Below, piece by piece: positions 1-46,051 of a stretch of 46,051 nucleotides of DNA. Origin of the DNA: a virus; the IMG/VR virus record IMGVR_UViG_3300042261_001794, positions 1 through 46,051 of that record. One strand, 5' to 3'. Positions within the stretch are counted from its first letter, which is position 1. The number at the start of each line of letters is the position of its first letter. The notes under the pieces were generated by a model. The model had not been told where the DNA came from. It was given only the letters and a program-made list of their open reading frames with translations, and made no database searches. The position numbers were made by a program, and so were the translations under genes.

Positions 1-1839
1 TTGGCTGATGAAAAATTTGAAGACTGGCTTGACGAATCACATACTTTTTTTAAATATAAAATTGAAATATTAACAGGTGATTTTATATTGAGCGAAGAAA
101 AAAGACAGAAATTAAATGAAGCTGACATTATTGTTTTAACACCAGAAATGTTTAATTCAAAATGCAGAAGTTTTAATAATCATATATGGTTAAAAAATTC
201 TGTAATAATTGGCGATGAAATTCACCTTATTGGACTTGAAGGACGGGGTGATTCGTTAGAAGTTTCTATTGTACAATATTATGAAAATAATCCCGATGCA
301 AGATGTTTATTTTTATCGGCAACATTACCAAATGTAAATGATTTTGGTCGATGGTTAGAAATAATTACCGGAAGACCTTCAAAAGTTATCGTTAGCAATT
401 ACAGACCATGTAAAATAAATATTAATTGGCAATCATTCATAAGTAATGGTTCTTATGCTGATGCCGAAGACAAGAGAAGAAAAACAGTTATTGAATTAAT
501 TGAAAAATTCAAAGAAGAACCAACAATTGTATTTGTTGGATCAAAAAAATTCGGTAACGAACTTTGTTCTCAGCTCAAATTAAAAGAAATACCACATTAT
601 TTTCACAATGCTGATTTAGATCGTGAAAAAAGAAGAAAAATTGAGAAGGAATTTAAAACTGGTCAAATAAAAGTTCTAATATCAACATCAACTTTAGCAT
701 GGGGAGTAAATACAACTGCACGATATGGTATTATTTGTCATACTACAATTGGTATTAATCCAATGCATCCTGCCAATATTTTACAAGAAATTGGTCGTGT
801 TGGGAGAACCGGATGGTCGGAAAAGGGTGATGTTTATATTGTATGTGAAAACAAAAAAATTAAATCTGAACGTAGTAGAATTTTTGATGAATATATCGTG
901 TCTTCGACCCTTCATGATATTAACACATTAATGTTTCATATTTTGTCATATATTGTTGATAAATTAATTGCTAATGAACAAGAATTATATGATTGGTACA
1001 AAAAAACATTATCTTCTGTTCAGGAAAATCATATTAGCTTGGAAAGTGCAAAACGAGTTTTAGATAATTTAAAAACAAGAATGATGATTAAGAAAAATGA
1101 AACTGGCGATTATGAAGCAACTAAAATTGGAGAGATAACTGCAAAAATGTATATGTCTCCATTGGATGTGTCTGATTGGTTTAAGAATTTTTCAAAACTA
1201 AAAAAATTAAATCCACAAATTAATATGAATTCCAGAGAACAAGATTTAATCAACATGAAAGTTGCAAACGCATTAGCCGAAGCTTATAATTTTGGAAAAA
1301 CATGGAGAATCAACAGAGAGGGAAAACCAGAACAATATGTTCCACCAAAGGCGTTTATATCTGAACAAGAAAGAAATTGTCCAGACGTTGTTGTAATTGG
1401 TGAAAAATATAATATTGTCAATACACAGACCCATCCGTATTTGAAATATACTTCAGTGTTTTATAACTTATTAAATGGAGAAGAAGTCCATCCAATATTA
1501 AATTCATATAAATCAACGATTGTAAAAGACATTGATCGTTTTATTCAGACAATGAATATGCTTGATGTTCAGGTTGGATCAAAATTGAAAAAAGCTGGAA
1601 AAGTAGACGGTTTTGATTGGAACAAAGAATGGTTTGTGCTTGGTGAAAGATTGAGATATGGGTGTAAATTAGAGGCTCTAGAATTGGTAAGAATACCGGG
1701 AATAGGTAAAAAACGATCAGATGAATTACTAGCAAAAGGAATAACGACAAAAGAAGATTTAAAAAATCCAAAAAATCGTGATAAATGTGAAAGAGCACTA
1801 GGAAAAAAGACCTACGAAAAAATATTAAAAGAAATATAA
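1..1839 (+). CDS. Hel308/Ski2-like superfamily 2 helicase, 5' truncated
   Basis: ATP-dependent DNA or RNA helicase of the Hel308/Ski2 type. Residue numbers count from the window edge. Motif II is DEIH at 72-75, motif III is SAT at 106-108, and motif VI (QEIGRVGRTG) lies at 262-271. A C-terminal helix-hairpin-helix (IPGIGKKRSDELL, about 563-575) is the arrangement seen in Hel308 repair helicases. The Walker A motif is absent because it must lie upstream of the window, so the TTG at base 1 is most likely an internal leucine and the gene is 5' partial. Conserved motifs and the winged-helix/HhH tail look intact, so an active enzyme is expected. The role (replication-fork repair or phage DNA/RNA remodelling) is inferred from the family. 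A hairpin terminator follows the stop codon at once, so this gene closes a transcription unit. Confidence 0.88.
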   Translation: MADEKFEDWLDESHTFFKYKIEILTGDFILSEEKRQKLNEADIIVLTPEMFNSKCRSFNNHIWLKNSVIIGDEIHLIGLEGRGDSLEVSIVQYYENNPDARCLFLSATLPNVNDFGRWLEIITGRPSKVIVSNYRPCKININWQSFISNGSYADAEDKRRKTVIELIEKFKEEPTIVFVGSKKFGNELCSQLKLKEIPHYFHNADLDREKRRKIEKEFKTGQIKVLISTSTLAWGVNTTARYGIICHTTIGINPMHPANILQEIGRVGRTGWSEKGDVYIVCENKKIKSERSRIFDEYIVSSTLHDINTLMFHILSYIVDKLIANEQELYDWYKKTLSSVQENHISLESAKRVLDNLKTRMMIKKNETGDYEATKIGEITAKMYMSPLDVSDWFKNFSKLKKLNPQINMNSREQDLINMKVANALAEAYNFGKTWRINREGKPEQYVPPKAFISEQERNCPDVVVIGEKYNIVNTQTHPYLKYTSVFYNLLNGEEVHPILNSYKSTIVKDIDRFIQTMNMLDVQVGSKLKKAGKVDGFDWNKEWFVLGERLRYGCKLEALELVRIPGIGKKRSDELLAKGITTKEDLKNPKNRDKCERALGKKTYEKILKEI

Positions 1840-1841
1840 TA

Positions 1842-1871
1842 AAAAATCCAGTCATTAACAACTGGATTTTT
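1842..1871 (+). terminator. Rho-independent terminator after the helicase gene
   Basis: A perfect 11-bp inverted repeat (AAAAATCCAGT / ACTGGATTTTT) with an 8-nt loop begins 3 nt after the helicase stop codon. The 3' arm runs into TTTTTCTTTT. Confidence 0.85.
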
Positions 1872-1938
1872 CTTTTAAATCAAGGAATTGATTGATATAC
1901 ATCAGAATATATTCTTGTAAACATAAGAGGTAATAGAG

Positions 1939-2868
1939 ATGGTCGATTGGTATAAAATTGCAAGCGAATATACGGGCTGGGCAGATTCACAAATGTCTGC
2001 TGGTGATATTAACAGTACAAGAGAAATCAAACAAGGACCAACGGGAACGGAACAAGGTTTGTCAGGTTATTCGGCAAAAGGTTTAGGGATAGAAGACAAT
2101 AGACAAGAACTTTATGGAATTATGGTGGATAAATGTGGACAAGAATCTCATTCTAGGGGCGGCTGCGGTAGGGGTTTGTTTGAATATGGACAATGGCTTA
2201 ACTATAGCGTAACTATAGGGGATAAAGAATACAGGGCTTATAAATGTCACCATTGTAAACATCAATTAAAACCATATGATATTTTTTTCACAAATAACCC
2301 AAAATTTAAGAAAAAAAAGCCAAAAAGAAAAAGAGTAAGGAGATTGAGTCATAACTTAACTTTAAGAAATTATAAAGTGGCAAATTCTTCTTTAGGCGGG
2401 ACTTACAATAATCCTGCAAACGCACCATATGGAAGGCAAGATTTAACTGATGATTTAAGAGCAATCCCTTGGGATAAATATGAAGATAAATACGATCAAG
2501 AATATGATGGCAGAGAACAGGCTGATAATAAAAAAAAGAAAATAATTAAAGTAAAAAAGAAAGATGGTTCGTTTGCATTTGTTAGCATAACTGTTAACGA
2601 CACAACTGGTGGAGATGGAGTTTCCCCAAGTAATTCACAAAAAATCAAGGGAAGAATAAAAAAACAACCAAGATACAATCCTGCCGATGGAAAAGACAAA
2701 AATGATGGTCATGGTGCATGGCCGCATAATCGAGATGGAAACAAAGGATGGTATCAATCTCCACAAAATAATAATTTAGACACTGATTTTAGACAACGAG
2801 TTGTTCCATGGGATGAGTATATTAGAGAAAGAGGAACAAATATGTTAACCCTTACTAAGCCATATTAA
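1939..2868 (+). CDS. Hypothetical protein with CxxC and a basic linker
   Basis: A 309-aa protein of no family I recognise. The N-terminus WYKIAS (residues 4-9) belongs to a short aromatic-x-K-x-A motif that recurs in other proteins of this window. A CHHC pair at C103/C106, plus an earlier Cys/His cluster near residues 64-77, could bind zinc. A very basic stretch (about 120-136, Lys/Arg-rich) suggests nucleic-acid contact or a flexible linker. The C-terminal half is Asp/Asn/Gly-rich and probably disordered. The start is supported by AGAGG 8 nt upstream of the ATG. It follows the helicase terminator and begins the next co-oriented run of genes. Confidence 0.7.
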   Translation: MVDWYKIASEYTGWADSQMSAGDINSTREIKQGPTGTEQGLSGYSAKGLGIEDNRQELYGIMVDKCGQESHSRGGCGRGLFEYGQWLNYSVTIGDKEYRAYKCHHCKHQLKPYDIFFTNNPKFKKKKPKRKRVRRLSHNLTLRNYKVANSSLGGTYNNPANAPYGRQDLTDDLRAIPWDKYEDKYDQEYDGREQADNKKKKIIKVKKKDGSFAFVSITVNDTTGGDGVSPSNSQKIKGRIKKQPRYNPADGKDKNDGHGAWPHNRDGNKGWYQSPQNNNLDTDFRQRVVPWDEYIRERGTNMLTLTKPY

Positions 2869-2879
2869 GGATATTGAAT

Positions 2880-3218
2880 ATGAAAAAATGGATTTATGAC
2901 AAACAAATAATTGCTAAAGCACCAATGGAAATAAAACCTGATGATGTGCTTCTATATTTTAATCAAAATAACGACGGAGAAAGAGGATTATTTTTTGATC
3001 AAGCATTATTTAATAACTGTATCAGCAACTCGTTAAATAATACCCCTGATAAGGTTTATAAATGTATGATTTCTGAATTATTGAAAAATAAAAAAGATAA
3101 ATCTAATAATTATTTTAATTTAAATAATAACACCAACATCATTCAAAATAACGAATTTATCAAAAGAATGGTAGAAATGCCACAAAGAATTAGAGATTAT
3201 ACATTAAGAGTAAAATAA
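2880..3218 (+). CDS. Small hypothetical protein
   Basis: About 112 aa, not recognised. The ATG at 2880 is preferred over an in-frame TTG at 2874 because AAGGA (2867-2871) sits 8 nt before the ATG and overlaps the previous gene's stop. The sequence is polar and Asn-rich, with a likely helical C-terminus ending KRMVEMPQRIRDYTLRVK. The following gene has its SD overlapping this stop codon, which fits one operon. Confidence 0.65.
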   Translation: MKKWIYDKQIIAKAPMEIKPDDVLLYFNQNNDGERGLFFDQALFNNCISNSLNNTPDKVYKCMISELLKNKKDKSNNYFNLNNNTNIIQNNEFIKRMVEMPQRIRDYTLRVK

Positions 3219-3232
3219 GGAGATGATGTATT

Positions 3233-3940
3233 ATGCCATTACCAATAAACAAAGTTAAAGACAACATGAGTGTAAAGGAATCAAATAATGATAATTTTGA
3301 TTTATTAAACCTCATTCAAATATCGCCAATGTTTTTATTGGGTTTTCAAAACAGTAATTCAGAAGAAAAAAAGGCTTTAAATGATATTTGGTTGTATTCA
3401 GAAGACATGGGGAATGATCGTATTAAATTAAGTAACAAGATATCCAATAAAACTATATCTATGTTAAAATCAAGGGGATTTATAAAAGGTGATGGAAATA
3501 TCATTCAAATTACCGAAAGTGGTAAAAAGGCTTTAAAAGAATCAATATTAAATGATGAAAATTCAAGTTTTACAAAAACCGCATCTAAGAAATTAATAGC
3601 AAAAAACAGTTATGATTTTGGACATGAGGTTTTGGTTCGATTGAATAATGCCGACAAATTTGGAACCAGATATATTTGTTTATCAAAAAAATATTTTTCA
3701 AAAAGTAATTTAATTGCAAAAAACATAAGCAAATATACAATCAGTGCCAAAAATGAAGATGGATCATATAAAAAATTAAAAGATTATAATGAAGAAGAAT
3801 TGATTCAAATCTTACATATGGCTAAAAATGTAATTAATAATATTACAAAAATAGCAATGACTGAAAATCCTCAATATGTTCCAGTTCATAGGTTAAAAGA
3901 ATTTTGTGAAATTATTATGTCGGAGTTAAATAGACGATGA
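3233..3940 (+). CDS. Winged-helix-like hypothetical protein
   Basis: A 235-aa protein. Residues 62-104 read like a winged helix-turn-helix: a helix (KLSNKISNKTISMLKSRG), then a turn and a beta wing (FIKGDGNIIQITESG), then a closing helix. This resembles MarR/archaeal-type DNA-binding folds. An FTKTAS peptide (113-118) after the domain matches the recurring hydrophobic-x-K-x-A motif of this window. The C-terminal half is helical and unassigned. A strong SD (AAGGAG) precedes the ATG, and the stop overlaps the next start by 4 nt (ATGA). A regulatory DNA-binding role is possible but not shown. Confidence 0.68.
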   Translation: MPLPINKVKDNMSVKESNNDNFDLLNLIQISPMFLLGFQNSNSEEKKALNDIWLYSEDMGNDRIKLSNKISNKTISMLKSRGFIKGDGNIIQITESGKKALKESILNDENSSFTKTASKKLIAKNSYDFGHEVLVRLNNADKFGTRYICLSKKYFSKSNLIAKNISKYTISAKNEDGSYKKLKDYNEEELIQILHMAKNVINNITKIAMTENPQYVPVHRLKEFCEIIMSELNRR

Positions 3941-4281
3941 AGATAATTTTATTGGCAGATAACGATGACAAAAGAAGAAATGGTTTAATGCATCACCAAC
4001 CAATTTCACTACAGGAATGTGCCTTTTTTAAATTTCCATATGAAGGAAAACATTCATTTTGGAATAAAAATGTTGATTTTCCAATATCGTTAATTTTTGC
4101 TAATAAAAATATGGAAGTTGAAGATGTCAAGTATTTAGACAAACAACAAAGAGAATCTGTTTCTCCTGATTCTTATAATATTAAATATGTTGTAGAAGCG
4201 CATAAAGATGCTCCAGAATTATATAAAATAAAAAAAGGATCTAAAATAAACATAAAAAACGGTGAGGTTTCATTTAAATGA
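3937..4281 (+). CDS. DUF192 family protein
   Basis: A 114-aa protein matching the DUF192 pattern: an N-terminal RNGLMHH (14-20, the family's RxxGLM), a central FWNKNVDFPISLIF (41-54, equivalent to FWMKNTxxPLDxxF), YVVEA (84-88), and a terminal GSKI near 101-104. DUF192 proteins are small beta-sandwich proteins of unknown biochemical role, common in bacteria, archaea and some large phages. Both ends overlap neighbours by 4 nt (ATGA), so translation is coupled to the winged-helix gene upstream and the nucleotidyltransferase downstream. Confidence 0.72.
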   Translation: MKIILLADNDDKRRNGLMHHQPISLQECAFFKFPYEGKHSFWNKNVDFPISLIFANKNMEVEDVKYLDKQQRESVSPDSYNIKYVVEAHKDAPELYKIKKGSKINIKNGEVSFK

Positions 4282-5327
4282 TTAATATTCCTGAAGAAAT
4301 AAAAAAAGACATACTTTTAATAAATCAAGTATCAAATGATTTAAAAATGAAACTTTATGTGGTTGGCGGATTTCCAAGGGATATGGTGATGGGGGCTCCC
4401 GTAACCAATGAGACTGATCTTGATGTGACAGAAGGAAATGGAAATGCTTTCGATTTAGCTTTTTTTGTTTCCGCCAAATATAATTTACATGAACCGATTG
4501 TTTATGGATCTTCTGGCACCGCAATGGTAAATATGGCTAGTGGCAGAACCGTGGAGTTTCATAACGCCTTTTACAATGCTCCACACATAATTGATCAATT
4601 ATACTTGATGGGGATTGAACCAACATCAATTAATAAAGATATATATTGCCGTGATTTTACAATTAATACATTATTATTTGATATAGAGACTGGTGAAATT
4701 TTAGATTTAACTAAATTAGGAATTCAGGATATAAAAAATAAAATTCTAAGAACACCGTTACCAGCAAAAAAAAGTTTAGAAATAAACCCAAAAATAATAA
4801 TACGTGGAATTAGATTCAAATTGCAATTTGACTTAAAAGAAGAAGAAGAATATGCAAAAGAAGTGATTAATTATATTCCTAATTTAATAGAATGGTTGCA
4901 GCAAAACAAGAATAGTAAATTTGTTAGGAATCATGTAGGAAAGGCATTAGAAATAAATGCAACAAAGGCCGTAGAAGAGTATTCTCGTCTTGGTATTTTG
5001 GAATATTTACCAAGCAATCCAGATATAGATAATGTTATTAAAAATAAAATGTTTGGAACAACAGTTAATCATGAATCATTTGATGGTAATGTAAAAACAG
5101 CACAAACAAAAATGATGCAACATATGATGATGGAAAGAGAAAAACATAAGGCTTATATGCGCAGAAAAAAAAGAGAAGACAAACAAAAGAAAATGGAAAA
5201 ATTTAAAATATTAGACAGGGCAAGAAGTGGTTACTATATAGATAATGCTGAACCAGATTTTGTTAAAAATAGAAAAATAGATAAAAATAGAAAATTATTT
5301 CAATATATAACTGAAAGGAGTTTCTAA
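4278..5327 (+). CDS. Class II tRNA nucleotidyltransferase / poly(A) polymerase-like protein
   Basis: A 349-aa Pol-beta superfamily nucleotidyltransferase. The GGFPRD motif at 30-35 and the metal-binding DLD at 47-49 form the catalytic head. CRDFTIN at 124-130 corresponds to the RRDFTxN nucleotide-recognition motif, and IRGIRFKLQF (175-184) to the RAxRF segment that follows. The family adds CCA or poly(A) to RNA 3' ends. The C-terminal region lacks an HD domain and ends in a very basic helix (about 285-310, Lys/Arg-rich), likely an RNA-binding tail. It lies one small gene upstream of a second, larger nucleotidyltransferase, so the two may divide labour as split CCA-adding enzymes do. That division is inference. 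Confidence 0.82.
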   Translation: MINIPEEIKKDILLINQVSNDLKMKLYVVGGFPRDMVMGAPVTNETDLDVTEGNGNAFDLAFFVSAKYNLHEPIVYGSSGTAMVNMASGRTVEFHNAFYNAPHIIDQLYLMGIEPTSINKDIYCRDFTINTLLFDIETGEILDLTKLGIQDIKNKILRTPLPAKKSLEINPKIIIRGIRFKLQFDLKEEEEYAKEVINYIPNLIEWLQQNKNSKFVRNHVGKALEINATKAVEEYSRLGILEYLPSNPDIDNVIKNKMFGTTVNHESFDGNVKTAQTKMMQHMMMEREKHKAYMRRKKREDKQKKMEKFKILDRARSGYYIDNAEPDFVKNRKIDKNRKLFQYITERSF

Positions 5328-5782
5328 TGGATAAGAATTTTTTAAAAATAAATATTGGAGAAATAGATTACAATGAAGTTAAACCATTAATCTTTAGTAA
5401 TTTTGGTATATTGAAAATGGCTCAAGATCTACAAGAACAATTAATGCCAACTGATAATGTAACAATTAATCCAGAAGAAGCATTGTTGTCAAAAGTTGCT
5501 GAAATAATGGGATATCAGTATTCCGATGATATGAGTAAAAAAACATTGCAAAATCTAAAAGTTTGGTCTGACACATATAGTCCAGAAAATATTCAAGAAG
5601 GAATAAGCACACTCACAAATCTTATTAGGGACATATCATCAATGCCCGAAATGAATGAGACATCAGAAGCCAGAATGAGCATCGAATCTGCAATAAATTC
5701 CTTGCAAAATTTTTCAAACCTGTTTATAACATTTGTTGAGGCAAAAGAGCAAGCTGCTGCTTTTATTTCCCAAAATCAATAA
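5327..5782 (+). CDS. Helical hypothetical protein between two nucleotidyltransferases
   Basis: A 151-aa, mostly helical acidic protein with no recognised family. It contains LKMAQ near residue 30, another instance of the hydrophobic-x-x-A peptide seen at domain borders in this window. It starts on a TAATG overlap with the upstream nucleotidyltransferase and has AAAGGAG ahead of the ATG, so translation is coupled. The SD of the next gene (AAGGA) lies directly after its stop. The position between two tRNA nucleotidyltransferase-like genes suggests a partner or adaptor, but nothing in the sequence demonstrates this. Confidence 0.65.
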   Translation: MDKNFLKINIGEIDYNEVKPLIFSNFGILKMAQDLQEQLMPTDNVTINPEEALLSKVAEIMGYQYSDDMSKKTLQNLKVWSDTYSPENIQEGISTLTNLIRDISSMPEMNETSEARMSIESAINSLQNFSNLFITFVEAKEQAAAFISQNQ

Positions 5783-5792
5783 GGACAGCTTT

Positions 5793-8654
5793 ATGTTTAA
5801 TTATAAAAAAACAGCTATGGAATCAAGTGAAAATATAATTGAAAAACAACTTCCGATTCCATTATCAAATAATCTATTATTTATTTTAAGCGAATTAAAA
5901 AAACAAAATAAAATGGCGCTAATCGTTGGTGGTGCTGTAAGGGATTCTTTGCTTGGAGCCGCATCAAAAGATGTTGATATTGAAGTCTACGGTGTTGATT
6001 ATAATGAATTATTTGAAATCATGAAAAATATCAGTGGCAAATTAGAAAACAACAGGAGTGTTGTTAAAACTCATGTTGATATTGTTGGTAATGCTTTTGG
6101 TGTGTTGAAATTTTATATCGAAAATTTTCATGGACATAAAGAGGATTTTGATTTTTCCATACCCAGAAGAGAAAACAAATCTGGTGGTGGACATAAGGCA
6201 TTTGATATAAAAGTTGATTCAACAATGACGCCAAAGGATGCAGCTTCAAGAAGAGATTTTAGTATCAATGCAATGGCATATGACCCACTTACATATCAAT
6301 TACATGATTATTACGGCGGGTTACAAGATATCGAAAATAAAATTTTAAGAGCAACTAGCTCTGCCTTTGCCGAAGATCCTTTAAGGGTACTTCGCGGGAT
6401 GCAATTTGCTGCTAGATTTGATTTTACACTAGATGAAAAAACAGCAGAAGTGTGTAAAGAAGTTCTTCATGATGTTTATGAAATTAATAATAAAAACATA
6501 ACGATGAAAAAATATGAAGAACTAATACCTATATTTTTAGAAGATGGATCTATAAACCAAAAAGTTCCAGCATTTGTAAAAAACAACATATCCAAGATAG
6601 TTAATGGAAAATTATCAGATATGGAAATAAAATCTTTTATTCAAATATATAACAAAAATCAAGAAAAACTAGAAGATGGAGTTTTAATAAAAGAAATATC
6701 ATTATCCGATAAAACAGTAACATACTTAAAACCATTAATTCCTATGAGCAGAATATCCGAAGAATGGATGAAACTTCTAACAAAAGGGAAATATCCAGGA
6801 AGCCTACTTAAATTTTTAATGGATTCTGGTTGGATTGAAATTTATCCAGAAATCAAAAACATTATTTCTGATTTACCAGGAGAGGAATGGGTTGGAAAGG
6901 GCGTTCCCCAAGACCCAGAATGGCATCCTGAAGGAAATCTTGAAAAGCATATAACTCAAGCTTTAAATAATGCTGCATTAATTGCAGATAGAGAAAAATT
7001 AACAAAAGAAGAAAGGGCTGTTTTAATTTTATCATCATTATGTCATGATTTTGGAAAAGCAATCACTACAAAAAAAGAAATGAAAAATGGAGCAGAACGA
7101 ATTACGTCCAATGGACATGATGTGTCTGGTATTGATTTTACTAAAACCTTTCTCAAAAGGATTGGAGTTACAAAAGAAATTGCTGAACAAATAGTTCCGC
7201 TTGTTCAATATCATATGGTTCATATTGACCAATATAAGGAAAATTCAAAAAACTGGAACGTTCTTCAATTGGCCGAAAAAATAAAACCTGCAAATATAAA
7301 ATTATTGACTATGTTAATCGAAGTAGACCATTCTTCACGTATTGCAGATAATAATTCGGTTTATCCATCTCAAAATACTGGAATTCCGGATAAGGCAAAA
7401 ATAATGATGGACAACGCAATAAAAAATAATGTTTTTTACGAACCATTAAAACCATTTTTACAAAATAAAGCTGGAGAATTATTGCCGCTGATTCATAACC
7501 ATAAACATAATAAATTTTTAGGAACAGTTCAAAATGAAGTCAAACAACAACAATTAATGGGTAATTTGAAAAATGAAACAGAGATTTGGAATTATGCTAA
7601 AACTAAATTAGTAGATTTAATTGTTTCCGACATTATTGATACAAAAACAGATATAATAGATAGATTAAATATTGATCCAAAAACACAGGGACCAATGATT
7701 AGTGAAATAAAAATGAATTTAAAGTTAGCTTATTTAAATGGAGAAATAAAAAACAGAGAGGATTCATTAAAATGGATTGATAAAAACTATAATATAAACA
7801 TAGATATTGAAGCAGGAGAGGAAAATAAAATGTTAAAATTTTCTAAACATAATATGAATTTTGATAAAGAACAACCAGATATAATTGAAATTATATATAA
7901 AGAATTTTGTTCTGATTCTCCAAATTGGAATAAAATTCGTCATTTTTTACAGGACGATGAATTTTTAAAAGAATTAATGAGTTTTTATCATGCGGATAAT
8001 AATTTTGCAAAAGAAACATATGAAGAATTGCTAAATGAATTTCATAATGAAGAAATAGCAGCCCACTCAAACAAGGTTATAAAAAAAGCAGAAGTATTTA
8101 ATCAGGCACCAGTTATCGATCTTAACGATCCCTTTAATGAGTTAAGAAGTTATGTTTCAAGTGATGTTATTGATCGTGCAATTACTTATATCCAGAGGGT
8201 AGAGGGGGATATAATTACTGGTATTGCTCATGTCGGGGTATTGTTTGATAGCGGTAAATTAGGCATGTTTCAAACTCATTACGATAATATGGTTAAAGAA
8301 GAAGTGAGCAAGCAACAAGGTTTAAATCAAAATGATTTAAACAATATAAAAAATGATCGTAAAGGTGTATCTATTTTAGTTAATCCGCAAAGAATAAAAA
8401 TGGAATCAAATAAATTATTAGGACAATCTTATGACGAAGATGACCACAAAGAAGTTTTTGCTATCGTACTGGCAGAAGTGATTTGTCATGAGATTACTCA
8501 TGCCACTGGTGGTAAGAGCAATAACCCGGCAAATGACGAATCTCAACCAGTAAATTTTGAACGAAATTTTTTACACGAGATTATTAAAATTGTAAACAAT
8601 GAAAGATCGCAAATAGGTAAATCACCATTAAATATTGCTGTAAAAAATAATTAA
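5793..8654 (+). CDS. CCA-adding-like nucleotidyltransferase / HD / HExxH fusion protein
   Basis: A 953-aa multidomain protein. The ATG at 5793 is chosen because AAGGA lies 7 nt upstream; an in-frame ATG at 5733 lies inside the previous gene and has no SD. Residues about 25-240 are a class II tRNA nucleotidyltransferase: GGAVRD (46-51), DVD (60-62), RRDFSINAM, and EDPLRVLRGMQFAARF. Residues about 370-480 are an HD phosphohydrolase domain, with H386 and the H418-D419 pair, as in bacterial CCA enzymes that also have phosphatase activity. The C-terminus (about 780-953) has HEITH at 899-903, a zinc-peptidase-like HExxH motif with acidic residues downstream. I know of no CCA enzyme with such a tail. 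Expected action: tRNA 3'-end repair plus a separate peptidase-like activity. An internal SD-ATG at residue 680 could release the C-terminal part alone. Confidence 0.85.
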   Translation: MFNYKKTAMESSENIIEKQLPIPLSNNLLFILSELKKQNKMALIVGGAVRDSLLGAASKDVDIEVYGVDYNELFEIMKNISGKLENNRSVVKTHVDIVGNAFGVLKFYIENFHGHKEDFDFSIPRRENKSGGGHKAFDIKVDSTMTPKDAASRRDFSINAMAYDPLTYQLHDYYGGLQDIENKILRATSSAFAEDPLRVLRGMQFAARFDFTLDEKTAEVCKEVLHDVYEINNKNITMKKYEELIPIFLEDGSINQKVPAFVKNNISKIVNGKLSDMEIKSFIQIYNKNQEKLEDGVLIKEISLSDKTVTYLKPLIPMSRISEEWMKLLTKGKYPGSLLKFLMDSGWIEIYPEIKNIISDLPGEEWVGKGVPQDPEWHPEGNLEKHITQALNNAALIADREKLTKEERAVLILSSLCHDFGKAITTKKEMKNGAERITSNGHDVSGIDFTKTFLKRIGVTKEIAEQIVPLVQYHMVHIDQYKENSKNWNVLQLAEKIKPANIKLLTMLIEVDHSSRIADNNSVYPSQNTGIPDKAKIMMDNAIKNNVFYEPLKPFLQNKAGELLPLIHNHKHNKFLGTVQNEVKQQQLMGNLKNETEIWNYAKTKLVDLIVSDIIDTKTDIIDRLNIDPKTQGPMISEIKMNLKLAYLNGEIKNREDSLKWIDKNYNINIDIEAGEENKMLKFSKHNMNFDKEQPDIIEIIYKEFCSDSPNWNKIRHFLQDDEFLKELMSFYHADNNFAKETYEELLNEFHNEEIAAHSNKVIKKAEVFNQAPVIDLNDPFNELRSYVSSDVIDRAITYIQRVEGDIITGIAHVGVLFDSGKLGMFQTHYDNMVKEEVSKQQGLNQNDLNNIKNDRKGVSILVNPQRIKMESNKLLGQSYDEDDHKEVFAIVLAEVICHEITHATGGKSNNPANDESQPVNFERNFLHEIIKIVNNERSQIGKSPLNIAVKNN
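7814..7832 (+). promoter_or_regulatory. Internal ribosome binding site and in-frame ATG
   Basis: AGGAGAGG at 7814-7821 is followed after 8 nt by an in-frame ATG (residue 680 of the fusion protein). The new N-terminus MLKFSKHN resembles other true starts in this window. Translation here would give a 274-aa product containing the HExxH region. Caution: the Gly-Glu-Glu codons alone produce an SD-like sequence. Confidence 0.4.
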
Positions 8655-8668
8655 CATGGAGAAAATTA

Positions 8669-9886
8669 ATGAAAAAAGCACTAACTTTGATTTCAAAAAA
8701 TGTAAATAGTGGATTAAAAATATTAGAAAAAGTAATTGATCAAAACGTTAATCCAATAGATGTTTTATCTTTTTTATATATACAAGAAAACGATAACATT
8801 GCGACAAAAGGCATGAAAAGACAAGCCTTTATTAAAATAAAAAAACAACTTGATGACAATAACACCAATAACGATGAAATATCAACAGAATTAGAAAATG
8901 TTATTGATAGTTATTTTAATAATAAAGAAAAAATCTGTATAGATGATTATGAGACCATTATTTTTGATGCGGATAATACCATTTGGGAAGGCGAATGTGC
9001 TGCCAACTTAATAGCCCCATTTAAAGTAGAACAAGACATGTTAACGGATTCTCAAGGAAAACAAATTAGGCTCAAAGACGGAATTGTAGAAGTTTTAAAT
9101 AAATTAAGAGAATATGGTAAAAACATCGGATTAATTAGCAAATCCGAAAAAGAGAACATTGATTATCAAAATCAACCTATTATATTGGCTTTAAAAGCCT
9201 TTGGTTTATTAGATTTATTCAATAAAGAAATAGTTATTGATGGTAATTTACCAAAAAGCATTTTTATGCCAAAGGAACCGCATGTTTTATTTATTGATGA
9301 CAACATTGATAATTTAAATGACGTAGATGAACATACTAATGCCAGTGTTTTTAATGCAAAAAATATTAAAGAATATGAAAATGATTTGTTTGATTTCGAT
9401 TCAGACATAGAACCTTTAGAGGTTTTAGAATATGAAGAAGATGAGGATATTGATGAATTAACAAAAAATTTTCTTCAAGAAGATGATGAAGTAGCCATTC
9501 CGTTTTTAGATGGTGTCTTGATTAGAGCTAAAATAAAAAAAGCATCAAGAGACCATATTCCTGCATCGGAAATTCCTAAAAAACCAAATGGGAAAGGAGA
9601 ATATGAATTAGATCATATGAAACCAAAACATAAGGGAGGACAAGATAAAAAAGACAACCTTCAATGGATACCTAAAAATGAACACGAAAAAAAATCTAAA
9701 GATGAAGGTTCTTTTGAGTATGGTGGCGAAAAGAGACAAGATTTGTTTAAAAATGAAAAATCGTATCATAAATTCCAAAGTGATGCAGCCAAAGAAAAGA
9801 TAAATCAAGAAAAATCTAAACTTGGCGAAAAGGGGTTTAGCGATTTACAATCAGAACGAGCAAAGAAAAGATGGAACAAAAAATAA
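8669..9886 (+). CDS. HAD phosphatase fused to an HNH nuclease domain
   Basis: A 405-aa protein. Residues about 96-245 are a HAD hydrolase of the MDP-1/FkbH type: DxDxT nucleophile motif at D100-A-D102-N-T, a Ser/Lys motif in GLISKSEKE, and the acidic LFIDDNIDNL segment. After an acidic linker (about 245-275) comes an HNH nuclease-like domain with ELDH (313-316) and an Asn in KKDNLQW (N330), followed by a Lys-rich tail ending ERAKKRWNKK. The N-terminal 95 residues are helical and unassigned. HAD plus HNH suggests end-processing of nucleic acid, as in phosphatase-nuclease repair enzymes, but the substrate is unknown. The SD (ATGGAGAAA) is good and the gene overlaps the next by 16 nt. Confidence 0.78.
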   Translation: MKKALTLISKNVNSGLKILEKVIDQNVNPIDVLSFLYIQENDNIATKGMKRQAFIKIKKQLDDNNTNNDEISTELENVIDSYFNNKEKICIDDYETIIFDADNTIWEGECAANLIAPFKVEQDMLTDSQGKQIRLKDGIVEVLNKLREYGKNIGLISKSEKENIDYQNQPIILALKAFGLLDLFNKEIVIDGNLPKSIFMPKEPHVLFIDDNIDNLNDVDEHTNASVFNAKNIKEYENDLFDFDSDIEPLEVLEYEEDEDIDELTKNFLQEDDEVAIPFLDGVLIRAKIKKASRDHIPASEIPKKPNGKGEYELDHMKPKHKGGQDKKDNLQWIPKNEHEKKSKDEGSFEYGGEKRQDLFKNEKSYHKFQSDAAKEKINQEKSKLGEKGFSDLQSERAKKRWNKK

Positions 9887-10332
9887 AATATTTAGTTCAT
9901 GTTATTGATTCCGCTTCTATTTTTGAAAACTTAGATAATCAATGGAAACTAATAGAAAGTAAAGACCAAGACAATAATGTTTGTGAAATATTGTTGTCGG
10001 ATGCATTTTATTCTATTGAAGCATCTGATATTATGGATGTTTTAACAAATTTATCTAATATAATAAAAGTTAAAACTACAGATCAAGAAATTACATTAGC
10101 AGAATCATTGTTGAATACAAAAAACAAATTAAAAATATTTGATTTTGAATCTAAAAATGAACCAACAAGTTTACTTTCTTCATCTGATATTAAAAAAGTG
10201 GTTAATCCTTATTCTAAATATTTTTGTGCATCATGTCAAATAAAAATAGATGATAACACATCATCTTATTATGAATTACATGAAATATCATTTTATATTG
10301 TCGAAGAAAATAAAATTATGGATATTTCTTAA
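9871..10332 (+). CDS. Hypothetical protein with CASC motif
   Basis: A 153-aa protein, unrecognised. It begins 16 nt inside the HAD-HNH gene with a weak AAAGAAAAG ahead of the ATG, consistent with translational coupling. It is Ser/Asp/Asn-rich with alternating beta-like hydrophobics. A CASC pair near residues 117-120 is the only notable motif and could be half of a metal site. The downstream gene follows after 14 nt. Confidence 0.6.
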   Translation: MEQKIKYLVHVIDSASIFENLDNQWKLIESKDQDNNVCEILLSDAFYSIEASDIMDVLTNLSNIIKVKTTDQEITLAESLLNTKNKLKIFDFESKNEPTSLLSSSDIKKVVNPYSKYFCASCQIKIDDNTSSYYELHEISFYIVEENKIMDIS

Positions 10333-10346
10333 AGGTAAAGGTAAAA

Positions 10347-11204
10347 ATGAAATTTATTGTTGATTCTTATATTAAATCAAAAAACTATTCTGCATTTATT
10401 ATGTATATAAAATACTTACATAAATCAGATAAAATAGCAATTGCAGATTATATTGATTCTTTAGAAGAGGAAATAAAAAAAGAATTATATTACGGACTTT
10501 CTTGTATAAACGAAAATGTAGCAAACGAATTAAAATCTCTAACTACAAAAAAAGATAAAAAATTTTCAATTAATATTCTAGGTAAAGATTATAGTGCTAA
10601 TGAATTATATTTTGCATTAATGAGAGATCACCTTGTTTCTGCTGTCTTTTTAGATGAATTTATGCATAAATCAGAAGATGAACGAAATCGTTTAGTTTCT
10701 CAACTCATGGCAGAATGTCCTGAGCTTGAAAAAGAATTGAACGGTATAACAGAAGAGACTATAAAAAAGTACGATTTTACAGAAAACAAAAAAGAAGAAA
10801 CAAAAGAAGATGATATCTTTCTAAAAGAGTTTAATAAGTATAAGTATTTTATAGAAATTATCCTAGAGCTTTTAAAAACAAAAGAAGTTAGCGAAATGTC
10901 GGATAATTTATCAAATATAATTGATGAACTATCTGTTTTATTGGAAAAACCTGTTGACTCATTCTTCAACATGGTAGATGTTTTTACTTATGAAATTCAT
11001 AAATCAGCATTGGATAAAACACAAAGAGAAGCTGAAAATATTTGCCAATTTTACAATTATTTAATAAAAGGCGATAATAGAATACCAACTGATTTGGCTG
11101 ATAAAATAACATTGATTAAGGCACAAAGAATAATTGAAGATAGAGATATTCAAGATATTGAAAATTTATTAATTTCATTAAAAAAGGGACAAAAGAATGT
11201 TTGA
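10347..11204 (+). CDS. Helical acidic hypothetical protein
   Basis: A 285-aa protein, almost wholly helical by sequence, rich in Lys, Glu, Asp, Ile and Leu, with a charged Glu/Lys linker near residues 140-160. No catalytic motif or membrane segment is visible. AAAGG sites precede the ATG at suitable spacing. The 3' end overlaps the next gene by 8 nt. It could be a structural or adaptor protein; I cannot assign it. Confidence 0.62.
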   Translation: MKFIVDSYIKSKNYSAFIMYIKYLHKSDKIAIADYIDSLEEEIKKELYYGLSCINENVANELKSLTTKKDKKFSINILGKDYSANELYFALMRDHLVSAVFLDEFMHKSEDERNRLVSQLMAECPELEKELNGITEETIKKYDFTENKKEETKEDDIFLKEFNKYKYFIEIILELLKTKEVSEMSDNLSNIIDELSVLLEKPVDSFFNMVDVFTYEIHKSALDKTQREAENICQFYNYLIKGDNRIPTDLADKITLIKAQRIIEDRDIQDIENLLISLKKGQKNV

Positions 11205-11625
11205 TTTTTACAATGAATGTCCTTTTCCAATAAATATAAACGCAGACGAACTAATAGATAATAATACTGATCAAAAATATTTATTAGATTTAATTAATAA
11301 TGATGATTTATTAGGATTAAAAGATTTTTATGAGGATATGGTATCATTGTTTTTAAACAATAACTTTAAAAAAGGAATATTTGCAATTATACATGATGCT
11401 AAGGATATTTTAACTGATTTTGAGAACGATGATTATGTATTTCAAGATTTAAATATAGATTTATCTCACTTAAAAGGAATGACAAAAGATGATTTGCAAT
11501 TATTGATAATTCCTTTTAATGATATGGATGATTTAAAATGGTTTGGTTTGTTATATCATAAAACAAAATTAATAGAATATTGTATTGATGGAAAGATAAT
11601 TGGCTGTAATTACATATCTAAATAA
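11197..11625 (+). CDS. Small acidic hypothetical protein, last gene of the left operon
   Basis: A 142-aa protein rich in Asp, Asn and Leu, with repeated acidic patches and no recognised domain. The start is 8 nt inside the preceding gene, with AAGGG a few bases upstream, so it is probably translated by coupling. It is the final gene of the plus-strand run, because a hairpin terminator follows 24 nt after the stop. The two preceding genes have a similar composition and may form one functional set with it. Confidence 0.6.
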   Translation: MFDFYNECPFPININADELIDNNTDQKYLLDLINNDDLLGLKDFYEDMVSLFLNNNFKKGIFAIIHDAKDILTDFENDDYVFQDLNIDLSHLKGMTKDDLQLLIIPFNDMDDLKWFGLLYHKTKLIEYCIDGKIIGCNYISK

Positions 11626-11648
11626 AACAAAATGAATACTCTAAGATT

Positions 11649-11683
11649 TCCTCTGTTGATAACAAATCTACAGAGGATTTTTT
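11649..11683 (+). terminator. Rho-independent terminator ending the left operon
   Basis: The stem TCCTCTGT / ACAGAGGA (8 bp, 13-nt loop, 11649-11677) is followed by six T residues. Confidence 0.8.
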
Positions 11684-11733
11684 ATTTATATATAGGAAAA
11701 TATTGGTAGGTTTATATTTATAAGGAGTAATTT

Positions 11734-12495
11734 ATGCCTATCAAAAGACCTTCACAAAAGAATGTAAAGAAAACAAAAAAAGAAACAAAAATGGCTGTTT
11801 CACCCATGGTAAATCAAAGAAGGTATAAACCACAACTAAAAGCAAGAAACGATAAACAACAACAAGCAATTGATTGCATCGAAAAAAGCGATATATCATT
11901 TCTGTTGGGTCCGGCAGGAACTGGCAAAACGCACCTTGCTATTATGTATGGTATTATCGGATTTATGAATGGTAAATATGATAAATTAATTCTAACCAGA
12001 CCTGTGGTTGAAGCCGGTGAACATCTTGGCTTTCTTCCTGGAACCTTAGAAGAAAAAATAGAACCATATTTAAAACCATTGACTGATCATTTACATGATA
12101 ATTTTGATAAAGCTTATTTGGATGAAAAAATAATCAAAAAAGAAATTGAAGTTTGCCCATTGGCTTATATGAGAGGATCTACTTTTAAAAGAGCATGTGT
12201 TATTTGTGATGAAATGCAAAACGCAACCGATAAGCAATTAAAATTATTACTTACTCGTATTGGTGAAGGAACTAAAATTATAATAACTGCCGATCCTGAT
12301 CAATCAGACCTACCAAAATCTAATGATATAGATTTAATTGCTGAATTTTTATCAAAATCAGAAAGTATAAATCACATAATATTTAACGAAGAGGATTCGG
12401 TTAGACATCCATTAATTATAGAAATGCTTAAAATCTATAAAGAAATAGATGAATTTAAAAAGGAAAGAAGATTAAAAAGATTAAATAATGAATAG
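11734..12495 (+). CDS. phoH: PhoH-like P-loop ATPase
   Basis: A 253-aa protein of the PhoH family, ATPases linked to phosphate-starvation responses and RNA metabolism and common in phages. Walker A is GPAGTGKT at 59-66. The family signature TRPVVEAGEHLGFLPG lies at 88-103, and Walker B is DEMQN at 159-163. Length and domain content match short PhoH proteins without an N-terminal PIN or KH domain; the first 35 residues are a basic tail. AAGGAG sits 6 nt upstream of the ATG. It forms a single-gene unit between two terminators. Most phage PhoH proteins have no proven role in infection, so the function here is inferred from the family only. Confidence 0.92.
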   Translation: MPIKRPSQKNVKKTKKETKMAVSPMVNQRRYKPQLKARNDKQQQAIDCIEKSDISFLLGPAGTGKTHLAIMYGIIGFMNGKYDKLILTRPVVEAGEHLGFLPGTLEEKIEPYLKPLTDHLHDNFDKAYLDEKIIKKEIEVCPLAYMRGSTFKRACVICDEMQNATDKQLKLLLTRIGEGTKIIITADPDQSDLPKSNDIDLIAEFLSKSESINHIIFNEEDSVRHPLIIEMLKIYKEIDEFKKERRLKRLNNE

Positions 12496-12501
12496 AAAAC
12501 T

Positions 12502-12528
12502 AGGGCAGATTTAATTATCTGCCCTTTT
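12502..12528. terminator. Bidirectional terminator between convergent phoH and HNH genes
   Basis: The stem AGGGCAGAT / ATCTGCCCT (9 bp, 6-nt loop) is followed by TTT on the plus strand and by AGTTTTC on the minus strand. The stop codon of the minus-strand HNH gene lies in the loop. Confidence 0.82.
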
Positions 12529-13056
12529 AAAATAAAGTCCATTATTAATTTTATTTAATGCCTTTTCCAATCGCTTATCGCAAATCAATAAGTCTTCCAT
12601 TTTAGGCTCGAATGGTTTTCTTAAAAGCTTCATATCGGTTTCATGTAACAATTTATTGTCTTTTCTTGTATTACATTTTTCGCAACAAATGACAAGATTT
12701 GTCCATGTATTTCCTGGTGATGACGGATGACTTTTAGGAATAATATGATCAATAGTATTTTTTTTATTTTTTAAATCACATCCACAATATTGACATTGAA
12801 ATTTATCTCTTAAAAGCAGATTTCTTCTATTTAATTTCACCCTTTTTCTAGGTATGTATATATATTTCCTTAAAGCCATAATTACTGGTTTTTTTATACC
12901 TAAGTTTGGATGTATTATTTCGCCATCTTCTTCAGTCTCTACGACAATAGCTTTATTTGCTAAATAAAGACCTACGGCTCTCACAAAAGAAATAAATGAA
13001 TTAACTGTGTGATCAGCATTTAATAATACAATTGACTTATTTTTTGTATTTTTCAT
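12511..13056 (-). CDS. HNH endonuclease with two CxxC zinc pairs
   Basis: A 181-aa HNH nuclease. Zinc pairs are C88/C91 and C125/C128. The active-site core is D103-H104, with N120 and N129 completing the HNH pattern (TIDHIIPKSH, then TNLVICCEKCNTRK). The layout matches the common stand-alone HNH enzymes that nick or cut double-stranded DNA. The N-terminal 80 residues resemble the accessory region of such bacterial and phage proteins. The SD is poor (AAGG). The gene is flanked by a terminator on each side and transcribed against phoH, so it may be a mobile homing-type insert, though it does not interrupt a visible gene. Confidence 0.82.
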   Translation of the reverse strand: MKNTKNKSIVLLNADHTVNSFISFVRAVGLYLANKAIVVETEEDGEIIHPNLGIKKPVIMALRKYIYIPRKRVKLNRRNLLLRDKFQCQYCGCDLKNKKNTIDHIIPKSHPSSPGNTWTNLVICCEKCNTRKDNKLLHETDMKLLRKPFEPKMEDLLICDKRLEKALNKINNGLYFKRADN

Positions 13057-13093
13057 TTTTTTAGCCTTTTTAAATTATACGATATAATAAAAA

Positions 13094-13121
13094 TGCCCCA
13101 CCTAAACCAATAAGTGGGGCA
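13094..13121 (-). terminator. Rho-independent terminator of the zinc-ribbon protein gene
   Basis: The stem TGCCCCAC / GTGGGGCA (8 bp, 12-nt loop) is followed on the minus strand by TTTTTATT. It lies 24 nt past the stop of the gene at 13145-13939. Confidence 0.85.
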
Positions 13122-13144
13122 CAGTTCAAAATTTTAATAACAGT

Positions 13145-13939
13145 CTATTCAATTAGCATTTTTACTATCACGTCTAAAGAGTTTCCACACTTCATACAAT
13201 AATTTGAATTATAAGTATTTTTTTGTCCACATATTGTGCAATAAATATTTTTAGTTTCTTTAACCGTGGCTGGTTTTTGTGCCCCTTTTAACCACAACAC
13301 TACTTCGTAACTAATTTTTTCTAATTTACCAATACTTCCATATTTAAATAGTTGACTTGATGAGGTTCCTTCAACTGTTGCTCCGCTTGTTGTTTCTTCT
13401 TCAAGACTGTAATCTTGTGTGTTATATGAAACAGAATCACAAGAACAAGTAGACATCTTTTTTGAAAATAAAGAAGAAGAAGCGCCTTTTGAATCATATT
13501 CAAATCTAGAAATTTCCCTTGCGGAGTATTCGGATGGCATTGATTTTGTAATTGTTTTTTTTCTTACAATAATTTCTCTTTCTTCTTCTAATTTAAACAC
13601 AACAGAAACCTTTCCATTTTCTGAAGATGTTGGATCTTGCACACGTCCATCAGATTTTGCTGGAACAAATTCCAACTTATTTCCTTTGTTTAGATTACCA
13701 TCAAGACAAAAACGTTCAACATCAACAAAACCTTTAGCTGGAACAATAATATCATAACCACCTAAAATATCAGTTCCATCAATTTTAATTCGTGCTATTG
13801 CCGATCGATTATGTGTGTTTTTTAACCTTAATGAATAATTAGAATAGAAGGGAAGAAAAACCTCTCCATTTTTAGACTCTCTTAAAATTTCGCCATTGGC
13901 GTTTTTTACTGCGATAACAAAACCATTACTATACATCAT
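13145..13939 (-). CDS. Beta-rich protein with C-terminal zinc ribbon
   Basis: A 264-aa protein. Residues 1-120 look like a beta-sandwich (ANGEILRE, EVFLPFYSNYSLRLKN, IARIKIDG), a pattern I associate loosely with phage and bacterial surface proteins but cannot name. A Ser/Thr-rich middle (about 150-200) is probably flexible. The C-terminus has two CxxC pairs (CTIC and CMKC, about residues 231-250), a rubredoxin-like zinc ribbon. AAAGGAG precedes tandem ATG codons. It has its own terminator and a 152-nt divergent region upstream, so it is likely an independently transcribed gene. A virion surface role is only a guess. Confidence 0.68.
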   Translation of the reverse strand: MMYSNGFVIAVKNANGEILRESKNGEVFLPFYSNYSLRLKNTHNRSAIARIKIDGTDILGGYDIIVPAKGFVDVERFCLDGNLNKGNKLEFVPAKSDGRVQDPTSSENGKVSVVFKLEEEREIIVRKKTITKSMPSEYSAREISRFEYDSKGASSSLFSKKMSTCSCDSVSYNTQDYSLEEETTSGATVEGTSSSQLFKYGSIGKLEKISYEVVLWLKGAQKPATVKETKNIYCTICGQKNTYNSNYCMKCGNSLDVIVKMLIE

Positions 13940-13970
13940 TTTTATGATCTCCTTTTATAAAAACCGATCC

Positions 13971-14004
13971 ACCGGATAAGGACCGCATATTATTTTAATC
14001 CGGT
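13971..14004. promoter_or_regulatory. Inverted repeat in a divergent intergenic region
   Basis: ACCGGAT and ATCCGGT arms (7 bp, 20-nt loop) lie between the divergent genes at 13939 and 14092. This could be an operator or leader structure. No convincing sigma70 promoter was found beside it. Confidence 0.3.
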
Positions 14005-14091
14005 TAGTAGACAACGTTGTGAACATTAATACGATTTGTGCAGGATGTTTTCTAAAAAAAATTTAATAAAATAAAAGAGAGGGTCAACAAT

Positions 14092-14349
14092 ATGGATGAA
14101 AAACAAAAAAATTTAGAACCTGAAAAAAAAGATGAAGATTCATTGATGGAAGAATATATTCACTGGAGAGCATTAAACCCTGAAAACCCTTTGTTTTTAC
14201 CTGAAGGTTCTGTAAGGGCAATTATTATTATTTATCTATTAACAATGTTGTTTTATTTTATATCTCATAATTTACTCATTCAAGATTGGATTAAAGATTT
14301 AACAATAATGAGTGTTGGTTTTTATTTTGGCGGAAGAACAAAAAAATAA
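14092..14349 (+). CDS. Small membrane protein
   Basis: An 85-aa protein with a charged cytosolic N-terminus (about 1-45, Glu/Lys-rich), a hydrophobic segment AIIIIYLLTMLFYFI (about 48-62), and a second, weaker hydrophobic stretch before a short GGRTKK tail. This gives one or two membrane spans with a positive C-terminus. Size and topology would suit a holin-like or membrane-anchored accessory protein, but no lysis genes are nearby and no family motif is seen. GAGAGG lies upstream of the ATG. It is a single plus-strand gene between minus-strand genes. Confidence 0.6.
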   Translation: MDEKQKNLEPEKKDEDSLMEEYIHWRALNPENPLFLPEGSVRAIIIIYLLTMLFYFISHNLLIQDWIKDLTIMSVGFYFGGRTKK

Positions 14350-14350
14350 A

Positions 14351-15160
14351 TTAATATGAATTTCTATATTTTTTTCTTTTATCTACCCATTCACCTATTT
14401 CTTGAATATTAAACCACCATTCTTTTTGTTTATTCATCACATATAAATCAAATATTGAATTATTTAATATTTCTTCTTTACTGGAATTTTTTGATAATTC
14501 CACCAATATGCATAGGAATTCAGACCAACATCTAATTGTTTTTGACGATAACGTTCCTGGGCAATACCTTACTTCAATTCTGTCAATTTTATTTTTTACT
14601 ATTCTTAAATTTATACCCGTTAATTGACGATAATGATTATCATGATCTGTTACGAGTTGCTTGAATCCTTTATTTTTTAAATTTATATCATTTATACATA
14701 TTTCATTAGTTAAAAGTTTTAAATAAGGGCTTTTAGATCTGTTTTTGTTAAACAATGACATTATTAAACACTCATTAACATAAAATATTAAAAATAATTT
14801 TTCAATTTCAGATTTTGTAAAGTCGTTAATAGATATATGAACATGCAAACCACAATCAGAAAAATTAAAAAGATGCTTTCCAACATTCATCATGAAGTTT
14901 TCCATAACAAATGAGACCTTACAAATATCTTCATATGTACATGGAATAGCTGGGGTAGTAATTTCGTATCCACATGAATCAGTTTTTAATGCCCAATCCA
15001 GCTTTGAAGAGGTTTTTTTAAATGAAAAATTTTGATTATTTAATTCTTTTGAAAAAAATGGTGTGAAAAATACATGTGCATCGTCAAGAGTTTCTAATCT
15101 TTTCTTACGATAAAAAAAGTTCTCACTTCCAAACTCGAACTCTATTCCTATTGTACGCAT
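14351..15160 (-). CDS. Putative amidoligase (COOH-NH2 ligase)
   Basis: A 269-aa protein with the amidoligase pattern of a glutamine-synthetase-like ATP-dependent COOH-NH2 ligase. The N-terminal GIEFEF carries acidic metal ligands E7 and E9. DSCGYEITTP (61-70) carries E66. GLHVHIS (104-110) carries H106 and H108. Family members are proposed to form amide bonds on peptides or cell-wall components and occur in phages and conjugative elements. The substrate here is unknown. The start codon and SD lie within a perfect hairpin (separate entry), suggesting translational control. The 3' end abuts the small membrane protein gene on the opposite strand. Confidence 0.8.
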   Translation of the reverse strand: MRTIGIEFEFGSENFFYRKKRLETLDDAHVFFTPFFSKELNNQNFSFKKTSSKLDWALKTDSCGYEITTPAIPCTYEDICKVSFVMENFMMNVGKHLFNFSDCGLHVHISINDFTKSEIEKLFLIFYVNECLIMSLFNKNRSKSPYLKLLTNEICINDINLKNKGFKQLVTDHDNHYRQLTGINLRIVKNKIDRIEVRYCPGTLSSKTIRCWSEFLCILVELSKNSSKEEILNNSIFDLYVMNKQKEWWFNIQEIGEWVDKRKKYRNSY

Positions 15161-15183
15161 GATAGAATCCTCTATCTATCATG
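15158..15183 (-). promoter_or_regulatory. Hairpin enclosing SD and start codon of the amidoligase gene
   Basis: A perfect 9-bp inverted repeat (CATGATAGA / TCTATCATG) has an 8-nt loop. In the mRNA the loop holds AGAGGA (the SD) and the 3' arm holds the AUG. Folding could hide the start codon while exposing the SD. Confidence 0.45.
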
Positions 15184-15214
15184 TTCTTGTTATGTGTGGA
15201 AAATTTCCTTTATA

Positions 15215-15257
15215 AAAAAAGATCCTCTAACTATTATGAGGTTAGAGGATCTTTTTT
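15215..15257 (-). terminator. Strong (near-symmetric) Rho-independent terminator
   Basis: A perfect 17-bp stem (AAAAAAGATCCTCTAAC / GTTAGAGGATCTTTTTT, 9-nt loop) ends the minus-strand gene at 15274-15702, with a T7 tract on that strand. It would work in either direction. Confidence 0.9.
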
Positions 15258-15273
15258 GCTGTTTGTCTTTTGC

Positions 15274-15702
15274 TTACTTTTTTCCGCTGGCGACGGCAGT
15301 TGCAGCTTGAGGTTGTTGTTCTTCCATTCCAATCACCTTGATCCCAGGGATGACAGATAATTGGGATGACTGAGGAACATGAACAGTCATACTGGGGACG
15401 AGCGAAGTAATGAAAACAAATTTGGCAACTTCGGTATCGAAGGTAATGTGATGTTGCAAAAAACCTTCCGAAGGGGCTTTCTCCACATAGATGTCCTTCG
15501 CCCCTTGTTTGGTAAAAATCGTCAAGGATGCCCGTTCCGTTTGCTGCTGACCCTGAGAATTCTGACGGCGTGTATATTGGCGTTTTGGGCGTTGTTCACC
15601 GGGAAGTAAAGCGCGTCCTTGCCCCTGCTGTCCTTGTTGTCCCTGCTGTTTTTTACCAGATCCTGGTGGTCTTCCGGGTTTTCTTCCTTGATTAGATACC
15701 AT
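15274..15702 (-). CDS. Probably abundant protein with AT-hook-like basic tail
   Basis: A 142-aa protein, unrecognised. Residues 1-50 are Gly/Gln/Arg/Lys/Pro-rich and include GRKPGRPPGSGKK (6-18), resembling an AT-hook. Residues about 55-125 look like a compact beta-rich domain, and the C-terminus is an Ala/Gln-rich tail. Codon use is visibly more GC-rich than in the neighbours, a trait shared here only with the capsid genes, which suggests high expression. Supporting this are a sigma70-like promoter at 15789-15817, a 5' hairpin (15758-15780), the SD GGGAGGTG and a 17-bp terminator, all for one gene. It could be an abundant DNA-binding or capsid-associated protein. Confidence 0.72.
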   Translation of the reverse strand: MVSNQGRKPGRPPGSGKKQQGQQGQQGQGRALLPGEQRPKRQYTRRQNSQGQQQTERASLTIFTKQGAKDIYVEKAPSEGFLQHHITFDTEVAKFVFITSLVPSMTVHVPQSSQLSVIPGIKVIGMEEQQPQAATAVASGKK

Positions 15703-15788
15703 AAAACACCTCCCAAAAGGTTTTGTTCAAAATTCAAGAAGGTTTTCAAATAACAAGAAGGGCGGCTTAACTTTGCCCTTATGTAACT

Positions 15789-15817
15789 ATTAAAATATTT
15801 TTAGGTAAAAATGTCAA
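15789..15817 (-). promoter_or_regulatory. Sigma70-type promoter for the 15274-15702 gene
   Basis: On the minus strand, TTGACA (plus 15812-15817) is separated by exactly 17 nt from TTTAAT (plus 15789-15794). Expected transcription begins near 15782, just before an AAGGGC / GCCCTT hairpin (15758-15780) that could protect the mRNA 5' end. Confidence 0.75.
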
Positions 15818-15916
15818 ACTAAAAAATCAAAAAATGAGAAAAAACATTTCAAGGGAATAGGGAATCGTATTTAGAATTATATAACTGTATAACCCACTTT
15901 TTTAGGAGTAATCAAT

Positions 15917-16816
15917 ATGACAGATAGATTAGATGGCGGATTAGCCGATAATAAATATAAAAAAATTTTTAATAAAAAACAACTTGAAAAAGGAACTAAA
16001 GTTGAACAAGAACATACAAAAGACAAGGACTTAGCAGAGGAAATCGCCTCAGATCATCTTGTTGAAGATCCCGTTTACTATGACCATTTACAGAAAATGG
16101 AAGAAAAATATCAAAAAAAGAAATCCATAAATAATTTCAATTTTAAAAAGTTAATAGCTGATCGTATTGATGATAATTTACCACAATATGTCAAAAATAA
16201 CCAACATGTTCTTAATGATATGGAAAAATTAGAGAATGAATATTTCCCTTATTATTACGCTCAAGATGGTGATGACATAGATGACGATATGGGGCAACCA
16301 GGGGCTGTTGGTGTTGGTATTTTTGATGATCAAAATAAAATCAATGGTTGGTTATATGGTTATAAATTTATTTATAATGATAACGCACAAGGTGTTTTAA
16401 ATTTAGATAATTTAACATGTTATTCTGATGAGTGTAAAGATCCTAAGTTTATAGATAACATAAAAAAATTATGTAAAAAGAAAAAAATACTTTATGTTTC
16501 AAACTTTATGATAGAAAAAGGAAAAAGAAATAATATTAATAATGTTCTTGTTGAATTTTTAAACAAAGTAAGACAAACCAATTATCAATATCTTGGATTC
16601 GATGCTTTATCAGATACATATCGATTAATTTTTAAAAACGGACAACCAAGACAGGATCGATTAGATAAATATGGCTTAGAATTAATTTGCGCAATACAAA
16701 ACGATGAATCAACTCTCATTCTTATGAAGTTAAAAAATACAGATAATCCAAAGAATTGGTATGATTTTTTTAAAATAAAAAGCTATACGGAACTATTAAA
16801 AAAAAAGCACAATTAA
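15917..16816 (+). CDS. DUF5661 protein, upstream part of a frameshifted gene
   Basis: A 299-aa ORF. Residues 1-65 match DUF5661 (GTKVEQEHTKDKDLAEEIA followed by DHLVEDPVYYDHL), a short helical module found in phage and bacterial proteins. Residues about 175-270 have a mixed alpha/beta pattern loosely like a GNAT acetyltransferase, but this is weak. AGGAG lies upstream of the ATG. The ORF ends just after A AAA AAG in its reading phase. Shifting to the -1 frame there would continue directly into the 1168-codon ORF, giving about 1512 aa. The stop may therefore be bypassed, or the A-run miscounted. Confidence 0.75.
   Translation: MTDRLDGGLADNKYKKIFNKKQLEKGTKVEQEHTKDKDLAEEIASDHLVEDPVYYDHLQKMEEKYQKKKSINNFNFKKLIADRIDDNLPQYVKNNQHVLNDMEKLENEYFPYYYAQDGDDIDDDMGQPGAVGVGIFDDQNKINGWLYGYKFIYNDNAQGVLNLDNLTCYSDECKDPKFIDNIKKLCKKKKILYVSNFMIEKGKRNNINNVLVEFLNKVRQTNYQYLGFDALSDTYRLIFKNGQPRQDRLDKYGLELICAIQNDESTLILMKLKNTDNPKNWYDFFKIKSYTELLKKKHN
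16798..16807 (+). other. Candidate -1 frameshift site (A-run, A AAA AAG)
   Basis: Nine A residues (16798-16806) are followed by G. In the upstream frame the heptamer reads A|AAA|AAG (16801-16807), the type of slippery site used in dnaX. A -1 slip leads to GCA and an open frame through 20454. No clear downstream hairpin or upstream SD stimulator was seen. Confidence 0.55.
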
Positions 16817-16947
16817 ACAATACTAATGAAAAGATAGATTTTATAAAACAAAATATAAGTAATATAAATTCAGATGAAAATACATATAACACAATTGTAC
16901 AGAATATAAACGATATTCTTGGAAATGGTATTGCACCTATTGTTCAC

Positions 16948-19900
16948 ATGCTTGTAGATAAAGAATTAAAAAAAGATATGTTCTTACAAAATGATTTTAA
17001 TCAAATAGTTAAAACAATTTATCAAATAATCATGAATGATTCAATGAAAGTATACGCATATACCTTTTTAGGATTTTTAAAAGATGAAGTAGATTATATA
17101 GAATTTTATATATCTTTGATTGAAGCTACACATAAACAAAATCCAAGTAATTTAATGTTAAAATGTATCAACTTTGAGTTTTATCCTGTTGAAAAATATT
17201 TAAGCGTTTTTAACCCATCAGTTGATCAATATAAATATTTTTTTGATTACTATCAAAGAAACGTTATAAGCGATCAAGATATTGAAAAAATTATCAATTA
17301 TTTTAATCAATTAATTATTAATGATGGTTACAAAGAGACAAACACAACAATAAGATATATGGAGGCTTTAAAATTTATAAATAACAATTATTTTGAATTA
17401 TTTCTAAATAATATAATTGACAATTCAACAATTCCAAATAATAAATATAAATTTGAATTGTTTGTAAATTTAGTAAATCAGAATATTGTAGCCTATGAAA
17501 AAGATCAAGAAAAATTCACAAAAACAATTAGACTGATTTGCTATATTGGTGAAAAAACAAGAATTGATAATTATCAATTTATATTACCAATAATTATGAT
17601 GGATAAAATGAAACCTGAATATAATTATGACCTATATTTAAAATTAATAAATATTGTTATTAATTTAAGCCAAACACCATATACTCTATTAAAAGCTCCA
17701 TCGGTTAAAAATAATAGAGAATTGTATTTATACGTATTAAAAACAATAGCAGAATATAAAGTGGATAGTTATCAAGAGTTTCAGGATAGAGACTTACATA
17801 AAGATGAAGAAAACAATTTAAATATTATGCAGGGAATGGCTATATCTAAATCTGCATATAATTATTATGTAGATGGATATTTTAATAATTATCCAGAGAT
17901 AAAAAGAAAAGCATTAGAAAACATAGTAAAAGAAGAATCTAAAGCATTTGTTTTATTATCATATAATGATATTGATAAAAATGAATATCCAGATCTTTAT
18001 CAACAAGCAATTAATTCGGTTTTAGAAGGAGGTTTTGGTTTAAGATTATTAAAAGGTGGCATAATTCAAAAAAATAGTGAAGAGGCAAAAAGTATAATAT
18101 TAAATAATGTGGATGATTGTAAAAAATATTCATCTATAAAAGATTTTATTACAGATGAAGAAACAAATAATATTGTTATAAATAATATATTAAATAAAAA
18201 ATTAGAAGATATTGAAAATAAAGATTTAGATCATAAATATAGCAATGAAGAAGTGTTTAATATAATATTAAATCAAAACAATGAAACTTCTTGTTGTCTT
18301 GATTTAATAAAAACAGGTATCTTAAATGAAAATCAATACCCACAATTTATGAATATGGCAATTAAAAATATTATTAAGTACAATAATGCGTTAAAATCAG
18401 CTCTTTATGGAGAAAATGTTACTTCTAATAATAATCCTAGAACATTTAATTTACTGATTAATGAGGTATTGAGAAATAAAGAGGATATTATTTACAATAT
18501 AGAATCTTTATTTGCAAAAAACATTATTAATAAAAACAATATTGAGATATTTGATAGATGTTTATTTATATTATTAGAAAAAGACCCTAAATATATTTTT
18601 GAAAATGGATTAATTAATAAAAACGAAGAGTATGATAAATTTATGCTAGTTGTTTCTAACGTTATTAATTCAAACCTTCCAACCCAAACAAAGTTGAATT
18701 CATATAATATAATTTTAAATTACAAATTACTAAATCCTGAAGTTGAATTAGAAAAAAAATATATAAAAGCCATTATATCTCAATATACAAATGGAAGGGA
18801 AATCTCAACATTAAGACAATACGCACTAAGCGAAAAGGTTACTGATGATCTGGCGTTCGATATTTACAATAAGGTTAAATATGATAATAAGCACTATAAT
18901 CTGTTTGTTGATACTGTTGACAATGAACTAAAATCTATGTTTATTAATTATTTTAACAATGATATACAAACAGGTAAAATTTCAACCGATATTGCATGGA
19001 AAAATATCTTTAAGGCATTTTCTAAAGATAGATATTTTTATGGAATGGTGGAAAATGTTTATGGCGATTATAGAGGTCATGAGAAAACAGAAAACACAAA
19101 AATAACCTTAAATGAATTGAATAAGAAAACCATTCCATTATTGGCTCAAAAAACAAAGGAAGATTTTTTTAAATTAATAGATCTAAAAAATCAAGCCATA
19201 CCAGAAAATAACGATATTATAACTGAATCAGCAAACAAATTAATAATATTACAAAAAAACGAAATAATAAGTTTAAATAACTCAGAAAAAATAACATTAA
19301 TTAAAGAATGTATAAATGACAATAAATCTATTAAAAAACATATTGGTAAAGATCTTGAAGATATTGTTTCTAAATTTGGTAAAAATAATTTTTTCTCCTT
19401 TTTGACTACAAGATACTTTATTAATAATGATAGTTTATATGAAGTTTTAATTCTTTTAAATCAAAATAAAGATCAAGAAAAATTAAATTGGTTTTTATTT
19501 AATAATCTTGGAAATAAATTAATTGATCTTGAAAAGATCTTAAATATTCGCAAACAAGCTATTGCCTCTGGAGATTTAAATATAGGAAATTTTAAAGGAG
19601 TTAATGGTTTGTTTCCGGATACTTATGATGGCATTATGGAATATGAAGCAAGTAAAAAATTGCCTTATTTAGATGAAAAATTATTACCATTTGCTTCTTT
19701 AATCGCAAAAAATGGTAATAGATCTTGGAATATCATCTCTTGGAATATCATCGGAAATTTCTTAAATGAATTAAAAATTGCAGAGACCCAAACGATACCT
19801 TATGATTTATATACGAATAGTCAACCCTTTGTATTTGAAATATTAAAAAAAGATAATCCTTTAGGAACTGTTCTTGGTGATTTGACTGGTTGTTGTCAAA

Positions 19901-20454
19901 AAATAGATGGCGAAGGTAAAAGTTGTATTATTGATGGTTATAATAATCCAGATTCTGGGTTTTTAGCAATATATAACAGGAAAAAACTAGTTGCACAGGC
20001 ATGGTTGAGATACAGTAGAACGATGAATAGTTTGGTTCTCGACAATATTGAAGCAGTAAATGTTTATGATTCTAATTTTTATCAAATAGATAGCGAATTC
20101 AGTTATGGTCCATCATTGGAATTTAGTGATATGATTTTTGAAAGAATAAAAAATACAGTTAATGAAAACAATAATAATAATGAAAATATAAATAAAAAAA
20201 GAGAACAATTAAGTCAAGCAATTGTTGAATGGGCGAAATATATAAAACAGAAATTGAATTTAAAAGAAGTTGCTGTTGGCACTGGTTATATTGATGTTAA
20301 ATTTAATTCTTCAGAAATAGAGCTTAAACCAATTGATGTACAAGAATATTTTCCTGAAACTTATAATCTTTATACAGACATAAAATCCAGTAGAGATAAT
20401 ATAAAATTAGCATTTAATTATAAAAAAATAAATAGAAGATACTATATTATTTAG
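16948..20454 (+). CDS. Giant helical protein with conserved C-terminal domain, downstream part of a frameshifted gene
   Basis: 1168 codons from the first ATG, but this ATG has no SD. The frame is open from 16774 and codes sensible sequence (KKAQLNNTNEKIDF and onward) before it, so translation probably enters by a -1 frameshift from the DUF5661 ORF. Residues about 1-900 are long, Asn/Ile/Lys-rich helices that look repeat-like. Residues about 960-1060 form a distinct domain with LGDLTGCCQ (C982-C983) and AQAWLRYS, a pattern I recall at the C-termini of other large phage or plasmid proteins, possibly GNAT-like. The final part contains a short Asn-rich linker. The function is unknown; the size would suit a virion-internal or host-takeover protein. 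Confidence 0.72.
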   Translation: MLVDKELKKDMFLQNDFNQIVKTIYQIIMNDSMKVYAYTFLGFLKDEVDYIEFYISLIEATHKQNPSNLMLKCINFEFYPVEKYLSVFNPSVDQYKYFFDYYQRNVISDQDIEKIINYFNQLIINDGYKETNTTIRYMEALKFINNNYFELFLNNIIDNSTIPNNKYKFELFVNLVNQNIVAYEKDQEKFTKTIRLICYIGEKTRIDNYQFILPIIMMDKMKPEYNYDLYLKLINIVINLSQTPYTLLKAPSVKNNRELYLYVLKTIAEYKVDSYQEFQDRDLHKDEENNLNIMQGMAISKSAYNYYVDGYFNNYPEIKRKALENIVKEESKAFVLLSYNDIDKNEYPDLYQQAINSVLEGGFGLRLLKGGIIQKNSEEAKSIILNNVDDCKKYSSIKDFITDEETNNIVINNILNKKLEDIENKDLDHKYSNEEVFNIILNQNNETSCCLDLIKTGILNENQYPQFMNMAIKNIIKYNNALKSALYGENVTSNNNPRTFNLLINEVLRNKEDIIYNIESLFAKNIINKNNIEIFDRCLFILLEKDPKYIFENGLINKNEEYDKFMLVVSNVINSNLPTQTKLNSYNIILNYKLLNPEVELEKKYIKAIISQYTNGREISTLRQYALSEKVTDDLAFDIYNKVKYDNKHYNLFVDTVDNELKSMFINYFNNDIQTGKISTDIAWKNIFKAFSKDRYFYGMVENVYGDYRGHEKTENTKITLNELNKKTIPLLAQKTKEDFFKLIDLKNQAIPENNDIITESANKLIILQKNEIISLNNSEKITLIKECINDNKSIKKHIGKDLEDIVSKFGKNNFFSFLTTRYFINNDSLYEVLILLNQNKDQEKLNWFLFNNLGNKLIDLEKILNIRKQAIASGDLNIGNFKGVNGLFPDTYDGIMEYEASKKLPYLDEKLLPFASLIAKNGNRSWNIISWNIIGNFLNELKIAETQTIPYDLYTNSQPFVFEILKKDNPLGTVLGDLTGCCQKIDGEGKSCIIDGYNNPDSGFLAIYNRKKLVAQAWLRYSRTMNSLVLDNIEAVNVYDSNFYQIDSEFSYGPSLEFSDMIFERIKNTVNENNNNNENINKKREQLSQAIVEWAKYIKQKLNLKEVAVGTGYIDVKFNSSEIELKPIDVQEYFPETYNLYTDIKSSRDNIKLAFNYKKINRRYYII

Positions 20455-20470
20455 TATCTTCTATCTTTTT
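20432..20470. terminator. Bidirectional terminator inside overlapping convergent genes
   Basis: A perfect 13-bp stem (ATAGAAGATACTA / TAGTATCTTCTAT, 7-nt loop, 20432-20464) is followed by CTTTTTT on the plus strand and TTATTTTTTTA on the minus strand. Both stop codons lie within the hairpin. Confidence 0.85.
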
Positions 20471-20956
20471 TATATATTCATCAAACAATAATATTCCACC
20501 AAGAAAATCAATAGGTGTTTCAAATCTGAAATATTTATTATTGTTTTCATTTTCTATTACAAATGGAATAGAGGCATATTTTAGCCAATCTCCAAAATAT
20601 ACAAAATCAGAATTAACATCAGGGTGAAGACAGAAATACTCTTGTAGTTTTACTTCTTCTATTGAAATATGTAACACTCCAGATAAATAACGAATCATTG
20701 ATTCTTCATTCAATTTTTCAGATCTATCATTTTTTATCTCTTCTGCGAATTTTAAAGATTGTCTTTTGTTTAATTTTTCGACAATCATTGGACTTTCTAC
20801 AGGAAGAGAATGCTCGTTTTTATCTATAGTGAATATAACACAAACAAATGTTTTATTGAAAGCTTCAATGTTTCTAATGTCATTTACTTTTATTAAAAAA
20901 TCAAAACCATTTTTTGGATGTATTCTCAATATGTCATTCGGTTTAAATTTTCGCAT
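20447..20956 (-). CDS. Hypothetical protein, convergent with the giant gene
   Basis: A 169-aa protein with no recognised family. The N-terminus (FKPNDILRIHPKNGFDFLIKV) suggests a small beta-barrel such as an SH3/KOW-like fold; the middle is helical and the C-terminus mixed. AGGTGA precedes the ATG. Its last 8 nt overlap the end of the convergent giant gene, with a shared terminator hairpin across the overlap. Confidence 0.62.
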   Translation of the reverse strand: MRKFKPNDILRIHPKNGFDFLIKVNDIRNIEAFNKTFVCVIFTIDKNEHSLPVESPMIVEKLNKRQSLKFAEEIKNDRSEKLNEESMIRYLSGVLHISIEEVKLQEYFCLHPDVNSDFVYFGDWLKYASIPFVIENENNNKYFRFETPIDFLGGILLFDEYIKKIEDTK

Positions 20957-21003
20957 TATTCACCTATTTTATTATTTATTAATATCAAATTATTTCCAGA
21001 TAT

Positions 21004-21166
21004 TTAAAAATCCAGTGTATCCCCATCAATAATTTGTGGATGGATATAAAAGGTAACTTTATTATCGGAAATATTACATCGAACAGTATGATCAACTGTT
21101 TTTTTGTTTTCTGAAATAACTCTCTAGTGATAATTCTGGTTTCCTAACGCATACGTCTAAACTCAT
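21004..21166 (-). pseudogene. Frameshifted mini-gene coupled to the DUF5662 gene
   Basis: The ATG at 21166 overlaps the upstream stop as ATGA. The first frame gives MSLDVCVRKPELSLE and then hits TGA after 24 codons. From about 21120 a second frame reads VISENKKTVDHTVRCNIS and continues to TLDF and TAA at 21004. Removing one base near the GAGAG at 21120-21124 restores a continuous ORF of about 53 codons. The second half looks like real coding sequence (a beta-rich FYIHPQ motif). This may be a true mutation, a +1 frameshift or a sequencing error. Confidence 0.5.
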
Positions 21167-21642
21167 TTTATTTTCTCCCATGATTTTAACAATTTTGCTG
21201 TATTTATAAATATCTCTTTTAAATCATCGCTATAATTAAACCTTTTCTGATTTATTTCTATGCTTTTCATAATATCACCATCATCATGCCTTTTCGTTGA
21301 ACTATACCAATCACAAATCATTTCAACTAAATCAAGCAGATTCATGCCAAGAATTCCATTTTCATAATGTTCTGGATGGTGTTTGTTGACTTTATAATGG
21401 TGGTCTAAAGCTGGTTTTAAGCCTGCTAGTAATTTTTTATATTCCTCAGAGCCATAAGTGCTATTCTTTAGTTTTGGTGTATATTCAAAAAAATATTCTT
21501 GTTCTTCTTTTTCTAATTTGCTTTTATCATGACTCATACTTCTCATCAATAAATCTTTTATCACAAATAATAAAAATTTTTTAACCATATTTATATGGTC
21601 TTTTGTTTCTCTAATAAAAATTTCTCTAGAATATTCTGACAT
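21163..21642 (-). CDS. DUF5662 family protein
   Basis: A 159-aa protein that fits DUF5662, a phage/bacterial family of HD-like helical proteins. Key positions are H16 in TKDHI, H38-D39 in SHDKSK, H81-H82 followed by H88-H89 in HHPEHYENGI, D111-W112 in EMICDWYSS, and R118-H119. The spacing of His/Asp residues suggests a metal-bound hydrolase, but no activity is known for the family. GGAG precedes the ATG. It ends on an ATGA overlap with a frameshifted mini-gene and follows the phosphoribosyltransferase gene after 12 nt, so the three form one operon. Confidence 0.78.
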   Translation of the reverse strand: MSEYSREIFIRETKDHINMVKKFLLFVIKDLLMRSMSHDKSKLEKEEQEYFFEYTPKLKNSTYGSEEYKKLLAGLKPALDHHYKVNKHHPEHYENGILGMNLLDLVEMICDWYSSTKRHDDGDIMKSIEINQKRFNYSDDLKEIFINTAKLLKSWEKIK

Positions 21643-21654
21643 ATTTATTCTCCA

Positions 21655-22440
21655 TTATTTAACATGACGAGTTATTATTTTCTCTACTTCTTTTAAAGTT
21701 AATTGTTTTTCCCAAGGAAAATTTACCCATGCATTTTTTGAAACTTCCATTCCAGATTCCCATAATTCTTTTAAATTGGGGCATAATTCGTTTTTCACTA
21801 AAACTACAAACCTATCGTTCTCTTTCATTAAAGATTTTATTTCTTTATAAAACGTATCACCAGAATGAACAATATCGTCAACAAACAGTATTTTTATATA
21901 TTCATTTCTAGACGTTTTTTTCAATACACCCCATTCTATATATGGAATATTGAGCATGTGACTTATTGCTGTTGCTGCAACCAAACCACCTCTTGGAATA
22001 CCGCAAACTGCATCAAAAAACATACCTTCTACTTTGCTTTTTTGTTTGATTTTTATAAGAAGATCTTGCATTATTTTTTGATAACATAATTTATTATTGT
22101 TTTCCCATGATATATTAATTATGTCTATATTTTTTATAACATTTTCAGTAATTTTGCATTTATTTATATAAAAACAATATTTTGGATCGTATTCTTCTGT
22201 TACAATAAATATCTCATCTTTATTTGTTTTATTTATATAGAATAATTTTTGATTGATTACAGATAAATTTTTTATTATCTCTGCATAATCTGATTCTTCT
22301 ACCATTACTTTAAATGGTTTGTATTTTTTCTCTTCCATTATATCGAATGCAGTTTTCAATACATCATCATCAAATTTTGAACAAATTATACACTGTTCAG
22401 ATGGTATTTGAGTCTTTATTATGTCTAAATAGTTGACCAT
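21655..22440 (-). CDS. Phosphoribosyltransferase with N-terminal extension
   Basis: A 261-aa protein. Residues about 115-230 are a type I phosphoribosyltransferase domain: GIPRGGLVAA (147-156), and the PRPP-binding loop ILFVDDIVHSGDT (184-196) with its two acidic residues. The pattern is nearest to guanine/xanthine or pyrimidine-salvage enzymes. The first 110 residues are an unassigned mixed alpha/beta extension not found in ordinary salvage enzymes, so it may have another partner or substrate. AGGAG precedes the ATG. It opens a minus-strand operon with the DUF5662 gene. A role in nucleotide salvage or base modification is inferred. Confidence 0.84.
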   Translation of the reverse strand: MVNYLDIIKTQIPSEQCIICSKFDDDVLKTAFDIMEEKKYKPFKVMVEESDYAEIIKNLSVINQKLFYINKTNKDEIFIVTEEYDPKYCFYINKCKITENVIKNIDIINISWENNNKLCYQKIMQDLLIKIKQKSKVEGMFFDAVCGIPRGGLVAATAISHMLNIPYIEWGVLKKTSRNEYIKILFVDDIVHSGDTFYKEIKSLMKENDRFVVLVKNELCPNLKELWESGMEVSKNAWVNFPWEKQLTLKEVEKIITRHVK

Positions 22441-22558
22441 GATTTATCTCCTATAATCTGGTTATACGACATGAAAACATAAATAAAAATGAAGGTCAGT
22501 AACGGAGAATTGTAGAAAATATATTTGTAGTATTATTGAAATGTTGAGGTGAACTAAA

Positions 22559-23050
22559 ATTAAAGTCAATCTATTTCCTAAATCAAAGAAAAGAAGAATA
22601 TTAGCATATTTACTAATTTCATTGATTCCATTAGCTATATTGTTAAACACTGGTTTTCTTTCTTGTGGAAAGGTCATTTCTCAATCGATGGAGCCAGCAA
22701 TCATGACAAATAGTTATGTTGTTGTAATGAAATCAAATAATATTAAAAAGAATGATATTATTCTTTTTAGAAATGATCGTGATGATTTTTTAATTAAAAG
22801 AGTAGTCGCTATTGCCCCTGATGTGGTTGAAACAAAATATGATTGTGTTATTATTAATAATAAATTATTTGCCGAAACAGGAATTGTTTGCGGAGAGCAT
22901 AAATATATTTTAAAAAAAGATGATTTTTTTGTTATGGGTGATAATTATTATGAATCTACTGATAGTAGAGATTATGGACCAATTAAAAAGAAAGATATTA
23001 AAGGAAGAGTTATTTATATACTTAATAATAAACAAAAACTAAAAAAATAA
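22559..23050 (+). CDS. lepB: Type I signal peptidase (S26 family)
   Basis: Membrane-bound serine protease that removes signal peptides. The catalytic Ser is in SQSMEP (S43) and the general-base Lys is in LIKRVVA (K80); the C-terminal MGDNYYESTDSRDYGP is the conserved box near the active site. Numbering uses an AUU start at 22559, chosen because GAGGTG lies 7 nt upstream and the resulting N-terminus (KSKKRRILAYLLISLIPLAIL) is a complete positive-inside membrane anchor. The next start, TTG at 22622, has no SD and cuts the anchor. At about 163 aa it is short, like Gram-positive or phage S26 enzymes. The following gene starts directly after its stop. Confidence 0.85.
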   Translation: MKVNLFPKSKKRRILAYLLISLIPLAILLNTGFLSCGKVISQSMEPAIMTNSYVVVMKSNNIKKNDIILFRNDRDDFLIKRVVAIAPDVVETKYDCVIINNKLFAETGIVCGEHKYILKKDDFFVMGDNYYESTDSRDYGPIKKKDIKGRVIYILNNKQKLKK

Positions 23051-23722
23051 ATGGATAATCATATGAACAATAAAAGAAAAATTTATGTGCTTGCTAGTAA
23101 GAATAGCAAATTTAATTTAAAGCAACAAAAAATTGCTCAATATGATTATTATAACAAATTATTAGCAGATTTACGTAGAAAATTCCATTTAAGTAATGGT
23201 GATGAAAAAATAAATATTGGTAAATATATTCATCAATTAGAATCGATTATTAAATCTAATAATCAACAAAAAGAACAATCTATGGGATTCAATGTTCAAT
23301 ATGATGATTCAAAAACACCAGATAAAATGTATGCTAGAAATCATAAATTAATAACATTTATTGCGCCTCAAAAAGAACCTATTTATTGTGATGACATGGA
23401 AATAAGTTTTGATGACGAAATGATATCCAGTCATTCTGGACAAATTCTACATATGGATATATTAAAAAATTATATTAAAGAAAAATATGGGAAAACTCCA
23501 TCAAGTGAATGTTTGTTTAATGTTACTTATAATTCTATAGTTAGAGGAAGAATTGATGAAAATACCGGAGAAGCTTATATTTGGAACACATTAACTCCAG
23601 AATGTGCTTCTTTAATAAAAAAGTATTTTCCATTTGTAAAAACAATTTATCAATCATCACCCTTAAATAACACGGTAAATGCTATAATAAAAAAAGTATT
23701 TAATTTAAAAATAGCACAATAA
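23051..23722 (+). CDS. Hypothetical protein downstream of signal peptidase
   Basis: A 223-aa protein, unrecognised. The basic N-terminus contains IYVLASKNSKFN, then helices up to about residue 75 and a mixed alpha/beta remainder. The ATG abuts the signal peptidase stop and has no clear SD, so translation probably depends on coupling; an alternative ATG lies at 23063. The same frame stays convincingly coding for 35 further codons after the TAA (separate entry), so the annotated end may be a nonsense mutation or a readthrough point. A substrate or partner of the peptidase is possible but unproven; no signal peptide is evident. Confidence 0.65.
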   Translation: MDNHMNNKRKIYVLASKNSKFNLKQQKIAQYDYYNKLLADLRRKFHLSNGDEKINIGKYIHQLESIIKSNNQQKEQSMGFNVQYDDSKTPDKMYARNHKLITFIAPQKEPIYCDDMEISFDDEMISSHSGQILHMDILKNYIKEKYGKTPSSECLFNVTYNSIVRGRIDENTGEAYIWNTLTPECASLIKKYFPFVKTIYQSSPLNNTVNAIIKKVFNLKIAQ

Positions 23723-23830
23723 TTAGAATTGTTTAAAGATGACAAAGAGTTTAAATTGAATGGTGGAACATATTTTGATGAAAAAGACGATAAAAATCCG
23801 TCTATATCAACATATCCTACTGTTTCATAA
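23723..23830 (+). other. In-frame coding extension beyond a TAA stop
   Basis: Directly after the TAA at 23720-23722, the same frame reads LELFKDDKEFKLNGGTYFD and ends PTVS before TAA at 23828-23830. Its amino-acid composition resembles the preceding gene. One base change (CAA to TAA) would explain the interruption. Confidence 0.4.
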
Positions 23831-23874
23831 GCAAAATATCCTATCACTTTATTATTTGAATTATCTATTTTCTT

Positions 23875-24471
23875 TTAACTTACACCTCCTGCAAAATCAC
23901 ATGCCATTTGTTTTGCATCTTCTAGTGTTTCAGCAACCCATTCCCCTCTACCAAATTCTGATGGTATTTCATAAAATATAGATGAAATCGAATATCCCAG
24001 ACTTTCATTTGGAACTTGATCATTATATCTCCACTCAATATAAAAGCCCTCTTTTCCTTCTTCGTTTTTACCTAGCCTATAGAATGTTTTATCATGATAT
24101 TCTTTATCTTTCCAAAAATTTAATTGTTCATCTATATAATCGTTTAAATCTTTTGGTTGATAAGCGCAATCTCCCTTGGAAACCTTTGAACCAATTCCAA
24201 ATCCATAAACAGCCCTATGAGACCAACCATACCATTTCTGTTCGATAGGATTAAAACCAATATTTGATGTATTTCCATTAATATTTTTTCTATTCTGTAT
24301 TTGCTCAGTTATTCCAAAATCTGCTAAAAACTCTAAATCTTTTTCCTGATCAATAGCACCAACATAACTACCATCTATTTTTGAAACGTAATATTTATGA
24401 CAATAATCATCTACCATCGTTTCTCTTTTTTCTGTATTATCATTCAATATTTTAATTAATTTTTCAGTCAT
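23875..24471 (-). CDS. Hypothetical phage protein
   Basis: A 198-aa protein of no named family. The start at 24471 (MTEKLIKIL) is preferred because AGGAGA lies 10 nt upstream and it overlaps the previous gene by only 8 nt; an in-frame ATG at 24519 lies deeper in that gene. The central part (IGFNPIEQKWYGWSHRAVYGFGIGS, about 75-100) is rich in Trp, Tyr and Gly, a pattern I recall from other phage hypotheticals. The C-terminus (WVAETLEDAKQMACDFAGGV) resembles a small helical cap. It is the last gene of the long minus-strand run. Confidence 0.65.
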   Translation of the reverse strand: MTEKLIKILNDNTEKRETMVDDYCHKYYVSKIDGSYVGAIDQEKDLEFLADFGITEQIQNRKNINGNTSNIGFNPIEQKWYGWSHRAVYGFGIGSKVSKGDCAYQPKDLNDYIDEQLNFWKDKEYHDKTFYRLGKNEEGKEGFYIEWRYNDQVPNESLGYSISSIFYEIPSEFGRGEWVAETLEDAKQMACDFAGGVS

Positions 24472-25351
24472 TTTGTTTTGTCTCCTGACTATATAATTTT
24501 TTATCCAAGTCACTACCATTTAAACACCCAAAAATAGGAACAATTAATTCCATTTCAATATTTCTTATTGTTCTATTATCATTTTCAACATATACTGTAA
24601 CTCTATTTTGTTGATAATCTAAAGTCATACTGTCTTTAGTTACTCTAATCATTCTAGGTTTAAAGGCTAAAACATAATTTAATGCAAGATTGTTCCAAGG
24701 TTTTCCCCTTAAATCATGAAGAATATCAACACATGTCCAACTTGATGATTTTTTTAATAACGATTCATCAACAGTTTTACCATGATCAGAATAATATTGA
24801 TCGGCCAAATCAAATTCGTATGCCGGATGTTCATTCATTCTTATATCCTGTTCTTTTAGATATTCACCATATTCTTCTTTATCATATGGATTTGTTATTG
24901 TTATTACCCAATTGCATTCTTTAGGAAAAGAATTGATTGCCATTGTTTCAATTCTTATTGGAATTGCTGGAACATGTTCAATTGGATTAATTCTATTAAG
25001 TTCTTCATTGCAAAATTTGACATTATAACAATATTTGCATACTATATTTTCTTTATCAAAAATGAAAGATGGAATATAATTTTGCACATATTCACAATCT
25101 GGACAATAAAGTTGCCAAGAATCTTCATTCGGTTTTAGCTTTAATAAATTATGATTAGAATTTCTTCCGCAAGTTAAAGGATGTTGTTGAACACATTTTT
25201 GAAGCAAATCAAATTTATCAATCGTTAATTGTATTTTTTCCAATTCTTTAGGCTCTACGGTTTCTTTTAAAGAATTTACTACATTTGGATCAATTATAGA
25301 TTCTCCAATCATTTCAACTATTTTAAAGCCTACTTGTTTTCTTTCTTCCAT
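24464..25351 (-). CDS. Zinc-ribbon hypothetical protein with conserved C-terminal domain
   Basis: A 295-aa protein. The ATG at 25351 overlaps the phosphatase stop as TAATG, with GGAG upstream; an in-frame TTG six bases earlier is unlikely. Residues about 55-125 carry a possible zinc site: CGRNSNH, then CPDC, CKYC and a following FC. The C-terminal domain (about 200-280) has DLRGKPWNNLALNY and PRMIRVTKDSMTLDYQQNRVTV, matching an unnamed domain I have seen in phage accessory proteins. No enzymatic residues are clear. Coupled translation with the phosphatase suggests a shared context. Confidence 0.68.
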   Translation of the reverse strand: MEERKQVGFKIVEMIGESIIDPNVVNSLKETVEPKELEKIQLTIDKFDLLQKCVQQHPLTCGRNSNHNLLKLKPNEDSWQLYCPDCEYVQNYIPSFIFDKENIVCKYCYNVKFCNEELNRINPIEHVPAIPIRIETMAINSFPKECNWVITITNPYDKEEYGEYLKEQDIRMNEHPAYEFDLADQYYSDHGKTVDESLLKKSSSWTCVDILHDLRGKPWNNLALNYVLAFKPRMIRVTKDSMTLDYQQNRVTVYVENDNRTIRNIEMELIVPIFGCLNGSDLDKKLYSQETKQND

Positions 25352-25773
25352 TACCAATTCTCCATCATTACTTTTACAACATGTGGATTTGGATTTGATC
25401 TTTCTCCACTTTCATTTAAAACCGAAGCTCCTAATTTATCCGCTATAAAATAAGCCAAGGCTGTTGATCTGCTAACCCCAGCTTTACAATGTATAAATAG
25501 GGTGTTAACATGGTCTGGAAGCCCCTTCACAAATAAATAAATTTGTCTGGCATGTCCACCATCAAATAGCTTAGAATTATTTAATAAATCTTTTCTATTG
25601 ATTAAAATCAATTCTTCTGGACACAAATCATCAAATTGTAATGTTAAAATATTTGACCATCCTCTTAAATTCGCTTTTTTACCAGGATCAGTTATTGAAA
25701 TTATAGCAGAACTACTCGAAGGGTTTAACCTTTCTGCTTTATTTTGCGACATGAACACTATTTCTTTTATCAT
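25351..25773 (-). CDS. Dual-specificity / tyrosine phosphatase-like protein
   Basis: A 140-aa Cys-dependent phosphatase of the DSP/PTP fold. The P-loop FIHCKAGVSRSTA (93-105) contains catalytic C96 and phosphate-binding R102 in the HCX5R arrangement. FDGGHARQIYLFVKG (70-84) corresponds to the helix before it. It is short compared with host PTPs but normal for phage or bacterial minimal DSPs. It could remove phosphate from proteins or small molecules. AAGGAA lies 5 nt before the ATG. It heads a coupled set with the zinc-ribbon protein and the 198-aa protein. Confidence 0.82.
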   Translation of the reverse strand: MIKEIVFMSQNKAERLNPSSSSAIISITDPGKKANLRGWSNILTLQFDDLCPEELILINRKDLLNNSKLFDGGHARQIYLFVKGLPDHVNTLFIHCKAGVSRSTALAYFIADKLGASVLNESGERSNPNPHVVKVMMENW

Positions 25774-25801
25774 AAATATTCCTTAATCTCTCTTTGCTGG
25801 A

Positions 25802-26113
25802 TTATTTGTTTTCATCTCCATTTTTCAATAATACAAAACTTGCATTAAAATAATCATGTTCGTAAAATTCTTTAAAATAATCTTTTTCTTTCATAACTCT
25901 TTCAATTTCTACATCATAATCTATTTCAAATGTCTCACAAATTTTTCTAATATCGAATATATCCAACATATATAAATCCAACATAACCTTTCTTAGATCT
26001 GATTCTATTAAATTGATTTCATGTATTGCTTTAATTATTTCGTTTTGTTTTGTTGTATCTTTTTCTACTGTTAATTTTTTAAACAAATCATTATTAATTT
26101 CTGAAAATTTCAT
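25802..26113 (-). CDS. Small helical hypothetical protein
   Basis: A 103-aa, largely helical, acidic protein with no recognised motif. AGGA lies upstream of the ATG at slightly long spacing. It belongs to a run of short minus-strand genes (25802-27926), most under 150 codons and closely spaced. Confidence 0.6.
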   Translation of the reverse strand: MKFSEINNDLFKKLTVEKDTTKQNEIIKAIHEINLIESDLRKVMLDLYMLDIFDIRKICETFEIDYDVEIERVMKEKDYFKEFYEHDYFNASFVLLKNGDENK

Positions 26114-26138
26114 TCTTTAATTATCCTGTTTTATATGG

Positions 26139-26330
26139 TTATCTAATCTTTTGTTCTTCAGCATCACAATCTAATTGTTTTTCTTTTGCTCTTATTATTT
26201 CAATTGCCCATATTACATCAGCTATTTGTGACCATGTAGACGCATTCATTATCTCATTAACTAATACGTTACATAAAGCATTTGCTTCATCATGATACTC
26301 TCCATCAGGAATTCCCCTTATTTCTGACAT
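26139..26330 (-). CDS. Small hypothetical protein
   Basis: A 63-aa protein (MSEIRGIPDGEYHDEAN and a helical remainder). The ATG at 26330 has GGGGAA upstream and begins 1 nt after the preceding stop; an earlier in-frame ATG at 26357 lies inside that gene and has no SD. No function is recognised. Confidence 0.58.
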   Translation of the reverse strand: MSEIRGIPDGEYHDEANALCNVLVNEIMNASTWSQIADVIWAIEIIRAKEKQLDCDAEEQKIR

Positions 26331-26331
26331 A

Positions 26332-26583
26332 TTAATATTCCCCACATTTAAAATCATTTATAATTTCTTCATCATTTTTCTTTATTTTTCCATAACCGTC
26401 CATAGTCAATCCGTCTGAGCCAATATTCATATGTGTAAATGTATAATTTTCAATTTCTTCAAAAGCTTTTGATAGTTTTTCAATTTCCTTGTCTGTATCT
26501 TTACTCTTAAGTCTATTTAATTCTAAAGTTTTTAGGACCATATCATCAACTACACAAATTCCTATCTTTTCTTTACCTTTCAT
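26332..26583 (-). CDS. Small hypothetical protein
   Basis: An 83-aa protein. The start at 26583 (MKGKEKIGICVVDDM) has GGAGAG upstream and overlaps the previous gene by 11 nt. An N-terminal beta strand (IGICVVDDMV) and a following helix suggest a small alpha/beta protein. It was not recognised. The longer in-frame ATG at 26646 lies within the neighbour and lacks an SD. Confidence 0.58.
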   Translation of the reverse strand: MKGKEKIGICVVDDMVLKTLELNRLKSKDTDKEIEKLSKAFEEIENYTFTHMNIGSDGLTMDGYGKIKKNDEEIINDFKCGEY

Positions 26584-26818
26584 TATTTTTTCTCTCCATA
26601 ATTCTATTAATCTGACTAAAATCATCACTCCACATTTCATTGTCAATTTCGATAAAAAGGTTTCTAATCCTTTCTAAACATTCTGGACATCCTTTATAGA
26701 ACATCATTAGTTTAATAAGATTTTCTTTAGTGCCACAAAAACAACATTCATTTGATTTCTTTTCAATTTCTTCTGGAGTTAGAATATCAAAACTTATTTC
26801 TGGTAATCTATCATTCAT
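26573..26818 (-). CDS. Small zinc-finger-like protein
   Basis: An 81-aa protein with two CxxC pairs (CCFCG and GCPEC, about residues 25-50) spaced as in a treble-clef or zinc-ribbon finger, plus a C-terminal helix. The start at 26818 (MNDRLPEISFD) has AAAGG 8 nt upstream and overlaps the previous gene by 8 nt. The longer ORF beginning at 26965 is not needed and would overlap heavily. A nucleic-acid or protein-interaction role is plausible. Confidence 0.62.
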   Translation of the reverse strand: MNDRLPEISFDILTPEEIEKKSNECCFCGTKENLIKLMMFYKGCPECLERIRNLFIEIDNEMWSDDFSQINRIMERKNNER

Positions 26819-27254
26819 TTGAATTGCCTTTAATATAAAATCTACTTTTTTCAGATAACTCTTTAATTTCAATATTTGGATTTTCACAAATCGGAAAAGT
26901 AGGAACAATAATTTCTTGCTCAATTTCTTTTTTATGTAATTCAATTTTTCGGCAAAGAAAATCATTCAATCTACTTACATAATGTTCTTTAAAAAATTCT
27001 AAGGCATGAACTTTTGCTTGCTCTAAATCAGTTTCAGTATCTTCTGAATATGCTCCACGTCCATCTTCTTGTATATATCCATAGCGATATCCATCTTTTA
27101 TCCGATTAATATAAAAACGAATATTTGCCTTAGCTTCCCTTCTAAAATATAAAAAACTTTCATATCCAGTTAAAATTTCATTCCAATTTGTTAAATGAAA
27201 AACACCTGAAAATCTTCCACTCCAATCATCATAATGTTCATATGGCATTGTCAT
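26811..27254 (-). CDS. Hypothetical protein
   Basis: A 147-aa mixed alpha/beta protein rich in aromatic residues at the N-terminus (HYDDWSGRFSGVFHLTNW). No family is recognised. AAGGA lies 11 nt before the ATG, a rather long spacing. It overlaps the zinc-finger-like gene by 8 nt. Confidence 0.6.
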   Translation of the reverse strand: MTMPYEHYDDWSGRFSGVFHLTNWNEILTGYESFLYFRREAKANIRFYINRIKDGYRYGYIQEDGRGAYSEDTETDLEQAKVHALEFFKEHYVSRLNDFLCRKIELHKKEIEQEIIVPTFPICENPNIEIKELSEKSRFYIKGNSNE

Positions 27255-27277
27255 AGTTATTGTATCCTTAAATTACA

Positions 27278-27511
27278 TCAATATAAACCATCACTTAAAA
27301 CTTCATTTATTTTTGATATTGATTGCTCTATTTCATCAATTATTTGTAATGATTCTTCAATTCTATTTTCTCTTATCCTTTTTCTTAACGGATCAAGATT
27401 TGTTTGTATTGCAAATATTGGATTTCCTATAAAATATCTCATTTGCTCATTAAATACTTCTTTAATATTATTATCAATATTAGCCTTTTTATAATTATAT
27501 TGTTTTTTCAT
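27278..27511 (-). CDS. Small helical hypothetical protein
   Basis: A 77-aa protein that looks like two amphipathic helices (about 20-35 and 40-72), with heptad-like Ile/Leu spacing near EESLQIIDEIEQSISKINEVL, so a short coiled coil is possible. GGAG, shared with the end of the upstream gene, precedes the ATG. Confidence 0.58.
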   Translation of the reverse strand: MKKQYNYKKANIDNNIKEVFNEQMRYFIGNPIFAIQTNLDPLRKRIRENRIEESLQIIDEIEQSISKINEVLSDGLY

Positions 27512-27515
27512 AATT

Positions 27516-27926
27516 TTATAACTCCATTATCTTTTTTATTTCACTTTCAATGTATTTTAATTCATATTCATCATATATATATTTCCCTATATCTTCAACT
27601 GAAATATAACCGGAACTACCATTCTGTGCTAAATTGCAATAATATAATTCAATATCTTTACCTTCTTTTTTCCTAATATTTAATGATTCAAATTTATTAA
27701 TTTCAACTGTTTTATCATAAATAACTGGATGTTTACAAGCTTCATTATTAATTTGTTTTTGGAGATTTTGAAGAAATTCTTTTTCAAAATCCTCATAAGT
27801 AATATCAAATTCCTTATATAAATATTTCCATGTGGAATATTGATCTTTTAAATATCTACTATAAGGGCTTTTGGGCAATTCTTCACACTTCAATAACATT
27901 TTGGCTATTTCTTGATAAGTTAACAT
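27516..27926 (-). CDS. Hypothetical protein beside the homing endonuclease
   Basis: A 136-aa, mostly helical, Glu/Lys/Tyr-rich protein with no recognised domain. AAGGATAAAATAAA precedes the ATG; the SD overlaps the end of the LAGLIDADG gene, from which it is separated by one base. It is the first of the short-gene run in transcription order after the endonuclease. Confidence 0.58.
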   Translation of the reverse strand: MLTYQEIAKMLLKCEELPKSPYSRYLKDQYSTWKYLYKEFDITYEDFEKEFLQNLQKQINNEACKHPVIYDKTVEINKFESLNIRKKEGKDIELYYCNLAQNGSSGYISVEDIGKYIYDEYELKYIESEIKKIMEL

Positions 27927-27927
27927 T

Positions 27928-28815
27928 TTATTTTATCCTTTTTAAATATTGCTGGTATTCTTCATTGTGTTCTCTCCACTTATACGAGTAACAATCAACC
28001 GGACATTTACCAATAACATCATAAAATAAATCAAAGCTTTCTGATGAAATACGGATACAAATACCTTTCTTTTTTCTATTTTTAACAGACTTAATCCCAT
28101 ATAAAGATAATTGATTTATTAAATGTTCAATTTCTTTTTCAGAAAAACAAAATGTAGAAAAATAAACTTGCCATGCTTTATTTTGTTTTCCTTTCTTTGT
28201 TCCAGTGCTAAAAAACCCAGCAGAACCATCACCAATAAACCATTGTCTAATCATTGTTGGTGTTAATATAAGATCTTTTGGAACTATCTTTTTTTGTTCA
28301 CCATTTTCAATAATGTAAAATGATTTATATATATTTAATAAATCAGGATGACACTGAGATCTTAATCTGTAAGATATTAATTGGCTTCCATCTTTTTTTT
28401 CGTATTTATGATTAATTATTGATGTTTCATTCCATTTTAAACAAGGGATACAAGAAGACAGCCATTTTAAATATTTTTCATATTTTGATGAATGTCTATA
28501 ATAAGGCAATCCATTAAATTCTATATTTCGATGATCTATTGTTAAATTTCCATCCCCTAACAATTCGCCTATTATTATTTCTATTTCATGATTTGTTAGA
28601 GATCTTTGTGGTTCTGTTCCGTTATGATGAACCATTAATGCTTCACTTTTAGACCTTAAAGGAATATTATATTTTTTCAAATAGGAAGAAACAGTTTTAT
28701 GTGATTTCATTCCATATAATTCAGCTATTTTATTAGTAGATAATCCATCAATTAAATAAAGCTTATTAAGATCTTCTTTTGTTATATTGTATTTTTGTTC
28801 GTTTTTAGCAGTCAT
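27928..28815 (-). CDS. Free-standing LAGLIDADG homing endonuclease
   Basis: A 295-aa protein. Residues about 10-60 are a helix-turn-helix (LSTNKIAELYGMKSHKTVSSYLKK), probably for extra DNA contact. Two LAGLIDADG motifs follow: IIIGELLGDGNL (about 80-91) and MIRQWFIGDGSA (about 188-199), making a monomeric two-motif enzyme that cuts a long target and promotes its own spread. It sits directly after the capsid-gene terminator and does not interrupt a recognisable gene, so it resembles a SegA/Mob-style intronless homing gene. AGGAG precedes the ATG. Two related endonuclease domains lie in the portal inteins nearby. Confidence 0.85.
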   Translation of the reverse strand: MTAKNEQKYNITKEDLNKLYLIDGLSTNKIAELYGMKSHKTVSSYLKKYNIPLRSKSEALMVHHNGTEPQRSLTNHEIEIIIGELLGDGNLTIDHRNIEFNGLPYYRHSSKYEKYLKWLSSCIPCLKWNETSIINHKYEKKDGSQLISYRLRSQCHPDLLNIYKSFYIIENGEQKKIVPKDLILTPTMIRQWFIGDGSAGFFSTGTKKGKQNKAWQVYFSTFCFSEKEIEHLINQLSLYGIKSVKNRKKKGICIRISSESFDLFYDVIGKCPVDCYSYKWREHNEEYQQYLKRIK

Positions 28816-28893
28816 TGTTTTTCTCCTATATCATGTAATGCGATAATGACTGTCCCAAATTGGAAAAAAAATGCCCCATTTCAAAAAAAAGAT

Positions 28894-28926
28894 AAAAAAA
28901 AGAGGCATGAGTAAAACCCATGCCTC
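28894..28926 (-). terminator. Rho-independent terminator of the capsid operon
   Basis: The stem GAGGCATG / CATGCCTC (8 bp, 9-nt loop, 28902-28926) is followed on the minus strand by TTTTTTTTATC. It lies 28 nt past the major capsid gene stop. Confidence 0.88.
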
Positions 28927-28954
28927 AGATAGAATTGAAATTATTTAACTTAGA

Positions 28955-29821
28955 TTAGCTGGTAGCTGTTAAGTTAATTTTGGCCAAAGCGTAGTCATTG
29001 ATGACTACGACTCCCAACTCTTCATAAATTACCCAACCAAGTCTTAAGTTTTTAGGATCATCTGCGGGTAAAACAGTGATGTCTTGACGAACAGGAATTG
29101 CACCAACATATTCAGCAGGAGCAAGTAGGAAAACTTGTCCTTCGGGAACACGATGGGAAACGTGAATGTCGCCTGTCCATAAGTGACCGAATAAACCGGA
29201 CATAAGAACGTCACGACGAGTTGCTTCGTCATAAACATCACGACCAAACAAACGAAGATCGGCATATTGACGTGGATGCATAACGATTTTAGCAACAGTC
29301 AGGTCATGTGATTCAATTGTGCTGAAAGCGTAGTTCAAGGAAGCGATAGACAAGTCACCAGATTGGGTAACAGTCTGATTGGAACGAACTGAAGTGCCGA
29401 TAGCGGCAAGGATTTCAGTATCTTCCAACTTTTGGATAGCTTCTTTTGATTTCATTTGGGCGCGGTCAACAATGTAGAAACGGCGAGCTTTGATTTCGCT
29501 CAAACGGATCTGAGGATTAACTGCGATTTCCCAAGTAGGAACAAGAACTTCTTCGCCTTCAACGATCATGTCAGGCACTGCGCCACGGCGAGCGACAACA
29601 TGAGCAACAGAGGTCACATCCTTCTCATATCTGGCAAGAGCGCCTTGGGGCAACTCATCAACCATAAGAAGTTTTCTACCAATTGCCTGATATTCAAGGG
29701 CGCGTTTGATTGGTTCAACCATTGCTTGGGCAAGGGCAACACGACCTTCAGGTGTTTCAAGAGCTTGAGCAATAATAGCTTCACGCTGCTTGTCATTGTA
29801 GTTAGATTTAATCATTGACAT
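28955..29821 (-). CDS. Major capsid protein (HK97-fold)
   Basis: A 288-aa shell protein. The N-terminal helix (residues 1-50), then VARRGAVPDMIVEGEEV and VPTWEIAVNP (E-loop/P-domain region), the spine-like helix QMKSKEAIQKLEDTEILAAIG, and the C-terminal HPRQYADLRLFGRDVYDEATRR and GWVIYEELGVVVIND stretches fit small HK97-fold capsid proteins of large phages. Codon use is clearly more GC-rich than in surrounding genes, as expected for the most abundant virion protein. AAAGGAG precedes the ATG, and a dedicated terminator follows. Position at the end of the portal-protease-scaffold run supports the call. The exact family is not named because I cannot run a profile search. Confidence 0.82.
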   Translation of the reverse strand: MSMIKSNYNDKQREAIIAQALETPEGRVALAQAMVEPIKRALEYQAIGRKLLMVDELPQGALARYEKDVTSVAHVVARRGAVPDMIVEGEEVLVPTWEIAVNPQIRLSEIKARRFYIVDRAQMKSKEAIQKLEDTEILAAIGTSVRSNQTVTQSGDLSIASLNYAFSTIESHDLTVAKIVMHPRQYADLRLFGRDVYDEATRRDVLMSGLFGHLWTGDIHVSHRVPEGQVFLLAPAEYVGAIPVRQDITVLPADDPKNLRLGWVIYEELGVVVINDYALAKINLTATS

Positions 29822-29858
29822 ATTAAAATATCTCCTTTAGTAATTACTTAGTAGTTAA

Positions 29859-30446
29859 TTAAACAAGCAACTTGATTTTTGCCCAAGTTCTCGGTACATT
29901 GTCATCGACATATGCAACGCTTGAACCAGGAGCGTATTCGCCAGGAATACCACTTTCAAGGGCTTCGCCTTCACCAGTTGTTAAGCCAGTAACGCTTGAA
30001 ACTTCAGCTTCAAGAACAACACCAACTTTAGGATTGGCAGTTGTAGAAGCATCCATTTTTCCACCATCAATAGCATAAAGATAGCTACCGGGTTTTACTG
30101 TTGCGCTGCTGGCAATAACACCAGCGATAGTGGTTCCAGAAGGAGTGGTAATTGCACCGTCATCAACATCAACGTAGAATTCACCCATTTGGTAAACTGA
30201 AATCATACGTGATCCAGCGGTGTCATTTCCCATATCGGAAATTCTATTAACCCATTCATAGGCTTGTGCGGCTTTATTACGGTCAGCACTTAAGCCAATA
30301 GGAATAGCTTTCTTGGAATTTGACGGGGTGCAGGGAACTGCCTTGCCAGTATCTTGGTCAAGAGCAACAACCCATCCCGGTTGAAATTCGGTACCAGCGG
30401 CGATTGGGAACTGTGTTGTGACTACACGAAAAACAGGAATAATCAT
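29859..30446 (-). CDS. Probable head decoration / structural protein
   Basis: A 195-aa protein with predominantly beta composition (AAGTEFQPGWVVALDQDTGKAV, MGEFYVDVDDGAI, PNPKVGVVLEAEV-like strands), many Gly, Val and Thr, and no catalytic motif. Codon use is GC-rich like that of the capsid gene, so it is likely abundant. It is placed directly before the major capsid gene and after the scaffold-like protein, which is a usual position for decoration or cement proteins. AGGAG precedes the ATG. It could alternatively be a head-closure or spike component. Confidence 0.65.
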   Translation of the reverse strand: MIIPVFRVVTTQFPIAAGTEFQPGWVVALDQDTGKAVPCTPSNSKKAIPIGLSADRNKAAQAYEWVNRISDMGNDTAGSRMISVYQMGEFYVDVDDGAITTPSGTTIAGVIASSATVKPGSYLYAIDGGKMDASTTANPKVGVVLEAEVSSVTGLTTGEGEALESGIPGEYAPGSSVAYVDDNVPRTWAKIKLLV

Positions 30447-30479
30447 TTTATTTATCTCCTAATTATAATTTTTAAACAT

Positions 30480-31757
30480 TTACTGATGATCAGACTCATC
30501 AAAATCATTCAACATTTTGCCAATTTTTGTTCCAGACATAAAAATATCTGTTAATTCTTCTTTTTGTCCAATGCTTGCAGATTTTCTAAAATCGTCAGCA
30601 GGGATTACGATTGCCGTTGCAAGTCCCCCGTCAGCCTCAGAGCTTACGAAAGCCTCAACAGTTTTCTTAACAGTATTTTCTGCCTCTTTCTGTACTTCAT
30701 TGACTTCTTCTGTTGCACGTTCGATAGCGTCAATGTTCATCTCGGAGTTTAGAGTCTTTTCAATCACATCATTAAAGATCTCTGCACTCGCATACTTTTT
30801 GGGATTTAATTTAAGAAGTGCTAATGCATAATTTATAGCTTTCTCTCTACGAGCTTCGCGAATAATATACTTGTTTACTTCTGCTTCTTTTGTTAATAAT
30901 TGTCTTTTAGCTTCTTTATAAAGCTTCTCAAATTCATTTCCCGCAGTCTTTTCCGTGTTTGTAGCTTTGGCAGTAGCAGTTTCTTTGCAACATTCCTCAG
31001 AATCGGAATTATCCTTTTCCCATGGAAGTTTTTTACTGCTCTTTCCTTCGGATTTTTTTGCTTTAGTTTCTGCTTCATCTTTTTCTTTATTTGCAAGGTG
31101 TAAATTTTGATAGACTTCTGAATCAGATTTCCATTTTATTTCACTACCTGCTAATTTATTTTCACTTTCATTACTTGCAGTATGGTTTTTTTCTGAACCA
31201 GCTTTAGCCGGTTTATCAGTTGGGGTATATTTTTGAACATAAGAATCAGGCTTACCAGAGGTAGCCTTTTCGGCCTTCTCACTTTCAAAAGTAGTTTTCT
31301 TTCCACCTTCTAAACCACTATTACCTTTTGATCTGGGAACAACATCAGTATGCATGTTATCTTTGCCAAGTCCATAATCTCTCTTTCTGACTTTTTTAGG
31401 ATTGGCTACATCAGGTCTATCTTTGGTAACTTTTTTTGTTTCCGGTTTGGCTTTTTCAGGTTTGGAAGGGACATCTTTACTATTTTGAACGCCATCAATT
31501 GGTTCGGTCTTATTACTCATTTGAGTGGCAATAATTTGTTTTTTAATTCTTTTTGTGGCATACTTGGCATATAAACAACCATCTTCTTTATTAAATTGAA
31601 ATGAAGATAATTTTTCGCCTTTATATGTTTTCGGAAGCAAGCTTGCCAAGTAAGTGTTAATTTCTTCTGTAGAAGCTTTACGAATATCGCCATTAGAAGT
31701 ATGAGCAACAATTGTTCCATTTGAATACATTGAAAATTTATGATTATTTTTGGACAT
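30480..31757 (-). CDS. Scaffold-like protein sharing a module with the protease fusion
   Basis: A 425-aa, highly charged protein. Residues 1-70 are a small folded region (KFSMYSNGTIVAHTSNGDI). Residues about 80-260 are disordered, Lys/Glu/Ser/Pro-rich. Residues 114-176 contain a module (DVxNPKxVRK, YGxG, HTDVVPR, GGK, TSGxPDxYVQK) that also occurs near the end of the adjacent 1979-aa protein. Residues about 265-400 are a long helix rich in Ala, Glu and Lys, typical of scaffold or core proteins. AAGGAG lies just before the ATG. It lies between the protease fusion and the capsid genes, so a procapsid core role is likely, with the shared module perhaps binding a common partner. Confidence 0.68.
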   Translation of the reverse strand: MSKNNHKFSMYSNGTIVAHTSNGDIRKASTEEINTYLASLLPKTYKGEKLSSFQFNKEDGCLYAKYATKRIKKQIIATQMSNKTEPIDGVQNSKDVPSKPEKAKPETKKVTKDRPDVANPKKVRKRDYGLGKDNMHTDVVPRSKGNSGLEGGKKTTFESEKAEKATSGKPDSYVQKYTPTDKPAKAGSEKNHTASNESENKLAGSEIKWKSDSEVYQNLHLANKEKDEAETKAKKSEGKSSKKLPWEKDNSDSEECCKETATAKATNTEKTAGNEFEKLYKEAKRQLLTKEAEVNKYIIREARREKAINYALALLKLNPKKYASAEIFNDVIEKTLNSEMNIDAIERATEEVNEVQKEAENTVKKTVEAFVSSEADGGLATAIVIPADDFRKSASIGQKEELTDIFMSGTKIGKMLNDFDESDHQ

Positions 31758-31843
31758 TACTAGTCTCCTTGCTTATATTTGAATTTTCTTTTAAATTTTT
31801 ACAAATTCCTTTAATTTTTTTTACTTTTATTAATATTTTTTTA

Positions 31844-31871
31844 TAAAGGTGCCATATTTCAGGCACCTTTA
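31844..31871. terminator. Hairpin after the protease-scaffold gene
   Basis: The 10-bp stem TAAAGGTGCC / GGCACCTTTA (8-nt loop) begins 10 nt past the 1979-aa gene stop. The minus-strand tail is A-rich, not T-rich, so it may attenuate or protect the transcript rather than end it efficiently. Confidence 0.5.
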
Positions 31872-31881
31872 CTTTTATTAA

Positions 31882-34800
31882 TTATTTCAAGTTATTCAAA
31901 TTAACTTTATACACTTTATCATTCTCTAAATTGGCAACGAAAACAAAGTTTCCATTAACTACGGCTTCAAGCTTACTGGCATCAAGACCTTTGGAATGGG
32001 AAACTCTGCTGATTGCAATTTTGGCAAAATCTTTTTTTGATGCAACAGCATTATTTTTCTTATTACCTGCTGGAGTTGGTTTGATGTAATTTTCTTTAGG
32101 GATTTTCTGAACATAAGTATCAGGATTTCCAGAAGTTTGTTTTACACCAGTTTCTGTGTCAAATTTAGGTTTTTTGCCACCAAGACCATCGCCAGAAGAA
32201 TCTCTTGGAACTACATCTGTATGAAGATTGGTTGCTTCGGGACCAAATCCGTATTCATTTTTTCTGACAGTTTTAGGATTTTTTACATCAGATCTGCCAG
32301 GATTGACTTTTGGATTTGATTTTGATTTATCTCTTGGAACGTTTAATGATTTTTCCTCAGAATTTTTTTCAACTTTATCTTCTTGCAAAGAATAAACCGG
32401 TTCAGTTGGTACTGATTTCATTGATTGTGCTTCTTTGGTTTGTTTTTTGCTTTTTGCAAAAAGTCCATTTTCTGATTTGTCAATTTCTGGAGTATCTTCC
32501 ATATCAATGTCGCTATCAGATTCAAAATCTTCTGATGGATCATCACTTTCAAAATCATCATCACTTTCAAAATCATCATCACTTTCAAAATCATCATCAC
32601 TTTCAAAATCATCACCAGATTCTAAATCAATGTCACCTGATTTAATCTTTACTTCAGCTAACAATTGTTCAAGTTCTTCAGGAGTTACTTCTTCGTTGTT
32701 TTTGATTTTTTCAGCAATATCACTAACAGGGCTTGAATCCTCATTGAATTCACCACCAAAATCTTCAGTAGAATCATCATCATTATCCATCATTGGATCG
32801 TTATCTATCATTGGATCGTCATCCATCATCGAATCATTTTCAGTGTCATCAACATCTTCAACAGTGGATGGAGATTCGGTTTCAGATGCTAAAGGGGCAG
32901 AATAAAGTTCTTGTGCTTTTTTGTTAAAATGTTTTGCAGATGCTTTCTTTTTAACAATTACTTCAACGCCTCTATCAGATCCTTGAATGGCTTCATCTTT
33001 TGCCAATGTACTGCCAGTAGCGTTTTCAGCCTTCATTTTTTTAGCAGTATTTTTATGATCAGAAGTATGAACAGGTTCGCCATCTTCAACTAAACCGACC
33101 TCTTCATTTTTGGGAACATCAGCTTCAGTTGATAAAGGCATATTAACGCCTAAAGCTTGAGCGACTTTAGAGATGTCCAAATTATTTCCACCAACTTTAT
33201 TTGAGCTAGAAACCATATCATGTCTTAAATATTCTGCTTTAGAGGCTTTTTTTGCTTGTGGGCAACAAGATGGATATTCGTCATCTTCATCATCATCAAA
33301 ATCTTCTTCGTCATCTTCATCTTCATCTTCTTTTTCAAATTCTTCAAGACCAGAATGGAACAAGCCCTTTAATGGATTAGCAATTTCTTCTTCGTCTTCA
33401 ACAACTTCTTCCAATCCGTCATCTTCAGTTTGTAAGTCATCATATTCAGAAATTTCTTCTGGAGTACCTTCGATTTCTTCAGAAACTTCAAGTGAATCAT
33501 CTCCACCTTCCATTTGTGAATCGGTTGTTACTTCGATTTCAAATTCTGAACCATCTTTATCCGTGCCCTTAACCAATATTGAATTAATTGTATTTGGTTC
33601 CATACCTAAATCAGTTTCGTTATCATTATCTTCAAATTCAACTTGATCGCCAGAATCTTCAGGCATTTCATCTTCCAATTCAACTATGTCGTCCATTGAT
33701 TCATCTCCTTCGTTTTCCTCATTTGATTCTTCAACGGCTTCTTCATGGATTTCGCCTTCTGAGGATTCATTGTCATTATCCAAATCTTCACCAGTTTCCT
33801 CTTCTTTTTCTTCAACTTCGCCATATGATTCTTCTAAATCATCATCGTCTTCATCAAGAAGTGCTAATTTAAGACCAGCTTTTCTTAATTTTTCAGATTC
33901 AACTTTTAAAGCAAGTTTTCTAATTGAAGAACAAACTTCAACAGCATCTGCATCGGTATAACCATTGCCGATTTGATCACTCATACAGGCCAACATTGGG
34001 TTTTCTTTACGTATAGTAGAAGCAAACTTATTAATGGATTTTCTACTGGAAAGAATTTGATGTAAAGCATCTTTAATTTCATCACAATTATCACATTTAG
34101 CGGTAACAGCATATCCGCCTTTTGAGCCGTTAGGATAAACCTTTTCTTTTTCGGCCAATTCAATATTTGGCAAGAAGGTTAAAGCGACTCTAACTTTATC
34201 ACCATTTGTTTTGGCTTTAACATGAGATTTACAACCACATTCAACGCATATACCGTTGGATTCTTTAAATGCAACTTTAACACCACCGCATTGTGGGCAA
34301 TGTAAACCAACAGGAGCAGGATCACTAATTTTGCAAGAAATACGTTTAGCAGCACCAATAAAATGTAATGGATTAAAATTACCAACCAATCTTAATGGAG
34401 CATTTCTAAGCCAACCATTGCTATGTGCCATTGGCATACCGCCACCCATTGGAGCGCCGCCCATTGGAGCGCCACCAGCAGGAGCACTTGCTCCAACAGG
34501 AGCAGAATTTAATTGATCATTAATTTCAGAACCTTCTGAGCCTTCTTCATTCATTTCTTCATTTTCTTCACCAGATTCTTTGGCAAGACCAACATCAGAA
34601 TGAACTTCAGGATTCAATAAATTCCAATTAATTTCTAATTCATATTCAGATTCACATTCGTTACATTTATATTTACCATTCATTGCATCGACATCTTCGC
34701 CACCGCAAACAGGACAAACAGCACCAAATGGTTTAGCTTCGCCTGATCCAGATGACATGTCATCATCTTCGGTTGGATCTTCTGCCATGGTAGGATCGGC

Positions 34801-37800
34801 ATTCATATTGCCACCACCACCGATGTCTTCAAGACCAGGACCGCCCATTGGTGAACCACCAGCAGGAGCACCACCGCCAGCAGGAGGCATTGTAGTTCCA
34901 GCAGGACTTTGGGCTTGTTTTTTCATATTAGATTTATTGGCAATTTTTTGTAATTTTTCGATAACTTCAGCAGCAAGTTGCATTTCTCCAACCTCGTTTT
35001 CAACTTCATTTCCAACTCCAACAGTATTGTCCATACCTGTTTCCATGGTTTGAACGTTATTTGGATTTTGTGTTTGATCTGCATTTTGATTTTGAGTTGA
35101 CAACCAATTAGTATAATCTTGATCGCTAACAATAACATTTGTAACAAACATGCCGTCTTCATATCTTACGCCGTCTATGCCTTTAGCGCCTTTTACCTGC
35201 GACATTAAATAATCACGCAAGAAACCTTGTTTAAGGGCTTTAGCTACGTCAGTAATTTTAAATTTATCAGCAATTTCAGATGCAGAAATGTTTACGGGAA
35301 TAGATTTAGCAAAACGTTTGCTCCAAGCGGATTTAACATTAGCCGTTTTTCCTTGTTCAACAGTTTCAATATCAACTTTATTATCAGCAATATTTTTCAA
35401 TTCATCAATTTTTTGATCGGCAACACGACCAATTTCATCTGTTAAAATGTCCATATCATCATAAAGCACATCAATTGTTTCTTCGATATAATCATTAGCT
35501 AACTCACTATTAACACCAATTTCGCTAATAATTGCATTTTCAGCAATTGAAGAAACATCGTCTGAAGTTAATTGTGCTTTTTTAACAATACTATTTAATT
35601 TAGCTGATTTAATTTTATTAGCATTAGGTTTAACCGTTGCCAAGGTTTTTGGAGAAATCCTATAAGCAACAACTGCATTAGCCAACCCATTAACAAAAGC
35701 TTCGATAACACGATCAGCAACATTCTTGGAAGAACCTTGTCTATGTCCATCGATTTGTCCTTCTAAAACTTCATCAACAGCTTCACCAAGTCTGTCCTTA
35801 CCGGCAAATTGAACTTCGGTTGTGCCTAATGAACCATCAGCAACATCATTATTCCAACGTTTAAATTGGTAGTCGAATGTTGATAATTGTTGTTCATGAA
35901 CAGGTCTATCGTTTTCAGCAACACCACGTTCAACACCAAATTTAGTAGGACGTGAATCATCTAATTGACTTTCTAAAACTTCACGGTCTTCTTTGACATC
36001 ATCAGAACGCTGATTTCTTGAAAAATCACCCTTTCCAGTTTCAGGTGTCTTAGGAACATTATCCAATTGTCTTTCTGTGGTTACACCAACTTGTCCAGAG
36101 GCTAAACTTTCATCGTTTTTGCGATTAAAATTACCAGACATTTCTTCCAATTGACGTTCCATGACCTTATCTACTGGAGGGGCATTTGTAAGAAGTGCCT
36201 CTTTAACATTTTTTTCATTATTGGCCATCTTTATCTCTCCATTTTCATGATAATTATCAGAAAGCGTCTGTATAATTCTTCCTGCAACAACCTGTGGATC
36301 AATTTTTGCCATTGAGACCAATTCATCACCAAGTTCGTCAGATGTTAAAGACGCTACTTTCTTATTATTTATATACCCTTCAATACCTTTTTTAGGATCA
36401 ATAACAACAGAATATGCTCCATCAGTTACCGTTATTGGTTCATTATTTACAATTTGCTCATCAAGCATTTGTGCAAATTTTTCACTAATTATTGAAGATG
36501 CTGATTTTCTAGCTTTATCTCTTCCACTAATAGGCATATCTATCACTCCCTCATTATTTTTAATTTTATTAATTTCATCTACTAAATTGCTTATTTCTGA
36601 AGCAATAGTGTTTAATTCCTTTATATTTATACCAAATTTATTAATATTGTTTGAATTATTTGATGCAACAGGCATTTGTTGTGGTGTTTGTTGTGGTGTT
36701 TGTTGTGGATTTTGTTTTAATAATTCATCCGTAGTTTGTCCACCAGTTGGTATTTGATTCATTTCGCCTTTGACCCCTTCTCCTTCATCAGGAGCATTTA
36801 GACCATTCTCACCAGTTCCATTGCCGTCATTAGCAAAGCCAGCTTCAACTAGCGAAATAATTAAATTTTGTAATTCTGATAACAATCCACCTATATCTTC
36901 TAAAAATTCAAAATCAACGTCTTTTGAAGCAAGAATTTGATTAGCAACTTCTTTTAACATATCCAAAGCCTTATTGAGTTTATCAATATCTTCGCCTCTG
37001 GCTTGTTTGTTTAAAGTTGCATTTTTTCTCATTGTAACTAATTCTTGATGACGACTAGCAACAACGGTTTTAACCTTTTCTCTCAATTCTGATAGTAATT
37101 CTGGACCAGTTTTAACATTTTGAATTGTGCAATTTTCACAAGCACCATCTGTTACAGCCGAAAGTTCAATAAATTTAATACCAAAATTTTTCTCATAAAC
37201 TTTTTGGCCTTGAACAGTTTTGCCTTTAAAATTTTTAATATGTTGGCAATAATCATCTTCACCAATAGCTTTATTTTTGCAAACAGAACATTCCGAAAAT
37301 TTAACACTACAACCCATGGACACATCAGAAATATATCCCTGTTTAATTCCTCTTGCCAATTGAGGATATGCTTTAGCATCAACCATTGCATCAACATAAG
37401 CACAATGGTTATCTAAATCATAAAAGGCATTTACGATTCTTCCTCTTGATTGTTCGATATCATCATTTTTATGATTTGTGAATATCGAGCAACCAATAAA
37501 AGTTTCAAATGCCTTTTTACCATTATCATCTTCTGCTAAAAGTTGTTCTTCTGAAAAATAATCGCCATTGTCATTTGCGCCATAATATAATTCGCCAGTC
37601 TTATCCGATCCACCGGCATCAATTGCTCTTGCACGAAAAATAACCCAATCATTAGGATCTTTATCTTCAAGTTCAGCAACCAAGTTAATAGAATTATTAG
37701 CATGAATTAAGTTGTTACTTATGTCATGCTTGATATATGATGCTTGTCTGGGACCAAATAATAAAATATCCCTATCAATAATTGAGGCTTTTTTTAAAAT

Positions 37801-37821
37801 TATAGCTTTTTTGATTAACAT
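31882..37821 (-). CDS. Prohead protease - scaffold fusion protein (1979 aa)
   Basis: Residues about 50-240 are a prohead serine protease of the gp21/HK97 type: H117 in FTNHKND, SRGRI (125-129), and nucleophile S168 in DVSMG, with C178/C181 and C192/H194 forming an inserted zinc site. The remainder is scaffold-like: Gln/Pro repeats (373-384), six spaced ExQ[L/I/F] motifs (555-690), Gly/Pro/Met-rich linkers, zinc ribbons near 1034 and 1174, and a long Asp/Glu-rich tract (about 1325-1770) with tandem DDFES. A C-terminal module is shared with the 425-aa neighbour. It would form the procapsid core and then mature it by proteolysis. AAAGGGG precedes the ATG. In-frame SD-ATG sites at residues 429 and 532 could give separate scaffold products, as in lambda C/Nu3. 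Such a long fusion is exceptional. Confidence 0.82.
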   Translation of the reverse strand: MLIKKAIILKKASIIDRDILLFGPRQASYIKHDISNNLIHANNSINLVAELEDKDPNDWVIFRARAIDAGGSDKTGELYYGANDNGDYFSEEQLLAEDDNGKKAFETFIGCSIFTNHKNDDIEQSRGRIVNAFYDLDNHCAYVDAMVDAKAYPQLARGIKQGYISDVSMGCSVKFSECSVCKNKAIGEDDYCQHIKNFKGKTVQGQKVYEKNFGIKFIELSAVTDGACENCTIQNVKTGPELLSELREKVKTVVASRHQELVTMRKNATLNKQARGEDIDKLNKALDMLKEVANQILASKDVDFEFLEDIGGLLSELQNLIISLVEAGFANDGNGTGENGLNAPDEGEGVKGEMNQIPTGGQTTDELLKQNPQQTPQQTPQQMPVASNNSNNINKFGINIKELNTIASEISNLVDEINKIKNNEGVIDMPISGRDKARKSASSIISEKFAQMLDEQIVNNEPITVTDGAYSVVIDPKKGIEGYINNKKVASLTSDELGDELVSMAKIDPQVVAGRIIQTLSDNYHENGEIKMANNEKNVKEALLTNAPPVDKVMERQLEEMSGNFNRKNDESLASGQVGVTTERQLDNVPKTPETGKGDFSRNQRSDDVKEDREVLESQLDDSRPTKFGVERGVAENDRPVHEQQLSTFDYQFKRWNNDVADGSLGTTEVQFAGKDRLGEAVDEVLEGQIDGHRQGSSKNVADRVIEAFVNGLANAVVAYRISPKTLATVKPNANKIKSAKLNSIVKKAQLTSDDVSSIAENAIISEIGVNSELANDYIEETIDVLYDDMDILTDEIGRVADQKIDELKNIADNKVDIETVEQGKTANVKSAWSKRFAKSIPVNISASEIADKFKITDVAKALKQGFLRDYLMSQVKGAKGIDGVRYEDGMFVTNVIVSDQDYTNWLSTQNQNADQTQNPNNVQTMETGMDNTVGVGNEVENEVGEMQLAAEVIEKLQKIANKSNMKKQAQSPAGTTMPPAGGGAPAGGSPMGGPGLEDIGGGGNMNADPTMAEDPTEDDDMSSGSGEAKPFGAVCPVCGGEDVDAMNGKYKCNECESEYELEINWNLLNPEVHSDVGLAKESGEENEEMNEEGSEGSEINDQLNSAPVGASAPAGGAPMGGAPMGGGMPMAHSNGWLRNAPLRLVGNFNPLHFIGAAKRISCKISDPAPVGLHCPQCGGVKVAFKESNGICVECGCKSHVKAKTNGDKVRVALTFLPNIELAEKEKVYPNGSKGGYAVTAKCDNCDEIKDALHQILSSRKSINKFASTIRKENPMLACMSDQIGNGYTDADAVEVCSSIRKLALKVESEKLRKAGLKLALLDEDDDDLEESYGEVEEKEEETGEDLDNDNESSEGEIHEEAVEESNEENEGDESMDDIVELEDEMPEDSGDQVEFEDNDNETDLGMEPNTINSILVKGTDKDGSEFEIEVTTDSQMEGGDDSLEVSEEIEGTPEEISEYDDLQTEDDGLEEVVEDEEEIANPLKGLFHSGLEEFEKEDEDEDDEEDFDDDEDDEYPSCCPQAKKASKAEYLRHDMVSSSNKVGGNNLDISKVAQALGVNMPLSTEADVPKNEEVGLVEDGEPVHTSDHKNTAKKMKAENATGSTLAKDEAIQGSDRGVEVIVKKKASAKHFNKKAQELYSAPLASETESPSTVEDVDDTENDSMMDDDPMIDNDPMMDNDDDSTEDFGGEFNEDSSPVSDIAEKIKNNEEVTPEELEQLLAEVKIKSGDIDLESGDDFESDDDFESDDDFESDDDFESDDPSEDFESDSDIDMEDTPEIDKSENGLFAKSKKQTKEAQSMKSVPTEPVYSLQEDKVEKNSEEKSLNVPRDKSKSNPKVNPGRSDVKNPKTVRKNEYGFGPEATNLHTDVVPRDSSGDGLGGKKPKFDTETGVKQTSGNPDTYVQKIPKENYIKPTPAGNKKNNAVASKKDFAKIAISRVSHSKGLDASKLEAVVNGNFVFVANLENDKVYKVNLNNLK
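32541..32612 (-). repeat. 18-bp tandem repeat coding DDFES-type units
   Basis: Four perfect head-to-tail 18-bp copies (plus strand CATCACTTTCAAAATCAT) encode an acidic DDDFES-type repeat at residues about 1737-1760 of the protease-scaffold fusion. Copy number may vary between strains. Confidence 0.85.
36226..36240 (-). promoter_or_regulatory. Internal SD and in-frame ATG (residue 532)
   Basis: On the minus strand GGAGAG is followed after 6 nt by ATG (MANNEKNVKEALL). This would start a product immediately before the six ExQL motifs. Confidence 0.45.
36535..36552 (-). promoter_or_regulatory. Internal SD and in-frame ATG (residue 429)
   Basis: GAGGGAG is followed after 8 nt by ATG (MPISGRDKARKSASS). 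A product starting here would lack the protease domain, as lambda Nu3 lacks the C protease. Confidence 0.45.
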
Positions 37822-37841
37822 TTATAAAACCCCTTTATTGG

Positions 37842-38006
37842 TTATTTTCTATCTTTTTTGGCGACTACTTTTTTCTTTTCACCTTCAGGCTTATAATCTT
37901 GAACCATAGCATTTGCATATTCATTTCCATAAAGTTCAGAAAAATATTCCTTAACTTTTGATCTGCTTGATTGATCAAGTTCAGATATTTTTTTAAATTT
38001 AGCCAT
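37842..38006 (-). CDS. Small 54-aa hypothetical protein before the protease gene
   Basis: A 54-codon ORF starting MAKFKKISELDQSSRSK, with a helical body and a Lys-rich tail. AGGAGATAAAAA precedes the ATG, one of the best SD sites in the window. It fills the gap between the 120-aa protein and the protease-scaffold gene. A minor head-assembly role is likely by position only. Confidence 0.62.
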   Translation of the reverse strand: MAKFKKISELDQSSRSKVKEYFSELYGNEYANAMVQDYKPEGEKKKVVAKKDRK

Positions 38007-38069
38007 TTTTTATCTCCTATATCTATATAACGATAATTAAGTTTTACTAAAATAAAATTCTAATTTCCT

Positions 38070-38432
38070 TTAATATGTTGCATATTTTCTATATATCCAT
38101 ATTTCAGGATTACCTAAAGTAACTTTTGTTCTTACGAAATTATAAAAGCTTTGGTCTTTAAAAAGACCAGCACCTGTAATTGAACCTAATTTCGCCCAAA
38201 TAATTCCATTGGGAGAAACTTCTACATCAATATTTCCTTCAGAAGTAAAAATACTAAAAGCTTCAACTTTCCCAATACATATTGGTCTGCTATAAACTGA
38301 TTCATCGCCAACAGTTCTTAATTTAATTTCTGGTGAAGTATTATTGACAATCAATTGACGATTTTTTTTGAATTGACTAGGGGCTGTTACGGGATTAAAA
38401 TCACCCATGGGACTTGTTACATTATATGGCAT
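38070..38432 (-). CDS. Beta-rich structural-like protein
   Basis: A 120-aa protein with mostly beta-strand character (IDVEVSPNGIIWAKLGSITG, FVRTKVTLGNPEIWIYRK). It contains no catalytic motif. Such patterns occur in small phage fiber, decoration or head-associated proteins. GGAGAGG precedes the ATG. It is positioned right after the portal in transcription order. Confidence 0.62.
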   Translation of the reverse strand: MPYNVTSPMGDFNPVTAPSQFKKNRQLIVNNTSPEIKLRTVGDESVYSRPICIGKVEAFSIFTSEGNIDVEVSPNGIIWAKLGSITGAGLFKDQSFYNFVRTKVTLGNPEIWIYRKYATY

Positions 38433-38454
38433 GTTAAAAATACCTCTCCATTTA

Positions 38455-41400
38455 TTACTTATCTAATAAATTAAATAATTCCTCTTTTTGATTAATTAGA
38501 TTTTCATAATCTTCATCATTATTATCAAAATCTTCTAAAACAATTTCATCAATCATAATTTCAGCAGTTTTTATATTATCCGTACTGGCTATTGTTTTCA
38601 TTTTTGGAACTTTGTTCGCTTTTTCTAAGTCTTTTGCTGTTTCAATAATTGTTGCAACAACATCCTCCAATGAGTATTTTATTTCGTCTTCAGTAAATCT
38701 TAAAACAGTCCAACCTAAACTTCTTAACCTATCATCTCTATTTTTATCTTTAGCCATATCTTCATCAGAGGAATGCCACTGTTTACCATCTGCCTCAACA
38801 ATTAATTTAATTGTTGGAAAGAAACCATCAACAACAACTCTTGGCATATGTTCTGGCTCTGGTTTTTGTTGCCATACAAAATCCATAGGGAGATTATTTG
38901 TTTTTTGTGCTTCCTCTATTTTTAAATATAATTTCATTTCTAATTCAGTTAACCTAATAGCCCCATCTCTAGGTCCATAATATAAACCATCTTCTGGAGA
39001 AACCTGTTTTGGTGTTTCTATCTTTGGAGATTTTGGTTCGTTTAATTTGTATTTATTTGGTCTATGAACATTTGGGGCAATATTTTTTGCTTGATTATAG
39101 TTTTTTAATTGCGATTCATATGACGCCATAGATGGTCCGCCAGACGGTGCTGCTGATCCACCAGCAGGACTAGGCATTCCGCCGCTCATTGAAGGAGCAA
39201 GTCCATCCCCAGGTAAACCGGGAGCGCCACCACCACCAGGTGTTTTGCCCATGCCACCACCTTTACCGCCACCGAAACCACCGCCTAAACCACCGCCTAA
39301 ACCACCACCGCCACCAAATGGTTTGTCTGAACCATCTGATGGAGCGATACCATTTTGTTGCTGATAACCAGTTTCAAGACGAACTCTTTCAGTTTCAACA
39401 TCATAATTAATACCAAGCTTTTCAAGTATAAATTGACTGGAAACAAGTCTTTTTTCCCACAATTGCATATATAATTGGTTTTTTTGTGATTCGTCTCTCA
39501 AGTTCAAATCAGACCATGTGATTTCTGGATAATCTAATATTTGATTTCCCTTTAGGTCTTTTTTATAAAAACCTCTCATTTGCGCTTCTAATCGATATAC
39601 TTTTTCAGTAATCCATTCAGCCAGCATATTTTGAACTGTAGATAATCTTTTAATAGTTGCTTCAATACCAATTGCAGCTTGTGAGTAGGACGGTCCTTCG
39701 CCCGAAAGCAACGCCTCATTAACTCCTAAACCTTTAATCAAAGCTTTGTCAATTAATTCATATTCTTTGGTTAACTGAAGTACTTTGCCCGAATTACCAT
39801 GAATTCCTAATTTACCATTTAATCTAACAATAAATATATGATTAGGAACTTCAAAACACCATACTTTTCCCTTGTAATCAATTTTTTTTCTATTTCTATT
39901 TATTTGTAAATCATTTCCATTTTTTTCTTTAGAATTATCTGACCAAAGAATTCTATAAATATCATTATGTTTATCATTTTTTCTTAATTCTTTAGATATT
40001 GTAGGGAAATAACCTAATTTAAATAAAATTTCTTGAATATCATCAGCTAATTGTTTGGAAGTTGTTGAATATCTATTATTTGCAACTTTATTCTTTGTGT
40101 ATTTTATATCCCGATCACCCATCATTAAACTTCTCAACAATGTTTCAAGATATTTTTTTGGAAGATTTTTCATCCAAATAGGTATTTTTTTATCTGCACA
40201 AACAAAACCAAAATTTGATGCAACAAATCTTCCAAATTCAGAATTATCAATAATAAAATTAATATTGGTATTTTTCCTTTTTTTATCTCTTCTATCATCA
40301 ATTTTTATTCTATAATTATTAAAAAGGTTATTCATAACGTCTTCTAAATGTTTATAATATTTACTATTTAAATTTTGAGATATAGAAATTCCAGTTATTG
40401 ATTTTAATTCTTTTCCATTGCTTCTTTGTGTTTCTCCTTCACTTAAATACCAACCAATAAAAGATAGCCATAATTTTAAATTTTTATCTTTTAAAATTGA
40501 TATTGACTCAAAATCAAATGAATCAGGAATATCTCCTTCAAAATTAATAGTATTTAAAAACTTAAATTTATTAGTTTTATTAATATTTTTAGATTCAATT
40601 AAATTATAATTATTTCCATAAATATATTTGTTTTCAAACGGACTCCACTCCCCTGTGTCTGAAAACATTTTATGATTATTCGTAACTTCAATATCTACAA
40701 ATTTCGATTTATATTTATGGATTGAACCATATGTTTTATAATCATAATCATATTCAAATTTATTAATATATTTATGATATTCCATATTTTTTGTTTCTTG
40801 ATTATATGTTGCGATTAAATCATCTTCAGTTACATCGTAATATTTTAAAAAACCTCTATGAGTTAAAACCTCAACATTTTCGGTATAGCATGACCCTACC
40901 CATTGAAAATCAAAATTATTATGAGTAACCAATGTTAAATTTGGATCGTTAGCGGTCATTGCTAATTGCCTTTGAGTATCAGCAATGTCTTCTGGCCCAG
41001 CCGGTTTTAAATCACTACCAATTTTACAGATTTTTATTGGTAAAATATGCCTATCGGCAACAATCCATTGTGCTTGACGTAACTTATCCTGATATGCTAA
41101 TGTTGGAAATAATGGAGCAATAATTGAACGACCATAAGCATTATAAGGAATTTCATCATGCTTCATATGTGTAATTGTACGGTTGCTTAATGGAATTGGT
41201 TTTTGCGAAAGAATTAATTTTTTCATATGATCCGGTATTTTATTATATAATTCGACCGGTTTTTTAGACCAAACAATTTGTTTCATTTCATCATCAGGAA
41301 TAAATGATATAATTGGTTCTGAAGGGTTTAATTTATTTACTTGAACATCAATCCAATCTGGATTCATGATAGAAATATTACCAATTTGTCCACCTTCATG

Positions 41401-43179
41401 ATTACAAACATTACCATCTGACATTATTCCAAAACCATGACATTTTGGACATTGGATGGATATCATAACAAAGGCATCACCTAATGCAAAATATTCATAT
41501 GCAATTAATGGAAGATGATATTCTAATCTTAATCTTTTCTTTAGTTTATCAAAATGTTCTTTACGATGTGCATGATTAATCACATTTTCAAATCCATGAA
41601 ATGGGAATTGTGCATAAAATCTTAATGATGAAGCAATTGTAGGATCATTCTGTGCAAAAAATCTACAATTACTTACTTTAAAACCAGAGCAAACATAACT
41701 TCTCTCAGGGTCTATTTGGATATCATAACCTATTCCATTATATAAATATTCTGTTATTTCACAAATTTGCTGTGCGAAATATTTATTTCCATCTTCATCT
41801 TTAGTAAAAAATTTCAAAACTCTATCGCCATTAGATTCATAATTGAAATTTTCATCAATTTTGCTAGATCTCATGTAAGGTTTTAATTTATATACTTCGC
41901 TTGCAGGAACAAATATTCTATAAATCCATTCTGAACTATGTTTATATGTTTTCTCTTGATCAGTATCTACATAATCATTATAATGAGGATATTTATTTAA
42001 ACTACAATTAATACCACACATTAAAAGCATGAAATAAAGTTGATCAGCCATATCTTTAGATACATTATTTGCAATTAGTTTGGACTGACCATTAAAAGAA
42101 CCGTCTCCATCAAAATAACCACCAAGAATATGAAGCATTTGTTCTTTTGTGAGGTGTAATATTTCTTTTGTGAATTTTTTATTATCTAGTTTTCCTTTTA
42201 TGAAAATTGAGAATTCATCATAAGATCTTTTATCTTCAGAATAAATTCTTCTGCAATTTACACTATTTGAATGTTCTTTATTTTTACATGAGGAATATCT
42301 TTGATTAAGAATATTTTCTATATTTGTAATTATATTTGGTCTATCAGTTCCACAATTATAATGGATATAACCAAAATTACCATGTTCGCATAAAGTTCCA
42401 TCGGCAATTTCTAATCCAACAGCCCACATAAAATCGTTATCAAAATCAACATATTTTGATTCTAAAAATTTAGGAACAGGTGTGAGAAGAAAGTCTTTTA
42501 ATTCAACCTCTTCTGCTTTGATTCTTTCAATTTTCCACTTACTATTATTGATGAATTCTTTTTTACCAGTGTTTCCACGCGATCCTTCTCTATAAAGTTT
42601 TTGTTCATATTTTTTAACAGTATCTTTAAGTTTTTTACCTTTAATAACATAAACATTATGTTCTTCAGAAACAGAAAGATCATTGTAATAACCAAATGTT
42701 TTTAATTTAATAAATCTTTTATCGCTACACTCTCTTTCGAAATAATTAATAGGTTTACGTAATTCTCCAACCCCACCATGTATATTGCTTGAAATGATGT
42801 TTTCATAAACAATTCCATTTGTTAAAGTGTCCTGAGTAATTGCTGTTGGCGTAAATTTAAATTCGGAAATTGGAACATAAGTCAAATCCTCTTGCAACAT
42901 AAGTCCTTTAGAATCAATTAGCCACATGTAAACTTCTCTTCGTTTAGTGGGAATTTGCCAATTAACAGGTGTGTGTATAGGGTTATAAAATCCAGCAGAA
43001 GTATAAGCAATTGAATTTGCCGATCCAAACACAGACGAAGAGGCATAATTAGCAAATTTTAATTTTGGTGAATTATTATTACTATTTTTTTTAACTAAAA
43101 TTGATTCATTTATTATATCTTCTGCTGATCTGCCATCTTTTGTAAAGCTATTACCAGCCATTTTAAACACATAAGTCAT
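38455..43179 (-). CDS. Portal protein with two inteins and a C-terminal nuclease-like domain
   Basis: A 1574-aa precursor. Portal segments are residues 1-86, 505-763 and 1130-about 1280: RREVYMW joining CRFFAQNDPTIASSLRFYAQFP, EYFALGDAF, a zinc site (C577, C580, C592, H594), NPDWIDV, and GLGVNEALLSGEG. Two inteins (87-504 and 764-1129) each carry a LAGLIDADG endonuclease. After splicing the protein would be about 790 aa. A Gly/Pro-rich linker (about 1288-1350) leads to a Vsr/DUF559-like PD-(D/E)XK domain: D1451, E1462, D1464-G, W1468-H1469, then RDDRLRSLGWTVLRF (1481-1495). The portal forms the DNA-entry ring; the nuclease tail is unexpected. AGGAG precedes the ATG. Confidence 0.85.
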   Translation of the reverse strand: MTYVFKMAGNSFTKDGRSAEDIINESILVKKNSNNNSPKLKFANYASSSVFGSANSIAYTSAGFYNPIHTPVNWQIPTKRREVYMWLIDSKGLMLQEDLTYVPISEFKFTPTAITQDTLTNGIVYENIISSNIHGGVGELRKPINYFERECSDKRFIKLKTFGYYNDLSVSEEHNVYVIKGKKLKDTVKKYEQKLYREGSRGNTGKKEFINNSKWKIERIKAEEVELKDFLLTPVPKFLESKYVDFDNDFMWAVGLEIADGTLCEHGNFGYIHYNCGTDRPNIITNIENILNQRYSSCKNKEHSNSVNCRRIYSEDKRSYDEFSIFIKGKLDNKKFTKEILHLTKEQMLHILGGYFDGDGSFNGQSKLIANNVSKDMADQLYFMLLMCGINCSLNKYPHYNDYVDTDQEKTYKHSSEWIYRIFVPASEVYKLKPYMRSSKIDENFNYESNGDRVLKFFTKDEDGNKYFAQQICEITEYLYNGIGYDIQIDPERSYVCSGFKVSNCRFFAQNDPTIASSLRFYAQFPFHGFENVINHAHRKEHFDKLKKRLRLEYHLPLIAYEYFALGDAFVMISIQCPKCHGFGIMSDGNVCNHEGGQIGNISIMNPDWIDVQVNKLNPSEPIISFIPDDEMKQIVWSKKPVELYNKIPDHMKKLILSQKPIPLSNRTITHMKHDEIPYNAYGRSIIAPLFPTLAYQDKLRQAQWIVADRHILPIKICKIGSDLKPAGPEDIADTQRQLAMTANDPNLTLVTHNNFDFQWVGSCYTENVEVLTHRGFLKYYDVTEDDLIATYNQETKNMEYHKYINKFEYDYDYKTYGSIHKYKSKFVDIEVTNNHKMFSDTGEWSPFENKYIYGNNYNLIESKNINKTNKFKFLNTINFEGDIPDSFDFESISILKDKNLKLWLSFIGWYLSEGETQRSNGKELKSITGISISQNLNSKYYKHLEDVMNNLFNNYRIKIDDRRDKKRKNTNINFIIDNSEFGRFVASNFGFVCADKKIPIWMKNLPKKYLETLLRSLMMGDRDIKYTKNKVANNRYSTTSKQLADDIQEILFKLGYFPTISKELRKNDKHNDIYRILWSDNSKEKNGNDLQINRNRKKIDYKGKVWCFEVPNHIFIVRLNGKLGIHGNSGKVLQLTKEYELIDKALIKGLGVNEALLSGEGPSYSQAAIGIEATIKRLSTVQNMLAEWITEKVYRLEAQMRGFYKKDLKGNQILDYPEITWSDLNLRDESQKNQLYMQLWEKRLVSSQFILEKLGINYDVETERVRLETGYQQQNGIAPSDGSDKPFGGGGGLGGGLGGGFGGGKGGGMGKTPGGGGAPGLPGDGLAPSMSGGMPSPAGGSAAPSGGPSMASYESQLKNYNQAKNIAPNVHRPNKYKLNEPKSPKIETPKQVSPEDGLYYGPRDGAIRLTELEMKLYLKIEEAQKTNNLPMDFVWQQKPEPEHMPRVVVDGFFPTIKLIVEADGKQWHSSDEDMAKDKNRDDRLRSLGWTVLRFTEDEIKYSLEDVVATIIETAKDLEKANKVPKMKTIASTDNIKTAEIMIDEIVLEDFDNNDEDYENLINQKEELFNLLDK
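39793..40890 (-). mobile_element. Portal intein 2 (class 1 type, LAGLIDADG)
   Basis: 366 aa, C764 to N1129. Cys1 begins CYTENVEVLTHRGF (block A), block B is VDIEVTNNHKMF, and the LAGLIDADG motifs lie at LSFIGWYLSEGE (905-916) and LETLLRSLMMGD (1011-1022). Block F/G has VWCFEVPNHIF and ends GIHGN with Ser+1. The C-terminal His is displaced one residue (HGN rather than HN). Exteins QWVGS and SGKVLQLTKEYE join cleanly. Confidence 0.85.
41668..42921 (-). mobile_element. Portal intein 1 with non-canonical ends (LAGLIDADG)
   Basis: 418 aa, L87 to N504, with Cys+1 at C505. Block A-like sequence is GLMLQEDLTYVPISEF, block B is LSVSEEHNVYV, and the endonuclease motifs are VGLEIADGT (254-262) and ILGGYFDGDGS (351-361). 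Block F is YDIQIDPERSYV and the end is GFKVSN. Residue 1 is Leu and the penultimate residue is Ser instead of His, so splicing would need a class 2-like direct attack by Cys+1, or may be impaired. Confidence 0.78.
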
Positions 43180-43241
43180 AAAATAACTCCTAAATTGTTA
43201 CCATCATTTATAAAAATACGATATTTTTAATAATATATTAT

Positions 43242-43435
43242 TTATTTTTCATAAGTCCAAATTGGTTCTTGTGTCATTGCTGATTGTCCATTGGTATAGT
43301 AAACATTCTTACAATCAGGACAATAATAAAATCTATCTGATTCATTACCATGGATTAATCTTACTTGTTTTCCTTTATGCTCTTTATTGGGGCAGAAAGG
43401 AACCAGAACTTTTTTCCCGCTAAGATTTTTTTTTT
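43242..43435 (-). other. Out-of-frame C-terminal zinc-ribbon extension after a ten-A run
   Basis: On the minus strand, ten A residues (43435-43426) are followed in the -1 frame by 61 coherent codons (NLSGKKVLVPFCPNKEHKG, and later YYCPDCKNVYY) to TAA at 43242. The 0-frame tail of the main ORF (WFLSAPIKSIKENK) looks like out-of-frame reading. A -1 slip or one extra A would fuse the two. Confidence 0.6.
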
Positions 43436-45052
43436 ACCATTATCTTTTTTGTTTATAAAACAATTGCAGCTTTCTTTTATTTCCGAATCACTGCTTTGAT
43501 GAACATTTTTTCTTGGTTTTGTATTGTCTTCATCTAAAGATTGATGAATTCTTTCTACTTCATTGTATTCTGTATCATCTAATCTTTGTTCGGTTGTTTT
43601 TAATTTATCTTCAGAAGCCTCATCTAAATCTTTTTTAGAAGCGGTTTTATCATTATCACGTGAACGCATGTCGATTCCATCCGCTGGCTTTTCTAATCTT
43701 GATATATCTCCATCTTCAGGATGTTCTTTTAAATATAATGATAAAGCAAGCTGAACAATTGATTCTGCTTGAGTGTCGCCTTCTTTTAATAATTGAACAA
43801 TATTTTGAACCATTTCATTTAATTGATTTGGATCTATTTTCCCACTTTTATTTTTATTTAAAAAATCAAACATTCCGGCATTTTTTTCAATAAATCTTGA
43901 AACAATATTTAATAATTGAGTAGAAGCCATTTTATAATTACTACCATTACTGGCAACCATTCTTATATAATCAGAATCAAATTCATGTCTTGATTCTAAC
44001 ATTCTTTCCATAGGGGCTTCTGTTGGATAAACTGGTGGATGATTTCTTTCGCCTTCATTTAAATTCATTGTTTTTTCAGTATTGGAACCAACTATTTTCC
44101 CACCTGAATTTTCAATATGATCTTCAACCCAGCCATCATAATATTCATCAACATTATTTTCGTGCCATTCTTTATAACCTGGAATTAATAATTTTGGATC
44201 AGGAGAATTTCTATATTCCTGTCTGTCTGCTGGATCAAATCCCCTTGAATGTGTATAATTTGTATATCTTTTAGGGTCTAAAGGATCTGTGATATTTGTC
44301 GGATCAACAAAGTCAACATATTGATCACGATCTTCTTGTTCTTTGGTTTTTTTAAATTGCCTTGATTCTTTAACAAATGGATTGGTTTTTGCCTGTTTGG
44401 TATCAGTAAACTCTAATTCTCCATCGCTTTCAGGTAATGAAATTTTTCCTTCGATTCGTCTCATTACTTCATCTGCTAGTTCCATATCAGTATGAACACC
44501 ACCATCTCTATATGCTTGATGAATTATGGTTTTTAATTTATCGATGTCTATTGCTTTACTAAATTTATATAAAAAATATTTTTCAATATGTTCAGCAACA
44601 CTTTCAAAATTTATTCCTTTGGTTGCTTGAGAATACTTAAGAAATATATTTTTAGAAGCTTTTTTTATATTTTTAATAAATGGATTACTCATTGATTCAA
44701 CACTCCTAACGTTTTCTGGATCACGAGGATCAAGTTCCTCAATAGGATTAGTTCTATATCTTTTCGCATTTGACCTTGTTTTGTCCGATTTTGAAGAACT
44801 GTCAGATGATTTATCTGATGCTAAATCAGAATTATTAGCCACGCTTTGAGACCTTCTAACAAAAGGATTGAAGTGCCAAGCGGCAACATCAATGTTAATT
44901 GGCTGATCACCATCTATTTCCATTGGCTTCCCTTGATAATGACATTTTCGGCATGTATAAATAGTGCTTCTGATATCTCCTGCATTAGAAGTTTCAAATT
45001 CATCCATATTGTTACATCTGGTGCATTGTAAATGTTTCTTTTTGTTTTCCAT
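43361..45052 (-). CDS. Head-module protein with terminal zinc ribbons, probably frameshifted
   Basis: A 563-aa ORF (about 603 aa with the -1 extension). The start at 45052 has GGAG 6 nt upstream; an ATG at 45064 overlaps it. An N-terminal zinc ribbon (CTRC and CRKC) begins the protein. Three NPF[VI] segments (WHFNPFVRRS, SNPFIKNIKKAS, TNPFVKESRQ) recur between disordered charged stretches, suggesting short binding motifs or cleavage-site surroundings. Two helical regions follow (about 130-200 and 370-440). It ends in TEQRLDD, which echoes the ExQL motifs of the protease fusion. The second zinc ribbon is only reached by a frameshift at the ten-A run. The position before the portal suggests a head-completion or core role. 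Confidence 0.66.
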   Translation of the reverse strand: MENKKKHLQCTRCNNMDEFETSNAGDIRSTIYTCRKCHYQGKPMEIDGDQPINIDVAAWHFNPFVRRSQSVANNSDLASDKSSDSSSKSDKTRSNAKRYRTNPIEELDPRDPENVRSVESMSNPFIKNIKKASKNIFLKYSQATKGINFESVAEHIEKYFLYKFSKAIDIDKLKTIIHQAYRDGGVHTDMELADEVMRRIEGKISLPESDGELEFTDTKQAKTNPFVKESRQFKKTKEQEDRDQYVDFVDPTNITDPLDPKRYTNYTHSRGFDPADRQEYRNSPDPKLLIPGYKEWHENNVDEYYDGWVEDHIENSGGKIVGSNTEKTMNLNEGERNHPPVYPTEAPMERMLESRHEFDSDYIRMVASNGSNYKMASTQLLNIVSRFIEKNAGMFDFLNKNKSGKIDPNQLNEMVQNIVQLLKEGDTQAESIVQLALSLYLKEHPEDGDISRLEKPADGIDMRSRDNDKTASKKDLDEASEDKLKTTEQRLDDTEYNEVERIHQSLDEDNTKPRKNVHQSSDSEIKESCNCFINKKDNGKKKILAGKKFWFLSAPIKSIKENK

Positions 45053-45063
45053 TATGGTCTCCA

Positions 45064-46051
45064 TTATAATAATTCAAGATAATCAAATATTTCAGCTTCT
45101 TTGTTTGTTAGCGCTCTTGCTATAAAACCTTTATTCTTCAAATTCCAATTAAATACCTCATATAAACTTCCAAATTGTTCAAAAGGAACAACACAAATAA
45201 AAGATGGAATCATTTTATTAAATGCTTTCATGTGTTTTAATTTTCTAGCATTTTGTATCGCTATTTCGATATCTATATCACTTGTTATTATAACATGAGA
45301 ATATTTATTAGTATTCATTTTTGCTGATTTATACCAATTGTTGTTTTGCGCTTTTATTGATTCAACTCTTTCTTCTCCCATTATCTGATAAGCATCACTA
45401 TTAATGGCATTTTTACAAATTTTTTGTATGGTATCGCCAAAGATTGCACTATAAACCGGATATGCTTCTGCATTCGATGATGATGCTGCTACAATAGTTT
45501 TGGCATAAGTTGGTAATTTTCCTCTAATTGCATTCATTTTTAAATAAACCAAATTTTTTATATTCATTATATTTGAATTATTTGGGTTTTGATAATATGA
45601 TAACATTAATTGAGCAAAATATCTTCTCATTCTTGGACTGAAAAAAACCCTTTTATCATCATCTTTTAATTTTTTTAATTTCAATGCTATTTTTGGAGGT
45701 GCTGTTAATATTTTAATCATATCATCCCAATCAACAGGATGTCCCCTTTTTAAATCAAATTTATGCTTTCTAATCATATCTTCAATTTCTTGTGGTGTCT
45801 TATTGGGATACTTTTTTTGAAGTTCGTCAAAATCAATATCATTGACTAAACTATCATGAATAATTCTTTGATCGGAATCTTCAGGCAAAACTCTCATATA
45901 AGATGTTTTGGGATTTATTTGTTTAATATCATTTATTAATGGATCTGGATGATCTAAACTAGTAAATCCTGCTTGATAATCTTCTAAATAAGCTTTATAA
46001 AGTAAATCGTTTTGATCTCCCTTAAAAGTATTAAATAAAAAGCCAGCAAAA
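45064..46051 (-). CDS. Unknown head-module protein, 5' truncated at the window edge
   Basis: An open frame to the window edge: upstream of the ATG at 45897 the frame continues in coding sequence (FAGFLFNTFKGDQND and onward), so that Met is internal and the gene is 5' partial (328 codons visible). The sequence is mostly helical with a basic middle (LKLKKLKDDDKRVFFSPRMRRYF) and a WYKSAK peptide. The C-terminal 80 residues are alpha/beta. No terminase ATPase or nuclease motifs are visible in this part. It ends 11 nt before the start of the next gene. The identity is unknown; position suggests a DNA-packaging or portal-associated protein. Confidence 0.6.
   Translation of the reverse strand, partial: FAGFLFNTFKGDQNDLLYKAYLEDYQAGFTSLDHPDPLINDIKQINPKTSYMRVLPEDSDQRIIHDSLVNDIDFDELQKKYPNKTPQEIEDMIRKHKFDLKRGHPVDWDDMIKILTAPPKIALKLKKLKDDDKRVFFSPRMRRYFAQLMLSYYQNPNNSNIMNIKNLVYLKMNAIRGKLPTYAKTIVAASSSNAEAYPVYSAIFGDTIQKICKNAINSDAYQIMGEERVESIKAQNNNWYKSAKMNTNKYSHVIITSDIDIEIAIQNARKLKHMKAFNKMIPSFICVVPFEQFGSLYEVFNWNLKNKGFIARALTNKEAEIFDYLELL

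Follow-up and report, generated by a model that had tools for sequence, protein, structure and literature searches.

A phage tRNA nucleotidyltransferase with an HD domain and a predicted zincin-like C-terminal module

An uncultured phage encodes, in a single reading frame, a class II CCA-adding-type tRNA nucleotidyltransferase, an HD domain and a C-terminal tail for which structure prediction supports a zincin fold. The gene lies in a genome fragment of 46,051 nucleotides, the whole of which was analysed and is called the window here (Table 1). The tail is a movable module shuffled among phages. Judged from profile comparisons, it belongs to an undescribed phage zincin-like family that has no convincing match in Pfam or PHROGs. 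Our leading reading, which we hold tentatively, is that the tail is a metallopeptidase-like module for protein processing, of the kind found in 'polyvalent proteins', and carries a tRNA-end enzyme, with peptidase activity as a presumed property.

Table 1. Features of the fusion gene and its neighbours in the window
Feature	Position	Strand	Basis or remark
Winged-helix-like protein	3233..3940	+	Matched in 10/11 compared loci (exception L144); weak Pfam HTH_45 match below cut-off
DUF192 protein of the conserved neighbourhood	3937..4281	+	Pfam E 7e-17; synteny
Second nucleotidyltransferase (NTase2), DLD intact	4278..5327	+	Pfam PF01743 E 4e-15
Whole gene: class II tRNA nucleotidyltransferase, HD and zincin-like tail	5793..8654	+	Single ORF, 953 aa
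N-terminus MFNYKKTAMES	5793..5825	+	Loose likeness only to the clade's N-terminal string WYKxAQ; W missing
Nucleotidyltransferase head domain, residues 43-186	5919..6350	+	Pfam PF01743 (poly(A) polymerase head domain) E 1e-19
EDPLRVLR, residues 194-201	6372..6395	+	EDxxR motif of CCA-adding enzymes
Insert of ~80 residues (~231-315) in the body	6483..6737	+	Comparison with L122 7391-8539; absent from G002
HD domain, residues 385-494	6945..7274	+	Pfam PF01966 E 7e-6
Helical part of the tail, residues ~693-770	7869..8102	+	Aligned only with G002 and G048; AlphaFold model
Zincin-like domain (predicted), residues 778-953	8124..8651	+	AlphaFold2 model; VIA-align rows span tail residues 99-274
HEITH, residues 899-903	8487..8501	+	Invariant 21/21; H899 and H903 predicted metal ligands, E900 predicted catalytic
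E916, predicted third metal ligand	8538..8540	+	Invariant 21/21; residue directly before the model's last helix

The translation is stop-free through all 953 codons, and the start at 5793 is supported by its ATG with AAGGA 7 bases upstream. Translation, Pfam and a motif scan confirmed the preliminary description of a CCA-adding-like enzyme, an HD domain and a C-terminal HExxH in one ORF. The fusion is not an assembly artefact, because a divergent phage record (G002) also joins HD and tail in one frame, with 35% identity to the window protein over residues 380-951. An assembly chimera was therefore rejected.

Class II CCA-adding enzymes are characterized by the head-domain catalytic motifs GGxVRD, DxD, RRDxxxN and EDxxR. 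All four are present in the window protein, as VGGAVRD (45-51), DVD (60-62), RRDFSINA (153-160) and EDPLRVLR (194-201). The HD domain scored 26.7 bits with PF01966 against a cut-off of 22 and contains LCHDFGK at 416-422. By these motifs the N-terminal part is a class II CCA-adding-type tRNA nucleotidyltransferase with HD, and CCA addition itself is predicted. The protein did not reach the NCBIfam equivalog cut-offs (146 versus 451 bits for PRK10885). Neither an HExxH nor such a tail was found in the CCA proteins of the 10 IMG/VR relatives that have a nucleotidyltransferase body (L001-L010; L011, a short HD protein only, is outside this comparison), and the tail was rejected as a normal component of CCA enzymes. 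A search for tRNA genes in the window found none. The reading that the CCA enzyme is retained to serve many phage tRNAs is weakened, because the 146-kb record G002 carries a tmRNA and two tRNA-like genes, of which one has an incomplete anticodon; the window is only a fragment.

The tail comprises 274 residues, and HEITH is the only HExxH in the window protein and in any stop-to-stop frame of at least 40 codons in the window. In an alignment of 21 family members including the window, five columns are invariant: one G, both histidines and the glutamate of HExxH, and an E farther downstream, whose spacing from HExxH varies among members. The 20 other members (L161 and L163, which are 97% alike, were both kept) share 16-31% identity with the window tail. 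A profile of these 20 matched the window tail at E 1e-15, with the database size set at one million; out of 200 shuffles, the highest score was 3.5 bits. Leave-one-out profiles recovered all 21 members. The third zinc ligand sought in the preliminary description has a candidate in E916, so that the tail contains an HExxH and a further conserved ligand residue (H899, E900, H903 and E916) and is predicted to bind metal.

AlphaFold models were made of the window tail (whole tail, mean pLDDT 81.7) and of a stand-alone homologue. Structures of the HExxH/zincin type fill the best 20 rows for the former and the best 13 rows for the latter. Every match of both models has Z below 8 (best 7.3), a range in which, as the structural-alignment tool cautions, a match can reflect a common arrangement. 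Eleven of the best 20 rows for the window tail are copies of lethal factor, at rmsd 6.7-9.9. Foldseek with both models returned nothing at E <= 0.001 (best E 0.43), nor did Foldseek against viral models at the same threshold. At these scores a zincin fold is a tentative prediction for the tail. Both models match zincin-type structures best and E916 is invariant, so modelling and alignment did not give the adverse outcome foreseen in the preliminary description, a C-terminal model with no zincin fold and no further ligands.

Family members were sought in several collections. Exact tail-peptide patterns gave no relative in viral contigs and 23 pattern matches in genome contigs, none of them a relative. 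In annotated phages, tblastn found no match for the tail or for the G048 protein; a fusion protein matched 20 records through its C-terminal residues 754-986 only, leaving the HExxH domain unmatched. The sole HExxH-domain match found in the annotated phage collection is the uncultured LR756511. Whole-record searches with the tail in 50 records, mostly major-head-protein relatives, gave 3/50 at E <= 1, and a five-sequence profile on a largely overlapping 50 gave 12/50, including its own four other members. No family match was found in 42 further records (31 head-protein relatives, mostly short, and 11 CCA relatives), and a scan with the five-sequence alignment returned one locus only, again G002. 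A later search with a 20-row profile matched 12/14 records, with none in G029 and G034. The 21-row alignment includes L166, which is absent from the 20-row one, and contigs already in the set (L147, L148, L152-L155 and L157-L160) were left out of the counts. G048 was missed by the window tail alone and, in the locus comparison, by the window protein; its membership is based on synteny, its leave-one-out profile (E 1e-9, the weakest of all) and pairwise alignment with the window tail (E 1e-6).

Domain libraries gave little. Among the best 25 of 38 Pfam families for 20 members, the lowest E was 0.0087 and the polyvalent-protein family MPTase-PolyVal (PF18818) did not appear; that family matched 0/11 records at E <= 10, window included, a result that speaks against the polyvalent-type reading. 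Apart from the partners' nucleotidyltransferase matches, the best PHROGs hit for eight family proteins was phrog_8054 (unknown function; E 0.018, G048 protein). PDB sequence searches with the tail or its profile gave nothing useful, and Rfam on the window and L122 gave nothing at gathering thresholds.

The domain occurs in several arrangements. It follows CCA-HD in the window and G002 and precedes NTase2 in 13 phages (G011, whose fusion protein duplicates the one in G043, was left out). As the preliminary description had suggested looking for, it is also a separate gene, in G048 at the same locus as the window gene and at five further loci. Members that stand alone lack a joined partner to cleave in cis, which counts against the processing reading. 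The window's own NTase2 is homologous to the nucleotidyltransferase fused to the HExxH domain in other phages. The occurrence of the domain family alone or on other partners points to a role in protein processing and not in sensing tRNA.

A polyvalent protein would be expected to lie near late or virion genes and to be delivered with the genome. The loci differ in this respect: the stand-alone gene of L164 is placed among head genes, which favours the processing reading, but in the window the fusion gene is located ~20 kb from the major head protein gene, which counts against it. Genes for trypsin-like peptidases were found near the fusion gene in both loci scanned (n=2), again in favour of processing. 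The string [WFIM]x[KR]xAQ, a motif picked after the sequences had been viewed, stands 49-64 residues behind HExxH in 11/13 fusions versus 33/6,500 random 80-mers; in the others, the WYKxA string is incomplete (G037) or was not found (G005). A similar string opens unrelated proteins of the clade, as would fit a signal for processing or sorting where modules meet. The loose WYKxA form was not enriched in G002 and G048 (1 match versus 2.4 expected).

If the tail is a polyvalent-type processing module, HExxH would close one helix, with H899 and H903 binding the metal and E900 activating water, and E916, at the beginning of the next helix, would complete the metal site. The peptidase would process phage proteins, either its own chain or co-made partners. 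Cleavage would release the tRNA-end enzyme, a payload that might repair or mature tRNA 3' ends in the infected cell. For the window protein, zinc binding, peptidase activity, substrate, timing and virion entry are all properties that we infer. A more elaborate version is improbable: WYKxAQ would mark where protein units for packaging or processing begin, the zincin family would be the enzyme, or one of several, that cuts there, and the window protein would be a virion-delivered CCA enzyme that repairs defence-clipped tRNA ends at the onset of infection. The host defence role raised in the preliminary description is unlikely because the genes sit in phage records; a putative role of the fusion in infection or counter-defence is possible.

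The zincin might instead cleave host proteins, for example in defence or translation, with the fusion only directing the tail to tRNA- or ribosome-associated targets. This is unlikely but deserves consideration, as host-directed zincins are proposed for jumbo phages in the excerpted text of PMC7824862 and the tail is conserved in phages with differing partners. However, at one locus (L164) the stand-alone gene comes after the head maturation protease and major head protein genes, a setting more typical of virion work.

A tail that acts on RNA, like the zincin-fold endoribonuclease YbeY, and processes tRNA 3' ends together with the CCA enzyme is doubtful. Both models place YbeY (7y7o) among their best rows, at Z 7.1 and 6.8, a gene of 3'-5' exoribonuclease type comes after the tail gene in both G002 and G048, and the stand-alone gene of LR756511 lies inside a tRNA array. 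Yet YbeY has a three-histidine motif that is not known to include the catalytic glutamate, and in the tail family the glutamate of HExxH is invariant.

The preliminary description had proposed that tRNA status controls protein cleavage, the CCA enzyme sensing tRNA ends and switching the peptidase on or off. We consider this rather improbable. In its favour, two divergent phages (the window and G002) share the fusion, and nucleotidyltransferases of the same fold carry the HExxH domain in two different arrangements. Against this, HExxH-E is kept in 13/13 NTase2 fusions while DxD is replaced in 10/13 of the fused nucleotidyltransferases (non-acidic in 6/13; both positions still acidic in 4 of the 10), which indicates that the metal site is kept without need of a working nucleotidyltransferase. 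HExxH-E is also intact in G048, P0001 having matched only NTase2 in the 83 kb record, and 5/9 further domain records, mostly fragments, had no P0001 match at E <= 0.001. Control by tRNA status is thus unsupported, with the domain found away from the CCA enzyme in G048, alone elsewhere and on DxD-replaced partners.

It is similarly improbable that the tail has only a structural, inactive metal site or is an HExxH metal enzyme other than a peptidase, for example an alpha-ketoglutarate-dependent oxygenase. For the window-tail model, the top row is an HExxH domain from an oxygenase of this kind (8s5f; Z 7.3, 123 residues, 3.4 A), but peptidase-type folds tie with it, and the second model, which aligned 224 chains only, does not list it. 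A chance HExxH in an ordinary C-terminal extension was rejected as next to impossible: the motif alone is weak evidence, since 20,000 shuffles of the tail produce it in 3.4% of cases and as many of the whole protein in 6.1%, but H, E, H and the downstream E in 21/21 members are more than chance.

If the tail is an active peptidase, it would represent an undescribed phage zincin family with an unusual pairing of protein processing and tRNA 3'-end repair. Large phages could then produce translation enzymes within multi-domain chains that undergo processing, perhaps for carriage in the virion. The replaced DxD beside an intact metal site yields a testable prediction on which half does the essential work. 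Among the matches listed in the open-access literature, we found no description of a CCA enzyme-zincin fusion.

The window protein shares its head motifs, HD domain and C-terminal region with class II CCA-adding enzymes and phage tRNA nucleotidyltransferases (PHROG 2244, PF01743), and differs from them by the ~80-residue insert and the zincin-like tail. The tail model has the compact fold around HExxH of the minizincins Acel_2062 (3e11), selecase (4qhf) and Wss1 (5xbn), a likeness at fold level only (Z about 4 to 7). The motif of Acel_2062 is given as HExxHxxGxxD in the excerpt of PMC3890501, whereas the predicted third ligand of the tail is a glutamate. N4 virion RNA polymerase likewise combines an RNA-handling enzyme and an HExxH domain in one chain, according to the excerpts of PMC12633501 and PMC5512222. 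It is, however, a single-subunit RNA polymerase rather than a CCA enzyme, and virion packaging, shown for N4, is a possibility for the window protein. A further parallel is with polyvalent-protein zincins, which in the excerpted text of Iyer et al. 2017 (PMC5512222) have a glutamate-bearing helix after the HExxH helix, are phage-borne and are proposed to process polyproteins. The tail resembles them in its predicted order of helices, in its fusion to unrelated enzymes and in being phage-borne. With a nucleotidyltransferase, an HD domain and a tail that is zincin-like by prediction, the chain has the make-up of a polyvalent protein (at least two unrelated activities and a zincin hub). Compared with the examples in that excerpt, the tail here is joined to a complete tRNA nucleotidyltransferase encoded by a phage.

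The window protein is encoded by a single open reading frame, whose start ATG is preceded by AAGGA, in an IMG/VR virus record of 46,051 bases with 29.5% GC. Beyond its Pfam domains, it matches PHROG 2244 (tRNA nucleotidyltransferase) at E 1e-55, and five strings that we take to be catalytic are intact. The architecture put forward in the preliminary description, a CCA-type enzyme, an HD domain and an HExxH tail (residues 680-953) in one chain, is confirmed. Shuffling produced an HExxH in 3.4% of tails and in 6.1% of whole window proteins, so the motif required independent support.

Features of the window, its CCA-type protein and related phage loci
Feature	Location	Strand	Remark
CCA-type enzyme, HD and tail	window 5793-8654	+	953 codons
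Poly(A) polymerase head domain	protein residues 43-186		Pfam
HD domain	protein residues 385-494		Pfam
VGGAVRD	protein residues 45-51		intact
DVD	protein residues 60-62		intact
RRDFSINA	protein residues 153-160		intact
EDPLRVLR	protein residues 194-201		intact
LCHDFGK	protein residues 416-422		intact
HEITH	protein residues 899-903		sole HExxH in the protein
Insert of about 80 residues in CCA body	window 6483-6737		not present in G002
Second nucleotidyltransferase (NTase2)	window 4278-5327	+	
HAD-type phosphatase part joined to HNH-nuclease-like part	window 8669-9886		homologues in G002, G048
Major head protein	window 28955-29821		PHROG 2522, E 1e-64
Portal-like ORF, 1,574 aa	window 38455-43179		two separate portal stretches, perhaps with an intein
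Endonuclease-like ORF in CCA gene	L122 (G002) 8595-9497		after HPEG
Intein-bearing subtilisin-type peptidase	L122 (G002) 11914-14112		two genes past tail gene
CCA gene with insert	L002 7950-10181		after HPEG
CCA gene with inserts	L009 7998-11066		after HPEG; intein-like at RRDF motif
tRNA, anticodon TCA	L171 (G002) 5917-5988		
tmRNA gene	L173 (G002) 3864-4262		

Queried directly, residues 680-953 gave no relative in viral contigs, genome contigs or annotated phages, comparison with Pfam and PDB sequences gave nothing useful, and the family was not found in the domain libraries searched. When 50 records, mostly gathered through homology to the major head protein, were each searched in full with the window tail, three matched at E <= 1. 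A five-sequence set was made of those matching records and the syntenic phage record G048, reached through the neighbouring NTase2; its profile matched 12 of 50 records in a largely overlapping set (its own members counted) and none of 42 others. Scanning viral contigs with nine members turned up 19 loci, of which ten were on contigs found before, and tblastn added one uncultured phage, LR756511.

Alignment of 21 sequences, the window included and the others sharing 16-31% identity with it, shows five invariant columns: a glycine and the residues H899, E900, H903 and E916 of the window protein, the last being a candidate for the third metal ligand that had been sought. Identity exceeds 60% in 10 of 210 pairs (97% in one). 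A profile lacking the window recovered its tail at E 1e-15 (for a million sequences), and at E 2e-8 when G002 and G048 were also omitted; the best of 200 shuffles reached 3.5 and 4.2 bits, respectively. Leave-one-out profiles recovered every member, from E 1e-9 (G048) to 4e-88, with the best of 100 shuffles per member at or below 6.4 bits. G048 still scored 35.5 bits with the window and G002 also left out (best shuffle, 11.7). The domain is genuine and conserved, and it probably carries a metal site.

The AlphaFold2 model of the window tail (mean pLDDT 81.7, pTM 0.65) places HExxH at the end of a helix (tail residues 203-226) and E916 (tail residue 237) directly before the last helix (238-261). 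Foldseek found nothing in the PDB at E <= 0.001, its top row being the minizincin selecase (E 1.1). In VIA-align, every one of rows 1 to 20 was of the HExxH or zincin type: Acel_2062, selecase, YbeY and its relatives, ERAP2, the HExxH domain of an oxygenase, and lethal factor. Lethal factor filled 11 of them with high rmsd, and some unlabelled structures were assigned to families by us. The model of a stand-alone homologue from locus L164 (mean pLDDT 70.9) also gave zincin-type rows 1 to 13, headed by Wss1. The best Z values (7.3 and 7.2) lie below 8, where, as the program warns, similarity may reflect no more than a common arrangement. The case for a fold that is likely a zincin comes from the repetition of this list over two models and from the invariant ligands, not from any single Z value.

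The module occurs in several settings. In the window and G002 it follows the CCA-HD enzyme. G002 has its CCA part in one reading frame and HD plus tail in another; the 300-aa ORF that separates them matches NUMOD3 weakly (E 7e-4, slightly short of the cut-off), and the gene is thus interrupted. CCA genes of relatives (L122, L009, L002) carry insertions at conserved motifs. G048 keeps the gene order (helicase, WYK/zinc-ribbon-like protein, winged helix, DUF192, NTase2, small protein), and its tail lies in a 418-aa protein of its own without a CCA enzyme; NTase2 was the sole match of the window protein in this 83 kb record. The N-terminus of that G048 protein is similar to an N-terminal extension on the CCA protein of G002 (score 65; none of 2,000 shuffles reached it, maximum 61), a resemblance that points either to insertion of the CCA enzyme into an older protein or to its loss from G048. 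In both G002 and G048 a 3'-5' exoribonuclease-like gene follows the tail gene.

In 13 fusions of 787-1,250 aa (G003-G007, G009, G012, G037, G043, L149, L150, L151 and L156), the HExxH domain lies N-terminal of an NTase2 homologue in a single chain; Pfam confirmed the nucleotidyltransferase in the two scanned, and in G007 this part is cut short and its assignment weak. Trypsin-like peptidase genes lie near the fusion genes in the two loci scanned. The tail was also found as a separate gene, not only in G048 but as proteins of 203-258 aa in L161 and L163-L166, whose N-termini (e.g. MKSFIQWLEQ, MDFKKWM) may resemble a signal of the T4 capsid-targeting kind. In L164 the stand-alone gene comes after those for a head maturation protease (PHROG 207), a product in scaffold position that lacks any notable PHROGs match, the major head protein (PHROG 138, E 4e-83) and a protein matching both endonuclease VII and head closure. 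The order in L163 is alike, judged by resemblance alone, and these phages are probably T4-like. The stand-alone gene of LR756511 (L166) sits among 31 predicted tRNA genes arrayed over 18.5 kb, none of which encodes the 3'-end CCA by a simple check; a weak match to the window nucleotidyltransferase (E 2e-4) lies far from it.

The preliminary description had also proposed that tRNA status is coupled to protein cleavage. NTase2 sequences (window; L123, L124, L139-L142, L144-L146, L149-L151, L156) were aligned at the nucleotidyltransferase motif. DxD is kept wherever NTase2 is a protein of its own (window, G002, G048), whereas just three of the 13 fusions have it (G037, L149, L156). The other ten show a replacement, with both positions still acidic in four (G003, G006, G043, L151) and at least one non-acidic in six (G004, G005, G007, G009, G012, L150). 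All 13 retain HExxH and the downstream glutamate, so the metal site is more strictly kept than the nucleotidyltransferase site and, judged from these sequences, needs no working nucleotidyltransferase alongside. Such a pattern speaks against tRNA sensing by a switch being what the family does in general, and the proposed coupling is not supported; the argument does not reach a switch in the window protein itself, where both sites are intact. The homologues with replaced DxD are possibly a pseudoenzyme series.

A short string, W[YF][KR]xA, typically MNWYKKAQ, recurs at module borders. Among 583 distinct clade genes it occurs 1.89 times per 1,000 positions in residues 1-10 (11/5,830) versus 0.08 beyond residue 40 (12/154,479), an enrichment of about 24-fold. 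It begins unrelated proteins (e.g. L020, L025, L026, L064, L074, L150) and has internal copies in L124, L139-L142, L144, L145, L149, L156 and L122. In an 844-gene set, 12 copies were N-terminal and 15 internal, ten of the latter just behind the zincin domain of fusions and one before the G002 CCA domain. In 11 of 13 fusions HExxH is followed, at a distance of 49-64 residues, by a post hoc motif, [WFIM]x[KR]xAQ (control, 33 of 6,500 random 80-mers). The counter-evidence is that G037 has KKAQ only, that no border string was found in G005 and that the window protein begins with a loose match, FNYKKTAM. A looser pattern also occurs in only 2 of 157 genes of G002, 5 of 80 of G048 and 3 of 44 of the window, some plainly by chance. 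Observed versus expected counts of the strict string were 2 vs 0.24 (window), 3 vs 0.24 (G002 and G048), 10 vs 0.44 (fusion loci) and 2 vs 0.80 (CCA relatives); for the loose string they were 8 vs 2.6, 1 vs 2.4, 19 vs 4.1 and 9 vs 5.3. Possible explanations of the string are that chains are processed there, that it serves as a tag for sorting or packaging, or that it is left over from gene fusion. No mention of such strings was found in the open-access literature searched.

By analogy, the best reading is that the tail would act as a processing peptidase, with the tRNA-end enzyme as one of its partners. No pairing of a zincin-like module with a CCA-adding-type enzyme was among the literature matches listed. 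A huge-phage paper mentions CCA enzymes (PMC7162821), and passages of a jumbo-phage survey describe them as tRNA repair enzymes and treat zincins apart, as maturation or host-directed proteases (PMC7824862). In T4, a short capsid targeting sequence directs internal proteins into the head, and one of these proteins blocks a host nuclease after injection (PMC3012670). The virion RNA polymerase of N4, an RNA enzyme that is ejected, contains an HExxH domain (PMC12633501). The polyvalent proteins encoded by phages and conjugative elements carry zincins more often than any other domain, and the role suggested for these zincins is to split multi-domain chains into functional units (PMC5512222); zincin-bearing multi-domain phage proteins are, as a principle, already known.

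Follow-up and report, generated by a model that had tools for sequence, protein, structure and literature searches.

A large phage apparently encodes its capsid-maturation protease and scaffold in one giant nested gene

The window analysed here, 46,051 nucleotides of viral DNA (IMG/VR record IMGVR_UViG_3300042261_001794), was found to carry a giant open reading frame (ORF) through which a large phage apparently makes its capsid-maturation enzyme and its scaffold as one huge protein, in a herpesvirus-like arrangement. The modelled fold of the N-terminal domain marks it as a prohead protease of the T4 gp21 and herpesvirus assemblin type, presumably with proteolytic activity, and the remainder of the chain would be the scaffold, as its position and architecture suggest. 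It is likely that a full-length protease-scaffold and a protease-free scaffold are both made from this gene, because internal start signals after the protease are conserved and one relative is split near the first of them. The apparently nested arrangement of the giant is what is new here: no giant nested protease-scaffold for these phages was found in the accessible, non-subscription parts of the literature (including PMC9723584, PMC7824862, PMC8570332, PMC7302621, PMC4378225, PMC5694885, PMC5646251 and PMC4498786).

The dosing of protease against scaffold in phages is poorly understood, as is the templating of very large capsids, among them the T=52 capsid of phage G (PMC5646251, in part). 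We consider it probable that the following explanation holds as a whole, internal starts and dosing included. The full-length 1979-aa chain with its N-terminal protease would make up a minor part of the procapsid core, and ribosomes initiating also at M429 and/or M532 would supply a protease-free scaffold of approximately 1450–1550 aa. Both products would co-assemble through their common scaffold part, so that a limited dose of protease enters the procapsid. Contact with the capsid protein would most plausibly be made by the extreme C-terminal module, here carried by a 425-aa gene. Once the shell is complete, the protease would cut the N-terminus of the capsid protein and many Ala-Ser/Gln sites in the scaffold, and the cut scaffold would exit ahead of DNA packaging. 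The features concerned are given in Table 1.

Table 1 Features of the giant gene and its neighbours in the window. Cysteines of the zinc ribbons are numbered as alignment columns + 424.
Feature	Coordinates	Strand	Basis or remark
Giant ORF, putative protease-scaffold precursor	31882..37821	(-)	1979 aa, ATG start, 0 internal stops; has relatives
Prohead-protease fold, residues ~55-240	37102..37659	(-)	PHROG profile matches; model pLDDT mostly >90; T4 gp21 Z 9.2
H117, candidate catalytic His	37471..37473	(-)	in TNHKNDD; invariant in 25/25 and 38/38 aligned relatives
S168, candidate catalytic Ser (S-M-G)	37318..37320	(-)	in DVSMGC; invariant in 25/25 and 38/38
Putative zinc knuckle C178-C181-C192-H195 inside protease	37237..37290	(-)	C178, C181, C192 invariant in both alignments
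Helical segment, residues ~272-330, then Gln/Pro linker	36832..37008	(-)	conserved in L001, L002 and hhalign alignments
Candidate internal start site 1, GAGGGAG + ATG of M429	36535..36552	(-)	predicted protease-free product 1551 aa
Candidate internal start site 2, GGAG + ATG of M532	36226..36240	(-)	predicted protease-free product 1448 aa
Small folded unit, residues ~432-525, long helix + 4 strands	36247..36528	(-)	model, block pLDDT 65-82
Disordered stretch, residues 555-690, six E-x-Q-[LIF] motifs	35752..36165	(-)	sequence and model
Helical unit, residues ~699-815	35377..35727	(-)	model
Zinc ribbon 1, C1036/C1039/C1053/C1056	34624..34722	(-)	4 Cys invariant, 28/28
Zinc ribbon 2, C1175/C1178/C1192/C1195	34177..34305	(-)	C1192 invariant, others at least 90% (n=28)
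Acidic region, residues ~1327-1514	33280..33843	(-)	sequence
C-terminal segment, residues 1779-1927, repeated in next gene	32041..32487	(-)	BLASTP 39% identity, E 7e-22
Portal protein with LAGLIDADG intein-like interruption	38455..43179	(-)	PHROG 16240 portal E 5e-28; LAGLIDADG_3 E 7e-14, 2 stretches
425-aa gene, separate C-terminal piece of putative scaffold region	30480..31757	(-)	hhalign vs one-piece giants; start energy -8.5
Decoration-like protein, 195 aa	29859..30446	(-)	weak: Phage_cement_2 E 0.015; PHROG 1731 E 0.0055, 122 E 0.011; position
Major capsid protein, 288 aa	28955..29821	(-)	PHROG 2522 major head protein E 1e-64; 51% identical to phage G gp27
Expected N-terminal processing site of capsid protein, A31/Q32	29726..29731	(-)	alignment with phage G gp27

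The protease domain

The giant matched the profiles PHROG 18299 (head maturation protease, E 5e-15) and PHROG 2774 (E 2.5e-29). When a model of residues ~50-245 was searched with Foldseek/VIA, the best solved match was T4 gp21 (Z 9.2 over 133 residues), followed by herpesvirus proteases at Z 5.3–8.7, with unrelated MCE proteins at Z ~5. A search of BFVD gave 169 matches at E ≤0.001, the first being phage G gp19 and several others being named prohead protease. Plain Foldseek against the PDB gave no match at E ≤0.001 (gp21, E 7.8e-3), and the protease profile gave none at E 10 against PDB chain sequences. Pfam Peptidase S78 (PF04586) at its curated cut-off was unmatched in the whole record and in the window protein and was not listed among 25 family members, where S78_2 had one match (E 0.097); Pfam models overall returned nothing useful for the giant.

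The initial annotation had proposed a prohead protease at residues 50-240, to be checked against gp21, with catalytic-looking H117 and S168, and the model, the gp21 match and the invariance of both residues in 38 aligned sequences bear this out. The third catalytic residue is Asp in gp21 and His in herpesviruses; E210 and E219, both invariant in the 38-sequence alignment, are candidates for it here. Position 195 of the putative knuckle varies between H and C, and the cysteine pattern is consistent with zinc binding.

The part after the protease and a candidate cleavage motif

Acidic tracts, two zinc ribbons and Gly/Pro/Gln linkers were present after the protease, in agreement with an early description of this part as ~1700 residues of low-complexity, acidic and zinc-ribbon sequence. 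Merely low-complexity it is not, however, as it is colinear with two other giant families over ~1,060–1,100 aligned columns (hhalign E 7e-105 and 4e-96). In addition, small folded units lie between disordered linkers in an AlphaFold model covering residues 425-1325, which is of low overall confidence (pLDDT 55, pTM 0.29). The helical pairing of residues ~272-330 is our interpretation of the sequence.

In gene order, the portal and a 120-aa product come before the giant, and the 425-aa, decoration-like and capsid proteins follow it. The initial annotation was right that a protease is fused in one ORF to a long further part; this part lies between the portal gene and the decoration and capsid genes and is shared by relatives, while its identity as scaffold is what we infer. 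The most C-terminal module of one-piece giants is here a separate gene: the C-terminal part of the 425-aa protein aligned with columns 1709-1814 of 1835, at the C-terminal end of the one-piece giants. This match was modest (hhalign E 1.4e-4, probability 52%, for the piece of group B, to which the window belongs), as was that of the group C piece (E 0.0024, probability 12%), and the two pieces did not match each other (hhalign E 0.03). Counterparts of the 425-aa gene adjoin the giants of L001, L002 and L079; a peptide-pattern search for its relatives returned four stretches, none of which was confirmed.

A motif that may be the cleavage site, [KR]-[TVIL]-A-[SQ], was first spotted by eye and tested afterwards. 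It was ~5-fold enriched in 61 giants (634 observed, 117 expected), with 16 matches within the protease fold and 605 outside, and was absent from the major capsid protein. Permuted controls gave 94, 257 and 138 against ~117–118 expected, one of them, A[KR][TIVLK][SAGQN], being itself ~2-fold up. In local shuffles Ala alone at the third position was enriched above 1.6-fold (5.2-fold). The enrichment was not restricted to the giant: pooled, the remaining ORFs of these loci were 4.0-fold up. In group C, the five preceding genes were 3.7–5.9-fold up, the giant 5.2 and the gene directly after it 4.9; values elsewhere were 0.65 in the second gene after the giant, 0 in the capsid gene, 1.0–1.4 in later genes and 1.15 for the opposite strand. 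For group A, the giant stood at 4.2 and genes -3 and -4 at ~3, with genes -1 and -2 not clear; in group B it was clear in the giant only (4.6), genes -1 and -2 giving 2.5 and 2.7 on few counts. Some matches fall in predicted folded parts (e.g. W 488).

The phage G capsid protein gp27, of 282 residues, is processed at its N-terminus to a mature form of 255 (PMC5646251, in part). Its site, VALA/QAM, matches the motif at P2, P1 and P1' and not at P3; the constancy of the LAQAM site among the compared capsid proteins is by construction, because these were picked by the string LAQAM. The A-[SQ] of the giants also resembles the predicted sites of herpesvirus UL26, YLQA-T and VQA-S, with Ala at P1 followed by Ser or Thr (PMC4498786, accessible part).

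The spread of the motif along the entire chain, together with two zinc ribbons and more than one folded unit, unusual in a transient scaffold, would also suit a chain that is mainly a phiKZ-like polyprotein from which internal head proteins or ejection proteins are released, the freed folded units and zinc ribbons staying in the particle or passing into the host and the scaffold being another protein. Giant phages, SPN3US among them, have many protease-processed ejected proteins (PMC5694885, in part), and in actinophages an upstream gene of 604–1271 aa could act as scaffold. We regard this reading as unlikely, although it overlaps the nested protease-scaffold, both kinds of protein occurring in T4 cores: the actinophage giant is directly followed by decoration-like and capsid genes with the usual scaffold place otherwise empty, and conserved internal starts suit a need for many protease-free copies.

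Internal start signals

In-frame start codons with Shine-Dalgarno sequences follow the protease at M429 (site 1) and M532 (site 2). The duplex energy at site 1 was -11.7, compared with -7.8 at the giant's own start; means were -6.2 for the true starts of 35 window ORFs and -1.4 for all 1916 ATGs. At site 2, GGAG precedes the in-frame ATG in 57 of 61 giants, whereas of the 2388 internal ATGs elsewhere 70 have it, and energies of -7 or better were found for site 1 in 10/11, for site 2 in 52/61 and for 5.6% of 2377 other internal ATGs, counts that are inflated outside group C because the sites there were picked after Shine-Dalgarno matches were visible. Site 1 occurs in seven of the 11 group A giants; no such site was observed in the group C giants.

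Start-codon columns were scored against synonymous shuffles. Among 44 group C giants one of 17 conserved columns stood out (z -19.8, n 43; the next, -1.8). Site 1 in group B gave z -4.4 (4/4) and site 2 in the actinophage giants z -3.3 (3/3), while site 2 in groups A and B (z -0.5 and -0.4) was no more than the conserved peptide forces (NGE in the window's group). These last values favour a single product, with one protease per scaffold chain, no internal initiation and GGAG-ATG as a by-product of a conserved peptide. Such a gene is nevertheless quite improbable in view of the remaining z scores, of the retention of GGAG at site 2 in all three codon phases (24, 17 and 16 giants) with different peptides, and of the split of L147 near site 1. 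A 1:1 ratio would also be unusual, because T4 cores hold ~576 scaffold to 100 protease molecules (PMC5694885, in part). Of the two possibilities contained in the initial annotation, one protease per scaffold chain is therefore disfavoured as written, and its proviso that internal starts might alter the ratio is the one favoured by the sequence.

Known systems, relatives and split forms

In lambda C/Nu3 the scaffold is nested in frame within the protease gene, and the lambda and Mu-like protease/scaffold genes have a few hundred codons. The giant, likened to them by architecture, shares the N-terminal protease, an in-frame putative scaffold region nested 3' with its own Shine-Dalgarno and candidate start, and the place before decoration and capsid genes; it differs in its 1,979 codons, two internal sites, zinc ribbons, protease zinc knuckle and a capsid protein of the phage G lineage. 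The herpesvirus proteases share their fold with that of the giant (VIA), have a Ser-His-His triad and nuclear targeting and belong to a eukaryotic virus; the likeness drawn here is one of working. Their internal scaffold product arises from its own transcript. In the accessible text of the sources, the Mu-like internal start has a plausible Shine-Dalgarno (PMC4378225) and herpesvirus UL26/UL26.5 comprise a protease-scaffold precursor and a 3'-coterminal in-frame scaffold gene (PMC4498786). If the present explanation is true, it adds a third, bacterial case of nested protease-scaffold logic beside lambda and herpesviruses.

Mycobacterium phage Alice gp90, Gordonia phage Stormageddon gp13 and Rhodococcus phage E3 gp77 carry a homologous protease (hhalign against the window's group, E 6e-24) with 660–1280 more residues, site 2, and the same place before decoration-like and capsid genes. 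They differ in length (895–1511 aa) and had no similarity detected past the protease (hhalign). Their products are named hypothetical protein, capsid maturation protease and prohead protease, with no internal start annotated in the stretches examined; in these cultured phages the predicted internal start, which lies at M1114 in Alice and at M675 in Stormageddon, and the predicted cleavage motif are testable together. Separate-gene homologues of the protease, a search for which had been suggested, were found in Bacillus phage G (gp19, 300 aa) and Tunturiibacter phage Tunturi_5 (gp331, 287 aa), which share the protease domain and capsid lineage of the window. Phage G gp20 and gp21 and Tunturi gp332, in the scaffold position, had no similarity to any part of a giant (hhalign) and were rejected as homologues, a result that counts against the main explanation. 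Also among the closest systems, by description only, are the bS21-encoding freshwater phages (Chen et al. 2022, in part). Small actinobacteriophage siphoviruses likewise fuse head functions, as protease-scaffold-capsid in one gene, but have 17-kb genomes and the capsid protein inside the fusion (PMC7302621, in part).

The same precursor was seen whole and cut at three different places, which would make head-gene fusion and fission directly readable. The split falls after the zinc ribbons in group C and before the C-terminal module in group B, and L147 is divided near site 1 into 470 and 1621 aa; its second ORF is preceded by a GGGAG of its own (-9.0), and site 2 retains no start codon. In a tree of 44 rows, L147 was sister to the one-piece L064 (100/99) within a one-piece clade (98/95), a nesting that suggests fission there, although the tree program flagged that long branches meet; the positions of phage G and Tunturi were not firm. 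In L141 a 1274-aa ORF adjoins the giant in place of the decoration and capsid genes, which also counts against the main explanation.

The giant ORF itself exists as first annotated, on the minus strand, which had not been specified, and without internal stops. The relatives set comprised the best 80 of 260 relatives. In a tally of 87 related ORFs on separate contigs, 80 were at least 800 aa long and seven were truncated by contig ends; four rows were left out, L078 as lying on the same contig as L001, and L133, L147 and L148/phage G as split or separate. L001 (1865 aa) and L002 (1896 aa) were 69–72% identical to the window giant over residues 1-262, and none of 54 pattern matches in bacterial genomes was a relative. 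The fusion of a protease to a long part is not unique to the window record. An assembly artefact joining two genes, conceivable for a single record that is a 46-kb fragment, was rejected for the family and has a negligible probability, because the related ORFs are likewise long or cut at contig ends and cultured Rhodococcus, Gordonia and Mycobacterium phages carry the fusion too.

Records listed for this family are mostly named hypothetical protein, and the nested protease-scaffold, if true, would give them a function. More broadly, we hold it an even question whether a deep phage lineage builds its heads from a 900–2,200-residue self-processing protease-scaffold polyprotein with conserved, dose-setting internal ribosome-binding sites and a herpesvirus-assemblin-like Ala-Ser/Gln code, distinct from the Glu code that T4 and SPN3US use.

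Such a lineage would extend from mycobacteriophages to uncultivated phages whose contigs reach 479 kb.

The N-terminal domain of the giant ORF

The initial annotation had described the giant, an ORF with an N-terminal protease domain and a long scaffold-like C-terminal part, as a prohead protease with H117 and S168 fused to scaffold. Modelling upheld the protease assignment: the AlphaFold model of residues 1-262 (pLDDT 79.7, pTM 0.77, core >90) had T4 prohead protease gp21 as its top solved structure (Z 9.2, 133 residues, 3.3 Å). Herpesvirus proteases came next (Z 5.3-8.7), and MCE proteins ranked below these (Z ~5). H117 and S168 were invariant in 25/25 and 38/38 aligned sequences, as were the three cysteines of a zinc knuckle located C-terminal of S168 in the same two sets. 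Foldseek alone gave no solved-structure match at E 0.001 (gp21, E 7.8e-3), and 169 matches at E ≤0.001 among predicted viral proteins, with phage G gp19 first. Pfam sequence models did not recognise the protease domain.

Inteins interrupt this domain at two different invariant places, directly after S-M-G in locus L068 (ORF residues ~181-558) and directly before a zinc-knuckle cysteine in L079 (~207-574). Homologues of the protease are annotated as a LysM-like endolysin in Gordonia phage Skog (NC_054725.1) and as a putative endolysin in Erwinia phage Yoloswag; such annotation slips or odd names were listed for NC_054725.1, NC_028986.1 gp89 and KY448244.1.

Extent, relatives and split forms

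The viral record is 46,051 bases long. Along its minus strand, ORFs of 277 and 567 aa come first, then the portal gene, an ORF of 120 aa, the giant, a gene of 425 aa, a decoration-like gene and finally the major capsid gene, whose product is 51% identical to its Bacillus phage G counterpart. The portal gene contains intein-like sequence, and a DUF559 nuclease-like domain lies near the C-terminus of its ORF.

Features of the window on the minus strand
Feature	Coordinates	Strand	Remarks
Giant ORF	37821 to 31882	minus	1979 aa, no internal stop
Portal ORF	38455-43179	minus	1574 aa; LAGLIDADG intein-like sequence in two stretches
E-x-Q-L-type repeat region	35752-36165	minus	disordered stretch of scaffold part

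The first 259 residues of the giant retrieved 68 viral loci, and a profile search was taken to the best 80 of 260 relatives. Besides the 68 loci and 15 of 19 further ones, the ORF tally (n=87) took in three actinophage genes and the window itself. Excluded beforehand were L078, which shares its contig with L001, the split L147, L133 and phage G (L148). As 80 of the 87 ORFs reached at least 800 aa and the seven shorter ones all run off contigs, neither an assembly artefact nor chance accounts for the giant. Removal of near-copies left 62 giants. In L133 the giant occupies two overlapping frames, 7857-10358 (833 aa) and 10334-13423 with the remainder; its near-relative L132 has a single ORF there, and the break is read as a frameshift, either natural or introduced by sequencing.

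Profile alignment showed the three families of giants, groups A, B (including the window) and C, to be colinear far past the protease domain (B versus A, 1094 columns, E 7e-105; B versus C, E 4e-96; A versus C, E 5e-110). The low-confidence model of residues 425-1325 (pLDDT 55) consists of folded units, two zinc ribbons among them, separated by disordered linkers. Group A giants end in a C-terminal module, and decoration-like and capsid genes follow in five loci (L064, L080, L128, L133, L144); neither was found among the downstream genes listed for L141. This module is on a separate gene in group B, the 425-aa gene in the window (E 1.4e-4, probability 52%). The group C break falls downstream of the zinc ribbons, with E 8e-5 and 0.0024 for the matches of the second gene, and L147 is split early (470 + 1621 aa). 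The C-terminal end of the giant recurs as a repeat in part of the 425-aa protein (39% identity, E 7e-22). Unlike the fused giants, Bacillus phage G and Tunturi_5 have the protease on its own gene, and the genes after it have no detectable similarity to the giants.

The motif [IV]-[TV]-E-x-Q-L recurs every 20-35 residues in the tabulated repeat region and in L064, L128 and L144, and is possibly a repeated binding element. Mechanical ORF calls placed several opposite-strand ORFs of 80-160 aa, doubtful as genes, within the giant, e.g. 33173-33872 (plus). Elsewhere, the starts of adjacent plus-strand ORFs 4278-5327 and 5733-8654 look by eye like tRNA nucleotidyltransferase (CCA-adding).

Candidate internal start sites

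A T4 core contains ~576 copies of scaffold against 100 of protease (PMC5694885), so that a one-to-one protease-scaffold fusion would be odd. A scan of in-frame start codons revealed two Shine-Dalgarno-bearing sites shortly after the protease and linker, at M429 (site 1) and M532 (site 2) of the window giant. In an unbiased test, all start-codon columns conserved in 75% of a group were compared with synonymous shuffles for duplex energy. One of 17 columns stood out in group C (44 giants; z -19.8, next -1.8), site 1 among 14 columns in group B (four giants; z -4.4) and site 2 among four columns in the three actinophages (z -3.3). For groups A and B, the signal at site 2 did not exceed what the encoded peptide imposes (z -0.5, -0.4).

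Duplex energy was ≤-7 at 10/11 sites 1 and 52/61 sites 2, versus 5.6% of 2377 other internal ATGs, and GGAG preceded site 2 in 57/61 cases versus 70/2388 other internal ATGs, counts that are partly circular outside group C because the sites were chosen after the signals had been seen. For reference, the true starts of 35 window ORFs averaged -6.2 and all 1916 ATGs -1.4. The GGAG at site 2 falls in all three codon phases (24, 17 and 16), therefore it is the nucleotides that are conserved and not one peptide. The 62nd giant, L062, has GAGG ahead of M570, overlooked by the pattern. L147, where the gene is divided close to site 1, is a single case: its second ORF carries a separate GGGAG, and the site 2 start codon is lost.

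In the proposed mechanism one gene would yield two products, the full-length protease-scaffold in the minority and a scaffold lacking the protease in the majority; both would enter the procapsid core, and the protease would then cleave capsid protein and scaffold. The ORF, the fold, the invariant residues, the start signals, the split forms and the motif described below are computational observations; use and function are inferred from them. Nested protease-scaffold genes are already known as a kind; this size and a conserved internal-site pair in this lineage were not found in the literature searched.

A candidate cleavage motif

N-terminal sequencing showed that the capsid protein of phage G is shortened on maturation from 282 to 255 residues (PMC5646251), a count that places the cut between A27 and Q28. 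The motif [KR]-[TVIL]-A-[SQ] is enriched about fivefold in the giants, and is rare within the protease fold. In group C its distribution by gene position picks out the genes of the head interior; the capsid protein is without it. The T4 and SPN3US proteases cleave after Glu (ITE, LTE, AQE; PMC5694885), and cleavage at YLQA-T and VQA-S is predicted for herpesvirus assemblin (PMC4498786). The motif suggests that the cleavage code of the giants may be herpesvirus-like.

Follow-up and report, generated by a model that had tools for sequence, protein, structure and literature searches.

A predicted DUF559-type nuclease domain fused to the portal protein in a clade of uncultivated huge phages

Portals are among the most conserved machines of tailed viruses and are treated as channels and sensors. 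In phage T4 the resolvase gp49 (endonuclease VII) is bound to the portal gp20 and releases stalled branched DNA, and C-terminal GFP fusions to the T4 portal keep prohead function (PMC9958956). The gp4-like head nuclease, which has a restriction endonuclease (REase) fold, is required for packaging (PMC7824862). In the P22 portal, the C-terminal residues form a barrel extending inside the virion (PMC5290284), and the portal of Bacillus phage G (gp14) ends in a short Gly/Pro-rich tail without a nuclease. DUF559 proteins (PF04480), such as NGO0050 (PDB 3hrl), are usually free-standing or fused to helicases and other enzymes, as seen for phage helicases. In the open-access literature searched, no description of a portal-DUF559 fusion, or of a fusion of a portal to Vsr or another nuclease, was found; both parts are known families, whereas the architecture described here and its fixation throughout a clade appear to be new.

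Organization of the portal gene and its nuclease domain

The window analyzed is a 46,051-nucleotide IMG/VR virus contig (IMGVR_UViG_3300042261_001794), and its features are collected in the table. The initial annotation had claimed a portal protein carrying a C-terminal PD-(D/E)XK (Vsr/DUF559-like) nuclease at 38455-38960, which covers residues 1408-1574; translation of the ORF gives D1451, E1462, D1464, H1469 and GWTVLRF at 1489 exactly as it numbered them, and both the portal and nuclease identities are supported by profile, structure and phylogeny. One correction is needed, as the catalytic Lys two residues after the second acidic residue of a canonical PD-(D/E)XK motif is absent (E-A-D-G here), so the domain belongs to the Vsr/EDxHD branch of that fold. 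Comparison with L001, a relative which lacks inteins at these two sites, defines the intein boundaries, and the spliced protein of 790 aa is a portal, with the match to the phage G portal extending over 440 aa. The gene sits in a head block with a head-maturation-protease-like gene and the major head gene.

Features of the 46,051-nucleotide window
Coordinates	Strand	Residues	Feature	Supporting observations
38455..43179	-	1-1574	Portal ORF, 1574 aa, with two inteins and C-terminal nuclease domain	phrog_16240 portal, E 4.9e-28; phage G portal, 34.7% identity, E 2e-71
41668..42921	-	87-504	Intein 1	Boundaries from L001; LAGLIDADG_3 hits in the ORF; begins with Leu rather than Cys/Ser
39793..40890	-	764-1129	Intein 2	Boundaries from L001; LAGLIDADG_3 at 1015-1079
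39130..39339	-	about 1281-1350	Gly/Pro-rich linker	
38620..38958	-	about 1408-1520	DUF559 / Vsr-EDxHD-type nuclease domain (predicted)	Conserved E1414, D1451, E1462, D1464, H1469, D1478, R1481, D1482, GW1489-1490, R1494
38458..38619	-	1521-1574	C-terminal tail, acidic towards its end	
38070-38432	-		Small 120-aa ORF between the portal and the protease-like gene	Counterpart in L001 (8850-9269) sharing the C-terminus YRKYATY
31882..37821	-		Downstream 1979-aa gene with head-maturation-protease-like N-terminus followed by about 1700 aa; possibly a protease-scaffold fusion	phrog_18299, E 5.3e-15
28955..29821	-		Major head protein	phrog_2522, E 1.1e-64
27928-28815	-		LAGLIDADG endonuclease ORF directly beside the major head gene	
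14351-15160	-		Amidoligase_2-like gene	
4278-5327 and 5733-8654	+		Two neighbouring poly(A)-polymerase-head/CCA-adding-like genes, the second with an HD domain	

Entering the ORF into a Pfam search places the domain well above the curated cut-off for PF04480 (E = 2.3e-12; 47.2 bits against 20.6), and the L001 version scores 34.2 bits. An AlphaFold model built from three sequences already matched 3hrl and I-Bth0305I in Foldseek; a model built from 49 sequences (mean pLDDT 85) matches 3hrl (DUF559-type protein, E = 4.7e-5), I-Bth0305I (E = 1.4e-4), PvuRts1I, AbaSI and, more weakly, E. coli Vsr (PDB entries 3hrl, 3r3p, 4oq2, 4par and 1vsr). A profile search of PDB sequences is in agreement (3hrl E = 1.9e-10, 3r3p E = 7.8e-7).

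The unusual first residue of intein 1 is not restricted to this contig; several relatives at the same portal site begin with Val, Gln, Leu, Met or Lys, with Cys at +1 wherever it could be read, suggesting an intein subfamily without the usual N-terminal nucleophile.

Distribution and conservation across the clade

A single-sequence scan with the portal core found nothing and alignments were needed; portal-only profiles were used to scan IMG/VR so that the sampling does not depend on the nuclease, with a smaller number of loci coming from a nuclease-based scan. Among 84 distinct portal cores of this clade, 79 lie in closed ORFs and 78 of these carry the nuclease; the remaining one is a frame-broken contig with the nuclease in a later ORF, and the others end at contig ends. 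Contigs of the clade reach 548, 494, 476 and 371 kb. None of the 17 outgroup portals in the tree (phage G and Bxz1 types) carries the domain; outgroup portals without it include the phage G type, the Bxz1 type (Pleione), Myrna, RedWattleHog and Phrappuccino, and Tunturi_5 and PhiXhv-12 also lack it. In a maximum-likelihood tree of 100 portal cores, presence needs one change, with 100/100 support. A DUF559 search of whole records found the domain in all 12 clade genomes examined and in none of three phage G-type genomes (phage G and two other large G-like phages). Two scans of GTDB genomes found no relatives.

In the 78 distinct domains, ten columns are invariant (D1451, E1462, G1465, H1469, D1478, R1481, D1482, G1489, W1490 and R1494), E1414 and Q1437 are found in 77/78, and D1464 in 75/78, with E in 2 and C in 1. 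Close pairs have a nuclease dN/dS of about 0.02-0.15 where dS is measurable, as some dS values are saturated, which is of the same order as the portal core. In seven members an intein of 365-387 aa interrupts the active site exactly between E and C of E-C-D-G (E|C...N|C-D-G), and splicing would restore the motif; as inteins tend to occupy the most constrained sites of essential genes, this is independent support that the site matters. The fusion, the fold, the single origin, the near-perfect conservation of the active site and the strong purifying selection are nearly certain on computational grounds.

The mycobacteriophage and Gordonia phage portals of the same superfamily have a Gly/Pro-rich region followed by a different conserved C-terminal module of about 60-100 aa of unknown function. 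Phage G-type portals already end in a Gly/Pro-rich tail without the nuclease; the simplest history is that a nuclease was added once to a pre-existing flexible tail in the ancestor of this clade and has been kept ever since.

Possible roles of the tethered nuclease

The preferred reading, with a probability of roughly 0.45, is that each portal ring (about 12 subunits) displays about twelve nucleases, predicted to be metal-dependent, on flexible Gly-rich tethers at the head-side exit of the DNA channel, where they nick or cut selected DNA as it is packaged: branched, nicked or otherwise aberrant DNA, or ends that need trimming. The location is inferred from the P22 portal and from the tolerance of the T4 portal to C-terminal GFP. 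Phage G TerL used in BLAST and Pfam Terminase_6N/6C did not find TerL in the clade; however, phrog_2 did in four of eight clade genomes, and in these four phages TerL keeps nuclease motifs I-III, so the portal nuclease is an additional activity. Cleavage would have to be selective or regulated, otherwise it would destroy the packaged genome. This reading remains tentative, as no biochemical activity or substrate is known for the domain, the maturation protease might remove it before packaging, and phage G-type and Bxz1-type phages package DNA without it. The three functions proposed in the initial annotation, namely trimming of packaged DNA, resolution of branched DNA during packaging, and attack on host or rival DNA on entry, remain unproven, and the expected lumenal position constrains all three. 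If the C-terminus lies inside the head, the nuclease cannot easily reach branches that stall outside at the motor, which argues against simple debranching and leaves room for release-and-ejection or modification-sensing models. RuvC coexists with it in one clade member and endonuclease VII in another, so it is not the only candidate resolvase in those phages; absence of these enzymes in the other records is weak evidence because they may be incomplete.

Of the alternatives, the least unlikely is an ejected effector, in which the head-maturation protease frees the nuclease from its tether inside the head and it enters the host with the DNA to attack host, plasmid or rival-phage DNA. The likely head-lumen location, the protease-like gene in the same block and the long flexible linker would allow this, and the internal proteins of T4 may serve as a precedent; however, no cleavage site was identified, and the nuclease is never replaced by another effector type in 78 members and its active site does not diversify, unlike typical effector repertoires. 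It is less likely still that the domain is a packaging gatekeeper that recognises missing or foreign base modification and cuts host or rival DNA entering the head, so that only the phage's own modified DNA is kept. This would explain how a lumenal nuclease could spare the phage genome, and the fold relatives PvuRts1I and AbaSI are modification-dependent restriction enzymes, but the similarity to these enzymes is at superfamily level only and their modified-base-reading domain is absent. A further reading, in which the tethered nucleases inspect DNA at the head side of the packaging channel and cut whatever lacks the phage's own structure or modification, as a built-in quality-control or restriction device, is not excluded, though it is improbable on present evidence.

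A structural or DNA-clamp module that no longer cuts and only binds DNA, scaffold or terminase is also doubtful; the different C-terminal module of mycobacteriophage and Gordonia phage portals offers a parallel, but the acidic and histidine active-site residues are invariant over large divergence, whereas loss of catalysis usually erodes them. The remaining two possibilities are very unlikely and were rejected. That the domain is a homing endonuclease stranded at the end of the portal gene is suggested by the close fold relative I-Bth0305I and by the richness of these portal genes in inteins, but one origin, vertical inheritance and no empty sites are seen within the clade, no intein or intron borders surround the domain, and the linker is part of the portal frame. 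Replacement of the terminase nuclease would fit the conservation of the domain and the correct place for a headful cut, but the motif I, II and III carboxylates are kept in TerL of the four clade phages in which it was found.

Comparison with described systems

A clade-wide portal with an apparently intact nuclease active site, on contigs up to 548 kb, suggests that these huge phages need, or have gained, an extra DNA-processing step at the portal, and gives a clean genetic marker for an uncultivated huge-phage clade. The portal core is homologous to that of phage G and related jumbo-phage portals and shares the Gly/Pro-rich C-terminal region, but the phage G tail is short and no DUF559 was found anywhere in the phage G genome. 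With DUF559 proteins such as NGO0050 the domain shares the profile match, the fold and the D...ExDG signature, yet here it is fused to a portal. With the EDxHD homing endonuclease I-Bth0305I and E. coli Vsr it shares the fold and the E/D/H/D active-site layout, but it is neither a homing gene nor a repair enzyme here, being a fixed part of a structural protein. The arrangement would work like T4 gp49 on gp20, a DNA nuclease acting at the portal during packaging, although gp49 is a separate protein, apparently of unrelated fold, that is not covalently fused; the old T4 observation of a portal-bound resolvase thereby becomes testable in a form where nuclease and portal cannot separate. The T4 gp4-like head completion nuclease is likewise a REase-fold nuclease of the head, but is TnsA-like and free-standing, not part of the portal.

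Follow-up and report, generated by a model that had tools for sequence, protein, structure and literature searches.

Leu1 of a phage portal intein: a family with free residue 1 and a putative class 2-like splicing route

A large phage has, in its portal gene, an intein that begins with leucine, which raises the question of whether such an intein can be spliced and, if so, which residue would start the reaction. The gene lies in a window of 46,051 nucleotides (the whole stretch of DNA analysed) as one open frame of 1574 amino acids (38455..43179, minus strand). Its relatives include the phage G portal gp14, and it carries two inteins and a C-terminal DUF559/REase-like domain. The sequence-only reading had joined the exteins of the first intein (intein-1) as REVYMW and CRFF, with the intein starting at Leu87 of the portal and ending in VSN before Cys+1. 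It had offered two interpretations, a class 2-like mechanism with Leu1 or a splicing-impaired element. Class 2 splicing has so far rested on a single lineage, KlbA, always with Ala1, and both the basis of the amide attack by Cys+1 and the need for Ala have remained unclear. Our analysis favours the first interpretation. Intein-1 is likely (probability of approximately 0.74) a working portal intein that splices without a residue-1 nucleophile by a class 2-like route, with splicing itself and the order of its steps being inferred.

Junctions and fold of intein-1

Intein-1 (41668..42921, minus strand; portal residues 87-504) is translated as 418 amino acids, LIDSKGLMLQEDLTYV...GYDIQIDPERSYVCSGFKVSN, and extends from Leu1 to Asn418 over a HINT splicing domain and a LAGLIDADG endonuclease. 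It starts with LIDSKG and ends with GFKVSN, and is flanked by KRREVYMW, the Trp of which is portal residue 86, and by CRFFAQND. The N-extein, portal residues 1-86 ending in ...FYNPIHTPVNWQIPTKRREVYMW (42922..43179, minus strand), was delimited by alignment with intein-free portals. These were collected by a scan for the motif NWQxxxKRxE and counted as distinct by their first 110 amino acids, which gave 45 empty sites, 44 of them with Trp at position −1. The intein-free gp14 of phage G joins directly as NEW/CRHFY (the slash marks the insertion site) and another empty portal, L007, as YQQ/CRHFY, while L080, the nearest-looking empty portal with a window-like YMW flank, reads YMW/NRFF, with Asn at +1. 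The search for an intein-free homologue that would place the N-terminal junction at a Cys, Ser or Ala instead gave none; no such shift inside intein-1 was supported among the 45 distinct intein-free portals. Ser1 inteins at the same portal site begin directly after the same Trp. In the AlphaFold model (pLDDT 80.5, pTM 0.85), VIA-align paired model residue 15 (Leu1) with residue 1, and model residue 432 (Asn418) with the last residue, of the solved inteins 2cw7 and 1dq3. The intein-free portals, the Ser1 inteins and the model all give the same boundary, the junctions are thus secure, and the proposed join held exactly.

The features expected of an intein (HINT fold, blocks A, B, F and G, an uninterrupted frame and homologues that read through the site) were all present, with block A weakly conserved, and the model predicts a complete HINT and LAGLIDADG intein. 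Searches of solved structures by sequence with the intein-1 family returned weak endonuclease matches only. On the minus strand, the residue-1 codon is CTA (Leu; 42919..42921), block B reads SEEH from Ser85 (B:7) to His88 (B:10) (42658..42669), Asp400 (F:4) lies inside GYDIQIDPER (41722..41724), Ser417 (G:6) and Asn418 (G:7) close the intein (41668..41673), and Cys+1, the proposed first nucleophile, follows at 41665..41667. The further claims made from the sequence alone, that the usual first residue and the penultimate His (here Ser417) are both missing and that Asp at F:4 does not match the class 3 WCT pattern, also held.

A same-site family in which residue 1 varies

Homologues of intein-1 were found by searching viral contigs. 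Fourteen members with a readable N-terminus, including the window, were recovered from many metagenomes, and one further copy (L028) is truncated. All copies are metagenome contigs; L120 and L063 represent the same contig, and an identical intein sequence occurs in L027 and L047, which come from two separate assemblies. Residue 1 is Leu in five members (the window, L027, L049, L051 and L101), Met in two (L020 and L120), Gln in two (L026 and L052), and Val (L002), Ser (L046), Asp (L048), Lys (L050) or Glu (L053) in one each. In the 13 members found first, its entropy of 2.78 bits ranked 308 among 319 ungapped intein columns, so residue 1 is one of the most variable positions of the family.

The remaining splicing positions showed the opposite pattern. 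Trp−1, His B:10, Ser G:6, Asn G:7, Arg+2 and Phe+3 are the same in all 14 members, and Asp F:4 is kept, although in L101 a one-residue insertion in block F shifts it by one when numbering runs back from the end. Position B:7 is Ser (as in the window) or Thr in every member except L026, which has His. Ser G:6 is encoded by both AGY (AGT) and TCN codons; since AGT and TCN differ at two bases, this residue is probably under selection, beyond what recent descent alone would give. Among the 13 members found first, only columns 14, 34, 288, 352, 412 and 417 of the intein consist entirely of Cys, Ser or Thr, and no conserved Cys was found within the intein.

Despite a median identity of 0.45, the frames have stayed open throughout the family, and the exteins, the two splice junctions and the motifs of the endonuclease are retained. 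In the measurable pairs, purifying selection was detected on the N-extein, splicing domain, endonuclease and C-extein, e.g., dN/dS values of 0.06 (splicing domain) and 0.08 (C-extein) for L027 and L050; synonymous sites were near saturation in most pairs. The absence of the nucleophile in intein-1 is therefore unlikely to reflect chance or decay. A single scan covering 84,980 prokaryote species genomes turned up no relative of the family, and no full-length relative was found in 50,697 phage records.

The residue following the intein was also informative. Cys+1 is present in 13 of the 14 family members, whereas among the 45 distinct intein-free portals this position is occupied by Ala in 29, Ser in 10, Cys in five and Asn in one (Fisher p = 2.7e-8 for Cys, uncorrected for kinship). 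Thus, it is the intein and not the portal that needs the Cys, either for use in splicing or as a requirement of the homing target. The exception is L101 (contig 3300035698_027016, minus strand of the locus, frame from base 528 of the reverse complement), a Leu1 intein that ends in YVCSN/S, with Cys at G:5 and Ser at +1. It has no obvious strong nucleophile at either junction and is unexplained.

Eight further inteins at the same portal site (L030, L070, L096, L099, L107, L108, L111 and L117) all begin with Ser. The six complete copies (L030, L070, L096, L099, L107 and L111) are homologous to the variable-residue family over the whole length, and they end in Gln with a varied penultimate residue (HQ, NQ, YQ or FQ). 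The two groups share insertion after the same Trp and a LAGLIDADG endonuclease, but the Ser1 group differs in its invariant Ser1, its terminal Gln and a +1 residue that is either Cys or Ser. In the tree, the Ser1 inteins form one clade and the variable-residue inteins the other, with 100/100 support under midpoint rooting only. L114 carries a Cys1 intein at this site, and intein-2 of the window portal (39793..40890, minus strand), which served as a control with a normal first residue, runs from Cys1 to HGN/S and has Cys at F:4; it is absent from L002, the portal of which reads across that site. Taken together, the Ser1 group, L114 and intein-2 indicate that ordinary inteins keep their nucleophile in the same genes.

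Further inteins were observed shortly downstream of the first site in portals L046, L048, L053, L083, L096, L099, L101 and L126. They are short and of the CFTP, CFDP or CFEP type, and some of these genes hold at least two inteins.

Comparison with the known intein classes

Class 1 requires Cys, Ser or Thr at residue 1, which intein-1 lacks and only one of the 14 family members (L046, Ser) provides. Class 3 inteins, linked to phages (PMC3196547, PMC5050341) and typified by the mycobacteriophage Bethlehem DnaB intein, likewise have no residue-1 nucleophile and carry the WCT motif. This motif was rejected for the family: Trp B:12 and Cys F:4 occur in no member and Thr G:5 in four of 14, with intein-1 itself having Val, Asp and Val at B:12, F:4 and G:5, respectively.

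Class 2 inteins had been found in KlbA genes only (PMC3196547), and a review describes every class 2 intein known at its writing as a KlbA orthologue with Ala1 and Ser G:6 and lists Thr B:7, His B:10 and Asp F:4 as requirements (PMC4031507). No non-KlbA class 2 intein was reported in the open-access literature searched. The portal family lacks a residue-1 nucleophile in 13 of 14 members, has Ser G:6 in all 14 and Cys+1 in 13, and matches the B:7, B:10 and F:4 requirement, with Ser replacing Thr at B:7 of the window. Like the Mja KlbA intein (PDB 2jmz, 2jnq) and its orthologues, intein-1 adopts a predicted HINT fold without Cys, Ser or Thr at residue 1 and combines Ser G:6, Asn G:7, Cys+1, Asp F:4 and His B:10. 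The C-terminal pattern F-x-V-S-N/C is common to both (GFAVSN in KlbA, GFKVSN in intein-1), the KlbA relatives that reach the C-terminus end in SN/C (4/4), and 2jmz matched the intein-1 model with a Z score of 16.1.

There are also differences from KlbA. Residue 1 is Ala in Mja KlbA and in 5/5 relatives checked (L065-L069), in contrast to the eight residues seen in the portal family; KlbA is an archaeal gene whereas the family resides in a phage portal gene; and the F:13 His is replaced in intein-1 by Arg (in DPER), unlike in KlbA. Splicing-domain profiles compared with HHalign gave a weak match to KlbA (68.7%, E = 4.6e-5) and a strong one to the same-site Ser1 group (98.4%, E = 4.5e-15). Neither Ala1 nor KlbA orthology therefore applies, and the nearest kin are the Ser1 inteins found at this portal site. 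The best whole-intein structural match, TliVMA (7qsu; Z 30.8, rmsd 3.3 over 330 residues), is an archaeal VMA intein with an endonuclease; it differs from intein-1 in being class 1 by its native Cys1 (the crystal is of a C1A mutant) and shares 18% identity. Judging from sequence and prediction, the intein-1 family is likely class 2-like without being a KlbA-type member, and would represent a separate phage lineage.

Proposed mechanism and alternative explanations

In the proposed route, Cys+1 would attack the Trp86-Leu1 peptide bond directly to give a branched (thio)ester, Asn418 would cyclise to release the intein, and an S-to-N shift would yield ...REVYMW-CRFF..., with residue 1 contributing its backbone only. 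Since residue 1 offers no nucleophile, Cys F:4 and Trp B:12 are missing and Cys is conserved nowhere else, attack by Cys+1 is the simplest first step. The class 2-like reading is favoured because residue 1 varies against a background of conserved exteins and otherwise conserved splicing residues, and because Ser G:6, Cys+1, Asp F:4 and His B:10 fit the published description of class 2 (PMC4031507). The analysis shows where the intein begins and ends, which fold is predicted, that residue 1 varies, and that His B:10, Asp F:4, Ser G:6, Asn G:7 and Cys+1 are conserved, whereas splicing, ligation, the branch point and the direct attack are inferred from sequence and prediction, no splicing having been observed. 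Besides this lack of observed splicing and the reliance on metagenome contigs, the following weighs against this reading: L101, with Leu1, has Ser+1, a weak nucleophile for amide attack; L046, with Ser1, could belong to class 1; position B:7 is His in L026; and a penultimate Ser is not specific to class 2, since some class 1 inteins of phages have it too (PMC5050341).

The second interpretation offered earlier, that splicing was lost and intein-1 is a decaying element in a portal that is dead or complemented by another copy, is disfavoured and appears very unlikely, but cannot be excluded without a splicing assay. In its support, non-conservative changes of residue 1 block splicing of class 1 inteins, and a phage-derived pseudogene intein has been described (PMC3196547). 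Against it stand the diverged copies with their retained frames, junctions, endonuclease motifs and exteins and the purifying selection wherever it could be measured; decay would not have spared Ser G:6, Asn G:7 and Cys+1.

Cleavage alone, in which cyclisation of Asn418 releases the C-extein while the portal functions without a ligated N-extein of 86 amino acids, is similarly improbable. The N-extein is indeed short and its first ~50 residues are poorly conserved. However, FxSPxHTPxNWQIxxKRxExxQW is conserved in both intein-bearing and intein-free portals, and since its codons show synonymous change, it is kept as protein. Asn cyclisation alone would also leave the maintained Cys+1 unexplained.

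A first attack by an internal residue, e.g., Thr34 in D-x-x-T-x-G or Ser412, would make the family a new class 3 analogue. Both residues are invariant in the 13 members found first, and internal nucleophiles have evolved before in phage inteins (class 3). Nevertheless, this is very unlikely: the family lacks the Cys F:4 and Trp B:12 of class 3, the first step would have to use a weak nucleophile (Thr or Ser), Ser412 occupies the position of the block G Asn of other inteins and is Asp in L101, and the intein contains no conserved Cys. Cys65 was separately considered and rejected; it is invariant in the first three members and lost in L026, L046, L048, L052 and L053.

A misplaced junction or an assembly or sequencing error hiding an ordinary class 1 intein is all but ruled out: although metagenome assemblies are the only source, the 14 contigs have residues of different kinds at position 1, L027 and L047 agree across separate assemblies, and intein-free homologues, Ser1 inteins and structure fix the same junction.

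Returning to the class 2-like reading, the data suggest a second, phage-borne lineage of inteins that would splice without a starting nucleophile. A bolder version, towards which the evidence leans by a narrow margin, is that direct-attack (class 2-type) splicing had a second origin, among phage portal inteins descended from a same-site Ser1 class 1 ancestor, and went beyond KlbA in placing no requirement on the residue 1 side chain, so that Asp, Glu, Lys, Gln and bulky hydrophobics would all serve. The class 1 to class 2-like direction is inferred and not proven by the midpoint-rooted tree. The free-residue-1 family and its Ser1 sister group, at the same site of the same gene, offer a natural comparison for this change, and the family might also supply protein engineering with inteins that accept whichever residue follows the N-terminal junction.

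Several features of the surrounding DNA were also recorded. The C-terminal DUF559 domain of the portal (38638..38847, minus strand; Pfam PF04480, E = 2.3e-12) is unusual, as a nuclease-like domain on a portal, and a similar C-terminal stretch was recognised by eye in portals L002, L007, L020, L026, L027, L030 and L063. An ORF at 27928-28815 (minus strand) resembles, by eye, a free-standing LAGLIDADG-type homing endonuclease and adjoins a major capsid protein-like ORF (28955-29821, also by eye). Between the capsid and portal genes lies an ORF of 1979 amino acids (31882-37821, minus strand), which is cysteine-rich (zinc ribbon-like) and contains long acidic repeat stretches.
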